From NCBI RefSeq assembly GCF_028728065.1, contig NZ_CP117811.1, positions 372,001 to 436,000 of the forward strand: a DNA stretch of 64,000 nt, given 5' to 3'. Below the pieces are notes generated by a model, which made no database searches, was not told the DNA's origin, and saw nothing but the letters and a program-made list of their open reading frames with translations. The stretch's first letter is position 1, and the number at the start of each line of letters is the position of its first letter. This DNA is from Lentisphaera profundi (GTDB lineage Bacteria; Verrucomicrobiota; Lentisphaeria; Lentisphaerales; Lentisphaeraceae). Shown one piece after another: positions 1-64,000 of the stretch. The translations under genes and the position numbers were made by a program.

Positions 1-205
1 TAGTTATATGGGAATAAATATAAATGACTAATAAATCTGCTGTGATGGAGGGTGTCTGCTTAGCATTTTTGATTAAAACTTCACTGGCTTCATTTTGTTT
101 GAGATTAATAATTTTATCGTGGAATTTTGTAAAAATGACTTGCTCCTTCTCCGGTTGCCCAAATCCAAAAGAAACAAATATGAAATAAGCGACAATAATT
201 TTCAA
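1..205 (-). CDS. Secreted protein, N-terminal part (runs off the left edge)
   Basis: An open reading frame runs leftward from here to the window edge without a stop. It opens with a typical signal peptide (KIIVAYFIFVSFGFGQ) followed by a charged segment. I chose the TTG at 205-203 because a GGAG lies six bases before it. The in-frame ATG at 211-209 directly abuts that GGAG and so has no room for a ribosome site. About 68 codons are visible and show no recognisable family. It is divergent from the kinase at 478, with about 270 bases between them. Confidence 0.55.
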   Translation of the reverse strand, partial: MKIIVAYFIFVSFGFGQPEKEQVIFTKFHDKIINLKQNEASEVLIKNAKQTPSITADLLVIYIYSHIT

Positions 206-411
206 ATGCATCTCCAAGTTTAATTTAAACGTAATTATAGAATCCTAATGCACTACTCTTTTACCCGAAGGAGTTATTTGCAAATTTTTTAATGAATTTA
301 CGACATATCTGTCTAAATATATTGTGTTCTAAAATAGTCCGATAAAATATCATCTCATAGTTCACTTGTGGTTCAGATAGGGCTCACTTAAGGCATACTA
401 TGTTTTATTTA

Positions 412-440
412 TTGCTTGTCATACCTTCTGATAGTATGGT
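412..440 (+). promoter_or_regulatory. Candidate sigma-70 promoter for the kinase at 478
   Basis: TTGCTT (412-417) and TATGGT (435-440) are separated by 17 bases, 37 bases before the kinase start. The -10 half lies inside an imperfect palindrome, CATAC, nine bases, GTATG, which could be an operator. The rest of the 212-477 gap is AT-rich and I see nothing else in it. Confidence 0.35.
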
Positions 441-477
441 AATCCTCCTGACAGGATGATAAAACTAGGACGGTAGT

Positions 478-1989
478 ATGGAAACATTAAATATAGTAAG
501 TGAACTAAGCACGGTGGATGCTAAGATAGATTCAGGGGCACAGCTTCTAGGGTTAGAGTCAAGATATAAAATCATTCGACTACTGGCAAAGGGGGGGATG
601 GCTTATGTTTTTCTTGCAAAAGATCTGAAATGTCAAAGATATGTTGCATTGAAAATGATGCATCCTAAAAAAGGTATAGCAGAACTAGATAAGCAACGCT
701 TCATTGAAGAAGTACAGATCACCTCACAATTAGATCACCCATCAATTATCTCGATATATGATCTATGCCAAGGTAAGAATGGAGAGCCCTTTTATGCTAT
801 GAAATTGGTAAGAGGAGAAACGCTAGAAGAGATTTTAAAACAAGTAGCGGCCAATAATGAGAAATATATTTCTCAATACCCGCTTCGTGTACTCCTACAA
901 ATTTTCATTAAAATCTGTGATGCTATAACCTATGCAGCATCTAAATATATCGTACATCGTGATTTAAAACCTGATAATATAATGATTGGTCAATATGGTG
1001 AAGTCTACGTAATGGACTGGGGCATAGCCAAAGTATGCACTCCATGGGAGACCAAACAACTTTTGAGGAAGCAATCTATATATGATTTTGAAGATTCTTT
1101 TGTGAGAACTTTAAGAGAAATGTCGGATACACAATCAGAAGCTACCGCATACGGGCAGTTTTTAGGCACTCCAATGTACATGGCACCGGAGCAGATATGC
1201 GCTGATTTTGAAATAGATACGAGGGCAGATATATATGCCTTAGGAGTCATACTCTATCGGATAGTATATTTATCTAATCCATTTTCACAGAGCGCCATAA
1301 AAAATATATTTAAAGAGAAACTCAAAGGGGATCTTGATTTTAGCAAAAAAACAATATTTAACTCTGGCTGTAAAAGATCTTCAGAAATTCTCAATTCAGT
1401 TATTCGAAAAGCTATGGCAGTGAATCTTAGTGAACGTTATCAGAAGACCAGTGATTTAAAGGTTGATGTTGACTCGTGGTTACATGGTTATGCCACTGTA
1501 GCAGAAGACGCGAGTCAAATAAGGTTAATTAAGTTATTACTTAGCCGGCATAAGAATATAAGTCTCGTCTTATCTCTATTTTTCATTTCTTTGGGCTCAT
1601 TTTGTTATCAGGGTTATTTAAATGTTAATGATATAGTAATAGATAAAGATTTTCTAGAGCTAGAGCTCAACCACAAAAGTATGGAAAGTAAAAAAAGGCT
1701 TATAGCGAAGTTGAAACTGGAACAAGAGCTTAATGAGTATAGAAGGCATATTAGCGGTATTAAAGAACAACTCGCAACCTATAATATTGATGAAGCTAAT
1801 ATAAAAAAAGTTATCGAGCTTTCAGAGCAATTAGTTATATTAGACCCTTCCTCAAAAAATTATCAAAATTTAATTAGTCTTTATATTACTAACAAAAATT
1901 ATGAAAAAGCTAACGACAGTCTTGTTTATGCCTTAGCTTCGTATCCACAAGATAGTGAATTGGCAAATTTAATTAATAATATTAAATAA
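478..1989 (+). CDS. Membrane Ser/Thr protein kinase (PknB type)
   Basis: A 503-residue Hanks-type kinase. It has a glycine loop (AKGGMAYVF, about 38-46), the ATP lysine in VALK (Lys59), the catalytic HRDLKPDN (160-167), DWG in place of DFG (180-182) and APE (237-239). The activation segment is unusually long, about 50 residues. One membrane segment at about 355-380 is followed by a coiled coil and a short TPR-like region, presumably periplasmic. The start has an AGGACGG ribosome site. The catalytic core closely resembles that of the kinase at 61641, including the LLQIFxKICDAI stretch and DWG, so the two are paralogues. Kinase activity is likely because all catalytic residues are present. The substrate is unknown. 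Confidence 0.93.
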   Translation: METLNIVSELSTVDAKIDSGAQLLGLESRYKIIRLLAKGGMAYVFLAKDLKCQRYVALKMMHPKKGIAELDKQRFIEEVQITSQLDHPSIISIYDLCQGKNGEPFYAMKLVRGETLEEILKQVAANNEKYISQYPLRVLLQIFIKICDAITYAASKYIVHRDLKPDNIMIGQYGEVYVMDWGIAKVCTPWETKQLLRKQSIYDFEDSFVRTLREMSDTQSEATAYGQFLGTPMYMAPEQICADFEIDTRADIYALGVILYRIVYLSNPFSQSAIKNIFKEKLKGDLDFSKKTIFNSGCKRSSEILNSVIRKAMAVNLSERYQKTSDLKVDVDSWLHGYATVAEDASQIRLIKLLLSRHKNISLVLSLFFISLGSFCYQGYLNVNDIVIDKDFLELELNHKSMESKKRLIAKLKLEQELNEYRRHISGIKEQLATYNIDEANIKKVIELSEQLVILDPSSKNYQNLISLYITNKNYEKANDSLVYALASYPQDSELANLINNIK

Positions 1990-2013
1990 TCTACTTTGTT
2001 GAGATGATAGATA

Positions 2014-2967
2014 TTATACATCATTTAAGTGATGGCAAGCGACTTGGTGGTCATTGTTATGCTTTATGAGTTGGGGGCGTTCGTCACGGCAGATTTGGGT
2101 GACATGTGGGCAGCGACTCGCAAAGGGGCATCCTGAGAGGACTTCTGAAGGAGAGGGGATCTCGCTATTATCCATTTTGATTTGAGGGTTTTGACGCTCC
2201 CGCTTGGGGTCAGGAATGGGGTTGGAGGCATTGAGCTTTTGCGTGTAGGGATGCTTGGCGTGAAAGAAAACTTCATCGGCAGGGCCAATTTCCATGATTT
2301 GTCCTAAGTAGAGCACGGCAATGCGATCTGAGATGTGTCGGACCATGGAGAGGTCATGAGCAATAAACAGTAGCGTGAGGCCGAAGTCATTTTTTAAATC
2401 CTGAAGAAGTTGAATGACCTGGGCTTGAACGGAAACATCGAGAGCTGAAATGGGCTCGTCACAGATGACGAACTTGGGCTCGACAATGAGTGCACGTGCA
2501 ATGCCGATACGTTGACGCTGACCACCCGAAAATTCATGGGGAAAGCGCGAGGCATGATCAGGGTGCAAGCCGACTTTTAGTAGCCACTTCTGAACTTTTT
2601 CTTGGATGACTTTTTTAGATTCTTTACGCAGGCTGAGCCCTTCGCCAATAATTTCACCTACAGTCATACGGGGATTTAAAGAAGAATAGGGATCCTGGAA
2701 AATCATTTGCATTTCTTTTGAGAGTCGCAGGAAATCTTTTGCTGAATAGCTGTCAGGAAGAGTCGAATTATTATAAGTAATGGTTCCCGATGTTTTGCTG
2801 TGTAAGCCTGCTAAAACTTTTCCGAGGGTGGATTTTCCTGAGCCAGATTCTCCAACTAAGCCCAAAATTTCCTTTTCATGTATTTGCAGACTCACCTTAT
2901 CAAGAGCTTTGATATGATGATTTTTTCCTAAGTCAAAATGCTTTGAGACGTCTTTAATTTCGATCAT
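2014..2967 (-). CDS. oppF: Oligopeptide ABC transporter ATPase, OppF/DppF type
   Basis: A 317-residue ATP-binding subunit of a peptide importer. It has Walker A GESGSGKST, signature SGGQRQRIGIARAL and Walker B VICDEPISALD. The C-terminal oligopeptide-binding extension (CPFASRCPH...C) places it in the Opp/Dpp group, where it may hold an iron-sulfur cluster. A longer reading frame exists upstream, but the ATG at 2967 ([11 protein letters not shown]) is preferred. It overlaps the stop of the upstream ATPase gene as ATGA and has a GGAG about eight bases before it. It is the last gene of the oppABCDF operon, and faces the kinase at 478 tail to tail. Confidence 0.93.
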   Translation of the reverse strand: MIEIKDVSKHFDLGKNHHIKALDKVSLQIHEKEILGLVGESGSGKSTLGKVLAGLHSKTSGTITYNNSTLPDSYSAKDFLRLSKEMQMIFQDPYSSLNPRMTVGEIIGEGLSLRKESKKVIQEKVQKWLLKVGLHPDHASRFPHEFSGGQRQRIGIARALIVEPKFVICDEPISALDVSVQAQVIQLLQDLKNDFGLTLLFIAHDLSMVRHISDRIAVLYLGQIMEIGPADEVFFHAKHPYTQKLNASNPIPDPKRERQNPQIKMDNSEIPSPSEVLSGCPFASRCPHVTQICRDERPQLIKHNNDHQVACHHLNDV

Positions 2968-3974
2968 GTGCGATCTCCGCAAAAGAGTTGAGGCTGAGGG
3001 GGTGCTTGCGGGTGCTGGAGCCAACAGCGACTAAAATGCTTTTCTTCAGCTTCAAAGATTAGCGGGGCTTTATCTTTACAGACTTGGGAAGCCATGGGGC
3101 AACGGCTCACATAGGAACAGGCTTTTGGCGGAGAGAACAAATCTGGAGGGAGGCCATCAATGGGGATTAACTTTGATGATTTTCCTTCTTGTGAGTGGGG
3201 TAAGGCTTGTTTGAGTCCAAGGGTATAAGGATGTGCCGAGCGATAGAAGACATCATCTACCGAGCCTTGTTCGAGGATTTGTCCTGCATACATGACGGCA
3301 ACTTCATCAGCCATTCTGGCGACGACGCCGAGGTCGTGAGTTATCAGGATTAAAGACATCTCGTATTCTCTTTGTAAGTCTTTTAAGAGGGCGAGGATTT
3401 GGTCCTGTATGGTGACGTCTAGTGCCGTAGTCGGCTCATCAGCAATGAGTAATTGCGGTTTGCAGGCAACTGCTATGGCAATCATGACTCGTTGAAGCAT
3501 GCCACCAGAGAACTCGAAAGGGTATTGATTGAGGCGTTTTTTGGCGTCGGCAATGCGAGTGAGTTCGAGTAAGTGAAGGCTTTCTTTAAGTGCGTCTTTA
3601 CGGCTCATACCTTTGTGGATAATGAGTGACTCTGCGATTTGGGCTCCAATTTTTTTAGTGGGATTGAGAGAGCTCATCGGATCTTGGAAGATCATCGCGA
3701 TTTGCGAACCGCGCAATTTTCTCATCTCACGATCTTTAAGTTTTAAGAGATCTTGACCCATGAATTTAGCGGAACCCGAAGTGATACGACCAGGAGGCAT
3801 AGGTAAGAGCCCCATGATAGCTTGGAAACTAACCGATTTTCCGCAACCGGATTCTCCGACGACGGCTAAGGTTTTCCCTTTAGCAACGCTGATGTCCAAG
3901 CCTCGGACGGCATGAACAGTTCCGCCATAGGTATCGAATTCCACCTGGAGGTTATTGATTTCTAGTATGCTCAT
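2964..3974 (-). CDS. oppD: Oligopeptide ABC transporter ATPase, OppD/DppD type
   Basis: A 336-residue ATPase that pairs with OppF to power peptide uptake. Walker A is GESGCGKSV, the signature is [13 protein letters not shown] and Walker B is [12 protein letters not shown]. The cysteine-containing C-terminal extension ([14 protein letters not shown]) matches the OppD family, as does the length. The start codon overlaps the oppC stop by four bases (ATGA) and the stop overlaps oppF, so the three genes are translationally coupled. Whether the substrate is oligopeptides, dipeptides or muropeptides cannot be told from the ATPase. Confidence 0.93.
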
Positions 3975-5359
3975 TCTTTGGACCTCATTTTTGCATCGAG
4001 CGCATCGCGTAGGCCATCGCCGAGCACATTGAAGGCGAGTACGGTTATGCTAATGAAAATCGAGGGGACGATCAGTAAATACGGGTAAGTAATCATGAGT
4101 TTCACACCTTCGTTGCACATGGCGCCCCATGAAGTATCGGGAAGTACGACTCCCATGCCGATGAATGATAAAAAGGCTTCGGTGAAAATACAGGAAGGGA
4201 TGGCAAAACTTAAGCTAACTAAGATGACGCCTAAGGTATTGGGCAAAAGATGACGGATGATAATGTAGAGCGGGCTACCGCCTAAGAGTCGAGCCGCTTG
4301 TATATAGGGTTCTTCTCGGAGTTGGAGCACTTGGCCTCGAATGAGTCGAGCACTTCCGGGCCAGGATAAGAGGATGAGTGAAAATAAAATAATGTTGATG
4401 GAGTTCTCCGAAGCATTGCCTGCTGCGACTTTGAAAAGAATCATAAAAAGTAAGAAGGGCAGGGCAATGACGAAATCAGTAAAGCGCATGATGAGGCTAT
4501 CAATTTTGCCTCCGAGGTAACCTGAAATACCTCCGATGAGAATTCCCAGGATGATATAAATAAAGGGCGCAATAATCCCGATATACAGCGAGACTTGACC
4601 ACCTTTCATAATCCGAGCCAAGAGATCTCGTCCGAGGCTGTCAGTTCCTAGCGGGTGAGCACTGAGCATAACGTGGTCGCCGACTTTAACGTCGTGCCCA
4701 TGTCTTTTGGCTTCCGAAAGGCTAAAGGCTTGCTCAACGTTCACTTGATAAGTGGAGTAGAGATCGCTTTCTTGGCCATTTTGATCAAGAGCAACAACTG
4801 AGTAATAATAGTCAATGAGCTCAAGTTTGAGTGCGTCGCGGTATTCGAGTCCTCTGACTTCGGCAAGGGGTACGCCTAGGGTAGCGCGATTGAGAGGAGG
4901 GTATTCATTGCGAAAAACTTTAAATGAGTGGGCGCCTCGCAAGGCCTGCCAAGAAATATGTATTTGTACGGTGCTAGCCAGCCCGACTGTTTTGAGTTCT
5001 TTCACGGCTTCGCTAAGTTCGCCTGGGTGCGGTATAAAGGTGGGACGATCCGAATTGTCGGGATCGGCAATGACTTGCGCGGATCTACCTTGAAAGCTCC
5101 ACGAAGGTGATTGGAGGGCTTCGTTAAGCTGTTGCAGGTTAGGATCAACTCGCCAAATAAAAGGCCCCAGTATACAGAGTGCCAGCATTAGCATTAAACT
5201 TAGAGCCGCAAGCATGGCGCGTTTATTTTTACAGAAACGACGCATAGCATCTTGCCAATAGGATTGCGAAGGGCGCATTTTTTCTTCATTAACGGCACTT
5301 TTTGGGAGAGGTGTAAAATCCAGTTCTTCAATTTTCGGAATGTTTTTTGTGGCTTTCAT
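3971..5359 (-). CDS. oppC: Oligopeptide ABC transporter permease OppC with inserted FnIII-like domain
   Basis: A 462-residue inner-membrane permease. A first membrane helix (about 50-70, AMLAALSLMLMLALCILGPF) is followed by a large outside loop and then the five-helix permease core. The core contains the usual EAA loop (EEPYIQAARLLGGSPLYII, about 345-365). OppC proteins are typically near 300 residues. The extra stretch sits in the loop after helix 1, and at about residues 140-215 reads like a fibronectin type III domain: ISWQALRGAHSFKVFRNE early and YYYSVVALDQNGQESD late. The function of the insert is unknown; it could contact the binding protein or a surface polymer. The start overlaps no gene; the oppB stop is four bases upstream. 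Confidence 0.92.
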   Translation of the reverse strand: MKATKNIPKIEELDFTPLPKSAVNEEKMRPSQSYWQDAMRRFCKNKRAMLAALSLMLMLALCILGPFIWRVDPNLQQLNEALQSPSWSFQGRSAQVIADPDNSDRPTFIPHPGELSEAVKELKTVGLASTVQIHISWQALRGAHSFKVFRNEYPPLNRATLGVPLAEVRGLEYRDALKLELIDYYYSVVALDQNGQESDLYSTYQVNVEQAFSLSEAKRHGHDVKVGDHVMLSAHPLGTDSLGRDLLARIMKGGQVSLYIGIIAPFIYIILGILIGGISGYLGGKIDSLIMRFTDFVIALPFLLFMILFKVAAGNASENSINIILFSLILLSWPGSARLIRGQVLQLREEPYIQAARLLGGSPLYIIIRHLLPNTLGVILVSLSFAIPSCIFTEAFLSFIGMGVVLPDTSWGAMCNEGVKLMITYPYLLIVPSIFISITVLAFNVLGDGLRDALDAKMRSKE

Positions 5360-5362
5360 AGC

Positions 5363-6298
5363 TTACTTCTCGACTTGAATTCGAGGATCAATGAAACCGT
5401 AAAGGATATCTACGGCAAGTACCGTGATGACTAAAAAACTACCGTAGAAAACGGTGGTGCCCATGATGACGGTGTAATCATTTTGTTGAACGGCCTGAAC
5501 AAAAAATTTACCCAATCCTGGAATGGTGAAGATCGTTTCAATGACAAAACTCCCGGTAGTAATAGAAGCAATCGCGGGGCCAATGATGGTTATAACTGGC
5601 AAGACAGCATTTCGCAATTCGTGATTGAAGAATATTTGTCTAGGACTTAAGCCTTTGGCGCGTGCGGTACGGATGTAATCTGAATGAATGACTTCGAGTA
5701 AAGATGAGCGCATAATTCGAGTTAAGAAAGCCATAGTGCCTAAGCCTAGGATCATGGCGGGTATTATTTGGGAGATAAAAGATTCAGTTCCCCGATAGGG
5801 TAAGTTCCAGCCCGTGGCCGCATTGAGTTTGACGATGAGCATCTGGGCGCCACTCGCAAAAACAAAGGAAGGGACAGAAATAAAGAGAATAACGAGCATC
5901 ATACTCGTGTAATCGGGGAGTCGGTTGCGGTATTTTGCGGCAATAGCACCCCACATGATGGCGCCTGAACTGGCGAAGAAAATGGCCAAAAGGCCTAGCT
6001 TAGCAGAGACGGGAAAATGGTCCGTAATAATATCGTTGACTTTACGATTGCGATTAGTATAGGAAAAACCGAGGTCGGTGTCGATAAAAGTTTTTTTGAG
6101 AAAGATAAAATATTGAGTGATAATTGGTTTATCAATCCCGTATTCAGCTTCGAGTGCTTTACGAGTTTCGGGAGTGATGGCTTTTTCGCTACTCAGGGGA
6201 TCGCCAGGGACCATGTGCATGGCAAAGAAAGTAGTGGTGGTGATAAAGAGTATAGTTATCACTCCATGCCAAAGACGTTTGAGAATGTATTTCTTCAC
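5363..6298 (-). CDS. oppB: Oligopeptide ABC transporter permease OppB
   Basis: A 311-residue permease with an N-terminal helix (MKKYILKRLWHGVITILFI) and the OppB hallmark GDPLSSEKAI soon after. The five-helix core has the EAA loop VIHSDYIRTARAKGLSPRQI. Length and layout are standard for OppB/DppB. The start is GTG, overlapping the oppA stop (GTGA at 6298-6295), so translation is coupled to oppA. With OppC it forms the membrane channel. Confidence 0.93.
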   Translation of the reverse strand: MKKYILKRLWHGVITILFITTTTFFAMHMVPGDPLSSEKAITPETRKALEAEYGIDKPIITQYFIFLKKTFIDTDLGFSYTNRNRKVNDIITDHFPVSAKLGLLAIFFASSGAIMWGAIAAKYRNRLPDYTSMMLVILFISVPSFVFASGAQMLIVKLNAATGWNLPYRGTESFISQIIPAMILGLGTMAFLTRIMRSSLLEVIHSDYIRTARAKGLSPRQIFFNHELRNAVLPVITIIGPAIASITTGSFVIETIFTIPGLGKFFVQAVQQNDYTVIMGTTVFYGSFLVITVLAVDILYGFIDPRIQVEK

Positions 6299-7893
6299 TG
6301 ATCAATTCTCGCATAAATGAAATTGGGATCGCCGCCAGAAATCACACGTAGAACATTTTTTAAGCGGGGGTCACTTATGTAGACACTGCCACGCTCAACT
6401 AAAGGATGGATGGGGACTTCTTCGAGGAGGATTTGGTGCATTTTGAGAAAGTTGAGACTTCTAAGTTTGGGGTCGATAGATTCGTTGGCCTCACGAACTA
6501 ATTGGTCGTATGCTTCGTTTTTAAATCGTCCGCGATTATTGTTGTTCCAGCTAGTAAAGAGGTCACCAAAAGTCATAGGGTCGTAGTAGTCAGGTCCCCA
6601 GCCTCCACCAACAAGGTCAAAATCCCCGCGGTTTGATTTTTCGATACGCAATTTGAAGGTCTGTATATCAATGGCTAGGTCAATATCGAGCCTATGTTTG
6701 AGTTGGAATTGGATATATTCGGCAGTTTTGATGGATCCAGGGGAATCGGTGACGAGATAAGTGAGTTTGATCTTTTCGAGTTTGAGTTCTTGACGAGCTT
6801 GCTGAATTAAAGCTTTAGCTTTTTCGTAGTTGGTTTCTTGAGGGATGAAATTGTGTTCGCGGTAAAGTTCTTGCTCTGCTCCCGGTAACCAAGAGGGGAA
6901 TAAGCTTTGAGCCGGGAAATTTCCAGGGATACCAATGACTTTATTAACGAGGTCACTTGAGCTAGTGACTAAAGCAATGGCTTGGCGAAGTTTTTTGTTG
7001 GTAGTGAGTCGTCCAGGGCGTTGATTAAACTCTATGTAAGTCACATATCCCGAATTGTGAGCTTTAATAGGGATGTGATTTTTCAAAGCACTTTTTATAT
7101 TATCGGCATCTAAAGAAGCCATGCAAAGATCACTTGATAAGAACATGTTTAAAACTGTTCTTGGTTGATCAATGATGGGCATCTTAATTTCGTTTAACCA
7201 AATATTATCTTTGTTCCAGTAATGGATGTTTTTACTGAGCTCGATTTGAGTTTCTTTGGTCCAGCGACTGATGGTGAAGGGGCCATTATAAAGGATTTTG
7301 TCGGCATCTGAGGCATATTCTCGTCCGGGAAATTGCTCGTGAAAACTTTGTTTCATAGGCATGAAGGTCACGAAAGTGGTGAGCGTAGGGAAATAGGCAC
7401 ATGGGTAAGCGAAGTCAATGCTTAGGGTGTAATCATCGAGTGCTTTGATTCCTAGCTTATCTGGAGATAATTCGCCTTTGGCAATAGCGCTTGCGTTTTT
7501 TATGGGCGCCATGATAAAATTATATTCATTTTTGGGAGAGCTGGCGATTTGCCATGCGTAAACAAAGTCATGTGCGGTCACCGCACTTCCATCCGACCAT
7601 TTGGCATTTTTTCTAATTTTAAATAGGGCGGAATCTTTTTTAATTTCCCAAGAATCAGCGACTCCACCGACGAGTTTTTTATTCTCATCCATGCGCATCA
7701 GTCCTTCGAAAACATGAGCTTGCACGGTGAAAGCTACAGATGAAACGGGGCCAATACTACTGAGTGTGGGGGGTTCTTGGGAGAGGGAGTAGGAGATACT
7801 TCGTTTTTCAAAGTCCACGCCCTGACCTTGTTGATCACATGAGCAAAGACATATTGCGAAAGCCGCAAAAAGTAGCTGAGGAAAAAATGACAA
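6295..7893 (-). CDS. oppA: Peptide-binding lipoprotein OppA (SBP family 5)
   Basis: A 532-residue extracytoplasmic solute-binding protein. It has a lipoprotein signal with lipobox LCSC (Cys about 19) and the family-5 sequence SDGSAVTAHDFVYAWQ. First in the operon, it delivers peptides to the OppBC channel. The start is TTG at 7893 with GGAG about eight bases upstream; no suitable ATG lies before the signal peptide. The 223 bases between this gene and the zinc-ribbon gene at 8117 should hold both divergent promoters. Confidence 0.93.
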   Translation of the reverse strand: MSFFPQLLFAAFAICLCSCDQQGQGVDFEKRSISYSLSQEPPTLSSIGPVSSVAFTVQAHVFEGLMRMDENKKLVGGVADSWEIKKDSALFKIRKNAKWSDGSAVTAHDFVYAWQIASSPKNEYNFIMAPIKNASAIAKGELSPDKLGIKALDDYTLSIDFAYPCAYFPTLTTFVTFMPMKQSFHEQFPGREYASDADKILYNGPFTISRWTKETQIELSKNIHYWNKDNIWLNEIKMPIIDQPRTVLNMFLSSDLCMASLDADNIKSALKNHIPIKAHNSGYVTYIEFNQRPGRLTTNKKLRQAIALVTSSSDLVNKVIGIPGNFPAQSLFPSWLPGAEQELYREHNFIPQETNYEKAKALIQQARQELKLEKIKLTYLVTDSPGSIKTAEYIQFQLKHRLDIDLAIDIQTFKLRIEKSNRGDFDLVGGGWGPDYYDPMTFGDLFTSWNNNNRGRFKNEAYDQLVREANESIDPKLRSLNFLKMHQILLEEVPIHPLVERGSVYISDPRLKNVLRVISGGDPNFIYARIDQ

Positions 7894-8116
7894 ATTGAGA
7901 ACTCCGAATTGATCCTTTTATTTTAACGGACTAGAGCCTGTATGCAAGCTTATTTATCCTCTTGGACAAGGAATTAATCGGCTTAATGATTGAGGATTAA
8001 ATATTGTGAAGAAATCTGTTTCTTATAAAGTGTAAAGCTAAATGGATGTAATCTCTTGATATAACTTGTAGATAGGTAAAAAAGTCTCTATTTTGAAGAC
8101 TTAATGAGGAGTGATA

Positions 8117-8770
8117 ATGTATAAGTGTCCAGAGTGTAGTGCCCAAGTATCAATTGATGATGTAAATGTGAGTACTGATATTGCCTTGTGTCGAAGTTGT
8201 GGCAAGACTTGTTCATTTGCAGACATAAGTGGTCAAGCTGAGGTGCCAGATTTTAATGAATTGAAAATGCCTAAGCATATTAGGATCGAACCAGATTTTG
8301 GTGATGGCAAGAGTATCGTTTATAAAAAAATGAGTCCTATAGTCTTATTTTTGATTCCCTTTACTGCCGCATGGGGAGGTTTCTCTATGTGGGGCATTTA
8401 CGGCCGCCAAATTATGAAGGGAGAATTTGATTTAACGCAGTCCCTTTTTGGTTTACCCTTTTTGTTCGGAACAATCGTACTGACTTCAGTTTGTCTCTTT
8501 GCTCTATTCGGTAAATGGCTCGTGACTTTAAATAATGGTAGAGGAACGGTGTTTGTAGGCTTGGGACCATTGGGCTGGAAACGAAAGTTTCTCTATCAGA
8601 AAAACACGAGAGTAACAGTGGATTACTCGGGTATTAGGCAGAATAACAGGCCAATGAAATGTATTCATATCCAAGGTGGATCAAAGGAAATGAAATTTGG
8701 TTCTGGTATGAAAGAAGAGTCGCTAGAGTATATCGCCTCATTCATAGCGAATGAAGTTACTAAATCTTAA
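8117..8770 (+). CDS. Zinc-ribbon protein with two membrane segments
   Basis: A 217-residue protein of unknown function. The N-terminus has a two-CxxC zinc ribbon (CPEC and CRSC, about 3-33). Two hydrophobic segments at about 75-100 and 110-138 follow, then a basic, soluble C-terminal region that resembles a PH-like or bacterial membrane-associated fold (tentative). I start it at the ATG at 8117 because GAGG lies seven bases before it; a GTG two codons upstream overlaps that ribosome site. It is followed after 14 bases by the hydrolase at 8785 and probably shares its transcript. Confidence 0.75.
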   Translation: MYKCPECSAQVSIDDVNVSTDIALCRSCGKTCSFADISGQAEVPDFNELKMPKHIRIEPDFGDGKSIVYKKMSPIVLFLIPFTAAWGGFSMWGIYGRQIMKGEFDLTQSLFGLPFLFGTIVLTSVCLFALFGKWLVTLNNGRGTVFVGLGPLGWKRKFLYQKNTRVTVDYSGIRQNNRPMKCIHIQGGSKEMKFGSGMKEESLEYIASFIANEVTKS

Positions 8771-8784
8771 AGAGGGATAGATTT

Positions 8785-9582
8785 ATGGGTAAATACGATA
8801 AGATAGATTTATGGGGCGATGTATATCCGGACTTGCCAAAGCGAGTGACGCTCACACCTTTTGCTTTAGAGAGTGGCGAAGACTTTGCGGCTGTATTAGT
8901 TTTACCTGGTGGCTCCTATAGTTTTTGCTCTGAACAAGAAGGCGACCCTGTCGCTTCATGGTTAAATAGCATGGGGATAAGTGCCTTTGTGTTGGATTAT
9001 TCAGTGGCGCCAAGTCGTTATCCTCAGCCATTGAATGATGCGCGCCGTGCAATGCAATACATTCGTGCCCATGCCAAAGAGTTTAATATTGACCCAAAAA
9101 GAGTGGGCGTTATCGGTTTTTCCGCAGGAGGTCATTTGGCGGCGAGTTTATCTAATTTATGGGCTGAAAAAAATACTGATCTCAATGATGCTTTAGAGGC
9201 GATAGATGCTCGGCCGGACTTATGTATCTTGTCTTATCCGGTGATTTCTTGGGGTGAATTTGCACACTTGGGCTCACGTGAAAATCTTTTGGGTGAGAAG
9301 CCTGATGCTGATCTCGTTTACAAAACTTCGCTCGAAAATGCGGTGAGCGCAAAAACACCAGCAAGCTTTTTATGGCATACGGCAGAAGATGAGGCGGTGC
9401 CAGTGGAGAATTCCTATTTATACGCAATGGCTTTGCAGAAAGCTAAAGTGGCTCATGAGCTACATGTCTACCCCGATGGCGCTCATGGAGTGGGTTTGGG
9501 GACCATCGATTATCGCAGAGATGCTCATTATGCCCAGTGGCGTCAATCCTGTGAGAAGTGGCTTTTGAAGATGGGTTTTTAG
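8785..9582 (+). CDS. Alpha/beta hydrolase, BD-FAE / acetyl-esterase-like
   Basis: A 265-residue serine hydrolase without a signal peptide. The oxyanion loop is PGGSYSF, the nucleophile elbow is GFSAGG (Ser about 112), an acid lies in EDEAVP and the catalytic His is in DGAHGVG. This arrangement fits the acetyl-xylan-esterase-like and BD-FAE families, which deacetylate or de-esterify sugars. It is likely cytoplasmic and could act on imported sugar esters. The ribosome site is GAGGG. The substrate cannot be told from sequence. Confidence 0.85.
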   Translation: MGKYDKIDLWGDVYPDLPKRVTLTPFALESGEDFAAVLVLPGGSYSFCSEQEGDPVASWLNSMGISAFVLDYSVAPSRYPQPLNDARRAMQYIRAHAKEFNIDPKRVGVIGFSAGGHLAASLSNLWAEKNTDLNDALEAIDARPDLCILSYPVISWGEFAHLGSRENLLGEKPDADLVYKTSLENAVSAKTPASFLWHTAEDEAVPVENSYLYAMALQKAKVAHELHVYPDGAHGVGLGTIDYRRDAHYAQWRQSCEKWLLKMGF

Positions 9583-9707
9583 TTAAAATACTCGTTTTTC
9601 GGAAGTGATTAAAAGTTTAGTCACAAAAAAGTATCAAAGAGCTGTAAGGATTTGTCTAAAATTTAGAAGTGTTTACAGATCATAAAAATTAAAGAGGATA
9701 GAATAAA

Positions 9708-11801
9708 ATGGAAAAACTATTATTACTTTTGGCTTTGTTTTGTAGTCAATTCGCTTGGGGGCAGTTTGGTGTCCCTTCGTATGAAGACTTAATCAAGACC
9801 GAGATTATCCCCGAGTATAGCTCCTGGGAAAAAGAAACTCAGCGCATTCTCGTAAAAACAACGATATCGGATGGTTTTAGTTATTACTGGAAAAACGGCG
9901 GTGAGAGCGGGGTTCCTTTTGATATAGAAGCAAGCTTGCCTGAGGGTATGGAATTACTTAATGTCGTTTGGGGCTCGCCAAAGTATAAATTTTTCTTTGG
10001 ACAAAAAACCTATGCTTATGTGGGTGGTTCGTGGCATTTATTGACCGTGAAAAAGAAAGCGGGCTTAAAGGGTGAGCAAAAAATTGAGCTCAATAATTTG
10101 TTTCAAGTGTGCGATGATAAAAATTGTTTTGCTCCTCAAACCTTAACTTTTCCAGGGTCGCTGACTATTGGTGCAGAGAAACTTAACCCAGCATTTGATG
10201 AGCAACTTAAAAAGGCCTCTCATTATTTACCCCAAGAATTGGACGCTGAACTAGATGTCCAAGTAATACGCAGTGATGCAGGTTTTGATATTAGTGTCGT
10301 GAAGCCCCAGGACGACGCGAAAGTTTTCTTCTTCAATGATTCAGAAAACTTAATGGCCTTCGACCAGAAATGGAAAGAAGAGGGCGCGCGCTTACAAACG
10401 CATTTAGCTTTCGCTGAAAATGCGGACAAGAAAGATCAAATCTTATTAGGTACCCTGCTTATTAAAGCCAATGGAAGCCAAGAAGCCTATGCCGTAGATT
10501 CATCAACTTTGAGTTCTGTGACTACAATGATTTCGACGGTTAGTGAAGGCGGAAGTGATGAAGTAGCCGTAGAAGCAGAGAAACCTAGTTTTTGGATTAC
10601 GATTGCTTATATGTTCATTGGGGGCTTGTTACTTAATTTAATGCCCTGCGTGTTCCCGGTGCTGGCCCTCAAAGTCCAAAGCTTTCTTAAGCTATCTAAA
10701 GATGGCAAAGGTAGCGCCTTAAGTCATGGTCTGGCTTATTCAGGTGGGGTGATTCTTTCTTTCTGGGTACTTTCATTTTTTATTATCATTCTCAAAGCTA
10801 AAAATCCGAATTTGACCTGGGGTTTCCAGTTACAAGATCCAGCCTTTTTACTAGGTATGGTGATACTCTTATTCGTAATCGCACTTAATTTCTTCGGTTT
10901 GTTTGAGATGGGAGTTTCCTTGACGGGAGCGGGCCAAAAAGTTAAAAAAGAAGGTCATGGTGGTTCATTTATGAGTGGTGTGTTGGCCACAGTAGTGGCC
11001 ACGCCTTGTGCCGGTCCTTTCTTAGGTGCGGCTCTTGCGGCAACCTTCGGCATGTCCAATTTTCCCTTGTTAATGTCATTTACGGCAATGGGCTTGGGTC
11101 TGAGTCTTCCTTACTTGATTTTGGGCTTTAAGCCTGAATTATTAAAATTCTTACCAAGACCAGGAGATTGGATGGAGCGCTTTAAGCAATCTATGGGTTT
11201 CATGATGATGCTTGCAGTGGTTTACTTTTTCTGGTCACTCGCCGCAATGATTGATGTTGATTGGGCAATTAGAGTGCTCGCTGCAATGGTTGGCCTAGCT
11301 TTAGCCCTGTGGATTTATGGCGCGTGGGGAACTCCTTGGATGAGTGCGAAAGTTCGTAAGATTGCTATTGGTCTAGCAGTGCTCATTGGTGGTTATAGTT
11401 TAGTTTTTGCCTATGATGCCAGTCAGCAGGGGGGCGTTATCTCCGCGGAAGTCCCAAAAGAAATTGTTTGGAATCCCTATGATGAAGTTGAGATTCAAAA
11501 ACTCGAAGCAGAAGGCAAGCCTTATTTTGTTGACTTCACCGCTAAATGGTGTGGGATTTGCCAATGGAATAAGAATACAGCTATTCGCAAGCAAGGGACT
11601 TATGAAGCCTTCCTCGCAAAAGGAGTGAAGCTCTTTGAAGCCGATATGACAAATGAAAACCCAGCCTTGTCAGAAGCGATTAAAAAGTATGGTCGCAAAG
11701 CCGTTCCCGTCTACGTCGTCTTTGATGGTAGCGAATGGCGAGTACTTTCATCGACTTTGACCGAAGGCTCATTGATAGAAGAGATTAAGTCAATTCCTTA
11801 A
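9708..11801 (+). CDS. dsbD: Thiol:disulfide interchange protein DsbD
   Basis: A 697-residue transmembrane reductant carrier. After a signal peptide, residues about 30-180 form the periplasmic domain with a cysteine pair (CDDKNC). The central CcdA-like domain of about eight helices holds the two buried redox cysteines in LMPCVFPVLALK and ATPCAGPFLGA. The C-terminal thioredoxin-like domain has WCGIC. It moves electrons from cytoplasmic thioredoxin to periplasmic proteins and cytochrome c maturation. It stands alone, with AGAGGA before its start and a strong terminator after it. Genes for cytochrome-type proteins occur elsewhere in the window (37439, 43573). Confidence 0.93.
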   Translation: MEKLLLLLALFCSQFAWGQFGVPSYEDLIKTEIIPEYSSWEKETQRILVKTTISDGFSYYWKNGGESGVPFDIEASLPEGMELLNVVWGSPKYKFFFGQKTYAYVGGSWHLLTVKKKAGLKGEQKIELNNLFQVCDDKNCFAPQTLTFPGSLTIGAEKLNPAFDEQLKKASHYLPQELDAELDVQVIRSDAGFDISVVKPQDDAKVFFFNDSENLMAFDQKWKEEGARLQTHLAFAENADKKDQILLGTLLIKANGSQEAYAVDSSTLSSVTTMISTVSEGGSDEVAVEAEKPSFWITIAYMFIGGLLLNLMPCVFPVLALKVQSFLKLSKDGKGSALSHGLAYSGGVILSFWVLSFFIIILKAKNPNLTWGFQLQDPAFLLGMVILLFVIALNFFGLFEMGVSLTGAGQKVKKEGHGGSFMSGVLATVVATPCAGPFLGAALAATFGMSNFPLLMSFTAMGLGLSLPYLILGFKPELLKFLPRPGDWMERFKQSMGFMMMLAVVYFFWSLAAMIDVDWAIRVLAAMVGLALALWIYGAWGTPWMSAKVRKIAIGLAVLIGGYSLVFAYDASQQGGVISAEVPKEIVWNPYDEVEIQKLEAEGKPYFVDFTAKWCGICQWNKNTAIRKQGTYEAFLAKGVKLFEADMTNENPALSEAIKKYGRKAVPVYVVFDGSEWRVLSSTLTEGSLIEEIKSIP

Positions 11802-11823
11802 TGACTTAAATTAATTAGTTTTC

Positions 11824-11860
11824 AAAAAAGGCTCTGTACGTAAAGTACAGGGCCTTTTTT
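11824..11860 (+). terminator. Rho-independent terminator of dsbD
   Basis: An A-run and GGCtCTGTAC pair across the loop GTAAA with GTACAGGGCC, followed by TTTTTT, 23 bases after the dsbD stop. It insulates dsbD from the island that begins at 12006. Confidence 0.9.
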
Positions 11861-12005
11861 ATCTGTCTAGAAAAGCTGTGATTATTCGACATCAGTCAAC
11901 GTGAAATAAAATAGTGAAGGCGCGCAGGGTTTTTCATTCGGATTATGGAATCTCGCTGATGATTTGGCTCATTGTTTAAAAATTATTAACTTTTTTTCAA
12001 AAACT

Positions 12006-12038
12006 TGTCAGAAGCCTAAAAAGCTCACGAAAGACCTT
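12006..12038 (+). promoter_or_regulatory. Shared ECF-like promoter motif, site A
   Basis: TGTCAGAA (12006-12013), 13 bases, ACGAAAGACCTT (12027-12038). It ends 30 bases before the lipoprotein start at 12069. The same two blocks with identical spacing precede three other units of this island. The layout (TGTC-type -35 and CGAA-type -10 about 16 bases apart) resembles promoters of extracytoplasmic-function sigma factors; that identification is inference. Confidence 0.8.
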
Positions 12039-12068
12039 TGTGATAAAATAAAAAACAGAGGTAAACAA

Positions 12069-12500
12069 ATGAAATCATGGATCGCAATATTAGCACTAGC
12101 GAGTTTAGCGAGTTGTTCATCAACGAACACCGACAATGACTCTAAGCAAGAAGTAGCCGGCGCCATTAGTATACAGGAAAGCGATATTGATCACGACCTA
12201 AAAATGCCCGATACTGAATCAGCTAACGAGCTCGTGGCTTTTGCGCGAGGCTTGAGTGCTAAGGGTCGTTATAATGAATCCGCAAAGGTTTATACAGATA
12301 TAGCCCAGCGTTTTGAAACCGATAGCAAAGAATTCGAAAATGATTGCTTGCGTGAAGCCGTACGTCAACATTGGCTTGCGGGTGAAAAGCAAGAGGCACA
12401 GCAAGTACTAGCGGAATTAGAAGCTCAACAGAGCATTTATTCCTATAGTAGTGAAAGTCAGTCCTTTCGAAATCTTAAAAAATTAGTAAGTGCGAAATAA
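12069..12500 (+). CDS. Lipoprotein, TPR-like, first gene of the Exb/Tol-like operon
   Basis: A 143-residue lipoprotein with lipobox LASC (Cys about 16) and an alpha-helical mature part resembling a short TPR. It is a paralogue of the lipoprotein at 22741. Both share the core xELxxxxxxLxxxGRxxxxA and the signature FENDCxREAxxQxW. An in-frame upstream extension to 11964 is rejected because it runs across promoter site A and has no signal sequence. The ATG at 12069 has AGAGGT seven bases upstream. The fourteen-residue FENDC region is the best-conserved part, suggesting a shared binding site. Function unknown. Confidence 0.8.
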   Translation: MKSWIAILALASLASCSSTNTDNDSKQEVAGAISIQESDIDHDLKMPDTESANELVAFARGLSAKGRYNESAKVYTDIAQRFETDSKEFENDCLREAVRQHWLAGEKQEAQQVLAELEAQQSIYSYSSESQSFRNLKKLVSAK

Positions 12501-12510
12501 GGAGTCAAAG

Positions 12511-13485
12511 ATGAAAACAATAGTTAAAAGTTTAATTTCCTTCTACATGTGTACCTTTGTTGTGGCAACGAGTGCTTACGCAGTAGAAAAAACAGGTGGC
12601 GATTTCCAGGAATTGCTCCAGGAAATGAATGAAGAAATAAGCCAAGCACGTGTTAAAATCGAGGCCCTTGATGCAGAGCGGGTCAAGTTAAAAGATAATA
12701 ATCCTCAGGAATCTCTGGGCAAACGCAAAGTAGCCCTCAAAGAGCTGGAGTCATCAGTTGAAGCAATGAACAATACTGATGATGAGCAAGAAAGGCGCGC
12801 CTACTCGAAAGATGTGGAAGCCAAAATTGTCAAAGTATCCGAGACGAGTGCTGATTACCTCGAGATGATGAAGGATGATTTACTTAGCCAAGATAAGCAA
12901 ATGAAGCTAATGGAAGATGTGCTCTCTGGGGTGATTTATAAATTAGATAAACTTCACGCGATATCTGACGAAGAAAAAACGACGGCGCAATCCGGTGAAG
13001 AACTGAAGAAGAATAAAGAGAAAATCAAGAATATGGCAAAAATGGTAGAGCTCCTATCTAGAACTGCACCCAACTCACAAAGATGGAAGAATGTTCGCCA
13101 GACTTTAGTGCTACAGAATGCGATGCTGAATTCTACGAAGGTCAATACCACAAAACTTCGTCAACGTTTATTAAAACAAAAGCAATCGTATGAACAAGCT
13201 TTGGCACAGATATCCCAGGCGCGTCAAAGAATCGACATCGATAAGAAATTGTTATCTCAATTAGCCCTTGGTGAAGTGGCTCAAAACTCACTCCGTCAGC
13301 TCTCTAGCTTATTGCTTGGTAATCTCAATGTAGAAAATATAGGCAGCACGATTTTAGCCCAATCTGAGGAACGTCAGCAAAGTTTGATCAGTTTTTTAGA
13401 TCAAAGTGATGCGGCTAATGGACTTGATGTAGAAGATGTTATTGACGATGAATACCCAGAAGGCTTTGCCGATCTTTTAAAATAA
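12511..13485 (+). CDS. Secreted coiled-coil protein
   Basis: A 324-residue exported protein. The signal peptide ends near residue 26 (SAYA|VEK) and almost all the rest is charged alpha helix with long coiled-coil stretches. It starts ten bases after the previous gene with GGAG six bases before its ATG. Coiled-coil proteins of the DUF3450 kind sit in a similar place beside ExbB/ExbD genes in other bacteria, so a role as a periplasmic adaptor for the downstream motor is plausible, but I cannot assign it to that family by sequence. Confidence 0.75.
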   Translation: MKTIVKSLISFYMCTFVVATSAYAVEKTGGDFQELLQEMNEEISQARVKIEALDAERVKLKDNNPQESLGKRKVALKELESSVEAMNNTDDEQERRAYSKDVEAKIVKVSETSADYLEMMKDDLLSQDKQMKLMEDVLSGVIYKLDKLHAISDEEKTTAQSGEELKKNKEKIKNMAKMVELLSRTAPNSQRWKNVRQTLVLQNAMLNSTKVNTTKLRQRLLKQKQSYEQALAQISQARQRIDIDKKLLSQLALGEVAQNSLRQLSSLLLGNLNVENIGSTILAQSEERQQSLISFLDQSDAANGLDVEDVIDDEYPEGFADLLK

Positions 13486-13500
13486 ATGAGGAATAGGACC

Positions 13501-13908
13501 ATGAAAAACTTTAACAAAATAATGACTTTCGCAATTATCTTTTTCACCTTAGTGAATGTTCAAGCATCTAGTAATAAAGATAAACTAGTTAACTCAATGT
13601 TTAAAAAACAAAAAACTAATGAAGTGAAAATTGTCGAGCTATGGCAAAAAAACGAGCGTGGCGAAAGCTTAAATGATTTAGTGGCGGAATACGTTTCTCA
13701 GGAAATCCGCCTGGAATCAATGACGGATAAAAAGCGTAATTCACTACTCAGCGCAGTGAATAAATCTGGCGAGAAATTCACTTCAACAGAGGGCTTGATC
13801 AAGGCTTTGGTAATGGAGTATTATAGCCGCCAAGGGATTCAGCTCGATGATAAGTTTTATGTTGAAGGGACTTACCATATTCGTGTAAAAGAAGCGGCAG
13901 TAAAATGA
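13501..13908 (+). CDS. Small secreted protein of unknown function
   Basis: A 135-residue protein with a signal peptide (about 1-23, ending VNVQA|SSN) and a helical, charged mature part. I recognise no family. The ATG at 13501 is preferred to one 15 bases upstream because the signal peptide begins here and an AGGA lies upstream. Its stop overlaps the start of the ExbB-like gene (ATGA), so the two are translationally coupled and probably act together. Confidence 0.7.
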   Translation: MKNFNKIMTFAIIFFTLVNVQASSNKDKLVNSMFKKQKTNEVKIVELWQKNERGESLNDLVAEYVSQEIRLESMTDKKRNSLLSAVNKSGEKFTSTEGLIKALVMEYYSRQGIQLDDKFYVEGTYHIRVKEAAVK

Positions 13909-14351
13909 AAACGCGCGATATCATCTTAGCCTTTGGATTTGGTGCAGTCGCTTGTTATATGCTAGATACTCAAATGCTAGCAAGCTTTAATCCCATGATG
14001 TGGCTTACTACAATTGCTCAAAAGGTCGGGGTGACTTTTTATCCACTCATTATCCTCTCGATGTGGAGTTTGTATTCAGCCTACTCTCAAGAGACTTTTT
14101 CACCCACTACACAAGGCTATATCGCTACAACGGCTCAAAGAATTGGTCTTTTAGGCACAGTGATTGGCCTGGTGACGGCCACGATGGCAATAGGGACAAA
14201 TCTAAGTTCTGGTGCTGCCGGTGCAGTAAGTGGCGCCTTGCCAGCAGTGGGCGAAGCTCTACTCAGTACGGCGATGGGTTTTGTGATTGCTTTGCAATGC
14301 GATTTTATTATCTACCTCAAATTAGAGAAAGGCCATGAATTACATATTTAA
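13905..14351 (+). CDS. MotA/TolQ/ExbB-family proton-channel protein
   Basis: A 148-residue inner-membrane protein with about four hydrophobic segments. The last two carry the family signature: QRIGLLGTVIGLVTATMA and AVGEALLSTAMGFVIAL. The threonines in LLGT and LST are the positions that line the ion path in ExbB/TolQ. It is shorter than typical ExbB (about 240) and lacks the large cytoplasmic loop. Coupled by overlap to genes on both sides (13908 and 14335). Known family members form a pentamer that turns the proton gradient into force on periplasm-spanning partners. Confidence 0.82.
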   Translation: MKTRDIILAFGFGAVACYMLDTQMLASFNPMMWLTTIAQKVGVTFYPLIILSMWSLYSAYSQETFSPTTQGYIATTAQRIGLLGTVIGLVTATMAIGTNLSSGAAGAVSGALPAVGEALLSTAMGFVIALQCDFIIYLKLEKGHELHI

Positions 14352-14757
14352 ATCCAATGGAACAGAAGGCATGCTCGATGTAATTTTGAGTTGCACGCTC
14401 ATTTTTATGCTGATGTCGGCACTGGTTCAAGTGGATAGTCAAAGTCAACAAGAAGTGACCTTGCCCGATATGGAACTTAGTCAGAGTAAAGATCAAAATC
14501 AGCAAGGTGGCGATGATTCTATTGGTCGAGTGACGATAAGCCTCAAGAAAAGCAATCAAGACTTAGAGTGTTTTATCGATGATAAACAAGTCGATTATCA
14601 GTCTTTGGAATCCGAATTAAAAAGTATGCAAGACATCAGCCATGTGGCCCTCAGGCGCGAGCCAGGTGTTTCTTGTGGGATCGAAGATCAAGTGATCTTG
14701 ACCTGTCAAGAATTGGGGATTCATCAAGTGGCCATTGTACTAAAATCAGTCAATTAA
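14335..14757 (+). CDS. ExbD/TolR-family protein
   Basis: A 140-residue single-pass protein. The N-terminal helix (about 12-32) contains the key aspartate in MLDVILSC (Asp15), which in ExbD/TolR takes part in proton transfer. Next comes the VTLPD segment typical of the family, then a small periplasmic domain with the expected alternating strands. It overlaps the ExbB-like gene by 17 bases. With it, it should form the ion-driven motor of this operon. Confidence 0.82.
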   Translation: MNYIFKSNGTEGMLDVILSCTLIFMLMSALVQVDSQSQQEVTLPDMELSQSKDQNQQGGDDSIGRVTISLKKSNQDLECFIDDKQVDYQSLESELKSMQDISHVALRREPGVSCGIEDQVILTCQELGIHQVAIVLKSVN

Positions 14758-14767
14758 GGAGAAAGTT

Positions 14768-15136
14768 ATGAAATCACTATTTAAATTATTTGCGATCGCC
14801 GCATTAGGCGCAGTGAGCTACAATATCATGATGAATTCTAAGCTTGTGGATAAATTCAATAAGCAAGATATTTCGGAACAAGTCGAGCCCTTGATTAATA
14901 AAGTGGTCGAATTGAAAGAAGAAATCATTGAACCACAAGAGCAAATTGAAGTGGTGGAACAAGAGCAAATCACTGAAGAAAAAGCTGATCCAAATCAACG
15001 CTTACTCGAGATTGCGGGTGCACCGAAAGTTAAAAAAACACCAGCGCCTCAGCTAAGTCAAGTGAATGACTTAGAGGCTCGGAAGCAGGCAGCCCTCCAA
15101 AGACAATTAAACATTGTCAATGAGCTAACAGAGTAA
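14768..15136 (+). CDS. Membrane-anchored periplasmic protein, motor-partner candidate
   Basis: A 122-residue protein with an N-terminal membrane segment or uncleaved signal (about 4-22) and a long acidic, proline-containing stretch (EPQEQIEVVEQEQ) ending in a short helix. It has an ideal ribosome site (AAGGAG). The anchor plus extended linker is the layout of TonB/TolA-type energy transducers, but there is no recognisable TonB C-terminal domain, so this is inference from position and shape only. Confidence 0.68.
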   Translation: MKSLFKLFAIAALGAVSYNIMMNSKLVDKFNKQDISEQVEPLINKVVELKEEIIEPQEQIEVVEQEQITEEKADPNQRLLEIAGAPKVKKTPAPQLSQVNDLEARKQAALQRQLNIVNELTE

Positions 15137-15137
15137 A

Positions 15138-15800
15138 ATGAATAAGCGGCTGCTAGTTCTAGGCTTAGGCGTGCTGATTTATTTACTGGCTAATCAAAGT
15201 GAGCCTGCCATAAATAAACCAGTGCAGTCCCCACCTAAAGTTCAGCAAGAGCTGAAGGTTAAGGTGATTATGCCTCGTCCTAAATCAGCAGCAGTTAAGT
15301 CTCCAGCACCCGCTCAAGACGACGTACCCCATCAAGGGCAATTGCCTCCCATTGAAGCATCCTATCGTCAGACAATTGGTTTTCGAGCCTACGCTTTAGC
15401 GATGGAAGAACGAGGTGCCCTTTTTTTAATGAAATCAAAAAATAAGGGCGAATTTCACCACTTGAATTATCGTGGTGGGAAAGTCGAGACAATGACTCTA
15501 GCCCAATTAAAATCCCGTGGGCTTTCATCACGAACCCGGCTTTTGGGCAAGGAACCTGCCTTGCAAAAATTGCAAAAAGAAGCGGTCCAAGAAGGGGCGC
15601 GTGGCAGTGTTTTCCTTTTAGTACCAACCCATTTCGAAGCGATAATCGCTCAAGAATTCTTTGCCAAAAGTCCCCTTACTCAGGGTCTCCTCTCTATCAA
15701 AGGCCAATATGCCTTTACTCACTCGGGTTTTGTTTTAAAGATCAATCAAGTCGCCACTAAACAAGGCCTTCACAAGCTTAACTTTAGCCTTAAATTATAA
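15138..15800 (+). CDS. TonB/TolA-like anchored protein with proline-rich linker
   Basis: A 220-residue protein starting one base after the previous stop. Residues 4-20 form a membrane anchor and about 22-75 a Pro/Lys/Gln-rich linker (KPVQSPPKVQQ, MPRPKSAAVKSPAPA). A compact domain of about 130 residues follows, with no family I recognise. Such an anchor-linker-domain layout beside an ExbB/ExbD pair is what one expects of the periplasm-spanning effector. It is the last gene of unit A. Confidence 0.7.
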   Translation: MNKRLLVLGLGVLIYLLANQSEPAINKPVQSPPKVQQELKVKVIMPRPKSAAVKSPAPAQDDVPHQGQLPPIEASYRQTIGFRAYALAMEERGALFLMKSKNKGEFHHLNYRGGKVETMTLAQLKSRGLSSRTRLLGKEPALQKLQKEAVQEGARGSVFLLVPTHFEAIIAQEFFAKSPLTQGLLSIKGQYAFTHSGFVLKINQVATKQGLHKLNFSLKL

Positions 15801-16221
15801 GTCTAGGAAGAATTTAGTCCTGGGCGAACCTGTCCCCGCAGGTGCTCCTAATGGTAGGGAACGGTGGTGTTTGAATAACATCATCGTGCGTGCCGAAGGT
15901 ACGCTGCAGAGCGTTTCCTTCATACCTTCGGCATGAATATTATTTTTTTAACAATACCCACCGGATAAATCCGGTGGCTACCATACTACATACCTTCGGC
16001 ATGTGCTTAAGTTCCCTATCATTACAGGTGCTCGTGTCAGGCATGGATCATCTGTGCCTACAGCTGGGAGGCTTTCTTTTTCACGATTGACCATATCACG
16101 CCGCTTAGTATTTTATAAATGCTTCGCACACGAGAGGACGCTATTCCCTCTAACTCCCCAGTCCTGGGCCAGGCGATTTGAGTGCTTCGCACCCACTTAC
16201 GCCGTTAGGTGGTTAATCGTG
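15801..16221. repeat. Non-coding stretch of short palindromic repeats
   Basis: No credible gene lies between the converging units. It holds two copies of CATACCTTCGGCATG (15921-15935 and 15989-16003) with an inverted partial copy near 15890. It also has a near-perfect hairpin, CCACCGGAT and ATCCGGTGG around two bases (15958-15977), and CAGGTGCTCG...GGCATGGAT (16025-16048), a variant of which recurs at 49398-49418. A 66-codon frame over it is an artefact of the repeats. These look like dispersed intergenic repeat elements and may also end transcription. Confidence 0.55.
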
Positions 16222-17595
16222 TTATTTTTTGAGTTTAGCGGGAGTCGAGCTCGACTTAAAGAGTGGTTTGAGTGATTCGAGGCTCTTGTATTGATTCTGC
16301 TGAGAGAAACAAAGCCCCACAGGAGTATTCCAGATCAGATAGCCCTTTAAGTAAGCCTCAAGGTCATAGTGATCTTTGATAATGAGGTAGACTTGTTTTA
16401 ACTTATCGCTTCGTTTTAGAATGAGTGCTTGATCAGAGAACGATTCGTAATTTAGGGTGAAGCTCGAGCTCGTATTTGGTGCCAAAGTGATGGTGCCTGA
16501 ATTATCCAACTTTACTGAACCATTAACATAACGGCCATTAACTTTAGACTTATTTGTGCTTGGTCCTTTTGCATTGCCATCAATAAAAGCAAAGCCTGAA
16601 TCATTGATAGTAATAGAGGCGTGCAGTGAGCTCATATTAATATTGAGCGTTTTCATTTCTGTCTGAGGGTCAGAGGAATTGGGTGATGGATAGTTGCGTG
16701 TTAAAAGATCCGCTTCACGGCTACGCCCAAGAGTGAGGTCATGAGAGAAGATATGTAGGGTCTCACCGCTGGCTAGCTCTAGGCTCAAGCTCTTAGCTTG
16801 AGGGCTAGTGGGAAAAGTAGGGCGAGCTTGTTCTTGGGCAGGCTTCTGTTTATCATCTTGAAGATTGTTTGCAGAAGAGAAGTTTTCTGTTAAGAGAAAA
16901 GGACAGTCATCTAAGCTAATTTCATGTAGAGAAAGATCTGACCATTGGCTTTCTCGTTTACGTAATTTATCCCTATCACTTTGCAGTAAATCTTGGTTAA
17001 TTAAGTTGATGTTGCCGGTGGCATCGGTGGCATTGCCCGAGCCGTAATTGATGTCCCCGACATTGATGTTGAGTTGTGTTTTAATTTGGCCACTTTTTTC
17101 ATGGATATCAATATTGAAAAAACTGTGGAACGCTTTTTCTTCACCGTTTATTGTACAGGTGAAAAAGAGTTCAATAGCAGCATTTATAGATTCTTCCAAG
17201 GCATTAGCGGGAAGGTTAATTGAACATTTGCTTGGCAGGTAAAAAACTCTTTTTACTTCTTGGTACTGAGTTGGAGTTTGCACTAAGACTTTTAAGTTTT
17301 TTACGCTGTTATTATCTTTTTCGTCAAAGGCTAAGTGAATGGCACTGTGAACCCCTGCGACAAATTCAGAGCATGTACCCTGATCATATTTGACAATAAT
17401 CGGTAGTGTAGAGTCATTTGAAGAGTCAAAAATATTTTGATCTAGAGTCTCGATTTGTGCAATGTTGATATCCGTGGGCTCAGATGAGAGCCCATTACTA
17501 AGAGCAGGACTTGTGCTAAGTATCGCAGTACCACAGTATTCACAAAATGAGGCGTCTTCATCTTCAATCAGGCATTGGCAACTTGTGCAATCCAT
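16222..17595 (-). CDS. Zinc-ribbon protein with C-terminal FHA domain
   Basis: A 457-residue cytoplasmic protein. A zinc ribbon (CTSC and CEYC, residues 3-21) leads. A beta-rich middle (about 50-185) is of unknown type. The C-terminal half carries an FHA domain with the phosphate-binding GRS motif (LTLGRSREADLL), SSLHASI and a VNGRYVNG turn. FHA domains bind phosphothreonine, so this is a likely reader of the kinases at 23186 and 25120. Third gene of unit D, five bases after the lipoprotein stop. The FHA arginine is intact here, unlike in the sigma-FHA at 30351. Confidence 0.82.
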   Translation of the reverse strand: MDCTSCQCLIEDEDASFCEYCGTAILSTSPALSNGLSSEPTDINIAQIETLDQNIFDSSNDSTLPIIVKYDQGTCSEFVAGVHSAIHLAFDEKDNNSVKNLKVLVQTPTQYQEVKRVFYLPSKCSINLPANALEESINAAIELFFTCTINGEEKAFHSFFNIDIHEKSGQIKTQLNINVGDINYGSGNATDATGNINLINQDLLQSDRDKLRKRESQWSDLSLHEISLDDCPFLLTENFSSANNLQDDKQKPAQEQARPTFPTSPQAKSLSLELASGETLHIFSHDLTLGRSREADLLTRNYPSPNSSDPQTEMKTLNINMSSLHASITINDSGFAFIDGNAKGPSTNKSKVNGRYVNGSVKLDNSGTITLAPNTSSSFTLNYESFSDQALILKRSDKLKQVYLIIKDHYDLEAYLKGYLIWNTPVGLCFSQQNQYKSLESLKPLFKSSSTPAKLKK

Positions 17596-17600
17596 AAGTT

Positions 17601-18416
17601 TTACTGATTAGAAGTGAAAATAATTTTTGTTAATTCAGCGAGGGGATCTTCGCTATCGACTTCGATATCATTTTGACCGATACTACGTGAGCTTAAACCA
17701 TTTGGAAAATTATCCTCTTGATAGATAATACGGAAGGTATAGATATCACCTTTGGAGCTGATGAGTCGGCAATCAATAATGCCATCATAGCTTTTTGCCA
17801 TAGAAGTGAAACGACTTACGCTTTTGGATAGCTTAAGGCTGCGGTCAGTCTTATTAAACCAAGAGTCATTAAAATCGGATAAATCGATACTGAGTGCACA
17901 GGCATGAATACCATTTTTAACCTTAAGGCTTTCTTTTGCGAGCCAATCACCAATGGGACCACTAATAGCTGTAGCAGTATTGTTTTGAGCCTTACTGATG
18001 CCCGTAGTTCTTTTTCCAGTCTCTTGGAAGTGTTCTTTGGCGAGTACTTTGCCATCGGTTGTTCTAATTAAAGCTAAATCCGCAGAGATATCATAGCGAG
18101 TGTATTTTCCGAATTTGCCTTTTTCTTCACCTTTAGCACTGATTTTCATAGTGAAAAAAGAATTTTGACTAGTCGATATGGAGAAATCATCTTTTAGGAT
18201 TTTTGAGGAGATGCGATCAGTGAGGACTTGCTCGATGGAGTTACTATTGACTTGCTGTATAGCAATAGGAAGTTTCTGCTTGATAACATGTGTAGTGACT
18301 TCCCTTGAATTAACTTGACGCGGGCTTTTGTCACCGGCTTCTGAAATAGAAACGGTATTAGTCGTGCTACAAGAAAATAAGAAGAACAGGATGGATAGAG
18401 TGAGGATATGTTTCAT
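17601..18416 (-). CDS. Lipoprotein with CsgG/FlgO-like region
   Basis: A 271-residue lipoprotein with lipobox LFSC (Cys about 16). The region about 45-150 (a long helix with a strand set reading YDISADLALIRTTDGKVLA) is reminiscent of the TolB-N/CsgG/FlgO-like fold present in the caspase upstream, though weakly. The start at 18416 has GGAGA eight bases before it and puts the signal peptide first. A longer frame would overlap the caspase gene. Its place between caspase and FHA genes suggests an outer-membrane or periplasmic partner of the caspase. Confidence 0.72.
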   Translation of the reverse strand: MKHILTLSILFFLFSCSTTNTVSISEAGDKSPRQVNSREVTTHVIKQKLPIAIQQVNSNSIEQVLTDRISSKILKDDFSISTSQNSFFTMKISAKGEEKGKFGKYTRYDISADLALIRTTDGKVLAKEHFQETGKRTTGISKAQNNTATAISGPIGDWLAKESLKVKNGIHACALSIDLSDFNDSWFNKTDRSLKLSKSVSRFTSMAKSYDGIIDCRLISSKGDIYTFRIIYQEDNFPNGLSSRSIGQNDIEVDSEDPLAELTKIIFTSNQ

Positions 18417-18435
18417 TTTTAATGTCTCCAAATGA

Positions 18436-20736
18436 TTAACGCACACGCGTCATTTTTTTAAGTAAAATAAAGCCGATGATGAGCGCAAATAAAATACCTA
18501 CGCCAACAGCAATGATCGTGAATAAATTTTCAACGAGGAAACGCTCGCCTTTTTCGACAATTTTTTCTTCAGTTGTTTTCTTGAGTGCGACGGGCTTAAT
18601 AGATTCCTTGCTAATGAAATCAGTCCAAATGATTTCACCTGTGCTTAAATCTTTGATTTCACCTTGCAGATTCAGGGCTGATTTATCACCAGAGTTATTG
18701 ACTTGGGCACGGCCTGTGAAGAACGCGAGTTTAATGTCAGGCGTCTTGTTGCCAACGAGGTAGGATGAAATGTAGTTAAGGTCGACTTGTCCTCCTTTGA
18801 ATTCACCGAGATCGCGTAACACTCTGCGCATGAGGTGACGACGGTCGTTGGATACCGTATCGAAACGATGAAAGGACATCAAACCCATAGTTCTCGAACT
18901 AAGCTTCGAAATCAGAATGTCCTCTAGGTTTTTATTCCCAGATTCAAAAGGTGCCACAATGACTTTGTATTTACTGTTGATTTTACTTGCCAGGCTATTG
19001 GCCATCTCATCGGCAGCTTCAAAAGCGAGTTTTTGACTCGTTGTATCTAGAGCTGAGTTGGAGGTATTTGAATTAGGCTCGATATCATAGAATTCACCTT
19101 CAAGGGTTTTCTTGAAGTACATACGTCCATCTAAGCCACTGAGCATGATGGTGAGTTTAACTAATGTTTTATTAGCCGTTTTTTCTACGCCGCGAACTTC
19201 GCCAGAGAGGATGGCGTCAACTGGATAGGCCTTAGCAATTGCTTTGCGCGTCTCAGCGGTAAGTGAATTGGCCAAAGTTTTATCATGGAGGACTTTTTTC
19301 CAATCGTGGGGATTAGTTGTGTAGAATACATACTTTGATTGGTGATTCGATAATTCGTCTGAGATGATATCGTAAAGTTTATGCTTATCGTTAAAGAAAG
19401 GCAGAATAGCAATATTTTTGACATCAAAATCTTTGTTGAGCAATTTACCTGCGCTGTAGGCTGCATCCTCGGCAGCTTTTTCGATTTTGGAGTCAAATTC
19501 GAAAGCTTCAACTTGTGAATCTTCAGAAGGGTAGGTGACATCGATAAAAGATGAGGTGACAATTTTCAGTGATTTGATATCGTAGAGGTAGAATTGTAAA
19601 GCAACTCGAACACGACCATGTTGTCCAATTACTGAGCGAACTTTACCTTTGACAATAGCTTGGATTCCTTGGAATTTAGCATCTTCAATTTTAACTAAAG
19701 TTTCGGGATCAAATAGGTCGTCGTAACCATCGGCAGCAATATTGTATTCTTGAGATATAGCATCCCATTCTTTACGATCACGGGTAAAGAATTCGAAGTC
19801 AGTACTTGTGCCGGGGAGTTTTGCAGAAATGATGTCAGATAAATTAAAGCGATCATTTTCTAAAGGAATGAAAGCGACTCTTTTGTATTGACTGGAGAAA
19901 TCCGCTATTTTGGCAATGATTTGTTGTGCGGCAATTCCGGTTGCCTTGTCAATTAGAATAGTGTTGGCCGTCATCGGGCGATTACTCGGCTGGGAGCTTT
20001 TGACCTGGGGACTAAAACTGAAGTAGCCCATGAGCGAGGAGTGCTCCCAAGGAGTTTGCTGTTGTTGAGTCGAGGAAACCACATCGCCACGGACTTTTTT
20101 AAACATTTCTTCAATGCTCAAGGGCTCGTGGATATGTTTAAGCAGTGCCGCAGTATAAGGAGAGTTTCTGCCATTGACGGAATTGATGGCGATATTGCCT
20201 GGGTTGGTAGCAAAAGCGATGTAGGAACCTGTGGGGGCTTTCATCTCCTTGAAAGTTCCCTGAAGTGCTGTCTTAGTGCCAGCGAAAGAGCGAGTGAGTT
20301 TATTGCGGCAAGCATCGACGATAATAATATTGACACGTGTTTTTTTCTGTTCCATGACCGAGAGAATATTATTAACGGGAATGAGATCACTTGCACTGAG
20401 GGCATTGATAGGAGCCAGGCAGTTATTATCTTTATATTGAATACCATGTCCTGAGTAGTAGAAGAGCACTTCGTCGCCTTCGTTCAGTTTATTGGCGAAC
20501 TCACGAATCGCACTTTTGACATCACTACTTGTGGCATCGGTACGAAGAACAATTTCGAAATTCGAGGCCTTTAGTACTTTTGCGAGATCTTTTGCGTCGT
20601 TATTGGGGATTTCGCCTAAGTTGCCTTGTTCTGCGGGGTAATTACCGCAGCCAATGACTAATGCCACGCGTTTGGCATGAGTTGTCAGGCTGATAAAGAA
20701 TAAAATTAAAAGTGGAAGAATTTTTTTTGCTGACAT
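18436..20736 (-). CDS. Exported caspase-family peptidase (C14) with three CsgG/TolB-like domains and a C-terminal anchor
   Basis: A 766-residue protein. A signal peptide (1-21) precedes a caspase-fold domain (about 22-245) with the dyad in YYSGHG (His) and VDACRN (Cys). Three similar domains follow, starting at RVAFIPLEND (about 288), KNIAILPFFND (about 445) and YKVIVAPFESG (about 610). Each has the hydrophobic strand, proline and polar turn of the CsgG/TolB-N/FlgO group, and two carry AIVKGKV or AILSGEV strands. A last helix (about 735-758) with a KKMTRVR tail anchors it. The peptidase should therefore lie in the periplasm. First gene of unit D; ribosome site GAGAGGG. Full dyad, so active peptidase is likely; substrate unknown. 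Confidence 0.9.
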   Translation of the reverse strand: MSAKKILPLLILFFISLTTHAKRVALVIGCGNYPAEQGNLGEIPNNDAKDLAKVLKASNFEIVLRTDATSSDVKSAIREFANKLNEGDEVLFYYSGHGIQYKDNNCLAPINALSASDLIPVNNILSVMEQKKTRVNIIIVDACRNKLTRSFAGTKTALQGTFKEMKAPTGSYIAFATNPGNIAINSVNGRNSPYTAALLKHIHEPLSIEEMFKKVRGDVVSSTQQQQTPWEHSSLMGYFSFSPQVKSSQPSNRPMTANTILIDKATGIAAQQIIAKIADFSSQYKRVAFIPLENDRFNLSDIISAKLPGTSTDFEFFTRDRKEWDAISQEYNIAADGYDDLFDPETLVKIEDAKFQGIQAIVKGKVRSVIGQHGRVRVALQFYLYDIKSLKIVTSSFIDVTYPSEDSQVEAFEFDSKIEKAAEDAAYSAGKLLNKDFDVKNIAILPFFNDKHKLYDIISDELSNHQSKYVFYTTNPHDWKKVLHDKTLANSLTAETRKAIAKAYPVDAILSGEVRGVEKTANKTLVKLTIMLSGLDGRMYFKKTLEGEFYDIEPNSNTSNSALDTTSQKLAFEAADEMANSLASKINSKYKVIVAPFESGNKNLEDILISKLSSRTMGLMSFHRFDTVSNDRRHLMRRVLRDLGEFKGGQVDLNYISSYLVGNKTPDIKLAFFTGRAQVNNSGDKSALNLQGEIKDLSTGEIIWTDFISKESIKPVALKKTTEEKIVEKGERFLVENLFTIIAVGVGILFALIIGFILLKKMTRVR

Positions 20737-20866
20737 GGTTACCCTCTCATATTGTTGATGTATAAAAATAGTTTTTCTAGTTGTATATACAAAGCATTCA
20801 AAAGTTCTGGCCGATGATTTAGCTTTGATTTAATCATCTTTAAACGCTCATTTAAGTTTTGTGTTG

Positions 20867-20899
20867 AAGGTATTTCGAGCCTTATGAACTTTTCTGACA
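20867..20899 (-). promoter_or_regulatory. Shared ECF-like promoter motif, site D
   Basis: On the minus strand, TGTCAGAA, 13 bases, TCGAAATACCTT, reading toward the caspase gene about 130 bases away. It stands nearly back to back with site C (16 bases between), so the divergent units are driven from one short control region. Confidence 0.78.
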
Positions 20900-20914
20900 A
20901 ATAATCATAAAAAA

Positions 20915-20947
20915 TGTCAGAAAAAGTTTTTTATGACGAATGAGCTT
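20915..20947 (+). promoter_or_regulatory. Shared ECF-like promoter motif, site C
   Basis: TGTCAGAA (20915-20922), 13 bases, ACGAATGAGCTT (20936-20947), reading toward the SPFH-like gene at 21021 and leaving a leader of roughly 70 bases. Confidence 0.8.
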
Positions 20948-21020
20948 TAGTCAAAAACAGTTTAAGCAATAAGCTAAAGTGTTATGTTTATGAGAAAGTT
21001 AATTTACGAGGAGCTTGGTT

Positions 21021-22457
21021 ATGGGATTATTTAGTGATAAATGCGACTGCGGCGCGAAGGTGAAAAAAGCTGCAAGATTTTGTAATACGTGTGGCAAGGG
21101 AGCTCCCGGAGGCTGGGTAAAGTGTTACTCTTGTGGGAAGTGGGTAGGCAATGAATCAAAGCATTGCGCTCACTGCAATTACGATTTGAAGCCTGAAGAG
21201 CGTGGTCAGATTTATGATAATAAATTCAGCAAAGATCCCACCCTTTTACTCTCTAAATTAGATTTAAAATTTTGTTCAGCGCGAACTGAGTCTGGTTTGA
21301 CCCTGGATACCGGGCAGATGGCCTTTGTTGTGGATGGAGATGAATCCTCACTTGTGGAGTCTGGCAATCTAGATGTCAAATCTTTGGCAAAAATAGGGGC
21401 TCATGCTTGGTTGCTTAACCTAGATCTGCTCGTGGTGCCACTTTGGGCGGAGAAAGTTCAAAGTGCCGACCTCATGGAATTTGATGTCTATTCGGAATTG
21501 ATTGTGACTTGGGATCAGCAAGCACTTAGTAAAAATGGTATTGAACTACTCGCAAGCAAAGAAAACTTGAGTTTAGAGCAAGTGAAAGAACTGGTCTCCA
21601 AAGCCGCCAAGGATGTATCTCTCAAACTGGTGAGAGCATATAAACTGAGTGAATTATTATTTAATCCTCATGAACGCATCAACTTTGATACTGAATTACA
21701 AAAAGTAATTAGGCTTGAACTCTCACGCTTAGGTTTGAGAGTGATACATTTTGCTGTGCCTCAGTTGGAAGGCAAGGAAATGCGCCAGGCAATGGCGAGA
21801 GAAAAAGATAAAGTTGAAGCGGCCAAAGAACTCGAATATAATCTGCGTATGCGTGAGATCCTCCAAGAAGATAACTTAGATCAATTAAAATCTGAAGATG
21901 AAGTCAAGGAATACGCGGCACAATTAGCCAATCAATTCGATATTAAACAAGATAAACGCGATCACGATTTAAACTTACTTCAGCAAGTTCATCGCCACGA
22001 AATCGATGGCAAAGAACTCGGTTTTAAATTGGCGGAAGAAACTAAGATTAAAGAGCACAACTTAGCAATGGCAACCAAGGAAATGGCTTTTGATGATAAA
22101 GCCAAAGATCATCAGATTAAACAAGATAAGAAGCAATTGAATTTCGATGTGGAAGAATCGGAGAAATGGCTTGATGTGAAGCGAAAGAAAAACGCTGTCA
22201 GCCGTGAAGATGAATTTGCCCGCCTAGAAAAATATAGCAAGTTCGATCTTCAAAGTCTAATTGCCGCACTTCCTAAAGCTCAGGCCGAGAACTTAGTGAA
22301 ATTCAATCAAGCTAATTTGCGTGAAGGTCAACCCGATGTGGTGATCTTAGAAATGATCAATCGTTTTCCAGAGATGGAGTCAATCTTAAAAAATAAAATG
22401 ACCCCGGATGCAGATTTACTTGCCAAGCTCAGCGATTTTTTGAAAAGTAAATCCTAG
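21021..22457 (+). CDS. Double zinc-ribbon SPFH/band-7-like coiled-coil protein
   Basis: A 478-residue cytoplasmic protein. Two zinc ribbons lead (CDC with CNTC; CYSC with CAHC, within 1-55). A domain at about 65-270 follows the SPFH/prohibitin plan, with paired strands and the LSRLGLRVIHFAVPQLEG turn typical before the coiled coil. A long charged coiled coil (about 260-420) and a helical tail complete it. SPFH proteins oligomerise on membranes; without a membrane segment this one may be recruited through partners. Start chosen at 21021 for its GAGGAG site. Promoter site C precedes it. Confidence 0.78.
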   Translation: MGLFSDKCDCGAKVKKAARFCNTCGKGAPGGWVKCYSCGKWVGNESKHCAHCNYDLKPEERGQIYDNKFSKDPTLLLSKLDLKFCSARTESGLTLDTGQMAFVVDGDESSLVESGNLDVKSLAKIGAHAWLLNLDLLVVPLWAEKVQSADLMEFDVYSELIVTWDQQALSKNGIELLASKENLSLEQVKELVSKAAKDVSLKLVRAYKLSELLFNPHERINFDTELQKVIRLELSRLGLRVIHFAVPQLEGKEMRQAMAREKDKVEAAKELEYNLRMREILQEDNLDQLKSEDEVKEYAAQLANQFDIKQDKRDHDLNLLQQVHRHEIDGKELGFKLAEETKIKEHNLAMATKEMAFDDKAKDHQIKQDKKQLNFDVEESEKWLDVKRKKNAVSREDEFARLEKYSKFDLQSLIAALPKAQAENLVKFNQANLREGQPDVVILEMINRFPEMESILKNKMTPDADLLAKLSDFLKSKS

Positions 22458-22535
22458 GAAAAAGATGTCCAAAGATATAGATATGAGTGTGGGTGATATG
22501 CCCACGATGAAGGGTGATAAAAAATTAAGGGATAC

Positions 22536-22640
22536 CCCTCTTTTTATCCGCCCGTGTGGCAACACCTCCCCGCCGGAGTGAGGCGGTATAATCCCCTGCT
22601 TTTTATAGCAGACTTGGGACTCCGTCCCCATCCCTGCAAG
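22536..22640. repeat. GC-rich palindromic insert
   Basis: A GC-rich block within AT-rich sequence. It contains several hairpins, such as CTGCTTTTTATAGCAG and GGGACTCCGTCCC. It interrupts the kinase remnant and resembles the material at 28060-28340. Edges are approximate; no clear duplication of target bases was seen. Confidence 0.45.
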
Positions 22641-22687
22641 GTGTGCCCACCTTGAGAGGCGATAAAAAATTAAAAGTTGTGGGAACT

Positions 22688-22720
22688 TGTCAGAAAGTCA
22701 TTTATTTGACGAATGACCTT
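22688..22720 (+). promoter_or_regulatory. Shared ECF-like promoter motif, site B
   Basis: TGTCAGAA (22688-22695), 13 bases, ACGAATGACCTT (22709-22720), ending 20 bases before the lipoprotein start at 22741. GGAAC just upstream (GGAACTT overall) also resembles the classic ECF -35 element. Confidence 0.8.
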
Positions 22721-22740
22721 AAAATAACGAGGTGATTTTG

Positions 22741-23169
22741 ATGAAATTAATAATGTGTTTATGCGCCAGTATTTTGATGGGCTGTACTTCAAGCTTGCAA
22801 GTCGAGGATGTCTTAGCCCAAAATGAGTACAAGAAGTTTAATGCAGTCGCCTCGCAAGATAAGCAGGCTGATGAGCTGAATGAATTGCTCGGGCTATCGA
22901 AGCAATTGGCGAAGCAAGGCCGCAATCGTGATGCAGCTCGAATCCTTCATGAACTGAGTAAAGATTATGAATCATTGGGCAATGCTTTTGAAAATGATTG
23001 TCGTAGGGAAGCCATTGTTCAGTACTGGAAAGTGGGTGATGAGGATAAAGTTCTGGAGATATGGGGAGAAATGGAAGAAGAAGTCTTTGGAGAATTCCAT
23101 CAAAATGATTCAGTAGAGAAGATTGTGGCTGAGATTGTTTGTAGACGAGAAAATGCTAGACTAAATTAA
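22741..23169 (+). CDS. Lipoprotein paralogous to the one at 12069
   Basis: A 142-residue lipoprotein with lipobox LMGC (Cys about 15). The mature helical part aligns with the lipoprotein at 12069 through the signature FENDCxREAxxQxWxxG and the preceding GRxxxAAR helix. The ATG at 22741 is chosen over a GTG nine bases earlier because GAGG is properly spaced. First gene of unit B, 16 bases before the kinase at 23186. Having one such paralogue lead unit A and the other lead unit B suggests a matched role, perhaps outer-membrane sensors for the two arms. Confidence 0.8.
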   Translation: MKLIMCLCASILMGCTSSLQVEDVLAQNEYKKFNAVASQDKQADELNELLGLSKQLAKQGRNRDAARILHELSKDYESLGNAFENDCRREAIVQYWKVGDEDKVLEIWGEMEEEVFGEFHQNDSVEKIVAEIVCRRENARLN

Positions 23170-23185
23170 TGTATAAGTCAATGAA

Positions 23186-25057
23186 ATGAGTTCTTATGTC
23201 ATGAATGAAATAGAGTATTCTAGAACCGACCCGCTATTTAAGACGAGTGAGTTGAGCGAAAAGCCCTCACTACCTTTTTTAGTGAATAAGAGAACTGATA
23301 CCTTCCCAAAGGAGAAATCTAGTTTTGCTAAATATAAGGGCTTAGAAAGCATTGGAGAGGGCGCTTCTGCAAAAGTTTACAAAGCCTATGATGAACAATT
23401 GGATCGTTATGTTGCTTTAAAAATACTGCGTCTGCAAATGCAGTTAGATAAAGACTCGATGCAGCGTTTTGAGCATGAGAGGAAACTGATGGCCAAGCTT
23501 TCTATCGCTGGGATTGTCCCCGTCTATGAACAGGGCAATTGTGATGGCATGGAATTTTTTGCGATGGAGTACGTGGAAGGCCTCACTTTTGATAAGTGGC
23601 TCAAGGTAAATCAGCCATCTTTAGAAAATATCTTAAAAAAGTTGGCTGAATTAGCTCAGATTATTGCAAGACTCCACGAGAAAAATATTATTCATCGGGA
23701 TATAAAACCCCAAAATATCATGGTGACCAATGAAGGGGGCTTGCGTTTAATGGATTTGGGGATTGCCAAGGCGATAGATCAAGATGTGTTTTTTACCGCC
23801 CATGGCAATTTGCCTTGTACGCCGGCCTATTTGTCGCCTGAAGCGATTATCAATAAAAAGACCGATATACTAGAATTAGATTTATACGCGCTCGGCTTAG
23901 TGGCCTTTGAAGCGGTCTTTAAAAAGTTTGCTTATGATATCCAAGGTTTGCCCATAGAAGAGGCACTTACTTGTATAACAAAGAGTCAGGTACAGACTCC
24001 TAATGATCCCGACGTACCAAGTTGGCTGAAAGTCGCTATTGAGAATTTACTTGATCATGATCCACGAAAAAGAATGTCTGCACAAGAATTTCACTTAGAA
24101 TTGATGAAGTATCAAGATTTGGCCAAGGGGTCTATTATTTTGAGCACCAGTCAAGGAAGTAATACCTTTAAGAAAAGCAGAATTTTGCTGGCACCAACTT
24201 TAATTACTCTAGTTGTGGCGGCTTACTTTTTCTTTGGAAAAGATTTCTTTAGCAGCCCATCAATTTCAGAAGACCTTCAAAATACTGAGATCGTAATTGA
24301 GTCCGAAGAAAAGAGTGAGCTAGAGTTAAACGATTATGCCAATTACCGTGAATTGGCCGCGGGAAGTCAGGAGGCCTTTGATCAGCAAAAGCAATTGCTT
24401 GAGGAGGGTTACCCCCTAGAATTAAGTTTAGCTAAATCGGGAATAATTTTTCGTTTAATTCCCGCAGGAGAAATTCAGCTAGGGGCTGATCTTTTACAAA
24501 ACAAAAGCCCTTTTTATATGGGGAAATATGAAGTGACTCAAGAGCAATGGGATAAAGTGATGCGCAATAATCCCTCTAAGTTTAGTGGTGCAGCTTTATC
24601 TCCAGTAGAAAATGTGACTTGGTTTGAGTGCCAATATTTTATTCGTGAATTAGAGCGTTTTGAAGGTCTGGCCGAAGGATCCATAAAGTTACCCGATGAA
24701 GAGCAATGGGAATTTGCTTGTCGTGGGGGAACCAAAACACCTTTTTATAATAGTGAGCAAGCAAAAGATTTAGCGGAAGTCGCAAATTTTTATGAAAATT
24801 CTGAGCAGAAACCCTGTGCAGTGGGACAGTTTAAAGCGAATGTTTATGGGCTTTACGATATGCATGGCAATGTCTATGAATGGTGTGAGGATACTGAATC
24901 AAAAGGACAGCGATTGATAAAGGGTGGTTCGTGGATGAAAAATAGTTTCTTTTGTCAGTCTTCAGGAAAGTCATTTTTGGCTGAAGATAGTAAGAATTCT
25001 CAGACGGGCTTGAGATTGATTTTAGATTATAAGAAAAATAAAAAATTAAGGGATTAG
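23186..25057 (+). CDS. Ser/Thr kinase with periplasmic SUMF1/FGE-like domain
   Basis: A 623-residue single-pass receptor kinase. The kinase domain (about 48-315) has GEGASAKVYKA, ATP lysine 79, HRDIKPQN (170-177) and DLG in place of DFG (190-192). A membrane helix lies at about 332-350. The outside part has the pre-domain LAAGSQEA...GYPLELSLAKSG and a SUMF1-like domain (about 425-615) with YEVTQEQWDKVM, LPDEEQWEFACRGG, HGNVYEWCED and GGSW. Of the two FGE active-site cysteines only the second position is kept (GGSWMKNSFFC), so sulfatase maturation is unlikely and ligand sensing likelier. The start lacks a clear ribosome site. Its last codons (KKLRD) lie in a 17-base sequence that also occurs at the break in the remnant at 22465. 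Confidence 0.9.
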   Translation: MSSYVMNEIEYSRTDPLFKTSELSEKPSLPFLVNKRTDTFPKEKSSFAKYKGLESIGEGASAKVYKAYDEQLDRYVALKILRLQMQLDKDSMQRFEHERKLMAKLSIAGIVPVYEQGNCDGMEFFAMEYVEGLTFDKWLKVNQPSLENILKKLAELAQIIARLHEKNIIHRDIKPQNIMVTNEGGLRLMDLGIAKAIDQDVFFTAHGNLPCTPAYLSPEAIINKKTDILELDLYALGLVAFEAVFKKFAYDIQGLPIEEALTCITKSQVQTPNDPDVPSWLKVAIENLLDHDPRKRMSAQEFHLELMKYQDLAKGSIILSTSQGSNTFKKSRILLAPTLITLVVAAYFFFGKDFFSSPSISEDLQNTEIVIESEEKSELELNDYANYRELAAGSQEAFDQQKQLLEEGYPLELSLAKSGIIFRLIPAGEIQLGADLLQNKSPFYMGKYEVTQEQWDKVMRNNPSKFSGAALSPVENVTWFECQYFIRELERFEGLAEGSIKLPDEEQWEFACRGGTKTPFYNSEQAKDLAEVANFYENSEQKPCAVGQFKANVYGLYDMHGNVYEWCEDTESKGQRLIKGGSWMKNSFFCQSSGKSFLAEDSKNSQTGLRLILDYKKNKKLRD

Positions 25058-25119
25058 GCGTAGCGCTCTAATCATTTAAGTTATAGTATTTAGACAGTTA
25101 GGAATAATGGGGAGTGATG

Positions 25120-28008
25120 ATGTCCGGGGATGATATAGATGTGAGTGTGGGTGATATGCCCACTATGAAGGGCAATGATCCGCCGGTGTCGATTGATGTC
25201 AGCTTAGATGATATGGCAACCATGCCAGGAGATAATCAAGAGAAGCTTGCCATTGTTGATCGCTATGAATTATTGGAAATGCTGGGACGCGGGGCTTTTG
25301 GCGCGGTCTTTTTGGCGCGAGATACAGTTTCGGATCAGCTCGTGGCATTAAAGACACTTCCTCCCGAGCTCAGTCACTCCGCCGAAGATCTAGAAGCCGT
25401 GCGCGAAAATTTTAAATTAGTCTCTGACCTGAGTCACCCTAATATTGCCCAACTTAAATTTTTACATCAAGTAGCCGAAGTGAACAGTTTACAGGGAGGC
25501 GTTCATATAGTTAGAGGTGAATACTTAGTGGTGATGGAATATATCGAGGGATCGACTCTAAGTTCATGGAAAAAGCAGTTTTCAGATAGAAAAGTTCCTA
25601 TTGAGAAAGCCCTCGATATTTGTACACAAGTAGCCGCAGCTCTAGATTATGCACATGGGAAACAAATCATTCACCGGGATATCAAGCCCGGTAATATAAT
25701 GATTGAGGCAGATGGCCAGGTTCAAGTGCTCGACTTTGGTTTGGCGGCAGAAGTACGTAGCTCCATGAGTCGCCTGAGTACAGAGACGGGGTCTACCTCG
25801 GGTACACGGCCGTATATGCCTCCTGAGCAGTTATTAGGGCAAGGACAAAATCACAGTGCAGATCAGTATGCACTAGCGGTGATGTTCTATGAACTTATTT
25901 CTGGGACGGTGCCCTTTTTGCCAGTATTTGAGAGTGGGGATATGCAGCTGATTTTAGCTGTAGTGCCTAGCCAAGCAGCAGTGCCGCTCGACGGACTCAG
26001 TAAAAAAGAAAATAGAGTCTTATTGAAAGCCCTGTCCAAAAATAAAAGTGATCGCTACCCATCCTGCATGGAATTCATGGAGGCCTTTGCGGGCGGAAAA
26101 ATCAAAAAAGTGCGCTCGCCGCAAAAGAAAAAAGGCAAGATCCCGATGATGGTGGCTTTTGTCGTTTTACTTACGCTTTTCTTTGCTTGGTGGGGTGTTG
26201 ATGTAAAACAAAATAAACCTATAGAAATTACGAATGAAAATTCAGGGATAAATGAAGATTTAATTCGCTCTAATGATCAGCAAGAGCGGGCGGTAGAAGT
26301 CAAAGATGAAAAGCAGGACAAGCTTAGGGAGCTTTTGCGCTTAGCGCAAAGTGCCTACGATGCTAATCAGTGGGTAGAGGCCAATGGCTTTGCTCAAAAA
26401 GTTTTAGCCTTGGATCCCCAAAATAATCAAGCTAAGCAAATTCAGCAAAAAGTAGCCGATCAAATGGGGATGAATCAAGTGGTGCCAGTGAAATCGCGAG
26501 CGGAAGTTCTCTACGAGCAAGTCATCAATAGCCGTGAGATAGATAGCTCCGATGGTTTTGCTAGTCGACTAATGGAACTCCGCTCCAAATCGAAGATGGC
26601 TAAGACTTATTTAGAAGTGAAAAATTATGCTAAGGCCGTGAGTGCTTACCAAGATTTAGAGTTTTCAGTTAAGGACTATATCAAAAGCGATCTTGAACGA
26701 GATGCACTAAAATTAAAAATCGCGAAGATGAGTCAACTAAATACAGGCTTATCGAATTTTGGCGTAGTGGAATTTGATGAAGCCAAGGCAGCCGTAAAAA
26801 TAGCTGAACGCTCTTTGCCAAAAGGTGATTTTGCGATAAGTACAAAGCTTTACCAAGCAGCAGAACAAAAAATCATCAGTGCGAACCAAGTGGCAAAAAA
26901 AGCCTATGAAAAAGATGAAGCTCAGCGAAAGTTAGTCGCAGAAGCGACGCGTGTGCAGTCTCAAGTACCGCAGTTATTATCCCAGCACCAGACATGGCTA
27001 GGTTATGATGAATCTAAAGAAGCCTACGCTAAAGCAAGGCAGGCCTATAGCTCAAAAAACTATGTCGAGGCAATAAAACTTTATGGCTTGTATGCAAATA
27101 AATTTAAGGCTATGAAATCCGATCTAAGCCCACAAGTACAAAAGTATTTATCGAGGGGCATGAAAGTCGTTAAAAATGCGACTTATAGCTCATTAAATGG
27201 TTTGGCTGCGGGTAGTGCCGAAATGCAATTGCGCCAAAAAGAATGGGTTGCCAAGGGTTGGCCCCTAGAATTAGAATTGGCAAAGACAGGTCTGCGTTTT
27301 CGCTTGGTTCCACCAGGAGACTTCATGATGGGGAGTCCACGTAAGGAAGAAGGGCGAGATGCAGATGAAGCTCAAAAGCAAGTGACGATTTCGAAGCCTT
27401 ATTATCTGATGAAGACTGAAATCACTCAGGCTCAATGGACGAAAATCATGGGTAAAAATCCCAGTTATTTTAAAAATGCGGGCTCCAATGCTCCTGTAGA
27501 AAGTATTAGCTGGGAAGATTGCCAAAACTTTATAAGAAGACTGTCCTCTTATGAAGGTGCGATCAACATTTCCTTGCCAAGTAAAGCTCAGTGGGAATAT
27601 GCCTGTCGTGCGGCGACTAAAAGTTCAATTTATAATGGCAACATGAAAATACATGGTGAGCGTAATGCACCGCTATTAGATGAAATAGCCTGGTACGGGG
27701 GTAATAGTGGAGTTACTTATGCAGGAGCTTATGATAGTAGCTATTGGAAAGAGAAGCAATACGATCACAGTCGGGCGGGTACTCACCCCGTTGCGCTAAA
27801 AATGGCAAACGCTTTAGGCATGTACGATATGCAGGGCAATGTATGGGAATGGTGTGCAGATTGGTACAATAGTGATCGTCAAAACAGAGTTTATCGTGGT
27901 GGTAGCTGGAACGATGATGCCCAGGACTGTCGTTCGGCGAATGGCTACGGCTATTCACCCGGACAAAAGACCTACGACCTTGGGGCTCGCCTGGCTTTGA
28001 GTCATTAA
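25120..28008 (+). CDS. Ser/Thr kinase with coiled-coil/TPR linker and SUMF1/FGE-like domain
   Basis: A 963-residue receptor kinase. Residues 5-40 hold two copies of an acidic motif, DVSVGDMPTMKGN and DVSLDDMATMPGD. The kinase domain (about 48-330) has GRGAFGAVFLA, Lys78, HRDIKPGN (185-192), DFG (205-207) and PPE. One membrane helix (about 345-362) is followed by a helical region with TPR-like repeats (about 395-680). The SUMF1-like domain (about 720-960) has LPSKAQWEYACRAA, QGNVWEWCADW and GGSWNDDAQDC. As in the previous kinase only the second FGE cysteine position is present. The start at 25120 has GGGGAG five bases upstream. Third and last gene of unit B. Confidence 0.92.
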   Translation: MSGDDIDVSVGDMPTMKGNDPPVSIDVSLDDMATMPGDNQEKLAIVDRYELLEMLGRGAFGAVFLARDTVSDQLVALKTLPPELSHSAEDLEAVRENFKLVSDLSHPNIAQLKFLHQVAEVNSLQGGVHIVRGEYLVVMEYIEGSTLSSWKKQFSDRKVPIEKALDICTQVAAALDYAHGKQIIHRDIKPGNIMIEADGQVQVLDFGLAAEVRSSMSRLSTETGSTSGTRPYMPPEQLLGQGQNHSADQYALAVMFYELISGTVPFLPVFESGDMQLILAVVPSQAAVPLDGLSKKENRVLLKALSKNKSDRYPSCMEFMEAFAGGKIKKVRSPQKKKGKIPMMVAFVVLLTLFFAWWGVDVKQNKPIEITNENSGINEDLIRSNDQQERAVEVKDEKQDKLRELLRLAQSAYDANQWVEANGFAQKVLALDPQNNQAKQIQQKVADQMGMNQVVPVKSRAEVLYEQVINSREIDSSDGFASRLMELRSKSKMAKTYLEVKNYAKAVSAYQDLEFSVKDYIKSDLERDALKLKIAKMSQLNTGLSNFGVVEFDEAKAAVKIAERSLPKGDFAISTKLYQAAEQKIISANQVAKKAYEKDEAQRKLVAEATRVQSQVPQLLSQHQTWLGYDESKEAYAKARQAYSSKNYVEAIKLYGLYANKFKAMKSDLSPQVQKYLSRGMKVVKNATYSSLNGLAAGSAEMQLRQKEWVAKGWPLELELAKTGLRFRLVPPGDFMMGSPRKEEGRDADEAQKQVTISKPYYLMKTEITQAQWTKIMGKNPSYFKNAGSNAPVESISWEDCQNFIRRLSSYEGAINISLPSKAQWEYACRAATKSSIYNGNMKIHGERNAPLLDEIAWYGGNSGVTYAGAYDSSYWKEKQYDHSRAGTHPVALKMANALGMYDMQGNVWEWCADWYNSDRQNRVYRGGSWNDDAQDCRSANGYGYSPGQKTYDLGARLALSH

Positions 28009-28377
28009 TATTGATTTATGAAAGAGCTAAAACGGCGAAGTAATAGCTGTTTATAAGGGGGGATGAGTCCCCGTATAATAACAGCACGAACAAATGTAAG
28101 TTCTTATGATAAATGCGGGCGAGACGCCCGCGCTCCCAGGCAAGACGTTTCTTGTGAATTTAATGGATATGGCCGAAAAGTAGCTTAAAAATCCGCTTTG
28201 ATACAAGTCTCCAAAATCCCAAAAAAGTGCTTTCCTCCAATGAGTTATGAGGAACTTAATAGCATTGTTGGGGCAGAGTCCCATATGTACTAAAAGCTAT
28301 AAATACCTCCGGCGGGCGGAGATCCTCCGCGGGCGGACTAGCTTCGCAAAAAAAACTAAAATTTCTGAAGGTCCCTA
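28009..28377. repeat. Non-coding stretch with GC-rich palindromes
   Basis: Between the last kinase and the IS66 element I see no gene. It contains GGGGATGAGTCCCC (near 28060), the perfect hairpin GCGGGCG-AGA-CGCCCGC (28115-28131) followed by CGCTCCCAGG, and a repeated GGCGGGCGGA / GCGGGCGGA block (28311-28337). These resemble small dispersed palindromic elements and the insert at 22536. Confidence 0.5.
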
Positions 28378-28385
28378 GCATTAAG
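28378..28385. repeat. Target-site duplication of the IS66 element, left copy
   Basis: GCATTAAG, directly repeated at 30339-30346 on the other side of the element. Eight bases is the length typical of IS66 insertion. Confidence 0.9.
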
Positions 28386-28434
28386 GTAAGCGTCAATTGA
28401 GCTGAATATTTGAATGCCTATTTCGAAAAAAAGT

Positions 28435-29922
28435 CTATTTCTTCCAGTTTTGTGGTAGGAGTTCCATTAAATTTTCTTTTGGGTGATCAATGATTCTCCT
28501 GAGCACATCCTCTAAGTATTCTTTTGGATTGATACCCAGCTTACGACAAGTCTGGATTAAGGAGATGATATTGGCAGCCGCTTGGCCGCCTTTTTCACTG
28601 CCGAAGAAAAGCCAGTTTTTTCTACCAATAGTAAGCGGACGAATAGCGCGTTCACTCACATTGTTATCTATGCGAGCATCCGGATAAGCAAGAAAAGCTT
28701 TAAATGCTTCTTGCCGTTTAAGTAGGTACTCCATTGCCGTTTTGAGTTTGCCTTTGGGCTCACATGCTTTGTAGTAATGATCTTGAATCGTCTTTAATAG
28801 AGCTTCAACAAAAGGCTTTGTTTTCCTATTGCGAAAGCTCTGTCGCTTTGCCGAAGTACCAAGCGCCCAAGCATCCTGTTCGAGTTCAAAGAGCTTATCC
28901 ATCAAAATAAGCACTTGTTTACAGAATTCGTTTGGATTGGGTGTGTCAAAAAACTTACGCCTGGCATGAGCCCAGCAAGCCTGCCAATCGATACCATCAA
29001 GCTTATCCATTTTTTCATACGCAGCAAAAGCATCGGCATGAAAAACTCCTTGAAAGTCTTTCATTCGATCTAATGTATGGGAGTGTGAACGGTCTTTGGT
29101 GAATTCGAACCAAACGAGAGGAGGGTCTGGACCATCGCCGCCGACATAAACCCAAATCCGACCTTCTTGAAGCTTACCTTTACCTTTTGTTTGAAGCTTA
29201 ACAGGGCTGTCATCTGTAAAAACTCTTGATGAGTTTAAAATTTGATCTCGTAATAAATCACCTAAAGGTTGGAGAGTTTTTCCTAACTGGAGAACCCAGT
29301 TGGAAAGCGTTTGTCGCGCAATAGTAAGTCCATCTCGTTTGAATTGCTCTTCGATACGATAAAGAGGTAAATGGTCGGCATATTTTGAAATGAGTATATG
29401 TGACAACAAGCTCACATCAGCACGACAGCCTGTTATCGGATGGCTGGGAACTAGAGCGGAGATAACTCCTGCCTTGGGCTTATTTGGAATATTGTATTTA
29501 CGTACACGAGTCTCTATGACTTTGTAACGACCATGAACATAAACAAGTTTTTCTGATGTATCGAATCCCATGAGTTTCAGTTCTACACCAGTTATGGGAT
29601 CAACTTTTTCATCTTCGGGCAAATCAATGATTTTAATTTCGCGTTCAGCATTCTCAGGGAAATTGAAATGCGTAAAGGGCTTGCGTTTCTTCTTCTTTTT
29701 TAGGGTATTTACTTTGGGTTCTTCATCTCTTTCTGGTGAATTTGAATCGCCCAGATCCTTAAGGTATTCAGTCCACTCAGGAAAAGTATCTGAGTTATCA
29801 AAGACTACAGTCTCTTTTTTACGACCATACAGCTGGGCTTTTAGATAGGTGTTTTCCTCTTCTAAAAACACAACTTTTTTGGTGAGGTCTGAGATAGTTT
29901 TAGTCATGAAATAATATAGCAT
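28435..29922 (-). CDS. tnpC: IS66 transposase TnpC
   Basis: A 495-residue DDE transposase. An N-terminal coiled coil (TKKVVFLEEENTYLKAQL) leads to an IS66-type DNA-binding middle and a catalytic core. The core has acids in FTDDSPV and VFHADAFAAY and the conserved NNVSERAIRPLTIGRKNWLF, then the C-terminal GINPKEYLEDVL. An ATG five codons in (29907) is an equally possible start. No frameshift or stop, so likely active. Confidence 0.93.
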   Translation of the reverse strand: MLYYFMTKTISDLTKKVVFLEEENTYLKAQLYGRKKETVVFDNSDTFPEWTEYLKDLGDSNSPERDEEPKVNTLKKKKKRKPFTHFNFPENAEREIKIIDLPEDEKVDPITGVELKLMGFDTSEKLVYVHGRYKVIETRVRKYNIPNKPKAGVISALVPSHPITGCRADVSLLSHILISKYADHLPLYRIEEQFKRDGLTIARQTLSNWVLQLGKTLQPLGDLLRDQILNSSRVFTDDSPVKLQTKGKGKLQEGRIWVYVGGDGPDPPLVWFEFTKDRSHSHTLDRMKDFQGVFHADAFAAYEKMDKLDGIDWQACWAHARRKFFDTPNPNEFCKQVLILMDKLFELEQDAWALGTSAKRQSFRNRKTKPFVEALLKTIQDHYYKACEPKGKLKTAMEYLLKRQEAFKAFLAYPDARIDNNVSERAIRPLTIGRKNWLFFGSEKGGQAAANIISLIQTCRKLGINPKEYLEDVLRRIIDHPKENLMELLPQNWKK

Positions 29923-29953
29923 AACCCCATGATTTTTCAGCTATAAAACCAGG

Positions 29954-30265
29954 CTATTTGATCTTAAAATAGGCCCCTTTACAGCAGTGGATCATTAGCA
30001 GAAATTCCCGAAAACTAAGCTCAGTTTTAGCTTCGGACATGTCGCTAAAAGTTCCGCGCTCCAACTGTTTATTGAAAATACAAAAACCACCTTCATCCCA
30101 GTAGAGACCTTTCAATAAATTACGCCGTCGATTTATGAAAAGGTAGACATCTCCTGCAAAGAGATTTTCCAGATTACTTAACGCGGTTAAGCCATTGAAG
30201 CCTTTGCGGAGGTTCACGGGTTCGGGATGTAGTTTTAACTTACGATCTTTAAAATATTCTAACAT
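29954..30265 (-). CDS. tnpB: IS66 accessory protein TnpB (Orf2)
   Basis: A 103-residue protein with the family core VNLRKGFNGL, DVYLFINRRRNLLKGLYWDEGGFCIFNKQLERG. TnpB is needed for IS66 transposition in studied members, though its exact role is unclear. A GGAG lies about five bases before the ATG. It is transcribed first, 31 bases before tnpC. Confidence 0.92.
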   Translation of the reverse strand: MLEYFKDRKLKLHPEPVNLRKGFNGLTALSNLENLFAGDVYLFINRRRNLLKGLYWDEGGFCIFNKQLERGTFSDMSEAKTELSFREFLLMIHCCKGAYFKIK

Positions 30266-30338
30266 TGTATCTCCTGGGGTAAGCCCAGACTCTAATTCAA
30301 CTACTCTCCCTCGGGATATGGTTCAAATTGCCCTTTAC

Positions 30339-30346
30339 GCATTAAG
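30339..30346. repeat. Target-site duplication of the IS66 element, right copy
   Basis: GCATTAAG, identical to 28378-28385. Joining the two copies restores the pre-insertion sequence, which continues into the end of the sigma-FHA gene. Confidence 0.9.
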
Positions 30347-30350
30347 GAGC

Positions 30351-31541
30351 TTATGCTCCAATAAAAACAAAAAGAGCTTGGGAAAGTTGGATGATGTCGC
30401 CACTTTTTAAGTAGGCGGAATGACTCTGCTCACCATTAATGAAAGTTCCATTCGTACTATTTTCATCTTTGATTTGTATGCCATTATCATTAGAAGTAAT
30501 GGAAGCGTGAAGGCCAGAGACAGAAGATTCATTAACTTTAAAAGTATCTGGTCCTTGGATATTAGAGCCGAGTAAAACTTTCTCGCCCAAGTTGATCCAT
30601 TGGTAGCCATCTTGATCACAGTGTAATAAAGCCGCTTCTTTAAAGGGTTTTCTAGGGGCTTTTTGAAGAACTTGGTGAATATATTTTAATTGCTGTGTGA
30701 GTTTTTCTGGTGCGAGATTTAAAACAGTCGTGCCCCTCAGAGAGCGTCTTTGATAAATACATTCAGCCAGTAGATTTTTGAGACCTTTGGTTTTTGTTCC
30801 GGGTTCATTTTTGAGCCTTTGGTCAATTAACTGTCCTAGGCTATAGGAACTTTCTTCTTCAATTAATTGTAGCTCACGATCTCCTAAATTATTGATCACG
30901 GAGATGAATTCTAGTTCCAATTTATTAAGAAAACGAGTGCGGTGTTGATAGACCGAGTCAACACTAATTTGGAGTGTGTTTGAGACGTCCTGTACACTTA
31001 AGCCATCTAAAACATACATCGTGAAGGCTTTGTAGTGGGTAGGATCCATATCTTTGTATAATTGACGCATGGCCTGTGAAAGAATGCTCTGAAGCCAGAT
31101 TAAGTCATCGTTTGCGCCCATTGCATCTGGATGAAGTTCGGGGACTTGATCTAAGTCGGCATATACGGCAGCATCGGACTGACTGATATCACGGACTTGG
31201 TTCTTGTTGTCGTGATAATCCTTTTGAGAACGAATATCCCGTTGCTTGGTTTCGCGGCGAAAGGCATCAATGGCGCGGCGTTTGACTAAGGTCTTTAGCC
31301 AAGGACGGAATTTGCCTTTTGTCTGGTCGTAATTAAAGTTTTTACACAAGTCAATGCATACTTCTTGAAAGACTTCTTGAGCGAGGCTCGGGTTACAGCC
31401 GCAGCGACGCGCCCAGCCATTGACAACTTCCCAGTAAAACTCGGTAAATTCCTCCCATACAGAAAAATCGTCTTGTTTTTGCAAACGCAAAATCATGGTC
31501 TGTTGGGTCATTTTCAAATCTTTACTCATGAAGGAAATCAT
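30351..31541 (-). CDS. ECF-like sigma factor fused to a C-terminal FHA domain
   Basis: A 396-residue transcription factor. The N-terminal half follows the planctomycete-type sigma plan. Region 2 is WEEFTEFYWEVVNGWARRCG...AQEVFQEV (about 25-75) and region 4 (about 165-220) has a helix-turn-helix, LSVQDVSNTLQISVDSVYQHR. A helical linker leads to an FHA domain (about 310-396) with VSGLHASI and ENSTNGTFING. The phosphate-binding Arg of the FHA GR motif is Ser here (LLGSNIQG), so phosphopeptide binding may be weakened. It probably shares transcription with the transporter gene whose stop is adjacent; alternative starts at 31529 or 31511 are possible. Before the IS66 insertion it ended about 0.37 kb from the kinase island, making it a candidate regulator of it. 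Confidence 0.85.
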   Translation of the reverse strand: MISFMSKDLKMTQQTMILRLQKQDDFSVWEEFTEFYWEVVNGWARRCGCNPSLAQEVFQEVCIDLCKNFNYDQTKGKFRPWLKTLVKRRAIDAFRRETKQRDIRSQKDYHDNKNQVRDISQSDAAVYADLDQVPELHPDAMGANDDLIWLQSILSQAMRQLYKDMDPTHYKAFTMYVLDGLSVQDVSNTLQISVDSVYQHRTRFLNKLELEFISVINNLGDRELQLIEEESSYSLGQLIDQRLKNEPGTKTKGLKNLLAECIYQRRSLRGTTVLNLAPEKLTQQLKYIHQVLQKAPRKPFKEAALLHCDQDGYQWINLGEKVLLGSNIQGPDTFKVNESSVSGLHASITSNDNGIQIKDENSTNGTFINGEQSHSAYLKSGDIIQLSQALFVFIGA

Positions 31542-33419
31542 TTAGAATTTGAAGAAGTGAGGGATAATTAGTGAAGCACAAGAGATGACTAATAAGGAGA
31601 GAGGAAGACCACTTTTTAGGTAATCAGTGAATTTATAATTGCCAGGTGCGTATACCATCATATTCGTTTGGTAGCCGATAGGAGTCGCAAAGGATGCTGA
31701 GCCCGCAATGGCTAAGCCAATGACGAAAGGTAGTGGAGAAACATTCATCGAGTTAGCCACGTCAACCACGATGGGGAAAGTTAGGGCTACGGCGGCTGTG
31801 TTGGTAATGAGTTCAGTCAATACCCAAGTGAATAAGCAGCATAAGAGCAAAGCAACTTGAGGATTATCTGCAGGGATAAGGAAAGTGAGGCTATGAGCGA
31901 TTTGGGCGGCGGCACCACTGGTTTCTAGACCGACGGAGAGACCGAGTGCGGCTCCAATGACAACGAGGATATTGAGGTCGATAGCTTTTAGTGGAGAAGC
32001 TTGAAGGTCCTTTTGAAGAGCAATCATGATAAGTGAAGCTAAGAGAGCGGAAGTCATGATATTTATGATGCCAAGAGCCGGCAAGGCCGACATAAAAAAA
32101 GTAATGATGAGAGGGTATATAGGTGGCTTCACAGAAGTTTTTTCGGTGTTTTCAACTTCGGATAAAATAGTGAATTCAGAACTATTTTTCCAGAAGTCGA
32201 CAAAAGTAGGGCGTGCAGCAATGAGTAGGGTATCACTTGCTTTTAGTTTCGTTTGAAAGAAATTGGCGAGGTCTTGCGAGCCACGGTGCAGGGAGATTAC
32301 GGCAGCCATATAGCGTTGGCGGAACCAGATTTGCTCAATACTTTTTCCCGTTAAGGCGGAATTTTGTGGAATCATTAATTCATAAAGTTGGTACTCTTCA
32401 TTATCGGAATCGAGATCAACTGGGATGAGGCCGGGGATGTTTTGTAGCTCATCCATGTGAGACTTTTCACCTGAGAAAGTGAGGATGTCACCACAGAGAA
32501 GAATCCAGTTACGAATATTGGTGTTAGCAGTGTTTCCCGAAGGACGACTGGCACTCATAATTACGAGACCATCAATGTGCTGAAGGTTGGTGTCTTTGAC
32601 GCGTTTGCCATCGACAGGACTTACTGGGCTTACTTTCATTTTCATGATATAAGTACGAATTTGTTCCTTATCGTGACTCTCATTTTTTGGGAGTAATTGA
32701 ATGGCAAAAAAGACAATCCAAATCACACCTAAGATTAAACAGAAGATAGCAATAGGAGTAAGGGTAAACATACCGAGGCCTTGATGGAGTTCCGGAATGT
32801 CGGACTGTTGCATTTTCCCATGAACAATAAGGTTAGTCGATGTGCCAATGAGTGTGCACATGCCACCTAAAGTAGTGAAGAATACCATGGGTAGTAATAG
32901 CCTAGAAGGGGAGATCGTATGTTGGTTAGCCCAGCGCTTGATAGCGGGGATGAACATCGCCACAACGGGAGTGTTGTTCATAAAAGCTGATAGAGGAGTG
33001 ACGACCACGGCAATTCTGAGTGCGGCCTTTTTTTCGTTGGTTTCATTATTGAGGATTTTTTGGGAAGCATATTCGAGCCAGCCGCTATTACGAACACCTT
33101 CGGCAACAATGAAGAGTGCACCCACAGTAATCAGTGTGGGTGAACTAAAGCCAGAGAGGAGTTGTCCGCTGTAATCAATAAGTTGTTCTTTATCCATGCC
33201 GCGTTGGTGGCCATGGATGGCGGAACCTAGGAGTAGGAAAGTGAAACTTCCTCCCGCACAAACAGATGGCTGTGCAACATCTTTAAAGATAGAGAGGAAC
33301 ATGAGTCCAGTTAGGAGCATGGTGAAAGTTGCAAAGGAATAGAGATTCATCGAGAACATGGCGACTAGAGCAATGCCAGGAAAAATCAGGTAAGTACAAA
33401 TAGGGCTGGGTTTATTCAC
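31542..33419 (-). CDS. DASS/SLC13-type anion transporter with TrkA-C (RCK-C) domains
   Basis: A 625-residue permease with about eleven membrane helices split by a cytoplasmic insert (about 215-415). The insert holds two RCK-C-like domains, with YELMIPQNSALTGKSIEQIW and DTLLIAARP in the second. The family signatures NNTPVVAMFIP and, near the C-terminus, ELITNTAAVALTFPI and SFATPIGYQTN are present. Such SLC13-type proteins move sulfate or dicarboxylates with sodium. Given the sulfatase in the window, sulfate is a fair guess. The start overlaps the flavoprotein gene by eight bases. Confidence 0.88.
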   Translation of the reverse strand: MNKPSPICTYLIFPGIALVAMFSMNLYSFATFTMLLTGLMFLSIFKDVAQPSVCAGGSFTFLLLGSAIHGHQRGMDKEQLIDYSGQLLSGFSSPTLITVGALFIVAEGVRNSGWLEYASQKILNNETNEKKAALRIAVVVTPLSAFMNNTPVVAMFIPAIKRWANQHTISPSRLLLPMVFFTTLGGMCTLIGTSTNLIVHGKMQQSDIPELHQGLGMFTLTPIAIFCLILGVIWIVFFAIQLLPKNESHDKEQIRTYIMKMKVSPVSPVDGKRVKDTNLQHIDGLVIMSASRPSGNTANTNIRNWILLCGDILTFSGEKSHMDELQNIPGLIPVDLDSDNEEYQLYELMIPQNSALTGKSIEQIWFRQRYMAAVISLHRGSQDLANFFQTKLKASDTLLIAARPTFVDFWKNSSEFTILSEVENTEKTSVKPPIYPLIITFFMSALPALGIINIMTSALLASLIMIALQKDLQASPLKAIDLNILVVIGAALGLSVGLETSGAAAQIAHSLTFLIPADNPQVALLLCCLFTWVLTELITNTAAVALTFPIVVDVANSMNVSPLPFVIGLAIAGSASFATPIGYQTNMMVYAPGNYKFTDYLKSGLPLSLLVISCASLIIPHFFKF

Positions 33420-34017
33420 TAGTAAGCGCCTTGATGCATTGAGTGGTGATTATGGCAATATCGGGAAGTTTGTTCTTTCCATCTTCTTGTCGTGGTTGGA
33501 TGAATTGTACTCCCATAGAATGAAGTTTTTTCATTGATTCCACTAAAATCTGATTGTGCATAATACCGTTCATGCAAGGGGCAATAAGAATGGGAGTACC
33601 TTTGTGCTCGAGGCAGCCTAATGCACAAGCCGAGGCAGTAGAGAGTGCGGAATCCGCAATGCCAGTGGCCATTTTATTAATACTATTGTATGAAGCGGGG
33701 GCAATCAAAAAGAGATCAAAGGGGTAGTCTGACTCAAGGTGTTCGGCATCTGCACTTAAGGATTTGATGACCGGATTTGTAGATGTCCAATGAAGGCTTA
33801 CTTCAGAGACGAAATTCAAAGAGCTTTCGCTAGCGAAAACTTGGACTTCGGCTCCGTGTTTGCGGAGTTCGCGAATAAGGTCAGGGCAACGATAAGCGGC
33901 AATGCTACCAGAGATAAACAAAGCGATTTTCTTTTTAGCTAAAGCTTTGCTATGGGGGCTTACGGCGTGATCACTTAGATTGCTTAGTGTGGGAGCTGAA
34001 AAATTCCACTCACTCAT
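33412..34017 (-). CDS. Phosphopantothenoylcysteine decarboxylase-like flavoprotein (CoaC/Dfp-N)
   Basis: A 201-residue HFCD-family flavoprotein. It has the FMN loop ALFISGSIAAYR, LIAPASYNSINKMATGIADS with the PASxN motif, and APCMNGIMHNQ, which stands at the PAMNxxM substrate clamp. The CoaB ligase half found in most Dfp proteins is absent, so it is either a stand-alone CoaC or a relative such as a peptide cysteine decarboxylase. It is followed by an overlapping transporter gene. The N-terminal 25 residues are an unusual extension; a later start is possible. Confidence 0.78.
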   Translation of the reverse strand: MSEWNFSAPTLSNLSDHAVSPHSKALAKKKIALFISGSIAAYRCPDLIRELRKHGAEVQVFASESSLNFVSEVSLHWTSTNPVIKSLSADAEHLESDYPFDLFLIAPASYNSINKMATGIADSALSTASACALGCLEHKGTPILIAPCMNGIMHNQILVESMKKLHSMGVQFIQPRQEDGKNKLPDIAIITTQCIKALTSE

Positions 34018-34043
34018 TTTGACTATCCTATTAATTTGATCTC

Positions 34044-34071
34044 AATATAAGACCTTGTGTGAAAGTCGCAA
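34044..34071 (-). promoter_or_regulatory. Candidate sigma-70 promoter for the CoaC-like/transporter/sigma-FHA operon
   Basis: On the minus strand TTGCGA (34071-34066) and TATATT (34049-34044) are 16 bases apart, ending 26 bases before the flavoprotein start. It would let the sigma-FHA gene be transcribed independently of the ribosomal genes upstream. Confidence 0.4.
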
Positions 34072-34133
34072 GCCTAGTGTGATTTGCTGAGAAGCAAAAA
34101 ATAAGTAGAGCCGTATTTATATGAGTAAGGAGC

Positions 34134-34844
34134 TTATTTAACTACAGTTGCGGCTTCAGCATTGCCACAAAGAATGTTTTTGAGGACGCCTTCTTGGTGA
34201 AAGTCAAAAACTATGATAGGCAGTTGATTGTCCATGCATAGAGTGAAAGCCGTTGAGTCCATGACTTCAAGTTGCTTAGTAAGGCAATCTGTGTAGGAGA
34301 TTTCATTGTACTTTACAGCATCATCATGTTTGGCAGGATCTTTGTCGTAAATGCCATCCACTTTTGTCGCTTTTAAAACGACTTCAGCATTAATTTCATT
34401 GGCGCGCAATGCAGCCGTGGTGTCGGTAGAGAAAAAAGGACTACCAGTTCCAGCAGCAAAGATCACAACGCGACCTTTCTCTAAATGTCTGACGGCTTTG
34501 CGTCGGATATAGGGTTCGCAAATCTGTTGCATAGCAATAGCAGATTGAACGCGAGTGGGGATGCCAAGACTCTCCAAGCCATCTTGAAGAGCCAGGGCAT
34601 TGATGCAAGTAGCCATCATTCCCATATAGTCACCTGTGGTACGATCCATGCCTTTGCGAGAAGCGCTAAGTCCGCGGAAGATATTTCCTCCGCCAATAAC
34701 AAGAGCCACTTCTACGCCCATATCGACAACTGATTTAATGGCCTCGGACATTTCTTGAACAATGGCGGGGCTAATGCAGTTGTCGTCAGAGCGAAGTACT
34801 TCGCCACTGAGCTTGAGGATGATTCGTTTATATACAGGTGGCAT
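34134..34844 (-). CDS. pyrH: UMP kinase
   Basis: A 236-residue cytoplasmic kinase making UDP from UMP. It has KLSGEVL at the N-terminus, [10 protein letters not shown], the [12 protein letters not shown] segment and the [16 protein letters not shown] loop typical of bacterial PyrH. A TTG two codons earlier is possible, but the ATG at 34844 is preferred. It follows tsf by nine bases, the usual rpsB-tsf-pyrH order. Confidence 0.96.
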
Positions 34845-34853
34845 AGGCAATGT

Positions 34854-35645
34854 CTACTTACCGATCTTACACATAACGAAACGTTTTACAGTCGCTTTAG
34901 GGTAAGCTTGGCTGAAAGTAAGTTTGTCATCCATAATCCAAGGTTGGTTGACGAAGCAAACATCTTTGAACCATTTCTGAACAGAACCATTAATGATTTT
35001 GTCAGCGATTTCAGGAGGTTTGCCTTTAGCTTTTTCAGCAAAAATAGCTTTTTCTTTTTCGATGTCTTCAGCAGGAACGCCAGAATCATCAACATAAGAA
35101 GGATTGAAAGCAGCGATGTGCATACATACAGACTTGAGGCCTGCAGCGTCAATTTCGCCTTCAACGTCAACGATAACACCGATACGACCATTGCCGTGGA
35201 TGTAACTTTGAAGTTGACCTTCAGAAGTCCAAGATTGAGCATTAACGATCTGCATGTTTTCGCCGATTGTAGCAATCATTGTAACAAGGTCGTCTTTTTC
35301 TTGCTCTACGAGCTCAGCAGTAACTTCGCCGTTTGAGTCTTTCGCAATAGTTTTTTCAAGAAGTGAAGATGCGTAGTCACGGAAACGATCAGTGTTACCT
35401 ACGAAGTCAGTTTCACAAGAGAGTTGAGTGATAGCAGCTTTGTTGCCTTTAACTGTAGCAACAACTACACCTTCGTTAGCTTCGCGACCGGCTTTCTTAA
35501 CAGCCTTTGCTTGGCCTCTTTTACGGAGGATTTCTACAGCTTTGTCGAAATCGCTGTCAGATTCGATGAGTGCTTTTTTGCAATCGAGCATGCCACAGTT
35601 AGTAGCTTTGCGGAGGGCAGCAATATCTTTAGCAGAAATAGCCAT
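34854..35645 (-). CDS. tsf: Elongation factor Ts
   Basis: A 263-residue nucleotide exchange factor for EF-Tu. The N-terminal UBA-like domain has TNCGMLDCKKALIE, and the conserved TDFVGNTDRF motif contacts EF-Tu. Length is near the usual 280-300. It lies between rpsB and pyrH, 59 bases after rpsB, in a gap that holds a UUCG hairpin. Confidence 0.97.
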   Translation of the reverse strand: MAISAKDIAALRKATNCGMLDCKKALIESDSDFDKAVEILRKRGQAKAVKKAGREANEGVVVATVKGNKAAITQLSCETDFVGNTDRFRDYASSLLEKTIAKDSNGEVTAELVEQEKDDLVTMIATIGENMQIVNAQSWTSEGQLQSYIHGNGRIGVIVDVEGEIDAAGLKSVCMHIAAFNPSYVDDSGVPAEDIEKEKAIFAEKAKGKPPEIADKIINGSVQKWFKDVCFVNQPWIMDDKLTFSQAYPKATVKRFVMCKIGK

Positions 35646-35670
35646 GTGTTTTTTCCTTAAGTTTTGTTTA

Positions 35671-35688
35671 TGCGACCCGAAGGTCGCA
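35671..35688 (-). other. UUCG-tetraloop hairpin between rpsB and tsf
   Basis: The minus-strand transcript reads TGCGACC-TTCG-GGTCGCA, a perfect 7-bp stem closed by the extra-stable C(UUCG)G loop. There is no U-run, so it is not a full terminator. An RNA processing or stabilising element, or a brake that sets the rpsB:tsf ratio, is plausible. Confidence 0.6.
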
Positions 35689-35704
35689 CGAGATCAAAAA
35701 GTGC

Positions 35705-36838
35705 TTACGCTTCTTTTTTAGGAGCGGCTTCTTTCTTAGCTTTAGCAGGAGCGGCTTCTTTCTTAGGAGCAGCTTCTTTTTTAGCTTTAGCAGGAGCGGC
35801 TTCTTTCTTAGGAGCAGCTTCTTTTTTAGCTTTAGCAGGAGCGGCTTCTTTCTTAGGAGCAGCTTCTTTTTTAGCTTTAGCAGGAGCAGCTTCTTTTTTA
35901 GCTTCAGGAGCAGCGGCTTCTTTCTTAGGAGCGGCTTCTTTTTTAGCTTCAGTAGGAGCAGCTTCTTTAGCTTCAGCATCTTTTTTAGCTTTAAACGCTG
36001 CGTCTTTCTTAGCTTTCTCAGCTTTGATTTTCTCAGTTCTCTCAGCTTTAAGTTTGTCAGATCTTTCTCTGTCAGCTTTCATTTTTTCTGCTTTGTCAGC
36101 TTTAGCTTTCTCAGCTTTGATCTTGTCTTCTTTAGCTTTTTCAGCAGCTTTTGCGTCAGCAATACCTTTACCCGCAACAACAGCAGCACTGAGTTGGTCG
36201 AAGATAACTTGTACAGAACGTACTGCATCATCGTTACCAGGAATACCGTAATCAACGTCATCTGGGTTGGAGTTTGAGTCGAGGATAGAAACGATCGGAA
36301 TACCGAGAGAGTGAGCTTCTTTAATCGCGATGTGCTCTTTGTTGATGTCTACTACGACTACAACTGCAGGAGGACGCTGAAGGTCAGTGATACCAGAAAG
36401 AGAGTTTTCGAGTTTCGTTTTTTCACGACGAATTTTAGAAGCTTCTTTCTTCTTCATTTTGTCGAGAGAGCCGTCTTCTTCCATTTTCGTGTATTTCTTA
36501 AGCTTAGCAACACTTTTACGAATAGTAGTAAGGTTAGTAAGAGTACCACCTAACCAACGGTAAGAGATGTAGTGCATATTACTAGCTTTTGCCGATTCTT
36601 CCACGATTTCTTGTGATTGACGCTTAGTACCAATGAAGAGTACATCGCCGCCTTCAGCAACTGTTGAATAGAGGAATTTACAAGCATTATTAAGAGCAAC
36701 CATAGTTTTGCTCAGATCGAAAATGTGGATACCGTTTCTAGAACCATAAATGTATGGTTTCATTTTTGGATTCCAACGACGGGTTTGGTGGCCGAAATGT
36801 ACGCCGGCTTCAAGGAGGTCAGTAATTTTGATTGACAT
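35705..36838 (-). CDS. rpsB: Ribosomal protein S2 with a long repetitive Ala/Lys tail
   Basis: A 377-residue S2. The first 220 residues are an ordinary S2: MSIKITDLLEAGVHFGHQTRRWNPKM, RWLGGTLTN and a GNDDAVRS segment. A charged helix of about 70 residues follows (AKADKAEKMKADRERSDK and similar). The last 80 residues or so repeat a 15-residue unit, KKEAAPAKAKKEAAP. S2 is normally 230-260 residues. The tail resembles histone-like Ala/Lys/Pro tails and should be disordered and strongly basic; it may bind RNA. Confidence 0.96.
   Translation of the reverse strand: MSIKITDLLEAGVHFGHQTRRWNPKMKPYIYGSRNGIHIFDLSKTMVALNNACKFLYSTVAEGGDVLFIGTKRQSQEIVEESAKASNMHYISYRWLGGTLTNLTTIRKSVAKLKKYTKMEEDGSLDKMKKKEASKIRREKTKLENSLSGITDLQRPPAVVVVVDINKEHIAIKEAHSLGIPIVSILDSNSNPDDVDYGIPGNDDAVRSVQVIFDQLSAAVVAGKGIADAKAAEKAKEDKIKAEKAKADKAEKMKADRERSDKLKAERTEKIKAEKAKKDAAFKAKKDAEAKEAAPTEAKKEAAPKKEAAAPEAKKEAAPAKAKKEAAPKKEAAPAKAKKEAAPKKEAAPAKAKKEAAPKKEAAPAKAKKEAAPKKEA
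35711..35890 (-). repeat. Four 45-bp tandem repeats in the rpsB tail
   Basis: Units begin at 35711, 35756, 35801 and 35846. The two middle units are identical, the other two carry a few changes. Each codes for 15 residues (KKEAAPAKAKKEAAP in rotation). The high identity at DNA level means recent expansion by slippage and predicts length variation between strains. Confidence 0.9.
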
Positions 36839-36916
36839 ATCTCTTCCTATTGGTTTTTGAATGCTTTGTGTTTGGAGTCAAGCACTCGAGTTAAATTATT
36901 TTTTAGTTGGGTTGGA

Positions 36917-37183
36917 TTACTTAGCAGCTTTATTTAAAGCAAGTGCAAGACGTGATTTTTTACGATCAACAGTAGGTTTTTTCATAACGCCTTTTTTGGC
37001 GGCTCTATCAAGTGCAGAGAAACAAACTGTGAGAGCTGCAGTAGCTTCTTCGATTTTGTTTTCTAGAAGTAGAGCATTGAACTTCTTGTCATAAGTAGCG
37101 ATAGCGCTTTTACGAGCTTTGTTACGAGCTTGTTTTTTCGCATCGGATCTTATATGTTTTTTCGCAGACGGTGCGTGTGCCAT
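36917..37183 (-). CDS. rpsT: Ribosomal protein S20
   Basis: An 88-residue basic protein binding 16S rRNA. MAHAPSAKKHIRSDAKKQARN is the family start and RAAKKGVMKKPTVDRKKSRLA the family end. It precedes rpsB by 78 bases, a placement usual in some lineages but not in enterobacteria. It probably shares the rpsB-tsf-pyrH transcript. Confidence 0.96.
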   Translation of the reverse strand: MAHAPSAKKHIRSDAKKQARNKARKSAIATYDKKFNALLLENKIEEATAALTVCFSALDRAAKKGVMKKPTVDRKKSRLALALNKAAK

Positions 37184-37246
37184 ATTTAAATTCCTAATTT
37201 GTTATATAATTATGCTTGCCTAATGTCCAGAGACAAAAGGTCGCGG

Positions 37247-37274
37247 AAAATAGTGGTTTTTCCTTGACTTTCAA
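37247..37274 (-). promoter_or_regulatory. Candidate promoter of the rpsT-rpsB-tsf-pyrH operon
   Basis: On the minus strand TTGAAA (37274-37269) and TATTTT (37252-37247) are 16 bases apart, about 60 bases before rpsT. The remainder of the 37184-37438 gap is AT-rich without a visible gene. Confidence 0.35.
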
Positions 37275-37438
37275 GCTTGTAAAATACTTTTTTTTGAGAG
37301 GATGAAAAAGAGCACATTCTCGACTTGAATTTACGGGCAAGTTAATGAGCTCTTATAGCTATATTTTTATGCTGACTTGCAAGTTAGTCTTTCGTGTGCT
37401 TTTTTAACTTGACTATAAAACATCAGTTAAGGATTTGT

Positions 37439-38047
37439 ATGAAATATTTATTTAGCATTTTTTTTATTGTAGCGACACTAACAGTAGAGGCTGAAAGCAC
37501 TGTTGCTGAGCAGGCGAACCTGCTTTTTCGAGAGCGCTGCACGGCGTGTCATTTAGATGATGGTTACGGACTTAAATCAATGAAAGTTGCGTCAATTGCG
37601 GGTCTGCCTCGCTGGTATGTAACTCAGCAATTACGGCATTTTCGCGATGGCAAGCGTGGGGCAGATGCCGCTGATACTGAGGGACAGATGATGCAAAGTA
37701 TGACGCAGACTTTGGATGATAAAAGTATCGCTTTTTTGGGTAAACATGTGCAGAGTATGCGACCATTAAAAGCACGTCGAACTCTCAAAGACGGGGATAA
37801 AACTCTTGGAGAGAAGCTTTATCAAGCTGATTGCGCCTCCTGTCATGGCGATAAAGCAGTAGGTGTACGCAGTAAATTAGCACCACCTTTGAACGTGCAA
37901 ATTGATTGGTATTTACAGGGGCAAATGATTAAGTTTAACAAGGGTATACGCTCACATCACGGAGGGAAAAACCCGACAGCAGCGCAAATGAAAGATCTTT
38001 TAGCCTATCTCTCCACTCTTAGCAAAGAAGAAGTAAAAGAGAAGTGA
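37439..38047 (+). CDS. Dihaem c-type cytochrome (c4-like)
   Basis: A 202-residue periplasmic electron carrier. A signal peptide (1-18) is followed by two cytochrome c domains, each with one CxxCH (CTACH about 37, CASCH about 135) and a likely Met ligand (MMQSM; the second near GQMI). The two-domain layout is that of cytochrome c4. The ATG at 37439 has AAGGA six bases upstream; a longer frame lacks one. It stands alone and faces the gene at 38122 tail to tail. Confidence 0.88.
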   Translation: MKYLFSIFFIVATLTVEAESTVAEQANLLFRERCTACHLDDGYGLKSMKVASIAGLPRWYVTQQLRHFRDGKRGADAADTEGQMMQSMTQTLDDKSIAFLGKHVQSMRPLKARRTLKDGDKTLGEKLYQADCASCHGDKAVGVRSKLAPPLNVQIDWYLQGQMIKFNKGIRSHHGGKNPTAAQMKDLLAYLSTLSKEEVKEK

Positions 38048-38055
38048 TAAGCTAA

Positions 38056-38084
38056 GATTTTAGTATTAGCTCCTGACTAAAATC
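38056..38084. terminator. Hairpin between converging genes
   Basis: GATTTTAGT and ACTAAAATC pair across an 11-base loop just after the cytochrome stop. There is no clear U-run, so termination is possible but not certain. Confidence 0.4.
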
Positions 38085-38121
38085 ACCATGAAAAAGAGAT
38101 TAAAAATAGCAAGGCCATCAC

Positions 38122-39636
38122 TTACTTTTGTTCACTGTGATTGACGTGATCTTTATGATAATTAATGAAGGTTCCCAGTCCTAGCAGAATGAAACTTAGG
38201 ATGATATAAGCCCAGCCATTTAAATGCTGAAAGAGATGATAAAAACTCTTGAGAATGGCTAGTGCAAAAAATAAGAGCGTGATGGCTTGGGCTTGAGCAT
38301 TTTTAAAATAAAGTATACTGGCAATAGATATAAAAATCATGATGATTTGCAAAGTCATTAAATTTGGAGCGCTTAAGGCCCCGAGGGCAATCATCATGGC
38401 GGAGCATGTTTGTAGGCCTTGTGACTTGGTACTGAGTCGATTGATGAAGAGCAGAAATAATCCTGCAGGAATAAAAAGCATAAGTTGAGTGTCCCAATTA
38501 AAGAGCTCGATATTCCAGTTTTCTGGTAGCAATTGATGGGCTTTGGTCGCCAAGACAAAAGCGAGTGCAATGAGGCTAATTGCATGTTGACGCCAGCAAG
38601 ACCATGCGAAAATAACGGCAAAAGCGGCAAGGAAATAGATGAGATTTTGAATGAGGTAAAACTCGCTAAAGAGATGATTGTAGATGAGTGCATTGAAGTA
38701 GAAGAGCGCCATGTACAAAAGAGGACTCCAGCGATGTTTTACAGCTAAGTAAAGGATGAAAAAGCCACTAATGAGTAGAGTGTTAAAAGGGCTAAAAGTA
38801 TTTTGTAAGTGCTGATAAGTAGCTTCGTTGAAGTAGACCAAAGCAAAAGGGAGCAAAGCTAAGAATCCCACAGCTTTTGATCTCGTGAAGTAATGGTCGA
38901 TGCCAATGAAACTGAGTAAACACAGGCTAGGGATGAAATCATAGAAGCTATAAGTTACGCTAAAGATGTAGGCCATGGCCCAAACATTTAAAGAACTTAG
39001 TATGAAGCTTAATGCGTAGAAAATTCTTTTGGAGTAATCATCTTGGGTGACGGTATTGAAGTTGAGGTAAGACACAAGCAAAGCAAAATTCATGAGATTT
39101 AAAGCTTGGCGCCAAATTTGTCCTACTGTTAGGGCCTCCTCAAAATGTGTGGCCACTAAGCCAGGCATGATAAAATTTATATAAGTGAGAAAAAGCAGTC
39201 CGATAGTTTTTCGCGGACCAAAATTTATCTGAGCATAACGTTTTAAGAGATGAAGTTTTAAAGCGGTGAATGCGAATAATCCGCAGCCCATGAGAATTCC
39301 TAGGGAGGCGTTATCGCAAGCGATGGTATTTAATAGCAGGCCATTGGCCATGAAAAATATACCCAGAATGATAGTTAGAGCCGTGGAGGAGAAGCTCCGT
39401 TTTATTTTCAAAAAGGCATACATCGCTAAGAGCATGAGTTCATAGAGAGCAATGGAAAGAATGCAAAATATTTTTTCATTGAGGGCATCACTAGTAAGAA
39501 TGGGGGTCATGACTTGAAATAAACCCCAGATGATAGAAAGAGCACTCAGGCAGTAGAGACTGCTTCCCCCTGTATCCTTTATGAAATTCAGAAAATAAGT
39601 TTTAAAACGATCTTGGTCTAATTCTATGCTGTTCAT
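38122..39636 (-). CDS. Polytopic membrane protein of unknown function
   Basis: A 504-residue protein with roughly 14 hydrophobic helices and no signal or soluble domain. I do not recognise the family; a DUF2157-like relation is possible. The start at 39636 (ATG) has AGGAGC upstream; a GTG just before it is part of the same spacing. It is divergent from the HTH gene at 39814. The two share a control region with a 12-bp inverted repeat, hinting that the HTH protein regulates it. Confidence 0.7.
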   Translation of the reverse strand: MNSIELDQDRFKTYFLNFIKDTGGSSLYCLSALSIIWGLFQVMTPILTSDALNEKIFCILSIALYELMLLAMYAFLKIKRSFSSTALTIILGIFFMANGLLLNTIACDNASLGILMGCGLFAFTALKLHLLKRYAQINFGPRKTIGLLFLTYINFIMPGLVATHFEEALTVGQIWRQALNLMNFALLVSYLNFNTVTQDDYSKRIFYALSFILSSLNVWAMAYIFSVTYSFYDFIPSLCLLSFIGIDHYFTRSKAVGFLALLPFALVYFNEATYQHLQNTFSPFNTLLISGFFILYLAVKHRWSPLLYMALFYFNALIYNHLFSEFYLIQNLIYFLAAFAVIFAWSCWRQHAISLIALAFVLATKAHQLLPENWNIELFNWDTQLMLFIPAGLFLLFINRLSTKSQGLQTCSAMMIALGALSAPNLMTLQIIMIFISIASILYFKNAQAQAITLLFFALAILKSFYHLFQHLNGWAYIILSFILLGLGTFINYHKDHVNHSEQK

Positions 39637-39672
39637 CACGAGCTCCTTTTTGGCTGATTAAATTATCATAAG

Positions 39673-39799
39673 CTATCATTTACTGTTATTCAATATTTTG
39701 GAGGTTATTTTTTTAATTTTGTTTTTTCTTGTTGTTTATTGAGCTCAACTATTGCATACTGAAAATAAACTATGTAGAGTATTTGAAAGTAAATGATAG
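39673..39799. promoter_or_regulatory. Divergent control region with a 12-bp inverted repeat pair
   Basis: CTATCATTTACT (39673-39684) and its exact complement AGTAAATGATAG (39788-39799) lie near the two gene starts, 103 bases apart. They are candidate operators for the HTH protein, which could loop the DNA. The second copy sits just ahead of the HTH gene's ribosome site. Confidence 0.5.
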
Positions 39800-39813
39800 T
39801 TAAAGGAAGTTAG

Positions 39814-40230
39814 ATGAGCTCAAGTCCACAGTGGTATACGATTAAGCAAGCCGCAGAATATTTATCGATAGGAGAGCCAACGCTTTATCGTTGGATGCGT
39901 GATAGTAAGATCACGGTGAGAAAAGTAGGGGATTCAACACGATTTTTACAGGAGGATTTAGATTCCTGTATTCAAGTGATTCCTAGTAAGAAGGATGTGG
40001 AAAAGCTGAAAAAGTTGTGCTCTAGCTGCCATAGCGAAGACATTGTAAAAGGCAATTTTAAGAGCACAGGGAAAAATTATTTTGCTCCGGAGAAGTCAAA
40101 GTTTTGGACTTTCAAGGATTCCAACGTGGGGAGTAGTGCGTATATGTGCTGTAACTGCGGGGCAATTACACTTTTTGGTGATACTGAAAAATTAGAATCA
40201 CTAAGAATACCAGATAAAAAAGAGGACTGA
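39814..40230 (+). CDS. Excisionase-type HTH regulator with zinc-ribbon-like C-terminus
   Basis: A 138-residue DNA-binding protein. Residues 5-52 are a winged MerR/excisionase-type helix-turn-helix (YTIKQAAEYLSIGEPTLYRWMRD...KVGDSTRFLQEDLD). The C-terminal part has paired cysteines (CSSC at about 70 and CCNC at about 110) and likely binds zinc. There is no phage context, so it is probably a local regulator rather than an excisionase. An AAAGGAAG site precedes it. Confidence 0.82.
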   Translation: MSSSPQWYTIKQAAEYLSIGEPTLYRWMRDSKITVRKVGDSTRFLQEDLDSCIQVIPSKKDVEKLKKLCSSCHSEDIVKGNFKSTGKNYFAPEKSKFWTFKDSNVGSSAYMCCNCGAITLFGDTEKLESLRIPDKKED

Positions 40231-40264
40231 TCTGGGCACTTAAAACAAAAAAGGGAGTTAAGAA

Positions 40265-41323
40265 ATGAAGCATTTATTATTATTAATTAGTCTATTCTCA
40301 TTCAGTAGTCAAGCATGTGTTAATTCATCTTACTCGAGGCTTGATGAGAAGAAAATAACGAATGAAATGATTTTCTTAGCCCTTGGTCAGTTTGCTCACC
40401 GCAGCGAATCTTTTTACCTCTTTCACGAACAAGCCAGTTTAGAGAAACTCAGAAATGAGCCAGAGGATTTTGAGGCACGCAATGATTTGGCCGTCGCCTA
40501 TATAAAATTAGCTAAGTATACAGAAGCAGAAGCTGAATTAGATCACAATGAAAAACTTCATCCCGGAAGATATGAAACAGCAGCGAATTATGGAGTGCTT
40601 TTTAAGAAAAAGGGTGAGTATGCGAAAGCCGCAAAGTTCATTGCGCAATCCTTAGGAATTAAGCCAGAAGGCCACATGGGTTTAGGTGACTATTACCTTA
40701 AAATGTGTGAGTTCTTAGTAAATGAGGAAATGGAGCAAAATTTTCTGGGCGTAAATTATATTGAGCCCCCCGTGAAATCTGCGGCGATCGCAAATAAAGA
40801 ATATATTGTAAGCCTCATCAAAAATGATTATGCCTTTGCCGATGCTTATTATATCCTTGGAGATATTTTATACACCGAGGGAAATCTCCAGTTAGCCATA
40901 CATGCCTATGCAAAAGCCGGCTCACTCAATCCTGTGTTACCCATACGAGAACGTTATGCTTTGATCCGTAATGAATGGCGCGAGCAGAGAAGTTTTATGC
41001 AGGTGGTGGAAGATCGTTTTAGTTTAAGAAGGAAGCTAGATCGTCGAGTGAATGGCGCGGAGCGTTGGGGCGAAAATTTTAAATTGACAGAAGAGCAATT
41101 AATGCGAAGTTCGCAAAGGATTTATGAATTTGGGGAGATTTTTAATGAAATGGAAATCCAAGGAATGAGTCGTGTCGCGTTGTTAGAAGTGGGCACTTAC
41201 CTAGGTTTTCAGTTCCCCGTATTTTTAGTTTTGTTTGTTATTATTGCGGCATTGCTCATAGGCTTAAAGATTGCGAGTGATCAGCGCAAGAAAAGGAAAA
41301 ATTTGGACCAAGAAGAAGCGTGA
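40265..41323 (+). CDS. Exported TPR protein with C-terminal membrane anchor
   Basis: A 352-residue protein. A signal peptide (1-18) is followed by at least three TPR-like repeats (about 65-165 and 190-225, such as AVAYIKLAKYTEAEAELD and ILGDILYTEGNLQLAIHAYAKAG) and a helix at about 315-338 with a basic tail. The bulk should be periplasmic. TPR proteins act as docking platforms. Its ribosome site is AGGGAG and it ends two bases from the converging gene at 41326. Confidence 0.8.
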   Translation: MKHLLLLISLFSFSSQACVNSSYSRLDEKKITNEMIFLALGQFAHRSESFYLFHEQASLEKLRNEPEDFEARNDLAVAYIKLAKYTEAEAELDHNEKLHPGRYETAANYGVLFKKKGEYAKAAKFIAQSLGIKPEGHMGLGDYYLKMCEFLVNEEMEQNFLGVNYIEPPVKSAAIANKEYIVSLIKNDYAFADAYYILGDILYTEGNLQLAIHAYAKAGSLNPVLPIRERYALIRNEWREQRSFMQVVEDRFSLRRKLDRRVNGAERWGENFKLTEEQLMRSSQRIYEFGEIFNEMEIQGMSRVALLEVGTYLGFQFPVFLVLFVIIAALLIGLKIASDQRKKRKNLDQEEA

Positions 41324-41325
41324 AA

Positions 41326-42906
41326 TTAAGGGGTTTTGGATTCTTGATAAAACTGTTTGATTTCTTTTGGGCTAAAAGCGCTGCGATGAATCGAGAGGAA
41401 ATCAACTTGGCCAGGGGCATTGCGAATATCTTGGCTATTAAGAGGAACCCAATTCATGAGATCGCACCAACCCATATAACTTTCTTGTAAAGAAGCTGTA
41501 GCGATATGTCGTTGTGAAGTGACATCTTCTCCATTGATATAGATGAAGAACTCCTTTTTCTCGATGTCAAAAGTAAAAGAAAGTAAAATCCAATTTTTGA
41601 GAATCGATTCAGCATTAAAAAAGTCACTGCTTACAGTGAAGTTACTTTTGCTGCTCAATTTAAAAAATGAACCTTGTGGCACGGTCTGCAACTGTACGGT
41701 GAATTCATTGGGTTCCCATTTTTCACTTAAGAGGACACCTAAGTGATTATTATTGGTAAGATGTTCAAATTTCACCCAGAGATTCATGGTCATGGCAGGG
41801 AATTTTTCGTTGAGGAAAAATTTGACGCGATCATTAGGGCGTTGAAATTTTAAACTATGTGTCGTGGGAAAACGTCCTTCTGCCCATGTGGCACCAATAA
41901 TTTTGCCATGAGCAGGTAAGACTTCGCCGCGATACACTTCTTGAATGAGAGCTTTGTCATCATGTGGATTGGGTTTGAACTGATACATGAAAGCGGTATC
42001 TGGATCAGTTTTAAGTTTTTTGATAAGCTCTTGCCATTTGAGTAATTGACTTTGACTGCGATCCTTGGATTGTTGATGAATGGACTTTGTGCTGAGGTAG
42101 CTTTCTGCGTCAACGAGTTGTTTAGTGATTAAGGAAAAAGTTTGATTCTCGTGAATGATTTTTTTAAAACTATCATCGCTAAAGGAGATTGAGCCCAGAA
42201 AGCATGTAGCAGTCGCTTTGTGTTTTTGTATATTGACACCGAAGTCAGCACCTTGATCCAGTATTTGACCATGTTGTGTAAACGCTGCGAATCCTTTTCG
42301 TTTAATCAGTGACGTGAGTCTGACTTTTCCCTTTTTGATAAAGATTTTATTGCCGCTTTGGAGCTCGATTTCAGCGGGTGCCGTAATATTTAATTCCATG
42401 GCACTATCTAACTCAATGACAATCATTCCTTGATCGAGTTTGAGCCACCCAGTTTTTAAATCTTGTCCTTGTTTAAATTTAGGGTCAACAACATCGATAC
42501 TACTGCTGATGCTGGCAATGTAGGGTCGGTAAGGCTCCGTAAGCTCAAGGGCCTGAGTATTTTCTTCTGTGGTGACTTCGGTAGATTTATTTTTGAAGAG
42601 GAAGAAAGCGATGAAGGCGATTAAAGTCAAAACTATTATATATAAGACTGTGTGTGACTTCGAGTCAGTTTTTTTTTTCGGCTCACTTTCGCCAAGAGTT
42701 TTTTCATGAATAGAACGATTCTGAAGTCTGTCGCTAAGACTTAAATCTTGATCTCGTAAACTCAAAAAAATCAATTGCCCCTCAGGATTATTTTTTAATA
42801 GCTTATTGAGTTCTGTGCCTTCGTCTTCACTGAGTTCAGTATCATTTAATTGATGACTGAGTTCAAAGATGCGACGTGATTCGCGGGTGAATTTGAATTT
42901 ACTCAT
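41326..42906 (-). CDS. FecR-like membrane protein with LamG/ConA-like domain (anti-sigma candidate)
   Basis: A 526-residue single-pass protein. A cytoplasmic N-terminal helical region (about 1-85) resembles an anti-sigma domain and is followed by one membrane helix (about 88-106). A FecR-like beta domain (about 150-250, NKIFIKKGKVRLTS) and a LamG/concanavalin-like domain (about 330-520, MNLWVKFEHL...VDFLSIHRSAFSPKEIKQFY) follow. The sigma gene upstream overlaps it by four bases. In PVC bacteria such pairs stand beside PSCyt1 and DUF1501 genes, as here, and likely sense an outside glycan. Confidence 0.85.
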   Translation of the reverse strand: MSKFKFTRESRRIFELSHQLNDTELSEDEGTELNKLLKNNPEGQLIFLSLRDQDLSLSDRLQNRSIHEKTLGESEPKKKTDSKSHTVLYIIVLTLIAFIAFFLFKNKSTEVTTEENTQALELTEPYRPYIASISSSIDVVDPKFKQGQDLKTGWLKLDQGMIVIELDSAMELNITAPAEIELQSGNKIFIKKGKVRLTSLIKRKGFAAFTQHGQILDQGADFGVNIQKHKATATCFLGSISFSDDSFKKIIHENQTFSLITKQLVDAESYLSTKSIHQQSKDRSQSQLLKWQELIKKLKTDPDTAFMYQFKPNPHDDKALIQEVYRGEVLPAHGKIIGATWAEGRFPTTHSLKFQRPNDRVKFFLNEKFPAMTMNLWVKFEHLTNNNHLGVLLSEKWEPNEFTVQLQTVPQGSFFKLSSKSNFTVSSDFFNAESILKNWILLSFTFDIEKKEFFIYINGEDVTSQRHIATASLQESYMGWCDLMNWVPLNSQDIRNAPGQVDFLSIHRSAFSPKEIKQFYQESKTP

Positions 42907-43415
42907 GATTCATCTCCGCGGTTGAGACGTACACAGAGGAAAAGTTTTTGACGTATTTTTTGTAAGTTTTTACTGAGGGCATTCGCAGTCGTGTTACGCT
43001 TCTTCGCGAGTTCATTTATCTGGCCATCTTCGCAGTAACGGTACTCGATTAAGCGTCGATCTTCATTTTCTAACTTATAGAGGCATTCATCTAAATAAGA
43101 TTTTAGATTGTCGAGTTCAGTAGAAAATTCGGAAGAAGTATCGGCTAATTGCTCAAGGCAATCTTGGTCTAAGAATAAATTTTTCTTTTCGTTCTTGCGA
43201 TAATAATTTCTTATTTCATTATAGGCGAATTTGTAGGCCCAGGGAAGAAAGGGGTATTCCGAATTATAATTCTCATGTTTTTTCCATAAAACCATAGCGG
43301 TACACTGCATGACATCTTCCGCATCCTTAGTATGGAATACGAGTCGTTGAACGTAGGAGCGTATCTTGGGCTCGTACTTAATATATAAAGTCATGAATTG
43401 TTCAGAAGGGTGCAT
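42903..43415 (-). CDS. ECF sigma factor, Rhodopirellula/Verrucomicrobium family
   Basis: A 170-residue sigma factor. Region 2 reads FMTLYIKYEPKIRSYVQRLVFHTKDAEDVMQ with the LPWAYKFAYNEIRNYYRK segment. Region 4 (about 120-165) has LENEDRRLIEYRY and a degenerate helix-turn-helix (INELAKKRNTTANALSKNLQKIR). It is translationally coupled to its FecR-LamG partner and divergent from the PSCyt1 gene at 43573, which it may control. Confidence 0.9.
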   Translation of the reverse strand: MHPSEQFMTLYIKYEPKIRSYVQRLVFHTKDAEDVMQCTAMVLWKKHENYNSEYPFLPWAYKFAYNEIRNYYRKNEKKNLFLDQDCLEQLADTSSEFSTELDNLKSYLDECLYKLENEDRRLIEYRYCEDGQINELAKKRNTTANALSKNLQKIRQKLFLCVRLNRGDES

Positions 43416-43572
43416 AGGTAAGAAATCTCATAAGTTCGTTAATTATAATATCGTTAGCAAAGAATGAAATATGCCTAAACTTAGAAAAAATGTGATAAAA
43501 TAATTAATGAGCAGGCAGATATCCCTTTTTCTTGACGATCTAAAGGGCAGATCAAACATTTAAAAGGTTATT

Positions 43573-46503
43573 ATGAAATACTTTATCTTATTATTCAGTC
43601 TGTCGGCGGTCACGCTCGGTGCCGAAGAAACTGTGAGCTTCAATAAACAAATTCGACCCATCTTAGCAGATCGTTGTTATCATTGTCATGGACCCGATGC
43701 AGCTGAAGGTCAAAAAGGTGCTTTAAGACTAGATGACGAATCATCAGCTAAGGCTGATTTATATGCTTTGAAGAGAAAAAAACGCGGTAAGGCAGCTTTG
43801 CCAGCAGATGAAGCAAGCAAGAAAGCGCGTTATGCGATTGTCGAAGGAGACCTAGAGCATAGTACTTTGATAGAAAGAATATTTTCAGATGATGAAGATG
43901 AAATGATGCCTCCTGCAGACAGTGATTTACGTCTCAGTAAAGAAGAAAAAGATTTACTCAAACGCTGGATTCAACAAGGCGCAAAATGGGAAAAGCACTG
44001 GGCTTATGTAAGTCCCCAAAAAGCTGTTGTCAAAAAATCAAAAAACAGTATTAATGCGATTGATGATTACATAGCTAATCAATTGCGTTTAGAGAAACTA
44101 TCTCCAAGTCAAGCAGCGAATAAAGAAAAAATCATTCGTCGCCTTTCCTTAGATTTACGCGGCATACCTCCTTCTCTTAAAGAAGTCGATAGTTTCTTGG
44201 TAGATAAATCATCAAAAGCTTATGAGCGCGTGGTTGATGACTTTTTGGCGAGCCAGCACTATGGCGAGCGAATGGCCTTGGAATGGTTAGATTTAGCACG
44301 CTATGGCGATACTCGCGGACTGTTTGAAGATAGTTCACACCCGATTTGGCCTTGGAGAGATTGGGTCGTTAAAGCCTTTAATAATAATCAGCCCTTTGAT
44401 GATTTTATTCGTGAACAATTAGCGGGGGATTTATTAGAAAACCCCACGGATGAACAAATTTTAGCTACGGGTTTTAATCGTAATAACCCCACATCCAAAG
44501 AGGGTGGAATTATTGATGAAGAGTATTTGAAAATTTACGCGGCGGATCGTGTTAAAACCACTTCCATCACTTTTCTAGGGATGAGCTTAGAGTGTGCGCA
44601 ATGTCACGATCATAAATATGATCCATTAAGCCAGAAAGAGTTTTATGAAATGTCGGCCTTTTTTACTAATATTGCAGAAAAAGGTAAAGTAGATGATAAG
44701 CATGCTCCGGCCATGAAAGTTTATACCAAGGAATACGTGGATGGAGAAAAATCTTTGGTGGAAAAAGTGGCACTCTATGAGTCGAAACTTAAGGGTGAAG
44801 ATGGAATTCGTCCGGAGTTGAAATATAAAAAACAAGTTCCTGCAATAGAGAAAGTTAGCCTTATTCGAATCACAAGCAATAGTAAAAATCGCCCCTTATA
44901 TTTGGATGAAGTACAAGTTTTTTCTATGGGAAAAAATCTTGCTCCATTAGCTAAAGCGAGTCAGTCAACGACAATGAAAAAACAGTCGGCAGACAAAGCT
45001 ATTGATGGTATTTACTTAGAAGATAAAAAGGGAGCACATTATTCAGCAACAAATAAAGAAAAGAATAGTTCTTGGGAATTAGCACTCGCTGAAGAGAGTG
45101 CGATTGAGTCACTCATCCTTTGGCCTGCAGATAATTTGCCGAGGGATCTCAATATAAAAATTGAACTATTGGATAAGCAAAAGAAAGTCGTCAAGGAGTA
45201 TAAAAAGTCTCTCAAGCCTAAACAAGTTTTATTGTTTGGCGCGATTGAGCAAGGGATATTTAGCGCTGAATTAAACGCTTTGTTAATGACTGATTTTCCC
45301 GAGTCAAAAAGAGCTCAGGCCTTATATAGAATTGAGTTATTAAAAGAAAATACAGCCACAAAAAATGATGCCATGGCCTTGGTTAAGAATCGCAATGACT
45401 TAGTTGCTTGGCGCAAAAATATTCCTGTCTCTATGATTATGAAAGAACGTGAGGGAGAAGCACGTAAAGTGCATATTTTAGATCGTGGTGATTATACCGC
45501 TAAAAAAGAAGAAGTTTTCCCCCATGTGCCGCGAGCGATTTTGAGTTTTGAGGGTTTTGAAAAAAATCGTTTGGGCTTAGCTGACTGGATAGTCGATAAG
45601 GGTAATCCCTTAACATCGCGAGTGACAATTAATCGTTACTGGCAATTGATTTTTGGCCGTGGGATTGTGAGAACAACGGAAGACTTTGGTTTACAGGGTG
45701 AGCTTCCTTCTAATCCTGAATTATTAGATTATTTGGCGGTGGAATTCATTGAGAGTGGATGGGATTTGAAACATATGATAAAGCTTATGGTGATGTCGGC
45801 CACTTATCGTCAAACGACAGTGGTAAGCCCTATAAAAAGGAAGACTGATCCAGAAAATATTCACCTTTCTTATGCTTCGCGTCAGCGTTTACAAGCAGAA
45901 CTTATCCGCGATAATTCACTGGCTATTAGTGGACTACTCAATACCAAGATTGGAGGAGCCCCAGTACGCGTGTATCAACCACCAGGATTATGGAAAGAAA
46001 AGACAACGAAGATGCCTTTCGTTCAGGATAAGGGCGATAAACTCTATCGTAAAACACTCTATGCTTTTTGGAGACGTACCTCACCTCACCCAAGCAGTGT
46101 ACTTTTTGATGCCACAGATCGTACAACTTGTGCAGCAAGGCGTGCTCAGACAAACACCCCATTGCAAGCCTTAGTTCTTCTCAATGATGTTCAGCATGTC
46201 GAATCCGCACGAATATTGGCAGAGCGAATGATGGTCGAGGGTGGAGAGAGCTTAGCAGATAAATTGAGCTTTGCTTGGCGCCTTGCAACGGCTCGTCAGC
46301 CAAGCAAGACGGAGCTTGCTGTATTGTCAAAGGAATATGAATTGCGCGTGAAAGAGTTTACTGCCCAAAAAGAAGAAGCTAAAAAATTAGTTTCTGCGGG
46401 GGACTATAAGCAAAATGTAAAGTTAAATAACGTTGAGCAAGCAGCCTATATGATTGTCGCTCAAATGATTTTAAATCTCGATGAAACGATTACAAGAAAC
46501 TAA
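43573..46503 (+). CDS. PSCyt1-DUF1549-DUF1553 secreted protein
   Basis: A 976-residue exported protein of a family hugely expanded in PVC bacteria. After the signal peptide comes a cytochrome-like PSCyt1 domain (IRPILADRCYHCHGPD, CxxCH). DUF1549 (about 165-360) includes the second haem-like CAQCHDHKYDPLSQKEFY. A beta-rich F5/8-like insert (about 425-570) precedes DUF1553 (about 665-945, with NPLTSRVTINRYWQLIFGRG and FGLQGELPSNPELLDYLA). It is thought to act in carbohydrate or sulfatase-linked oxidation outside the cell, but no reaction is established. Paired with the DUF1501 gene nine bases downstream. Confidence 0.93.
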   Translation: MKYFILLFSLSAVTLGAEETVSFNKQIRPILADRCYHCHGPDAAEGQKGALRLDDESSAKADLYALKRKKRGKAALPADEASKKARYAIVEGDLEHSTLIERIFSDDEDEMMPPADSDLRLSKEEKDLLKRWIQQGAKWEKHWAYVSPQKAVVKKSKNSINAIDDYIANQLRLEKLSPSQAANKEKIIRRLSLDLRGIPPSLKEVDSFLVDKSSKAYERVVDDFLASQHYGERMALEWLDLARYGDTRGLFEDSSHPIWPWRDWVVKAFNNNQPFDDFIREQLAGDLLENPTDEQILATGFNRNNPTSKEGGIIDEEYLKIYAADRVKTTSITFLGMSLECAQCHDHKYDPLSQKEFYEMSAFFTNIAEKGKVDDKHAPAMKVYTKEYVDGEKSLVEKVALYESKLKGEDGIRPELKYKKQVPAIEKVSLIRITSNSKNRPLYLDEVQVFSMGKNLAPLAKASQSTTMKKQSADKAIDGIYLEDKKGAHYSATNKEKNSSWELALAEESAIESLILWPADNLPRDLNIKIELLDKQKKVVKEYKKSLKPKQVLLFGAIEQGIFSAELNALLMTDFPESKRAQALYRIELLKENTATKNDAMALVKNRNDLVAWRKNIPVSMIMKEREGEARKVHILDRGDYTAKKEEVFPHVPRAILSFEGFEKNRLGLADWIVDKGNPLTSRVTINRYWQLIFGRGIVRTTEDFGLQGELPSNPELLDYLAVEFIESGWDLKHMIKLMVMSATYRQTTVVSPIKRKTDPENIHLSYASRQRLQAELIRDNSLAISGLLNTKIGGAPVRVYQPPGLWKEKTTKMPFVQDKGDKLYRKTLYAFWRRTSPHPSSVLFDATDRTTCAARRAQTNTPLQALVLLNDVQHVESARILAERMMVEGGESLADKLSFAWRLATARQPSKTELAVLSKEYELRVKEFTAQKEEAKKLVSAGDYKQNVKLNNVEQAAYMIVAQMILNLDETITRN

Positions 46504-46512
46504 GGACTTGCC

Positions 46513-47982
46513 ATGAATAATAATTTTTCAAATCCATTTGATCGTCGCCAGTTTTTTAAACAAAGTGGTGCAGGCCTCGGAGGCTTAGCTCTTTCAAGTC
46601 TTATGAGTCCTGATTTAATAGCGAAGGATATTCAATCCCAACTCCCTCATTTTGCCCCCAAGGCTAAACGCGTTATTTTTCTCTTTATGAGTGGAGGTCC
46701 CTCTCAGCAGGATATGTTTGATCACAAGCCACTTTTACGTGAATTTCATGGGAAAGAACTCTTTAAAACCAAGCAAAAAGATGGCTCTTGGTCGAAAGAA
46801 GGTTTTATCAAAAAAGAGCAACGCCTTACGGGCATGACTTCTGGGCAGAAAGGCTTCCCGATTGCGGGACACAAATGGGATTTTAAGCAGCATGGCAAGA
46901 GTGGTGCATGGATTAGTTCCTTGATGCCTCATACCGCGAAAATTGCCGATGATCTTTGTTTTATCAAGAGTATGCATACCGACGCGATTAATCACGATCC
47001 TGGCATGACATTTTTTCAGACGGGCTCGCAAATTCCAGGTCGTCCTAGTATTGGCTCATGGTTGAGCTACGGCTTGGGCAGTATGAATAAAAATTTACCT
47101 GAATTCACGGTGCTTATGTCTAATGGTACAGGCCGTCCTGGTGGTCAGCCCATTTATACCAAACTATGGGGTAATGGCTTTTTGCCCTCAGTTCATCAAG
47201 GAGTTCAGTTCCGCAGTGGCAAAGATCCTGTACTTTACCTAAATAATCCCAAAGGAGAAAATCCAAAGAGTCGTCGACGCATGCTCGATGGTTTGAAAGA
47301 ACTCAACCAAGAAGCCTATAATGAGCATTTTGATCCAGAAACTCAAACGCGAATTAATCAATATGAAATGGCCTACCGTATGCAGACGTCGGTGCCAGAT
47401 GCGCTCGATATAAGTAAGGAGAGTGAGGCCACGTTTGAAATGTATGGACCGAATTCTAAGACGCCGGGAACTTTTGCCGCCAATTGTATCTTAGCTCGAC
47501 GTCAGGCCGAAAAAGGCGTACGTTTTATTCAGCTTTACCATAGGGGTTGGGATCAGCATGGTGGAATTCCAAAGGCCTTGCCTAAACAATGTGATGACGT
47601 GGATCAAGCTTCGGCTGCTTTAGTGACGGACCTGAAACAAAGAGGGATGTTAGACGATACACTCGTTGTTTGGGGTGGAGAGTTTGGACGTACGGCCTAT
47701 TGCCAAGGGAAATTGACTGAGAAGGAATATGGGCGTGATCATCATCCACGTGCTTTTACTTATTGGATGGCCGGTGGTGGAGTAAAGCCAGGTATGACCC
47801 ATGGTGAGACCGATGAGTTCTCTTATAATATCGTCAAAGATGGTGTTCACGTACATGACTTTCACGCAACTATGTTACACCTCTTGGGAGTTGATCACGA
47901 GCGTTTGACCTACAAATACCAAGGTCGTCGCTTTCGTCTCACTGATGTCCATGGTCACGTGGTCAAAAACATCTTAGCCTAA
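46513..47982 (+). CDS. DUF1501 protein, Tat-exported
   Basis: A 489-residue protein of the sulfatase/phosphatase-like fold family DUF1501. The signal has the twin-arginine motif DRRQFFKQ. Conserved stretches include FLFMSGGPSQQDMFDHKP, HGGIP, and VVWGGEFGRTAY with GRDHHPRAFTYWMAGGGVKPG. Tat export implies folding, perhaps metal loading, in the cytoplasm. It is the standard partner of PSCyt1-DUF1553 genes. The ribosome site is AAGGAC. Confidence 0.93.
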   Translation: MNNNFSNPFDRRQFFKQSGAGLGGLALSSLMSPDLIAKDIQSQLPHFAPKAKRVIFLFMSGGPSQQDMFDHKPLLREFHGKELFKTKQKDGSWSKEGFIKKEQRLTGMTSGQKGFPIAGHKWDFKQHGKSGAWISSLMPHTAKIADDLCFIKSMHTDAINHDPGMTFFQTGSQIPGRPSIGSWLSYGLGSMNKNLPEFTVLMSNGTGRPGGQPIYTKLWGNGFLPSVHQGVQFRSGKDPVLYLNNPKGENPKSRRRMLDGLKELNQEAYNEHFDPETQTRINQYEMAYRMQTSVPDALDISKESEATFEMYGPNSKTPGTFAANCILARRQAEKGVRFIQLYHRGWDQHGGIPKALPKQCDDVDQASAALVTDLKQRGMLDDTLVVWGGEFGRTAYCQGKLTEKEYGRDHHPRAFTYWMAGGGVKPGMTHGETDEFSYNIVKDGVHVHDFHATMLHLLGVDHERLTYKYQGRRFRLTDVHGHVVKNILA

Positions 47983-48013
47983 GGCAGATAGAATCATTCT
48001 AGAACCTAGGAAG

Positions 48014-48062
48014 AAAGAAACTTAAGTCTATAATTAAAGATAAATCAGACTTAAGTTTCTTT
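48014..48062. terminator. Bidirectional terminator
   Basis: AAAGAAACTTAAGTCT (48014-48029) and its exact complement (48047-48062) form a 16-bp perfect stem around a 17-base loop. A-rich flank on one side and T-rich on the other serve both converging genes (47982 and 48072). Confidence 0.85.
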
Positions 48063-48071
48063 TGAATTAGC

Positions 48072-49232
48072 TTAGCAATTTACTATTGGGGTAATAGGAG
48101 CATGCGGATAGTCAGGTGAACGATTCTGGAAGGACAGAATAGAGGGGTCCTTAATGACGCCACCATCAATGTTGATAGCGCGTTGAATAGTGGTATTTTT
48201 CATCCAACTCTCACGACCTGCGAGTACAGTGGGTAAATGGACAATAAGTGCGGCCGAAATGGAACGTGAAGCACTTTCCCATAGATAGCTGGGAGTATGA
48301 TCCACGGCGTAATAATCGACGGATTTATATTTAAACATCGGGTTCTTAAATGTCGTTGGTTTGGCAAAAAAGAATCCCATCCCCTCGTCACAACTGACAT
48401 CGATAATTAGGGTATTTGCTTTAAGGCATGAGCTTTCTTCCTCTGTTACAAAATGTCGAGGGTTAGCCGTTTCTTGGAAAGTTCCATTGATGAGGATGTC
48501 AGTTTCATTAATGAGTTCTGACAAGGAACGTTCGCTGCCATCGTGCTCGACTACGACCATGCGTGCTTCACCCTCATTACCTGAGCGTAGACGGACATAG
48601 TGGCAATCAAGGACCTCTTCACGGACTTCGTGATCGGGGCGCTGCACACAGATGGTGATATCTCTAAAGCCATGTGCTTTGAGTGCGTATATAGCGCCAC
48701 GACTTACGGCACCGAAACTAAAAATCATCGTTTTGCGTTGGTTGCCATAATGACCATCAATACCTTTGAGTTGCAAGGCATGTAATACGGCGCAGTAGCC
48801 AGCCATTTCGTTATTCTTATAGAAGGTATGGCGACCGATACGACCTGTGGGGCTCCAAACGAACATCTCTTCAAAGGCAATGAGTGTAAGCTTACGATCT
48901 ACTGCCGCTTGAGTAATATCTCTTTGCTGGACACAATGCACATAACCCCAAAGAGTTCCTCCTTCGCGAAGTTCTTCTAAATCAGCTAGTATGGGTTTAG
49001 CAATAATCACGCGACCGATGTCTGCTAATAATGTGTGGCGTGAGGCAATTCCCCCTGACTGGGCGGCAATTTCTTCATCTGATATACCAAATGGTTCGCC
49101 ATAGCCTTCTTCAAAAATAAGTTGCTGACAAATTTCTTTTGGGAGTCGCTGTAAATGTTCTGGGTGAATGGGAACTCGACGCTCATCTTCTTTTTTTGAA
49201 GTCCCAATGACTCCGATGCTTGACTTATTCAT
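48072..49232 (-). CDS. N5-(carboxyethyl)ornithine synthase-like / alanine dehydrogenase family enzyme
   Basis: A 386-residue NAD(P)-dependent enzyme of the AlaDH/PNT family. The N-terminus is IGVIGTSKKEDERRVPIHPEHL. The nucleotide-binding turn is SFGAVSRGAIYALKAHGF (a degenerate GxGxxG), and GTLWGYVHCVQQ replaces the alanine dehydrogenase substrate loop. Overall it is closer to carboxyethylornithine synthase than to alanine dehydrogenase; the true substrate pair is uncertain. The start has AAGGGAA upstream. It is flanked by a terminator on its downstream side. Confidence 0.72.
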   Translation of the reverse strand: MNKSSIGVIGTSKKEDERRVPIHPEHLQRLPKEICQQLIFEEGYGEPFGISDEEIAAQSGGIASRHTLLADIGRVIIAKPILADLEELREGGTLWGYVHCVQQRDITQAAVDRKLTLIAFEEMFVWSPTGRIGRHTFYKNNEMAGYCAVLHALQLKGIDGHYGNQRKTMIFSFGAVSRGAIYALKAHGFRDITICVQRPDHEVREEVLDCHYVRLRSGNEGEARMVVVEHDGSERSLSELINETDILINGTFQETANPRHFVTEEESSCLKANTLIIDVSCDEGMGFFFAKPTTFKNPMFKYKSVDYYAVDHTPSYLWESASRSISAALIVHLPTVLAGRESWMKNTTIQRAINIDGGVIKDPSILSFQNRSPDYPHAPITPIVNC

Positions 49233-49623
49233 GTAGTTCCCTTGTTATTAAATAGATTAATATATGTGACTGCATGAACGAATAATTCGTTTCGCCAATA
49301 GGCCTGCTGATGTAGTACGTGGTATAAAACAATCGTATATGGGTTTCGTTTTCAGAAACTGAATACAAATGAGGTAGGGTATAGAGGGGCTAGAGAGCAG
49401 GTACTCGTAGGCATGGATAGCTCAGCGCATAAGTGAGCGTGGATAGAGTGCTTGATTAGCTTAATCTTTGAATGATGATAAGAGGTGATAACTGTTAGCT
49501 ACCGTGACCATCTTTTTCATCGGCTAGATTTTTTGGAGGGTAGTTCATTATGGCTACCACAGTGGTCAAAGAATGGTTTAGTATAGCCTTCCTACAACAT
49601 TTAGCGAGGAGTCAAGAATGTCT
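49233..49623. other. Intergenic stretch with repeat traces
   Basis: No gene is evident. It holds CAGGTACTCGTAGGCATGGAT (in part, 49398-49418), a variant of the sequence at 16025-16048, then a GCTCA/TGAGC hairpin and a GCTACC...GGTAGC-like pair near 49500-49570. These are probably dispersed intergenic repeats. Confidence 0.4.
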
Positions 49624-50184
49624 CTACTTATGTGGGTTTTGAAAGAGAGGCTTACATAGAACCTGAAAAACACGTCTGCGTTGATTGCAAATCATTTTAT
49701 TTGAGCCATGAAATAATAAAGGTTTAAAGAGGATGACTTCTCCTCGTTCATTATCTAAGAAAATAGGATTGTCTTTCGAGCAGGTCTTATGACTCTGTGG
49801 GACCACTTTTAAGGCGCCATTTTGATGATCACTTTTATCTAGATTGATTCTAAACCATAGACCCTTTTCTTGTAGCTTTTGATTATGATCCTGTTCTAAA
49901 TAATCGGGGAAGTTTAAATCTTGATGAAGTGCCAAAGGCCAGTTTTTACTGAAGTTTTTTTCTATGTAAAAGCAATAGTTAGTAGAGCGATAATGTAAGT
50001 CTAGTTCTTGAAGCTTTTTATCGATCAAAATTCTAAGTTCTGGGTAGAGCGAAAAGATATTCTTTCGCTCTTCAAGAGCTAAGTTTTTAACATGACATGA
50101 GATGACTTCCAATTCTTGAACTTGCTCTTCATCAAAAGGAAAAATATTTTTTACATAGCCAAGTTTTGAGAGAGCTTCAAGCAT
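49624..50184 (-). CDS. Phytanoyl-CoA dioxygenase-like (PhyH) 2-oxoglutarate oxygenase
   Basis: A 186-residue protein with the Fe(II)/2-oxoglutarate facial triad: HxD in LHQDLNFPD and the distal His in LLFHGSNKM, plus the Arg of RRRVFQVL. The GALKVVPQSHK turn is diagnostic of PhyH proteins. It is shorter than usual, about 250-290, lacking part of the N-terminus. It likely hydroxylates a small molecule; the substrate is unknown. It follows the SGNH hydrolase gene by 16 bases, so the two probably form an operon. Confidence 0.75.
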   Translation of the reverse strand: MLEALSKLGYVKNIFPFDEEQVQELEVISCHVKNLALEERKNIFSLYPELRILIDKKLQELDLHYRSTNYCFYIEKNFSKNWPLALHQDLNFPDYLEQDHNQKLQEKGLWFRINLDKSDHQNGALKVVPQSHKTCSKDNPIFLDNERGEVILFKPLLFHGSNKMICNQRRRVFQVLCKPLFQNPHK

Positions 50185-50200
50185 GTGATCAATAGGTGGA

Positions 50201-50872
50201 TTACTTGTTTAAATTCTTTTCGATGGAGGCAGCGACTTGCTGAGCGAGCTTTTGTGAACCTTCTTTTGTGTAGTGAACATTATCAGGGGCAATGGCGTAT
50301 TTTTTCAATTGAGGTGCCATTAGAGCGTGAAGATCATTTATTTGGACATTGTGTTTTTTCATGACACGCAAGGCAGCATCTAAATATTCTTGTTCTTGCG
50401 CAGCAGAAATAACGACGGAAGTTTTGAAGCGCTTGATCATAGTTTTTTCTGGAGCGGGACAAACAGGCGTGGTGGTGGCCCAAATGAGTTTTGCCTGAGT
50501 CTTTTCTAATCGTACAAGCAATTGCTCGAGTCTCTGTTCATACATTGCTGGTGAACGATCGTCTTTAGCGTATGGCCAGCCATACATATCCCATAGTCCC
50601 CAATTAAAATGAATGATGTCCCACTGGCCATCACCTAGCCATTTATCAATATTTTTCACGGCTCTGATTGTCGGTCCTGCATTGCCTTTATGACGTTGAA
50701 CATTGGCTTTGTCCTTTAGTAACTTTATCACTTCAGGGGTGTAGCCAATGGAGATGGAGTCGCCAATGATTAATACCTTAGGCAGTGGAGTTTTTACCGG
50801 AGCTTGCTCGGCAAAAAGTGATGTGATAGCGAAAGTCGATAAAAGTAGGGCAGTGATGAGTGATTTTTTCAT
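50201..50872 (-). CDS. Secreted SGNH/GDSL hydrolase
   Basis: A 223-residue exported esterase-type protein. A signal peptide (1-21, ITSLFA|EQA) is followed by block I GDSISIG with the Ser nucleophile and a possible block III at HFNWGLWD. The C-terminal DxxH is DNVHYTKEG, giving Asp and His. Such PVC proteins probably remove acetyl groups from glycans. The ribosome site AAGGAAAA is good. Confidence 0.85.
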   Translation of the reverse strand: MKKSLITALLLSTFAITSLFAEQAPVKTPLPKVLIIGDSISIGYTPEVIKLLKDKANVQRHKGNAGPTIRAVKNIDKWLGDGQWDIIHFNWGLWDMYGWPYAKDDRSPAMYEQRLEQLLVRLEKTQAKLIWATTTPVCPAPEKTMIKRFKTSVVISAAQEQEYLDAALRVMKKHNVQINDLHALMAPQLKKYAIAPDNVHYTKEGSQKLAQQVAASIEKNLNK

Positions 50873-50935
50873 TTCTTTTTCCTTGCTTATGTTTGATCGA
50901 AGTGGAGTTAAAGTTAGATGCTTATTCTAGCATAT

Positions 50936-51110
50936 TTAGAGAGACTTTTTAGTGAGTTTATTGATAAGTAAAGCGAAGAGACCAAGCCAGGTGATAATGA
51001 TGTAGGGCAAGAAATTATATTTAAAGCCATAAAGACCCGCATGTTCGGCTTTGCCCATGGCAAGAAAAATCAGTACTTTATCACCAATGAGATAAGCCTT
51101 TTTTAAAGAT
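50936..51110 (-). pseudogene. 3' remnant of a membrane-protein gene
   Basis: Reading leftward, about 55 codons are open to a stop at 50938-50936 and encode KKAYLIGDKVLIF, a GKAEHAGLYGFKYNFLP segment and a hydrophobic helix ending in a basic tail (INKLTKKSL). This looks like the last helix of a transporter. There is no start or ribosome site and a stop lies just upstream, so it is likely a decayed gene end. Otherwise the 50873-51286 gap shows nothing. Confidence 0.4.
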
Positions 51111-51286
51111 GAAAAATATTGTTACTCATTGTGTTCAAATGTACAAACGAGCTTAAATATCTCAGCGCTATTTTTACTCCTAAGAGCTGTGTTTGTGAGG
51201 ATAGTGCTAATATCTCTCCAAATTATACTTGTTATAAAAAAAATGATGTTGTACATTTTTCTATTTTAATGACATAGGGGTTGAAG

Positions 51287-51589
51287 ATGAAAAAACTATT
51301 GATAATTGACTTTCCGTTTGCAGGACCTTTTGGTAATGATTTGGCAAATAAGCTGGATGTACTAGCCCAAAAAATAAAAGATGAACCTGGATTTATTTGG
51401 AAAGTATGGACGGAAGATCCGGAAGCAAAAAGATCGGGTGGAGTCTATTTATTTGAAAGTGAAGAAAGCTGTTTAGTGTATCTTCATAAACACTTAGAAC
51501 GACTAAGTACAATCGTTGAGAAAGAAGAGGTGAAGTATTACTTAAGAGACCTTAATGACGATCTTAATAAAATAAGTTTTATATCTTGA
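51287..51589 (+). CDS. YdhR-like dimeric alpha/beta-barrel monooxygenase family protein
   Basis: A 100-residue protein with the YdhR pattern: KLLIIDFPFAGPFGNDLANKLDVLA, PGFIWKVWTEDPEAKRSGGVYLFE. Family members are small dimers; activity is generally untested. The ATG at 51287 has AGGGG upstream, whereas a TTG two codons earlier lies too close. A monocistronic gene. Confidence 0.8.
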   Translation: MKKLLIIDFPFAGPFGNDLANKLDVLAQKIKDEPGFIWKVWTEDPEAKRSGGVYLFESEESCLVYLHKHLERLSTIVEKEEVKYYLRDLNDDLNKISFIS

Positions 51590-51780
51590 TCGTTGACAAG
51601 TCTGTAAAGCTTGAGAAATGCTGTGCTCTTTTATATTATGTACATTGCTTAGGGCTGTGAGTGGCCTTTTGGTAAGTGCCTATGTTTACTCTTAGAGTTT
51701 TCTGAAAGCCTAGTTTTTAGGCATTCTCTAGGGAACTTTAAAGTTTCAGTCAAGAGAAATAGCGTGGAATCTTTATAATT

Positions 51781-53553
51781 TTAACTCCGAGGAAGAAGGC
51801 CTTTCAAAATAGAGTGTTTAAGAAGGAGTTGACCAAGGTGAATTGCACCATCTTGTGTTAAATGTTCGGTGTCAAAACTGATGAGTTTACCCTCAGGAGT
51901 AAAGATAGGTACATGTATGTGGTCACTCGAAAGTATTGCCATTAGATCGATATGATGTGATCCCCAAATTTTCTTATCAATTGTGTTGGCGGCTAATACC
52001 GTACTACTGATCTTAACTTTGTAGTCGATTAGCTCATCAGTAGATTTTCTAAGTATAAAGTTGTTATTGCGGCCAAAATTTTTCGTCCCGATTAATAAGA
52101 ATTCGCCGTTCGAGTATTTTTTCAAGAAATCATATAAGTATTGAGATTTACTTGGATTAGCTTCAGTTTGCTGCATGCCAGAAGACGATACGACTATAGT
52201 GATATCAGTCGAAGATATTAAATTTTTAGAGAGTGCTAGATTTTTTGTAAGGTGAGGTAAATAAATGATTTCATGCGAAACTTCGATGTTATTCTCTATG
52301 ATCATATTAGTAAAATCTCTTGCGAATGAATTTCCAATAATCAGCAGACGTTTTTTCTTATTTTGTTCAAAGCTATCTTTTTTAAAATGGTAAGGCTTAT
52401 CGTTGTATTGCTGAGGATTGTTTCCATATGAATATTTTGAAATATAATTTTGAAGACCGTAGCTTTGATGTAAAATCAGACCAAAAGTTAATAGTGAAAT
52501 TGCTAATATTAGGTGGACTGAATAAAAACATTTCTGAGAAATAATAGTAGGATCTTTAAAGGGTTTCTCGATGAAGCTCCACGATAGAGACGCTAGAGGA
52601 ATAGCCAGTAAAACAAATATTATTTGAATAAACGCACTTGGGTTTTCTTCCATGGAAAGTCGAAGAAATGCGAGGATAGGCATGTGGAGTAGATATATGC
52701 TATAGCTCCAGCTTCCTATTAAAAATAAAATTTTACAGGATAAGATTCGACCCATTACGAGTGTGTCTGATGAGAAGGAAATTATTAATAAGGTACCAAG
52801 TACGGGGGATAAACGGTATACTGCAGGATTAGTAGAGAACATGTAGGGAAAGCTATATGAGCTAAAAATCAACAAGATCCCCAGTAGAACTAAAATATTA
52901 TTCTTTTGAGTAGTTTTGACTCGTAATAATATAGCTAGTAATGAACCTGAAAGTAGCTCCCAGATTCGATGGCTCAGCATCAAAAAATCAAATTCTATAT
53001 TTTGACTATGAAAAGAGAGGTAATAACTAATAAGTAGGATGGTTAGGAGGGTGAACGTTACTGCATGTAATTTATTACGTGTTGTTCGGTATAGCCCTGT
53101 AAATAATAGAGGAATAATGATGTAGTATTGTTCTTCTACTCCTAGACTCCAAGTATGATACAGGGGTTTGAATTCAGTGGCTAAACTCCAATAACCAGAA
53201 GTTAAATAGAGTAAAAAGTTATTGGATGCCAAAAGGCTAGCGACTAAAGATTGTCCATAATTTTTGAGCTCATAAGGGAGCATAAATAGCAAGGATAAAA
53301 GCATAGTTATTAAACATGTGAATAGTAATGCGGGGAGTATTCTTCGGGCTCTACGATTATAAAATGAAGGGATTGAAAAAACATCTGCATCTAGATCTTT
53401 GAGTATGTTTGAGCTAATCAAAAAGCCACTGATAACAAAAAAAACATCTACTCCCAAGAAGCCTCCAGTAAAGATATCCCATTCGGCATGGAAAAATAAT
53501 ACAGGTAAAACAGCGACTGCTCTTAACCCATTTATGTCTTTTCTGAATTTCAT
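51781..53553 (-). CDS. Acyltransferase 3 (OafA/YrhL type) with SGNH-like C-terminal domain
   Basis: A 590-residue membrane O-acetyltransferase. About ten helices span residues 1-360, with the family motif FRKDINGLRAVAVLPVLFFHAEW (His), VDVFFVISGFLI and YHTWSLGVEEQYY. The outside C-terminal domain (about 385-585) has an SGNH-like start GNSFARDF and an ending DHIHVPIFTPEG...LTQDGA. It adds acyl groups to surface polysaccharide or peptidoglycan. AT content is a little higher than neighbours. It has no operon partner. Confidence 0.9.
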   Translation of the reverse strand: MKFRKDINGLRAVAVLPVLFFHAEWDIFTGGFLGVDVFFVISGFLISSNILKDLDADVFSIPSFYNRRARRILPALLFTCLITMLLSLLFMLPYELKNYGQSLVASLLASNNFLLYLTSGYWSLATEFKPLYHTWSLGVEEQYYIIIPLLFTGLYRTTRNKLHAVTFTLLTILLISYYLSFHSQNIEFDFLMLSHRIWELLSGSLLAILLRVKTTQKNNILVLLGILLIFSSYSFPYMFSTNPAVYRLSPVLGTLLIISFSSDTLVMGRILSCKILFLIGSWSYSIYLLHMPILAFLRLSMEENPSAFIQIIFVLLAIPLASLSWSFIEKPFKDPTIISQKCFYSVHLILAISLLTFGLILHQSYGLQNYISKYSYGNNPQQYNDKPYHFKKDSFEQNKKKRLLIIGNSFARDFTNMIIENNIEVSHEIIYLPHLTKNLALSKNLISSTDITIVVSSSGMQQTEANPSKSQYLYDFLKKYSNGEFLLIGTKNFGRNNNFILRKSTDELIDYKVKISSTVLAANTIDKKIWGSHHIDLMAILSSDHIHVPIFTPEGKLISFDTEHLTQDGAIHLGQLLLKHSILKGLLPRS

Positions 53554-53692
53554 TCACTTCGGCTCATATTTTTATGAATAGAGATTTGATACTACTCGTG
53601 AATCCGTATAATTACGATGGTAAAGAGGGTTTAATCGTTTTTTAATAACTGAGCATGGAGCTTATAAATTAGCTCAGTATACTCGACGATAC

Positions 53693-54433
53693 TTAGGATC
53701 TAATTTTTTCTAAGCCAGCGGAGAAAAATTTACGTCCGAGCAGAAAACAGAATAAGACCATAATCACGGAGCCTGTTAAGCGTCCAACAGTTTCGGCCAC
53801 TTGAGCAGAGTTTTCATTGATGGCCGCTTTTGTGATCATGAGATTGATGAATGTTTGATAGAGCAGGGGAATTAAAGGCAAGAAGAGGATGATGCCAATG
53901 ACGACAAAGATGATGCCGAGGCCAGTGTCTTTTTTTTGCTCATCAGAAGTGACATTGGCTCCTGTTTGAAAATTCCAACCACAAGAGAGGCAGATGATGT
54001 TGGGCGCGGGGCAGGAATCTTGGCAAGAGGGACATGCTTTTTCAAGCTGCCCTTGATTCGCATCGCTTCTTTGACCGAGACTTGGAGCGAGGCCAGTGGG
54101 GGGGATTAATTGGGGCGGATTCTTGATGAGTTTCTGGATTTTGAAATTGATAAAAATAACCGTCGCTAAGTTCACAATCGGAAAAAACATGGCAATGACC
54201 GATAATACTTTTACTAGTGTCGAGCTCGTCAAGTGGCTCAGCAATTTGATGATGCCAATTATACTGAGAACAAATAAAGCCAAGAAAATCATCTGTAGCG
54301 GTGATTTGAATTTTGATGGGGTGCGAACAAAAAATGAAATCAGGAAGTAAATATAAAATACACCCATGGGTATAAGTGAGAACTTTTGGAATTTCTGGAT
54401 GTCTTTTAAATTAAATGAACGTAGTTGAGGCAT
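53693..54433 (-). CDS. Membrane protein with internal zinc ribbon
   Basis: A 246-residue protein with about five hydrophobic helices, three before and two after a zinc-ribbon segment at about 133-160 (CPSC...CPAP, CLSCGWNFQTGA). CGWNFQTG is common in PVC zinc-ribbon membrane proteins of unknown role. The start has AAGGAA upstream. It follows the small zinc-ribbon gene at 54462 by 28 bases and probably shares its transcript. Confidence 0.72.
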   Translation of the reverse strand: MPQLRSFNLKDIQKFQKFSLIPMGVFYIYFLISFFVRTPSKFKSPLQMIFLALFVLSIIGIIKLLSHLTSSTLVKVLSVIAMFFPIVNLATVIFINFKIQKLIKNPPQLIPPTGLAPSLGQRSDANQGQLEKACPSCQDSCPAPNIICLSCGWNFQTGANVTSDEQKKDTGLGIIFVVIGIILFLPLIPLLYQTFINLMITKAAINENSAQVAETVGRLTGSVIMVLFCFLLGRKFFSAGLEKIRS

Positions 54434-54461
54434 GTGTTTCCTTGCTTTGGATTTTTGTGGC

Positions 54462-54719
54462 TTACTGAAATAAGATTATGATGATAATAAAAATAATGAA
54501 CAAAATGGATAAATAGGAGAGCATGGTACGGTATTTCTCTTCATGATCACAGTCCATGCAGGCGACTGTACTTCTTTGAAATGCACTCTGAAAAAGGATA
54601 TAAGTCCAAGTGAAAAGTAAAATATAAAGTGAGCTAGGACGTGATCTATAGGGGTGGATAATTTTGGTGTTTAAACTCTGGCATGAAGAGCACTTTATGT
54701 TGCTTGGACTAGGTGTCAT
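54462..54719 (-). CDS. Small zinc-ribbon membrane protein
   Basis: An 85-residue protein. CSSC (10-13) and CMDC (about 54-57) form a zinc ribbon split by a hydrophobic stretch, and a strong C-terminal helix follows (YLSILFIIFIIIIILFQ). Unknown family, but the two CxxC pairs and gene order with 53693 support a real gene. Confidence 0.6.
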   Translation of the reverse strand: MTPSPSNIKCSSCQSLNTKIIHPYRSRPSSLYILLFTWTYILFQSAFQRSTVACMDCDHEEKYRTMLSYLSILFIIFIIIIILFQ

Positions 54720-55101
54720 GTTTTAGATGGTTCACTCACTATGAATGCACAATATTTGCGTTGTCATAGAACTAAATATTTCATTATCCGTGATGAAAAG
54801 GCATCGGAATAAGGATTGTCTTAGTGTATTTGAGCGATTACTACCTCCAAGTAAAATATCAATGACTTTATTAGACCACGGTTTTGCGGATCACGCAAAA
54901 GTGATTATCGCTGAAGGGACTTAAAGCTGAGCTTATGGACTTGATTTAAAGGCTTTTTAACTTTTCAGATGAGTGGGGATGCTGTTCCCCTATAGTAGTC
55001 CATAAAAACAAATGATCGAAAACTAGAGAGTTTTTTGATTATCCTTACTTTACGATCTTTTTTGGTATATAAGTTAAATTTATTGCCTGTATGAAAATGC
55101 T
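54720..55101. other. Intergenic stretch, hairpins only
   Basis: No gene seen. TTTTGCG and CGCAAAA form a 7-bp hairpin (54882-54900), and GGGGATGCTGTTCCCC forms another near 54975. Either could end transcription from the antiporter gene upstream on the minus strand. Confidence 0.35.
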
Positions 55102-56280
55102 TTATTCAAGCGTTGATTGCTGGGCTTCGCGGCTAATTGCCAGTCGAGTTAGAATGGGGCCAGTGAGTTCAAAAATCACAGTGGAAGCGAGGATGACGGG
55201 AAGCACGGTGGTTCCCTGCTGGGGGAATCTATTAACGGCAATCAAAACCATGCCCATGGCGACGCCCGCCTGAGGGGTGAGCGCCAATCCAATCCAGCGA
55301 CGAGTGGGAGCGTTACTGCCAGCCAATTTTGCACCAAGCCATCCGCTCATTAACTTAGCAAGGAATCGAAATAAGACATAGAAAATAAGCAGTGGGCCGA
55401 CTTCTGCGAGCGAGTCAATTTGCAAGGTGGCCCCAGCTAGAACAAAGAACAGCACCAAAACAGGCCCTTCGACACCTTTAATCTCATGAAAAGGTCGAGT
55501 GTGATGTTTAGCAAGATTAGTGACGACAATGCCTAGCGTCATGGATGCAATTAAAAATGAGACCTCAAGCCAAAGAGCGAGGCCACTACAGATAAAGACA
55601 ATTCCGAGTGCTTCGGCCAAGGAGGGTTCGCCCGCAGTGATTCGACCCGTTAAGTAGGATGCGGGCACGCCTAGCAAAACCCCCAGTAAGATGGCTCCGC
55701 CAATTTCAAATCCAGCTATGCCCAAAGTATTTAAGACGCTGTGATTGCCATCAGTGATTAATGCGAAAGCGACACAGATACTGAAAATGATCAATCCCCA
55801 GACATCATCTAAAGCAACAATGTCAAGTAATTTTGTAGCGAAGGGGCTCTCTGTTTTAAAATTTGAAACGACGTCAGCCACTGCTGCAGGGGCCGTTGCG
55901 GTGGCGATGCCAGCAAGTAAAAGTGCGATGATAATAGGTTGGCCTATGGCCAGCAATCCGATGGCGACGATAAGGCAAGTTCCGATGGCTCCGATCAGGC
56001 TGATCCAAAAAATTTCTTTGCCAAATTCACGTAAGGCCTCGAGGGTTAAGCGACCTCCGAGCATGAAGCCAACCATGGCCAGCGCGATACTTGTAATAAG
56101 ATCAAATTCCGACATGAGTGCAGGTGGCAAGAGATTAAAAAGGGATGGTCCGATGAGGACTCCAAGACAAATCAATAAGGTGACACGTGGCAAGAAGCTG
56201 CGTCGGCCAATGGCATCAAGCAATAAGCCAGCCAGCATCAAACCACCGACAGCTAAAAGAAATTGAATGGTATTAATCAT
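55102..56280 (-). CDS. Cation:proton antiporter (Kef/CPA2 family)
   Basis: A 392-residue membrane protein with about 12 helices. It has TLLICLGVLIGPSLFNLLPP, ATATAPAAVADVVSNF and VALDDVWGLIIFSICVAFAL, the last with the ion-binding acid pair typical of the family. There is no C-terminal TrkA-N domain, unlike KefB/KefC, so it is a compact NapA/GerN-like exchanger of sodium or potassium for protons. Its start overlaps the upstream small gene (ATGA). Confidence 0.88.
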   Translation of the reverse strand: MINTIQFLLAVGGLMLAGLLLDAIGRRSFLPRVTLLICLGVLIGPSLFNLLPPALMSEFDLITSIALAMVGFMLGGRLTLEALREFGKEIFWISLIGAIGTCLIVAIGLLAIGQPIIIALLLAGIATATAPAAVADVVSNFKTESPFATKLLDIVALDDVWGLIIFSICVAFALITDGNHSVLNTLGIAGFEIGGAILLGVLLGVPASYLTGRITAGEPSLAEALGIVFICSGLALWLEVSFLIASMTLGIVVTNLAKHHTRPFHEIKGVEGPVLVLFFVLAGATLQIDSLAEVGPLLIFYVLFRFLAKLMSGWLGAKLAGSNAPTRRWIGLALTPQAGVAMGMVLIAVNRFPQQGTTVLPVILASTVIFELTGPILTRLAISREAQQSTLE

Positions 56281-56645
56281 GATTTTTGGTTGGGCCTATC
56301 TTCGCTATTTTTCAGCTCCAAAGTTTCTATTAATTCACGTAAGTCTTTAATTTTAGAGATTTCACGGTGATTGATGAGCAATTCTAACTTTTGCTCATTT
56401 TTTAAAATAACGGGATAATCAAAGTCGAGATTATATTTAGCCTTAAACTCATCTTTATGAAGAAACTCAATGTTAAAATTTGAATTATTTTTCAATTCTT
56501 TTAAGAGCTGATTCTCCGTAAATGCGTCATGAGTTAATGAGCATAAAGAACAGTCATAAGTTTCAGGTCTAAAAAGCTTATGAGCAATATCAAACAGCGC
56601 ATTTATTTTTCCGCTATTGGCATTGTAAACAAAAATTAATTGCAT
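56277..56645 (-). CDS. Conserved small protein of unknown function
   Basis: A 122-residue soluble protein, LIFVYNANSGKINALFDIAHK at the start and a CSLC pair at about 35-38, followed by an alternating strand/helix pattern. It has a thioredoxin-like look, but no family is assigned. The overlap with the antiporter start suggests the two are made together. Confidence 0.65.
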   Translation of the reverse strand: MQLIFVYNANSGKINALFDIAHKLFRPETYDCSLCSLTHDAFTENQLLKELKNNSNFNIEFLHKDEFKAKYNLDFDYPVILKNEQKLELLINHREISKIKDLRELIETLELKNSEDRPNQKS

Positions 56646-56786
56646 TGTTTTTTACCGAGGTTCGTGTTTAGCAGCGCAAGCCACGTGCTGAGACTTTGTT
56701 ATTAATAAGTTAACAGCTGTTTTCGATAAAATTGTTTTTTTTACTGCATTTATATCAATTAATGTTAAGAAGGTTTTTTTATTTCG

Positions 56787-58175
56787 CTAAGGAGCAGGTT
56801 CTTCTTCTGCATAGCGGTAGACTGCCTTCCAGAAAAGGGGGCTGAGAAAGGAGTCGTGGCCACCGGGTAAAATTTTAAGCTGCAGGCGATCACCGCATGT
56901 GTCTTTGAGTTCTTGAAAAGTTTCAGGTGGGGCCACGCTATCAATTTCCCCTGCGTAGAGATGGAACTTTAGATCGGGGTGTTTGTTGAGTGAGGCGGCA
57001 ATAGCTTTGGGTAAAAGCGGATCGGCTTTACCCAAGTTTATGGTGTCAGCCAAATTGTGAATGGGCGAATCAATACAGAAATGCATCAGGGCTTCTTCGC
57101 CCATGGGCCAAGTTTGAGTATCAATGCCTTCTGCGTGGAGCTTGTCAATGATGAGCTGATAATATTGGCTGAGGGATTGGCCTGACTTGGTGACGTAAGC
57201 TTCATGACGATTGAAAACTACATTGAGGGCATCTTGTTCGGCACCGAGGTAGATGAAGCTTTTGTTGAAGTAGAAATTATTGATCCAGTGAGTGAGTCGC
57301 TTATGATTGACGCGATTTTTTGGACAAACATCAGTGAGGAACTGGGATAAGTCTTTCCAGTAATCGGGTGCAGATAAAAAGATCATGCCCGCAAAAGAAA
57401 AAGCGTGGCGACCAGAAATGATGATCTCTTCATTGTCCACGGGACTGAAGTTATGTTTGGCGCAGTGCAGAGCAATGAGTTCCAAGCGCTTTTGGTCTTT
57501 GGGATATTTTTTGAGGTATTGGCTTAAGACTTCTTTATGTTTGCGGATACGTGCTTCGGCAAAGGGTGTGGGCAAGGACGTGGCAGCAAAGCCGTGTGCA
57601 TGCGCGGAGTAAAGCGATTGAGGGTAAAGCGTGAGGTAACGCTGAATAATGAGTGAGCCAAAACTCTGGCCAGTGACAATCCACTTTTGTTGAGCAAAAA
57701 GTTTTTTGCGAATGAGCTCAGCATCTTCGACAATGGCGCGACTGAGGTATTGCTTAAGGCGCAAGATATCTGGCTCAGATTTAATTTGGGGAAGAGGAGA
57801 AGAAAGGCCTGTGCCACGCTGATGGATAATGAGAATTCCATGTTCTTTAGTCATGGCTAAGAGCGTCGGGATCGAGGCGCGCGCATCTAAGCCCGGGCCA
57901 CCATAGAAAAAACAGATGGGGCGCTTATTCTTATTGGTTTTTTTCGGAAGCCTATGCTCGTAAAAAACTTTTATTTTTTCATCATTGGGCGCGCTATAAT
58001 TTTCGGGGACTTGTACCCAATCATAGACGACTTGCGGAGGTAAACTTTCAATATATTGCTGATCACGCTGACTGAGTTCAGTCTTTATGTCCTCGTAGGG
58101 AAAAAGTGAGTTTTTTGGCTGTTGCCCTGAATGAACAAAGAGTGATAAAAAAAATAGACTTAAAAGTAATCGCAT
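56787..58175 (-). CDS. Exported alpha/beta hydrolase, proline iminopeptidase-like (S33)
   Basis: A 462-residue hydrolase. A signal peptide (1-17) precedes the family loop FFYGGPGLDA, HQRGTGLSSPLP and the nucleophile elbow TGQSFGS (Ser). A helical cap fills the middle, and the catalytic His lies in LPGGHDSF near the end. It is likely an aminopeptidase in the periplasm. The ATG at 58175 has GGGAGG four bases upstream, which favours it over a TTG four codons before. Confidence 0.85.
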   Translation of the reverse strand: MRLLLSLFFLSLFVHSGQQPKNSLFPYEDIKTELSQRDQQYIESLPPQVVYDWVQVPENYSAPNDEKIKVFYEHRLPKKTNKNKRPICFFYGGPGLDARASIPTLLAMTKEHGILIIHQRGTGLSSPLPQIKSEPDILRLKQYLSRAIVEDAELIRKKLFAQQKWIVTGQSFGSLIIQRYLTLYPQSLYSAHAHGFAATSLPTPFAEARIRKHKEVLSQYLKKYPKDQKRLELIALHCAKHNFSPVDNEEIIISGRHAFSFAGMIFLSAPDYWKDLSQFLTDVCPKNRVNHKRLTHWINNFYFNKSFIYLGAEQDALNVVFNRHEAYVTKSGQSLSQYYQLIIDKLHAEGIDTQTWPMGEEALMHFCIDSPIHNLADTINLGKADPLLPKAIAASLNKHPDLKFHLYAGEIDSVAPPETFQELKDTCGDRLQLKILPGGHDSFLSPLFWKAVYRYAEEEPAP

Positions 58176-58274
58176 GCCACCTCCCAAATAAACGTTAGCT
58201 TAAATTGTTTTTATTTTGTGAGTTTACAATAGAGAAGTACGTGAAAATCAGACTAGTACCTAATTTTTACAAAA

Positions 58275-58796
58275 TCAGAGTTTAGTTAAATGTACATCTT
58301 TGATTTGAACTTTGCCATGAAAGGCGCCGAATTGCAGTGATAGGTATGAGCGATGTTCTCTTGAAAGCAATTCTTTTGCTGTAAAAGTGAAACTATGATT
58401 TTCCCAGGTCCCTTTCGGATTTACCTTTTGAGTGATTCCTATAGTAACAAAACGATGCACTTTAATTTTTTTAGGATAGAGGTTTAATTGTGGTCGTGAA
58501 ATACAACTAAACCTTAGCTCGCCTTCACCTTTCGCAAGTGTACTAATACTGAGTTCATATGTCTCTCCCGCTTGAATATCAATTTCAGTGAGTAAAGAGA
58601 GATAAAAACTTTCTGAACTATGGTTTGTTTGGATAGTAAAAAGATTTTTTGAAAATTTAGATTTCACCTTGGAGAACTCAGGTTTCTTTTTTAAAGTCCA
58701 ATGCTTATCCTTTTTCTTAAATTGTGGGTCTAGGAGTATTTCTTGAGCACTAGCAGCAAGATTGATAAGAATAAAAAGAAGAATTAATTTTTTCAT
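58275..58796 (-). CDS. Secreted carbohydrate-binding-like (CBM4/9-type) protein
   Basis: A 173-residue protein with a signal peptide (1-17, LAASA|QEI). The mature part is a beta sandwich of the CBM4/9 kind, starting LLDPQFKKKDKHWTL and containing ETYELSISTLAKGEG and a terminal VQIKDVHLTKL. An earlier start would overlap the upstream gene and lack a signal peptide. It lies ten bases after the GH-A-like lipoprotein gene and likely works with it on a polysaccharide. Confidence 0.65.
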   Translation of the reverse strand: MKKLILLFILINLAASAQEILLDPQFKKKDKHWTLKKKPEFSKVKSKFSKNLFTIQTNHSSESFYLSLLTEIDIQAGETYELSISTLAKGEGELRFSCISRPQLNLYPKKIKVHRFVTIGITQKVNPKGTWENHSFTFTAKELLSREHRSYLSLQFGAFHGKVQIKDVHLTKL

Positions 58797-58806
58797 GGTA
58801 AGCTCA

Positions 58807-60153
58807 TTATTTATTAGTGAAGAGTATTGTTTTAGAAATTTCATTATCGAGTTTATGAACGCGAGATTTTAGCCATGTAATGGCATTTTTTCTGAAGCGC
58901 TTGGAATTTGAGGTGTTTTGCGTATTAGCCCATTTATTATAGTCATAGAATTCATGCCATAGTCGTGTTTTCTGACCTGTAGCTTGATCTATAATGCCAA
59001 AGCCTTTGAATTTGTGATCGCTATACTTTTTTAGATTATTTTCTTCGTTATGATGGATGCCCCACCAAAGCCAAAAAGGAGTACCCCACTCAAGGTTAAC
59101 TTGAGCTGAAAGTAGAGCGAGGCGTGCCTGGATGATTTCGGCTTTTGCTTCGCTGACTTTGTAGGTATTCATAACGTGGACTAAGGGGTAACCTATTTCA
59201 CCAATACCAACACGGCGTCCTTTAAGTCCTGGGCGTGGAGCTAAAAGGTTCTCCACATAATCAAGGTCAGTATAAAGATCGGATTTTAGAGATTTTTCAG
59301 TATGAGGACGACGCCAAGCAGTAATGTTCTGTGTTTCATAGCTAGATATTGAGACATAATCAAGATGTTTACAATGAGGTAAAACACTATTGGTCATGCG
59401 TTTGCTACCGCTAGTACGGGACATACGTACAAGGTTGACTTCAGCATAAAAGTAAACATTTACATTTTTATGTGCTACAGCATTTTTTGCATCTTCAATT
59501 GCCTTGCCACGGATATTCAACCAGTTGATCATCTTTTGTATTTGCTCTTGACTGATATCTTCATTTTTTTGTAGATGCTTTGCGCCCATTAGCCAGTCGC
59601 CTTCCCAGTTGCCAATCATAAAAGTTTTACCTGAATCATTATAATTCTTAAGTAGGTAGGAAGTGAATTCGAAAAATTCCTGATAAATCGCTTCATTTTT
59701 AGCTGGATTGTAGTATTTAAACAAGGTTTTGCCGTGGGCCCAGAAAAAAGCTAAACTATAGTTGAGGTCTAAGCTTTGTTTGATGACTGTGTGTTTGGCG
59801 ATTTCACTCAGGCTAATATTTTTTTCTACTGTAAAGCCTTGTTTTTGTAGGGTTTTATCACTGAGGCTGAGTTTAATGATGTCAGAACCCAAATCCTGTG
59901 TTGCATGACGAGAAGTCCATAGAAGTGGAGGTGTATTGCCATGAATTTTTGGATTGAGTTCTTCTCTTTTTAAAGCGTGAGGTTGTTGAGGCGCAATAAG
60001 CTGACTTAGAAGTGTTTCGGATTCTTCCTGAGCAGTTTGGGTTTGAGCTTTAGGAGCTTCATGTTTTTTTAAGTTTTGTTCGGCGTAAAAGATCCCCTTT
60101 TGATCACAGGAAAACAAAATTGAAGTTAGAGCAATAATTAAAAAGTAACGCAT
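58807..60153 (-). CDS. Lipoprotein with GH-A clan-like TIM-barrel domain
   Basis: A 448-residue lipoprotein (lipobox LFSC, Cys about 16). The region 95-400 reads like a glycoside hydrolase barrel. MIGNWEGDW holds the Asn-Glu pair of clan GH-A, FYAEVNLVRMSR a strand, and VGIGEIGYPL the second Glu. FWLWWGIH near the end suits the last barrel strand. I cannot name the family. The adjacent CBM-like and sulfatase genes suggest a sulfated algal or animal glycan. The ribosome site AAGG is well spaced. Confidence 0.62.
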   Translation of the reverse strand: MRYFLIIALTSILFSCDQKGIFYAEQNLKKHEAPKAQTQTAQEESETLLSQLIAPQQPHALKREELNPKIHGNTPPLLWTSRHATQDLGSDIIKLSLSDKTLQKQGFTVEKNISLSEIAKHTVIKQSLDLNYSLAFFWAHGKTLFKYYNPAKNEAIYQEFFEFTSYLLKNYNDSGKTFMIGNWEGDWLMGAKHLQKNEDISQEQIQKMINWLNIRGKAIEDAKNAVAHKNVNVYFYAEVNLVRMSRTSGSKRMTNSVLPHCKHLDYVSISSYETQNITAWRRPHTEKSLKSDLYTDLDYVENLLAPRPGLKGRRVGIGEIGYPLVHVMNTYKVSEAKAEIIQARLALLSAQVNLEWGTPFWLWWGIHHNEENNLKKYSDHKFKGFGIIDQATGQKTRLWHEFYDYNKWANTQNTSNSKRFRKNAITWLKSRVHKLDNEISKTILFTNK

Positions 60154-60225
60154 GTAATACCTTGGATTTAGATTTATTTACATGTTCGTCACTTATTATT
60201 TAAAAGGGACAGAGAATTATAAATT

Positions 60226-61557
60226 CTATTGCTGTGAAGGGCGCTTCCAGTTTACATGATCAGCTTTTTTGAGGTAGGAGTTCATGATTTTGCGCATTTC
60301 GCCAAATTTTTCAGGGAAGGTCTTACTGAGGTCTTTTGCTTCAAGTGGATCTTTTTCCATATCAAAAAGCTCATATTTGTCTTTTGCCGAGTTTTTGACT
60401 AATTTCCACTGATCAATGCGCAGGGCATGTTTTTTATATTTCTGTAACCAAGTATAAAACTGTTGGCGTTTTTTAAATTCATTTTGTGAAGCAGACATGA
60501 GTTCAGGAAGAAATGATTTGCCATCCATTTTTCCAGGATATTTGATCTCCGCGGCATCAATAAGAGTAGGCATGAAGTCCATTGTCATAGCCTTGAAATC
60601 CGAAACACTAGCCGCTGTAATTTTTCCTGGCCAAGTCACAGAAGTGCAGACGCGCAGTCCACCTTCATACATATTTGTTTTATCGGCTCGGAGTTCACCA
60701 TTGTCTGCACCATACTTGATTTTTCCACCATTATCTGAGGTAAAAACGATGAGAGTGTTATTTTTGATTTTGAGCTTTTTTAAAGTTTCTAAGACGCGAC
60801 CGATTGAGTAATCTAGGTGTTCTATGAGGCCGGCAATTTTGGCGCGCTTATCTGTCGCATTTGGATAACGTTTTTTGAATTTTTGAAAATAATCTTCAGG
60901 TGGATGAATGGGATCATGAGGAGCATTATAGGAAAGGAATTGGAAAAAAGGACGTTGATCTTGCTGAGCTGATTTGATTTCTTCGATCGCCCAGTTTGTA
61001 AATAAGTCAGTGGCATGAGTGCCCTTAGTTTCGATGCGATCATTATTCTTGTACATGTAGGCATTGCCGTGGCGCGTGTGTTCCCAGTAATCATCCATCA
61101 TATCGCCAAGGAAACCATGAAAGATTTCGAAACCTCGATCATTTGGTCTATTGGGTGATTTTAAACCGAGGTGCCACTTACCAATCAGACTAGTACGGTA
61201 ATTGCCTTGTTGAAAAGCGTTGGCAATGGTTATCGCTTTGGGATCAAGGTATCCCCAGGAATTGTTATCATGCGTACGTACAACACCTGGAACACCTACT
61301 AGGTCTTGGTTACGACCAGTTAAGAAGGCAGCTCGTGAAGGAGAACAGACACAACTATTTGCCGTAAATTGCGTAAAGCGCATGCCATCTTTCATCAGTT
61401 GATCAATATGAGGAGTCTCTATATCCGCGGAGCCATAGGCCGAAAGATCTCGGTATCCTAAGTCATCCACCATAATAAAAAGGATATTTGGCTTTTCAGC
61501 CGCGGATAAACATGAGAAGGAAAAAAGAGTAAGTAAAGAGATGAGGATTTTAGTCAT
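60226..61557 (-). CDS. Type I sulfatase (S1 family)
   Basis: A 443-residue exported sulfatase. A signal peptide (1-18) is followed by the metal motif MVDDLGYRDLSAYG and the formylglycine motif CSPSRAAFLTGRN, whose Cys is converted to formylglycine. KWHLGLKSPNRPNDRGF and VFTSDNGG supply metal and sulfate ligands. It needs a maturase; none is in the window, as the SUMF1-like kinases keep only one of the two catalytic cysteine positions. It is set downstream of nothing on the same strand within 80 bases; ribosome site AAGGAA. Confidence 0.95.
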   Translation of the reverse strand: MTKILISLLTLFSFSCLSAAEKPNILFIMVDDLGYRDLSAYGSADIETPHIDQLMKDGMRFTQFTANSCVCSPSRAAFLTGRNQDLVGVPGVVRTHDNNSWGYLDPKAITIANAFQQGNYRTSLIGKWHLGLKSPNRPNDRGFEIFHGFLGDMMDDYWEHTRHGNAYMYKNNDRIETKGTHATDLFTNWAIEEIKSAQQDQRPFFQFLSYNAPHDPIHPPEDYFQKFKKRYPNATDKRAKIAGLIEHLDYSIGRVLETLKKLKIKNNTLIVFTSDNGGKIKYGADNGELRADKTNMYEGGLRVCTSVTWPGKITAASVSDFKAMTMDFMPTLIDAAEIKYPGKMDGKSFLPELMSASQNEFKKRQQFYTWLQKYKKHALRIDQWKLVKNSAKDKYELFDMEKDPLEAKDLSKTFPEKFGEMRKIMNSYLKKADHVNWKRPSQQ

Positions 61558-61640
61558 GATATTCCTTTTTTATATAAATATTCGTTATAAAAAGTCTGCT
61601 TAGGACAGAGAGACCATATAAGATGACTTATTAGTTCAAA

Positions 61641-63656
61641 TTATTTGATCTGAATATTTATAGACTTGCGTAAATTATTGATTTGTTTTTGTGGTAGTTG
61701 CCCTTGGTGGACAATTAGTTTTTTGAGTGATTTCACTTTATATATCTTGTCGACCTGAGTGATTTCACTTTGGCTGATATCTAAAGTGGATATTTTTAAG
61801 CCTTCAAATTCTGCGATATCATTTATAGACGTGCCACTGATTGTGAGTGAATTCAAATTGAGATAAGAAAGAGGGTTTTTCCCTGAAGCAAAAAATTCGG
61901 GACTCTTAAGGTAGTAGATTTGCTTGGAATTTAAAATCAGACTTTGGTCGCGAAAATTATATTCAAAACCCGAACCATCCCAGTTGAGATTGACCATTTT
62001 CAGTAGCTCAGTAACTGCGGAGTCATAGTAATTTAAGTCGCCACGAACTTTACTGTCGTAGGCAAGTAAGCGCAGGGCAATGGTGTAATCATATTTTACC
62101 TTTCCTTTGAGATCTGATATAAGCTTACTAAGCGCTTCAATACTTAATAAACCGATGGGCTTACGAGGTGAATAAAGGTATTTATTGCTGAGCTCACGAA
62201 GACCTTTGTTCTCTTCGTAGGGGAGGGTATCAATTTCCTGAAAGTTTTGCATGAGAAATAAGGAAAGGATGAGGTGATGACGAGCGGCGCTATTATTGGG
62301 GTCAATTTTTAAAATTTCGCGAGCATTAGCTAGAGTTTTATTAAGGGACTTAATCGGGTACTCATATATAAAAGTTTTTGAATTGAGTTCAGATTCTGAT
62401 AAAAAGTTTTCAGTCAGCCTTTTTAGTAGTGTTTGACTTTCATTTAGGAGTTGGTCAGCCTTGTTTTTCTCTTTCTCTAAATGAATTGCACTCTGCTCAG
62501 CTTTAATGGTTTCTGCTTTGGCGAGTTTAACTTGATCTTTTAGAGCACCAATAAAATAAAAACTCAGGCCAAAAATAATAATGATCGCCATAATAGCCGT
62601 CAATGAAGCTGCTTTGTTACGTTTGATTAGTAAGCCAAGTTCTTTTACTACACCCGCGTTCTCCGCTTCAGTTGAGAAACCAGATAGATAATTCTGGACC
62701 TCATTTTTTAGTTCATTGATGGATTGATAGCGAAGGTTTTTGTCTGCCTGTAAAGAACGCGATATAACGGCAGATAAACTTTTTGGAAAGTGACCATTAA
62801 GTAGTTTCTCTGGAGCGATGTATTGATTAGTTTTTGTTTTCTCAAAAATCATCTCTAGACTTCCTCCAGTAAAAGGGCATTTATAAGTCATCATGGAGTA
62901 AAGTAAGCAAGCCAAAGAAAACACATCGGTACGCTGATCAAGCTCTTCTTTGGCATCGATCTGCTCTGGCGACATGAAACCAGGAGTGCCGACAATTTTA
63001 TTTCTTTGAGTGAGGTGATTGAGCATGTCAGTATTGAGTAATAATTCTTCAAAGTCGGCACTTTCTTGAGCATGTAATATTTTTGCTAAGCCCCAATCAC
63101 AAACGAGAACTTCACCAAAGTCACCCACTTGAATATTGTCAGGTTTAAGGTCCAAATGAATGATGTTTTTTGAGTGAGCAAAGGCAATGGCATCACATAT
63201 TTTTAAAAAAATCTGCAATAAATCATGACGTGAATAAAGCTTTTGGTACTTTGGATTACCGAGTTTGAGTTGGGTGATGATTGCTTGGAGAGAATCACCT
63301 TCTTTAAGATCCATAGTGAAAAATGGGCGTCCCTCTTCGTTGAGCCCCATATCGTGCACGGAGATTATATTGGGGTGCTCAAGCATGGCTGTGAGACGTG
63401 CCTCGCGCAGAAAAAGCTCGAAAAAAGATTCATCTATTTCAGGCAATAATTCAGCTAAAGCAATATTTCTAGAGACGCTTTGATCAAGTACTTTTTTGAT
63501 TTGCTTCATGCCACCAGAAGCCACCTCTTCAATGAAGTAATAACGCTTATTGAGTTCTTTGAGCTCGGAATAAATTAGCGATTTATCTTTGGATTCAGAT
63601 TTTTCGTGAAAAAGACCAGTGAATTTTCGAGCAAATTTTTGTAGATCCTCACTCAT
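61641..63656 (-). CDS. Membrane Ser/Thr kinase-like protein with degenerate catalytic residues and LRR-like tail
   Basis: A 671-residue protein of kinase fold. Where other kinases have the ATP lysine (VALK) it has IALA (Ala68), and HRD is HLD (167-169). The catalytic Asp, Asn and DWG are kept (187-189) along with SPEQ. A membrane helix (about 375-395), a coiled coil and a C-terminal leucine-rich-repeat-like part (NLNSLTISGTSINDI, LDISQSEITQV) follow. It may be a pseudokinase or an atypical enzyme. The start at 63656 overlaps the sigma gene by eight bases, so they are coupled. A longer frame would run far into that gene. Confidence 0.88.
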   Translation of the reverse strand: MSEDLQKFARKFTGLFHEKSESKDKSLIYSELKELNKRYYFIEEVASGGMKQIKKVLDQSVSRNIALAELLPEIDESFFELFLREARLTAMLEHPNIISVHDMGLNEEGRPFFTMDLKEGDSLQAIITQLKLGNPKYQKLYSRHDLLQIFLKICDAIAFAHSKNIIHLDLKPDNIQVGDFGEVLVCDWGLAKILHAQESADFEELLLNTDMLNHLTQRNKIVGTPGFMSPEQIDAKEELDQRTDVFSLACLLYSMMTYKCPFTGGSLEMIFEKTKTNQYIAPEKLLNGHFPKSLSAVISRSLQADKNLRYQSINELKNEVQNYLSGFSTEAENAGVVKELGLLIKRNKAASLTAIMAIIIIFGLSFYFIGALKDQVKLAKAETIKAEQSAIHLEKEKNKADQLLNESQTLLKRLTENFLSESELNSKTFIYEYPIKSLNKTLANAREILKIDPNNSAARHHLILSLFLMQNFQEIDTLPYEENKGLRELSNKYLYSPRKPIGLLSIEALSKLISDLKGKVKYDYTIALRLLAYDSKVRGDLNYYDSAVTELLKMVNLNWDGSGFEYNFRDQSLILNSKQIYYLKSPEFFASGKNPLSYLNLNSLTISGTSINDIAEFEGLKISTLDISQSEITQVDKIYKVKSLKKLIVHQGQLPQKQINNLRKSINIQIK

Positions 63657-64000
63657 TAAAAAGTCGCATTTCTTGTTTAATTTGCTGAATTTCGCTGAGT
63701 AGTCGTTCTTTGACACGGTTCTTTAGTTTGTTGACAGAGTTTCTTTGTAAGTCGAGCTTACCTGCAATTACATCCGAGGAGATGTTGTCCATGGTCATTT
63801 TAAAAACTTCCATGGCTTTGCCTGAAAAGATAGGAGTCACGCGTTCCATGGCAGTTTGAACTACGTATACTTCCCATTCACTTTGAATTAATGATTCAAT
63901 TTCGGGTTGAGAAATACTCTCTTCTAAAGCTTCCTCTGAACGGAATTTTTCCATTTTTTCCGAGCGTCGATAAACTTTGCGGTAATGGTCTGCGACTCGA
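63649..64000 (-). CDS. ECF-type sigma factor, C-terminal part (runs off the right edge)
   Basis: The frame is open to the window edge and encodes at least 116 residues. Leftward of RVADHYRKVYRRSEK (the end of region 2) there is an acidic linker. Region 4 has FSGKAMEVFKMTMDNISSDVIAGKLDLQRNSVNKLKNR, a helix-turn-helix. The ATG at 63954 is internal, not the start. Sigma factors coupled to Ser/Thr kinases are a PVC habit, and the kinase-like protein at 61641 likely controls this one. Confidence 0.78.
   Translation of the reverse strand, partial: RVADHYRKVYRRSEKMEKFRSEEALEESISQPEIESLIQSEWEVYVVQTAMERVTPIFSGKAMEVFKMTMDNISSDVIAGKLDLQRNSVNKLKNRVKERLLSEIQQIKQEMRLFNE

Follow-up and report, generated by a model that had tools for sequence, protein, structure and literature searches.

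Gene organization of the locus

On the minus strand of the window, the 64,000-nucleotide stretch of DNA analysed here, a gene at 18436..20736 encodes a protein of 766 residues, in which a predicted signal peptide is followed by a caspase domain, three LpoB/CsgG-like domains (the last of them likely a degenerate copy), a transmembrane (TM) helix and a basic tail. The 766 codons form a single open frame with no internal stop, and the ATG start codon at 20736 lies 5-6 nt downstream of a ribosome-binding-like AGAGGG. By sequence inspection and hydropathy, the signal peptide spans residues 1-21 (20674..20736, minus strand) and consists of KK, then LPLLILFFISL, then TTHA/K, with cleavage predicted after THA. 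At the other end of the protein, a hydrophobic helix of residues ~738-760 (18457..18525, minus strand) is followed by KKMTRVR, a C-terminal design that relatives also have; in the hydropathy check of the signal peptide and the C-terminal helix, the peak 19-residue mean is 3.08. These features support, as predictions, both the export and the C-terminal anchor that a sequence-only reading of this DNA had proposed. Specifically, the last helix probably tethers the protein to the inner membrane, which would place the caspase just outside it. The full-length single-sequence structure model (pLDDT 42.5) is of use for the caspase fold only.

The caspase gene heads a row of three tightly spaced minus-strand genes. 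The next gene, 19 nt further on, encodes a lipoprotein (17601..18416; lipobox FLFSC) homologous to lipoproteins of relatives (L010 and L035-L042), and 5 nt past it lies the gene of a Zn-ribbon protein (16222..17595) that is related by phmmer to proteins of L037, L039, L041 and L046. The relatives of this Zn-ribbon protein carry an FHA domain (9e-8), and the Pfam scan of the window copy gives no significant FHA match. On the opposite side, an AT-rich intergenic region (20737..21020; 30% GC) is common to two divergent units, the second of which begins with the plus-strand gene of a double-zinc-ribbon SPFH/Band 7 protein (21021..22457; 25% to its conserved L010 homologue). Zinc ribbons are found in 12/12 members of this SPFH family and Band_7 in 8/12, with a best match of 2.5e-14.

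Two genes for Ser/Thr kinases adjoin this set (23186-28008). The second kinase ends in a formylglycine-generating-enzyme-like domain (5.8e-37), and by eye the first ends in similar sequence. Because the kinase family is huge, with 53-143 matches per genome in five relatives, a kinase search in the relatives is uninformative. Additionally, ExbB/ExbD-like proton-channel genes (13905-15800; Pfam 1.5e-8 and 7.1e-10) lie ~2.6 kb from the caspase gene and are followed by genes for small membrane-associated proteins. By eye, two small lipoproteins resemble each other (11964-12500 and 22732-23169; ...FENDCLREAV and FENDCRREAI...); they precede the ExbB/ExbD-like operon and the kinase genes, respectively.

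The caspase domain retains its catalytic dyad

The caspase domain (Peptidase_C14; residues 22-245, 20002..20673, minus strand) matches Pfam over residues 22-236 at 1.4e-36, scoring 126.8 bits against a cut-off of 21.4 bits, and is a full-length domain of the p20 fold. It also matches the NCBIfam family caspase_w_EACC1 at 1.6e-16, which is under the cut-off of that family. Among solved structures, human MALT1 is the best relative (5.7e-15), and alignment to it identifies His97 (in YSGHG; 20446..20448) and Cys143 (in DACRN; 20308..20310) as the catalytic pair, which confirms the intact His-Cys peptidase of the sequence-only reading. With this dyad in place, the protease is apparently still active. 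In the same alignment, D47 and D141 (the latter at 20314..20316) coincide with MALT1 acids that line the S1 pocket for Arg, a role established for MALT1 and metacaspases. Asp141 and Asp47 are therefore the predicted S1-pocket acids for Arg or Lys at P1, and we infer a paracaspase-like, Arg/Lys-specific caspase.

The nearest caspases are alphaproteobacterial (~40% identity), with matches in 263 plasmid records. The genome itself holds one other, weaker caspase, and a scan of the genome contigs yields a single caspase-only relative (L008). N-terminal signal peptides are present in 4 of the 8 related plasmid caspases sampled and in L008. In line with this, a survey of prokaryotic caspase homologues recorded transmembrane helices in 104 of 671, many of them at the N-terminus, where they may be signal peptides (PMC3501461). 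Among bacterial caspases, export is by itself no rarity, and the earlier view of export as an unusual trait was overstated.

LpoB/CsgG-like domains in the C-terminal half

The three regions that each open with a strand-plus-P motif, as first picked out from the sequence, are real. Against a held-out family profile built without the window protein, domain 1 (core residues 262-406; 19519..19953, minus strand) scores 46.1 bits and domain 2 (core residues 417-553; 19078..19488, minus strand) 36.4 bits, whereas the best of 200 shuffled controls reaches 4.2 bits. Both domains are members of the LpoB/CsgG/TolB-N superfamily. Domain 3 (residues 566-726, scored part 573-711; 18559..19041, minus strand) scores 15.3 bits with a terminal-domain profile and 17.2 bits with a merged profile, values that none of 2000 shuffles equals; by hhalign, its probability ranges from 2 to 52% depending on the profile, and no significant similarity to domain 1 or domain 2 emerges. 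Domain 3 is thus likely a degenerate LpoB/CsgG-like copy. The proposal of three CsgG/TolB-like folds accordingly stands for the first two domains and is likely for the third.

A structure model of domain 1 is of low confidence (pLDDT 61; pTM 0.56). Its best fold match is LpoB (4q6l, 4e-5), followed by FlgT, GNA1162, PelC, CsgG and TolB, and the TM-scores of all these matches are ~0.3-0.5; PelC dodecamer entries are among the matches, and no clearly different fold appears among the leading ones. For domain 1, this fold comparison agrees with the kinship first proposed. At the sequence level, the domain profile has no meaningful match among PDB sequences, and the Pfam scan of the window protein gives neither LpoB (PF13036) nor CsgG. 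Its relatives do match: a PF13036 match is present in 10 of 13 family members (best 5.7e-14), and the caspase-free relatives L010-L012 of the same phylum match LpoB at 1.4e-8 to 5.7e-14 and CsgG at up to 2e-4. Of the named families, LpoB comes closest, ahead of CsgG and TolB. A match of the window protein to LptE (5e-4) falls below the cut-off, and we take it as a weak match to domains 2-3 and not as a sign that the protein belongs to the LptE family.

The LpoB-like protein is a subunit of a conserved four-gene module

The C-terminal half of the protein is a subunit of a four-gene module conserved in the phylum, which the sequence-only reading had missed. The module comprises a Zn-ribbon SPFH protein, a Zn-ribbon/FHA protein, a lipoprotein and a tandem LpoB-like, TM-anchored protein; homologues of all four lie at 16222-22457, and the neighborhoods fetched from relatives show the same set. 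A profile of the SPFH protein (21021-22457) matches strongly in 15 of the 388 phylum genomes searched, and there are a few weak matches in addition. The LpoB-like subunit is found at E<=1e-15 in 14 of the 388, each of which has the SPFH gene (14/14); conversely, 14 of the 15 strong SPFH genomes hold the subunit, G375 being the exception. The LpoB-like domain profile was drawn from the SPFH loci and then run against all 388 genomes, where it found no strong copy elsewhere; three subunit members came to light without recourse to SPFH. A more complete search of the class adds six genomes, which brings those with the subunit to 20. The module is absent from the congeners G001 and G002 and was not found in three other family members. 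Scans of viral contigs revealed no relatives, and tblastn of the C-terminal half against plasmids gave no match.

Caspase-free full relatives have a signal peptide, tandem domains, a TM helix and usually an R-x-R end, and wherever the start is present the signal peptide directly abuts the first LpoB-like domain. The number of copies varies, as in L044:2405-4852 (minus strand), which has four full LpoB-like domains and a terminal one. In G224, the reading frame of the module lipoprotein homologue (L043:11022-12278) holds an LpoB-like domain (E 3e-19) and is possibly a further fusion or extra copy.

Four relatives offer a separate observation. In L036, L039, L040 and L041, the module also holds a Snf7/ESCRT-III-like protein (L036:2499-3122, L039:810-1466, L040:11439-12017 and L041:11263-11850), whose best match, 1e-6 in L040, is above the Pfam cut-off. 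An AAA ATPase gene accompanies it (L036:1380-2492, L039:1485-2666, L040:13675-14808 and L041:12546-13649); these ATPases are single-domain proteins with AAA_lid_3 and weak Vps4_C matches; the assignment to Vps4 is tentative, and no MIT domain was detected. The genome of the window has no close match to this ATPase, and a search of it with the Snf7-like profile A8 alone gave no match. ESCRT loci that include SPFH and zinc-ribbon proteins have been described in archaea, and many ESCRT components are said to have no identifiable bacterial homologues (PMC10936438); the accepted bacterial relatives of ESCRT-III are PspA/Vipp1 (PMC8281802). A bacterial ESCRT-III/Vps4-like pair beside an SPFH gene, if such it is, would be notable, as a lead about the relatives rather than the window.

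The caspase is fused to the module subunit

The caspase sits between the signal peptide and domain 1, unlike in the relatives, where these two abut, and a true fusion follows from this arrangement. Among the 20 genomes with the subunit, this is the sole caspase fusion: a caspase search of the 15 fetched neighborhoods gave no match, and in the six additional genomes the open frames (368-411 aa) are too short for a caspase. Its occurrence in one genome only would also be expected if an assembly error had merged two adjacent genes. Such an artefact is highly improbable, however, given one long contig, a frame with no internal stop, a junction with no start codon or signal peptide (the linker, residues 237-261, holds no second signal peptide) and an ordinary composition. 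Recent horizontal transfer of the region, considered separately, is unsupported by GC, which equals that of the window. Taken together, the sequence itself gives the domain make-up, the intact dyad and S1 acids, the membership in the module and a genuine fusion of caspase and module subunit. With a single genome known to carry the fusion, conservation lends no support to a function of the combination.

A literature search for caspases with CsgG returned nothing relevant, and a word search of a published survey of 112 bacterial architecture types shows no occurrence of "CsgG" (PMC3501461).

A proposed mechanism and its alternatives

Topology, localisation, activity, specificity, substrates and physiological role of the fusion protein are inferred here, and the reading we tentatively prefer is that of an exported Arg/Lys caspase fused to an anchored LpoB/CsgG-fold subunit of an SPFH/FHA/lipoprotein module, which may survey the envelope and control the caspase through its assembly. 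Specifically, Sec would export the protein, whose final helix would serve as an inner-membrane anchor; the caspase and the three LpoB-like domains would then lie in the periplasm, and the basic tail in the cytoplasm. The module would be an envelope-surveillance assembly, in which the zinc-ribbon SPFH protein would provide a scaffold at the cytoplasmic face, the FHA protein may read phosphorylation (two Ser/Thr kinases being encoded alongside), and the lipoprotein and the LpoB-like subunit would lie at the periplasmic face. Upon assembly of the module, the LpoB/CsgG-like domains would draw the caspase together as oligomers, and proximity would switch it on to cleave envelope proteins after Arg or Lys. 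Proximity commonly activates caspases, and some members of the superfamily, CsgG and PelC among them, assemble as rings; oligomer-driven activation is accordingly modelled on PelC, CsgG and GNA1162, and would hold by analogy. A bolder and distinctly improbable extension is a periplasmic caspase-activating platform, in which LpoB/CsgG-like domains, arranged on the inner membrane as a ring or cluster, would act with the SPFH/FHA scaffold to unite caspases upon envelope damage. If true, this platform would be a structural counterpart of the apoptosome outside the cytoplasm, resting on a module that is linked in other members of the phylum to an ESCRT-III-like protein.

Somewhat less probable than the preferred reading, and rather doubtful, is a reading in which the caspase is simply an exported protease of proteobacterial type, acting in the envelope or in scavenging; its LpoB-like anchor would only retain it in the envelope, with the module in no controlling role. 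The nearest caspases (alphaproteobacterial, ~40%) would fit it, half of those sampled having signal peptides and their C-terminal parts being diverse, as would the single occurrence of the fusion; yet the anchor is a specific module subunit, which still shares an operon with two of its partners, the lipoprotein and the Zn-ribbon protein, and adjoins the third, the SPFH protein. Alternatively, the caspase may process the module itself: cleavage of the neighboring lipoprotein, or of the LpoB-like domains in its own chain, would serve as a switch for maturation or release. The tight operon with the lipoprotein (19 nt) is consistent with such a role. Moreover, a gene adjoining the tandem LpoB-like gene in three relatives (L039:3661-4593, L046:2882-3988 and L048:214-1326) encodes a trypsin-like protease in the caspase-free L039 (Pfam 1.5e-16) and, in the corresponding position of L046 and L048, homologues of it; proteolysis may therefore recur in the module. 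Nevertheless, the trypsin-like neighbor is classified at one locus only, that of L039, and no cleavage site can be named from the sequence; self-processing appears unlikely.

Caspases act as effectors in several defence systems, and the protein could likewise be an effector of defence or programmed death, whose module senses infection or an envelope signal and whose caspase then damages the envelope and kills the cell. A PADLOC caspase model matches at 1.8e-14, and two kinases adjoin. However, the PADLOC match spans the catalytic half only, the kinase matches are generic in the five relatives counted above, no toxin is fused to the module relatives, and the neighbors scanned include no recognised defence system; an effector role is a shade less probable still than self-processing.

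Significance and comparison with known systems

In this locus, a caspase that appears to be functional is linked to a defined, conserved and little-known envelope module, by which both become testable: the module could suggest a substrate and a trigger for a bacterial caspase, and the caspase would serve as a readable output of the module. The locus also brings to light a phylum-wide SPFH/FHA/LpoB-like module, which Snf7-like and AAA ATPase genes adjoin in some relatives.

Among known systems, LpoB, the peptidoglycan-synthase activator (PF13036, TIGR02722), resembles the family both in fold (4q6l as top match) and in sequence profile (PF13036 in 10/13). LpoB is a lipoprotein with one such domain, whereas most members of the present family carry it in 2-5 tandem copies, along with a cleaved-type signal peptide and a TM helix at the C-terminus. 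As for LpoB proper, the PBP1b activator, the window protein has no lipobox and no PF13036 match, and its relatives are far under the TIGR02722 cut-off (31-63 bits against 110 bits); a separate, ordinary LpoB is encoded in the same genome at C1:498666. CsgG, FlgT, PelC, GNA1162 and TolB-N share the fold family according to the fold search, and the relatives' CsgG matches reach 2e-4. In contrast to this superfamily, the architecture here is tandem and membrane-anchored, with no pore or secretion partner seen nearby; with respect to a CsgG secretion pore, the window protein has neither a CsgG match nor a lipobox.

In Bacillus subtilis, the SPFH protein YdjI and the membrane proteins YdjG and YdjH position PspA (PMC8581546), an analogy in favour of the preferred reading. 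This system likewise combines an SPFH gene with membrane partners in an envelope context, but it has no LpoB-like subunit, lipoprotein or caspase, and no homologues of PspA or YdjG/YdjH were recognised beside the window module. Paracaspases and orthocaspases, such as MALT1 and the alphaproteobacterial enzymes, share with the window caspase the catalytic dyad, the S1 acids and the full-length Pfam domain, and the window caspase differs from them in its fusion to a module subunit.

Follow-up and report, generated by a model that had tools for sequence, protein, structure and literature searches.

EmbR of Mycobacterium tuberculosis is a DNA-binding activator and a target of PknH; it is a SARP-type protein and not a sigma factor. 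EmbR resembles the protein described here, a sigma factor with a C-terminal FHA domain that is encoded in a 64,000-nucleotide stretch of Lentisphaera profundi DNA (the window), in that it activates transcription and bears an FHA domain at its C-terminus. The two FHA folds align with a Z score of 16.4 and an rmsd of 1.9 over 94 residues (2fez). However, EmbR was crystallized with a phosphopeptide, according to the title of entry 2ff4, whereas the window FHA domain lacks the phosphate-binding arginine. GarA and OdhI are small FHA proteins that are switched by their own phosphorylated tail and that keep this arginine. They provide the nearest solved folds to the window FHA domain (Z scores of 16.6 and 16.4, respectively), but no sigma factor is joined to them.

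The C-terminal extensions of the ECF41, ECF42, ECF56 and CorE sigma factors are SnoaL-like, TPR-like or cysteine-rich. These sigma factors share with the window protein the use of a C-terminal domain instead of an anti-sigma factor and differ from it in that no FHA domain appears among the extensions described in the accessible portions of the literature. A different likeness is found in the ECF43 pairs EcfP/PknT of Vibrio and EcfK/PknS of Xanthomonas, in which an ECF sigma factor is located near a Ser/Thr kinase. In the available parts of two reports, EcfP and EcfK are switched by the nearby kinase, and the acidic DxxD motif of ECF43 is replaced by a Thr-bearing motif (PMC8999054, PMC13147305). 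A kinase gene (25114-28008) is likewise adjacent and convergent to the window sigma gene. However, the region 2.2 motif of the window protein reads LAQE (LAQEVFQE), with the acidic glutamate kept and no threonine. The main text of neither report contains the term FHA. Finally, the secretion-system proteins EssC, MxiG, CdsD (3gqs) and PrgH resemble the window protein in their Arg-less FHA fold with a poorly conserved phosphate site. Their FHA domains serve in protein contacts, and those of EssC, MxiG and PrgH dock on protein without phosphate binding, as stated in the accessible sections of two papers (PMC10765036, PMC3635987). These proteins are parts of membrane secretion systems, whereas the window protein is a transcription factor.

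The sigma-FHA protein and its family

The reading frame at 30351-31541 on the reverse strand encodes 396 residues with no internal stop codon, and it is exactly this single frame in which, as originally predicted, a sigma factor is joined to an FHA domain, with both domains detected by Pfam. An alignment to the closest relative suggests that translation may start at Met5 (31529). Sigma region 2 (residues 40-99; 31245-31424) matches PF04542 (Sigma70_r2) with 43.9 bits against a cut-off of 24, and sigma region 4 (residues 171-207; 30921-31031) matches PF08281 (Sigma70_r4_2) with 21.9 bits, slightly below the cut-off of 25.7. The general sigma70-ECF model TIGR02937 is passed with 71 bits (cut-off 42.9); this model and region 2 identify an ECF (group 4) sigma factor, with region 4 under its cut-off. 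The protein had also been called a planctomycete-type sigma factor. This label has to be dropped, given that the Planctomycetaceae-specific model TIGR02984 yields 36.4 bits against a cut-off of 183.75 and only the general ECF model is passed.

The FHA domain occupies residues 297-396 (30354-30653), and PF00498 matches residues 333-386 with 46.8 bits (cut-off 20.7). An AlphaFold model built from a four-row alignment has a mean pLDDT of 70, with values mostly of 75-90 in both sigma domains and the FHA domain and below 50 in the linkers. In a VIA-align comparison, the rows of which span approximately residues 298-396 and thus the FHA part only, the predicted domain superimposes on GarA with an rmsd of 1.7 over 98 residues (Z score 16.6). 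Because the model aligns with GarA at this score, the predicted FHA domain is no chance match.

A sigma factor and an FHA domain, either fused or encoded by adjacent genes, constitute a real family. A search of the L. profundi genome (5.46 Mb, two contigs) with the window protein gave 73 matches at E <= 0.1, mostly to the sigma part and in seven cases to the FHA part; no second protein spanning both parts was among them. At phylum level, matches at E <= 1e-22 are present in 6 of 387 genomes; within the class, 46 of 197 genomes match a three-row alignment query at E <= 1e-25, most via the sigma part alone. Nucleotide patterns derived from the window protein alone detected no close relatives in the genome contigs, and the three-row alignment search led to four loci. 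Full-length two-domain relatives share 40% identity over residues 4-390 (L021/L125) and 36% over residues 10-394 (L022/L127), and the closest relative resides in genome G133. The FHA domain of L125 has retained the arginine. Named records hold three fused relatives, two from Victivallales and one from a Verrucomicrobia metagenome genome. No full-length relative was found in the genus mates G004 and G005 at E <= 1e-20.

We retrieved 40 of the class matches as a locus sample in addition to the window. The sigma factor is linked to an FHA domain in 28 of the 40 loci, within one protein in 9 and through the next or an overlapping reading frame in 19; with the window included, the FHA-linked set comprises 29 loci (10 fused and 19 separate). 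The examined stretch contains no FHA domain in the other 12 loci, at least four of which (L083, L098, L101 and L102) reach the end of their contig on the side concerned. In several loci (L074, L076 and L090), the gene directly upstream encodes a Ser/Thr kinase, in some cases with WD40 repeats; the kinases of L074 and L090 were confirmed with Pfam. We considered kinase linkage as a mark of the FHA-bearing sigma factors and rejected it. Kinases are as common near FHA-less sigma genes (6/12) as near FHA-linked ones (13/29, window included), in counts for which many flanks are shortened by contig ends, and kinase linkage is therefore not special to the FHA form. In a Victivallales locus (L126, 2180-6201), the sigma-FHA gene is two genes from that of an FGE-sulfatase protein which also has a CsgG/LpoB-like part, and the FGE part of this protein is akin to that of the kinases described below.

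The 19.7-kb island and its candidate promoters

The sigma-FHA gene forms the right end of a genomic island of approximately 19.7 kb (11802-31541) that is missing from G004 and G005. In both genus mates sampled, the matches to window positions 9708-11801 and 31542-33419 adjoin, approximately 520 bp apart, and synteny revealed no island DNA at the corresponding place. The empty site of G004 carries a cold-shock protein gene between the flanking genes, and this gene has no tblastn match in the window. DNA homology to G004 resumes at 31544, the stop codon of a transporter gene that the first ATG of the sigma gene abuts.

The island begins with a lipoprotein/ExbB/ExbD unit, followed by genes for a zinc-ribbon FHA protein (16222-17595, reverse strand), a lipoprotein and a caspase-family (C14) protein (18436-20736, reverse strand). 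The caspase protein has no relatives at E <= 1e-20 in five other genomes of the family. Next are a zinc-ribbon SPFH-like protein (21015-22457, forward strand), for which SPFH is our own label and Pfam detects zinc ribbons only, both under the cut-off, and a unit of a lipoprotein and two Ser/Thr kinases with FGE-sulfatase domains (23186-25057 and 25114-28008, forward strand). The second kinase gene is convergent to the sigma gene, and their stop codons are 2343 bp apart, separated by an IS66 element and its flanks. The IS66 element (28386-30338, reverse strand) is bordered by 8-bp target duplications (GCATTAAG, 28378-28385 and 30339-30346) and inserted 4 bp past the sigma stop codon, and the sigma gene is thus not cut.

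The zinc-ribbon FHA protein keeps the GR motif in a divergent FHA domain (hhalign E 3.6e-5). This predicted domain is real because relatives of the protein pass the Pfam FHA cut-off. The SPFH-like gene and a lipoprotein gene occur together in G133, G195 and G221 (L140, L141 and L142), and the zinc-ribbon FHA gene joins them in two of these three loci. Because they recur together, the three genes seem to be a module of their own. An exclusive tie of this module to sigma-FHA is argued against by G195 and G221, which have the SPFH-like and zinc-ribbon FHA genes and gave no match to the sigma family at E <= 1e-25.

An interpretation of the island as a defence system was not adopted; PADLOC matches the kinase-type and caspase proteins by domain only. 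A short reading frame (22465-22581) repeats the start of the second kinase (25114-25172; SVGDMPTMKG, 41 nucleotides at 95%) and resembles a broken kinase leader. The N-terminus of that kinase bears two such threonine motifs, DMPTMKG and DMATMPG. Outside the island, a gene that we take to encode ribosomal protein S2 (35705-36838) adds a long tail of Ala/Lys/Glu repeats to the protein, and its DNA contains tandem repeats.

Which promoters might the sigma-FHA protein serve? The original prediction invoked four sites without specifying them, and the best candidate set was chosen in the present analysis. A motif search identified four candidate promoters of the form TGTCAGAA-N14-CGAA, which head the lipoprotein/ExbB/ExbD unit (12006-12031, forward strand), the caspase, lipoprotein and zinc-ribbon FHA unit (20874-20899, reverse strand), the SPFH-type zinc-ribbon protein (20915-20940, forward strand) and the lipoprotein and kinase unit (22688-22713, forward strand). 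The four sites have identical spacing, are each directed at a start codon and head every island unit except IS66 and sigma-FHA. The motif occurs five times in the genome, four of them on the island, against one occurrence of a reversed-pattern control, and is found twice in G004 and not at all in G005. A looser form, TGTCAG-N16-CGAA, occurs at 7 sites in the genome versus 5 for the reversed control. Among 150 dinucleotide-shuffled versions of the island, a comparable bipartite word reached four copies in none and three copies in 49, a figure that flatters the motif because the motif was picked after the sequence had been seen. Among the loci of relatives (327,962 bases), the loose motif matched 11 times against 15 expected by chance, and no site within one mismatch was present in L140, L089, L069, L090, L141 or L142. 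Other candidates were discarded: exact bipartite words at 47 gene starts covered at most three genes per word and were mostly A/T-rich, and a GGAACTT-type motif was rejected as a shared promoter.

The sigma-FHA protein is the only sigma factor found on the island and, because it shares this mate-absent island with all four sites, the best candidate to drive them, which bears out indirectly the earlier suggestion that it is the nearest driver of a shared promoter. A rather unlikely alternative is that the four sites are read by a different sigma factor and sigma-FHA regulates something else. The genome contains approximately 60 further ECF sigma factors, any of which could read the motif, and the sigma-FHA gene itself has no motif site upstream, where the best matches show three mismatches, at background level. 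The presence of the SPFH module in two genomes in which the sigma family was not found at E <= 1e-25 also fits this alternative. It is opposed by the arrival of the sites and sigma-FHA together on one island and by the fact that the next sigma gene (42903-43415) is conserved in G004 and G005 (71% identity), neither of which has a cluster of such sites. Moreover, G133, the home of the closest sigma-FHA relative, also contains the best-matching SPFH relative in the class, on a different contig. The stretch 41326-43415 encodes this second ECF sigma factor (TIGR02989) and, after it, a Laminin_G_3 protein, and G004 and G005 retain both.

The phosphate pocket of the FHA domain

The window FHA domain reads LLGS-NIQGPD...SSVSGLHASI...DENSTNGTFING, in which LLGS is followed by SSVSGLHASI, DENSTNGTF and ING. 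Ser326 thus stands at the place of the phosphate-binding arginine of the GR motif that characterizes phosphothreonine-binding FHA domains, while the other two signatures of such domains, SxxH (SGLH) and NG (STNG and ING), are present. The reported combination of LLGS for LLGR with intact SxxHA and NG motifs was recovered in full. The Ser326 codon, TCT (30566-30564), is two base changes away from CGT. The structural FHA positions G325, H345, D359, S362, N364, G381 and D382 are retained. The three pocket loops contain no lysine or arginine, and the window FHA domain is the only one of the 29 with none. In most other Arg-less family members, the SxxH loop still has a basic residue, which is absent from the window domain.

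The arginine is kept in 3, lost in 5 and ambiguous in 2 of the 10 fused FHA domains. Its replacements in the five, window included, are Ser, Ala, Ser, Asn or Thr, and the two ambiguous domains (L087 and L088) read G-SRKA. The separate FHA domains keep it in 15 of 19 cases and have lost it in four (Cys, Ser, Ala or Thr). The difference between the two forms (3/8 vs 15/19, p 0.07 without the ambiguous rows; 3/10 vs 15/19, p 0.017 with these rows scored as lost) is suggestive only, and both p values are optimistic given that the rows compared are related. On the sigma tree, the parsimony minimum is five changes of the arginine state, and the strongly supported branches force just one. Judging from these alignments, arginine loss is recurrent across the sigma-FHA family and no peculiarity of the window protein. 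Beyond this family, the other FHA matches in the L. profundi genome keep the arginine in 8 of 12 cases and lack it in four, and the FHA domain of Chlamydia CT664 (3gqs), which aligns with the window domain at a Z score of 15.6, likewise has serine at this position. Two L. profundi proteins of approximately 990 residues, encoded approximately 4.5 kb apart (L029 and L035), contain FHA domains with GS for GR.

Has the domain simply decayed? It would then be a remnant without which the sigma factor functions, an unlikely reading to which the charge-free pocket, the insertion of IS66 4 bp downstream of the stop codon and the want of a full-length relative in the genus mates at E <= 1e-20 all lend some weight. 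However, the reading frame is open to its end and IS66 lies beyond it, the residues at the structural FHA positions are retained, and the fold prediction is a confident one. The pattern is also unlike that of one decaying gene because Arg-less FHA domains recur across the family.

It is slightly less likely still that the window FHA domain reads phosphothreonine without the arginine, through Ser342, Asn364 and backbone groups. The conserved SxxH and NG signature and the two kinases that neighbour sigma-FHA on the island would suit such a reader. Canonical phosphate binding is nevertheless unlikely because the three pocket loops, uniquely among the 29 domains, contain no Lys or Arg, including the basic SxxH-loop residue that is usual in other Arg-less members. 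Moreover, related Arg-less FHA domains of secretion systems are reported to be phosphate-independent in the portions of the literature at hand (PMC10765036, PMC3635987). With the residue that grips the phosphate lost, the window FHA domain probably binds its partner differently, and phosphate-independent partner binding, as had been proposed, is the better guess.

The second earlier proposal, that the zinc-ribbon FHA protein (16222-17595) holds the sigma factor off as its anti-sigma factor, is very improbable: the two proteins share an island and one of the four promoter-like sites heads the unit of the zinc-ribbon protein, but its relatives lie in the SPFH module of G195 and G221, where the sigma factor was not found (E <= 1e-25), and no FHA-FHA pairing as sigma and anti-sigma factor is known.

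A proposed dedicated sigma factor with a docking domain

We propose that sigma-FHA is the island's own sigma factor and that its FHA domain docks on protein without phosphate, and we assign this reading a probability of roughly 55%. As the dedicated sigma factor of the 19.7-kb island, sigma-FHA would bring RNA polymerase to the four near-identical TGTCAGAA-N14-CGAA promoters and thereby to the island's four other transcription units, which include the kinases. The ancestor of its FHA domain may have been a phosphothreonine reader, which coupled sigma factors of this type to Ser/Thr kinases; in relatives, the FHA domain is fused to the sigma factor or encoded by the next gene. Without positive charge in its pocket, the domain would most likely have become a phosphate-independent docking surface. 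The docking target may be the sigma part of the same protein, in which case the FHA domain would act as a built-in brake, or one of the island kinases, in which case it would serve as a tether.

Both C-terminal regulators of sigma factors and the switching of sigma factors by Ser/Thr kinases have precedents. A sigma-FHA fusion was not found in the open-licence papers searched, and none is described in the accessible portions of PMC8103513, PMC8999054, PMC13147305, PMC8195603, PMC11032199, PMC7159879, PMC9993120, PMC3635987 and PMC10765036. A broader and more tentative view, which we regard as possible rather than probable, is that these proteins represent an undescribed group of kinase-linked sigma factors in the bacterial class to which L. 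profundi belongs. A phosphothreonine-reading FHA partner would have been fused to the sigma factor and would then have lost phosphate reading more than once, so that a phospho-switched partner became a gate built into the sigma factor and independent of phosphate. The window protein would be the extreme member of this group and would run an island with its own four promoters. The occurrence of fused, adjacent and Arg-less forms in one family makes it a test of how a phospho-reader becomes a domain for constitutive docking. The island, with one sigma factor, four near-identical candidate promoters and two kinases, is a closed test case.
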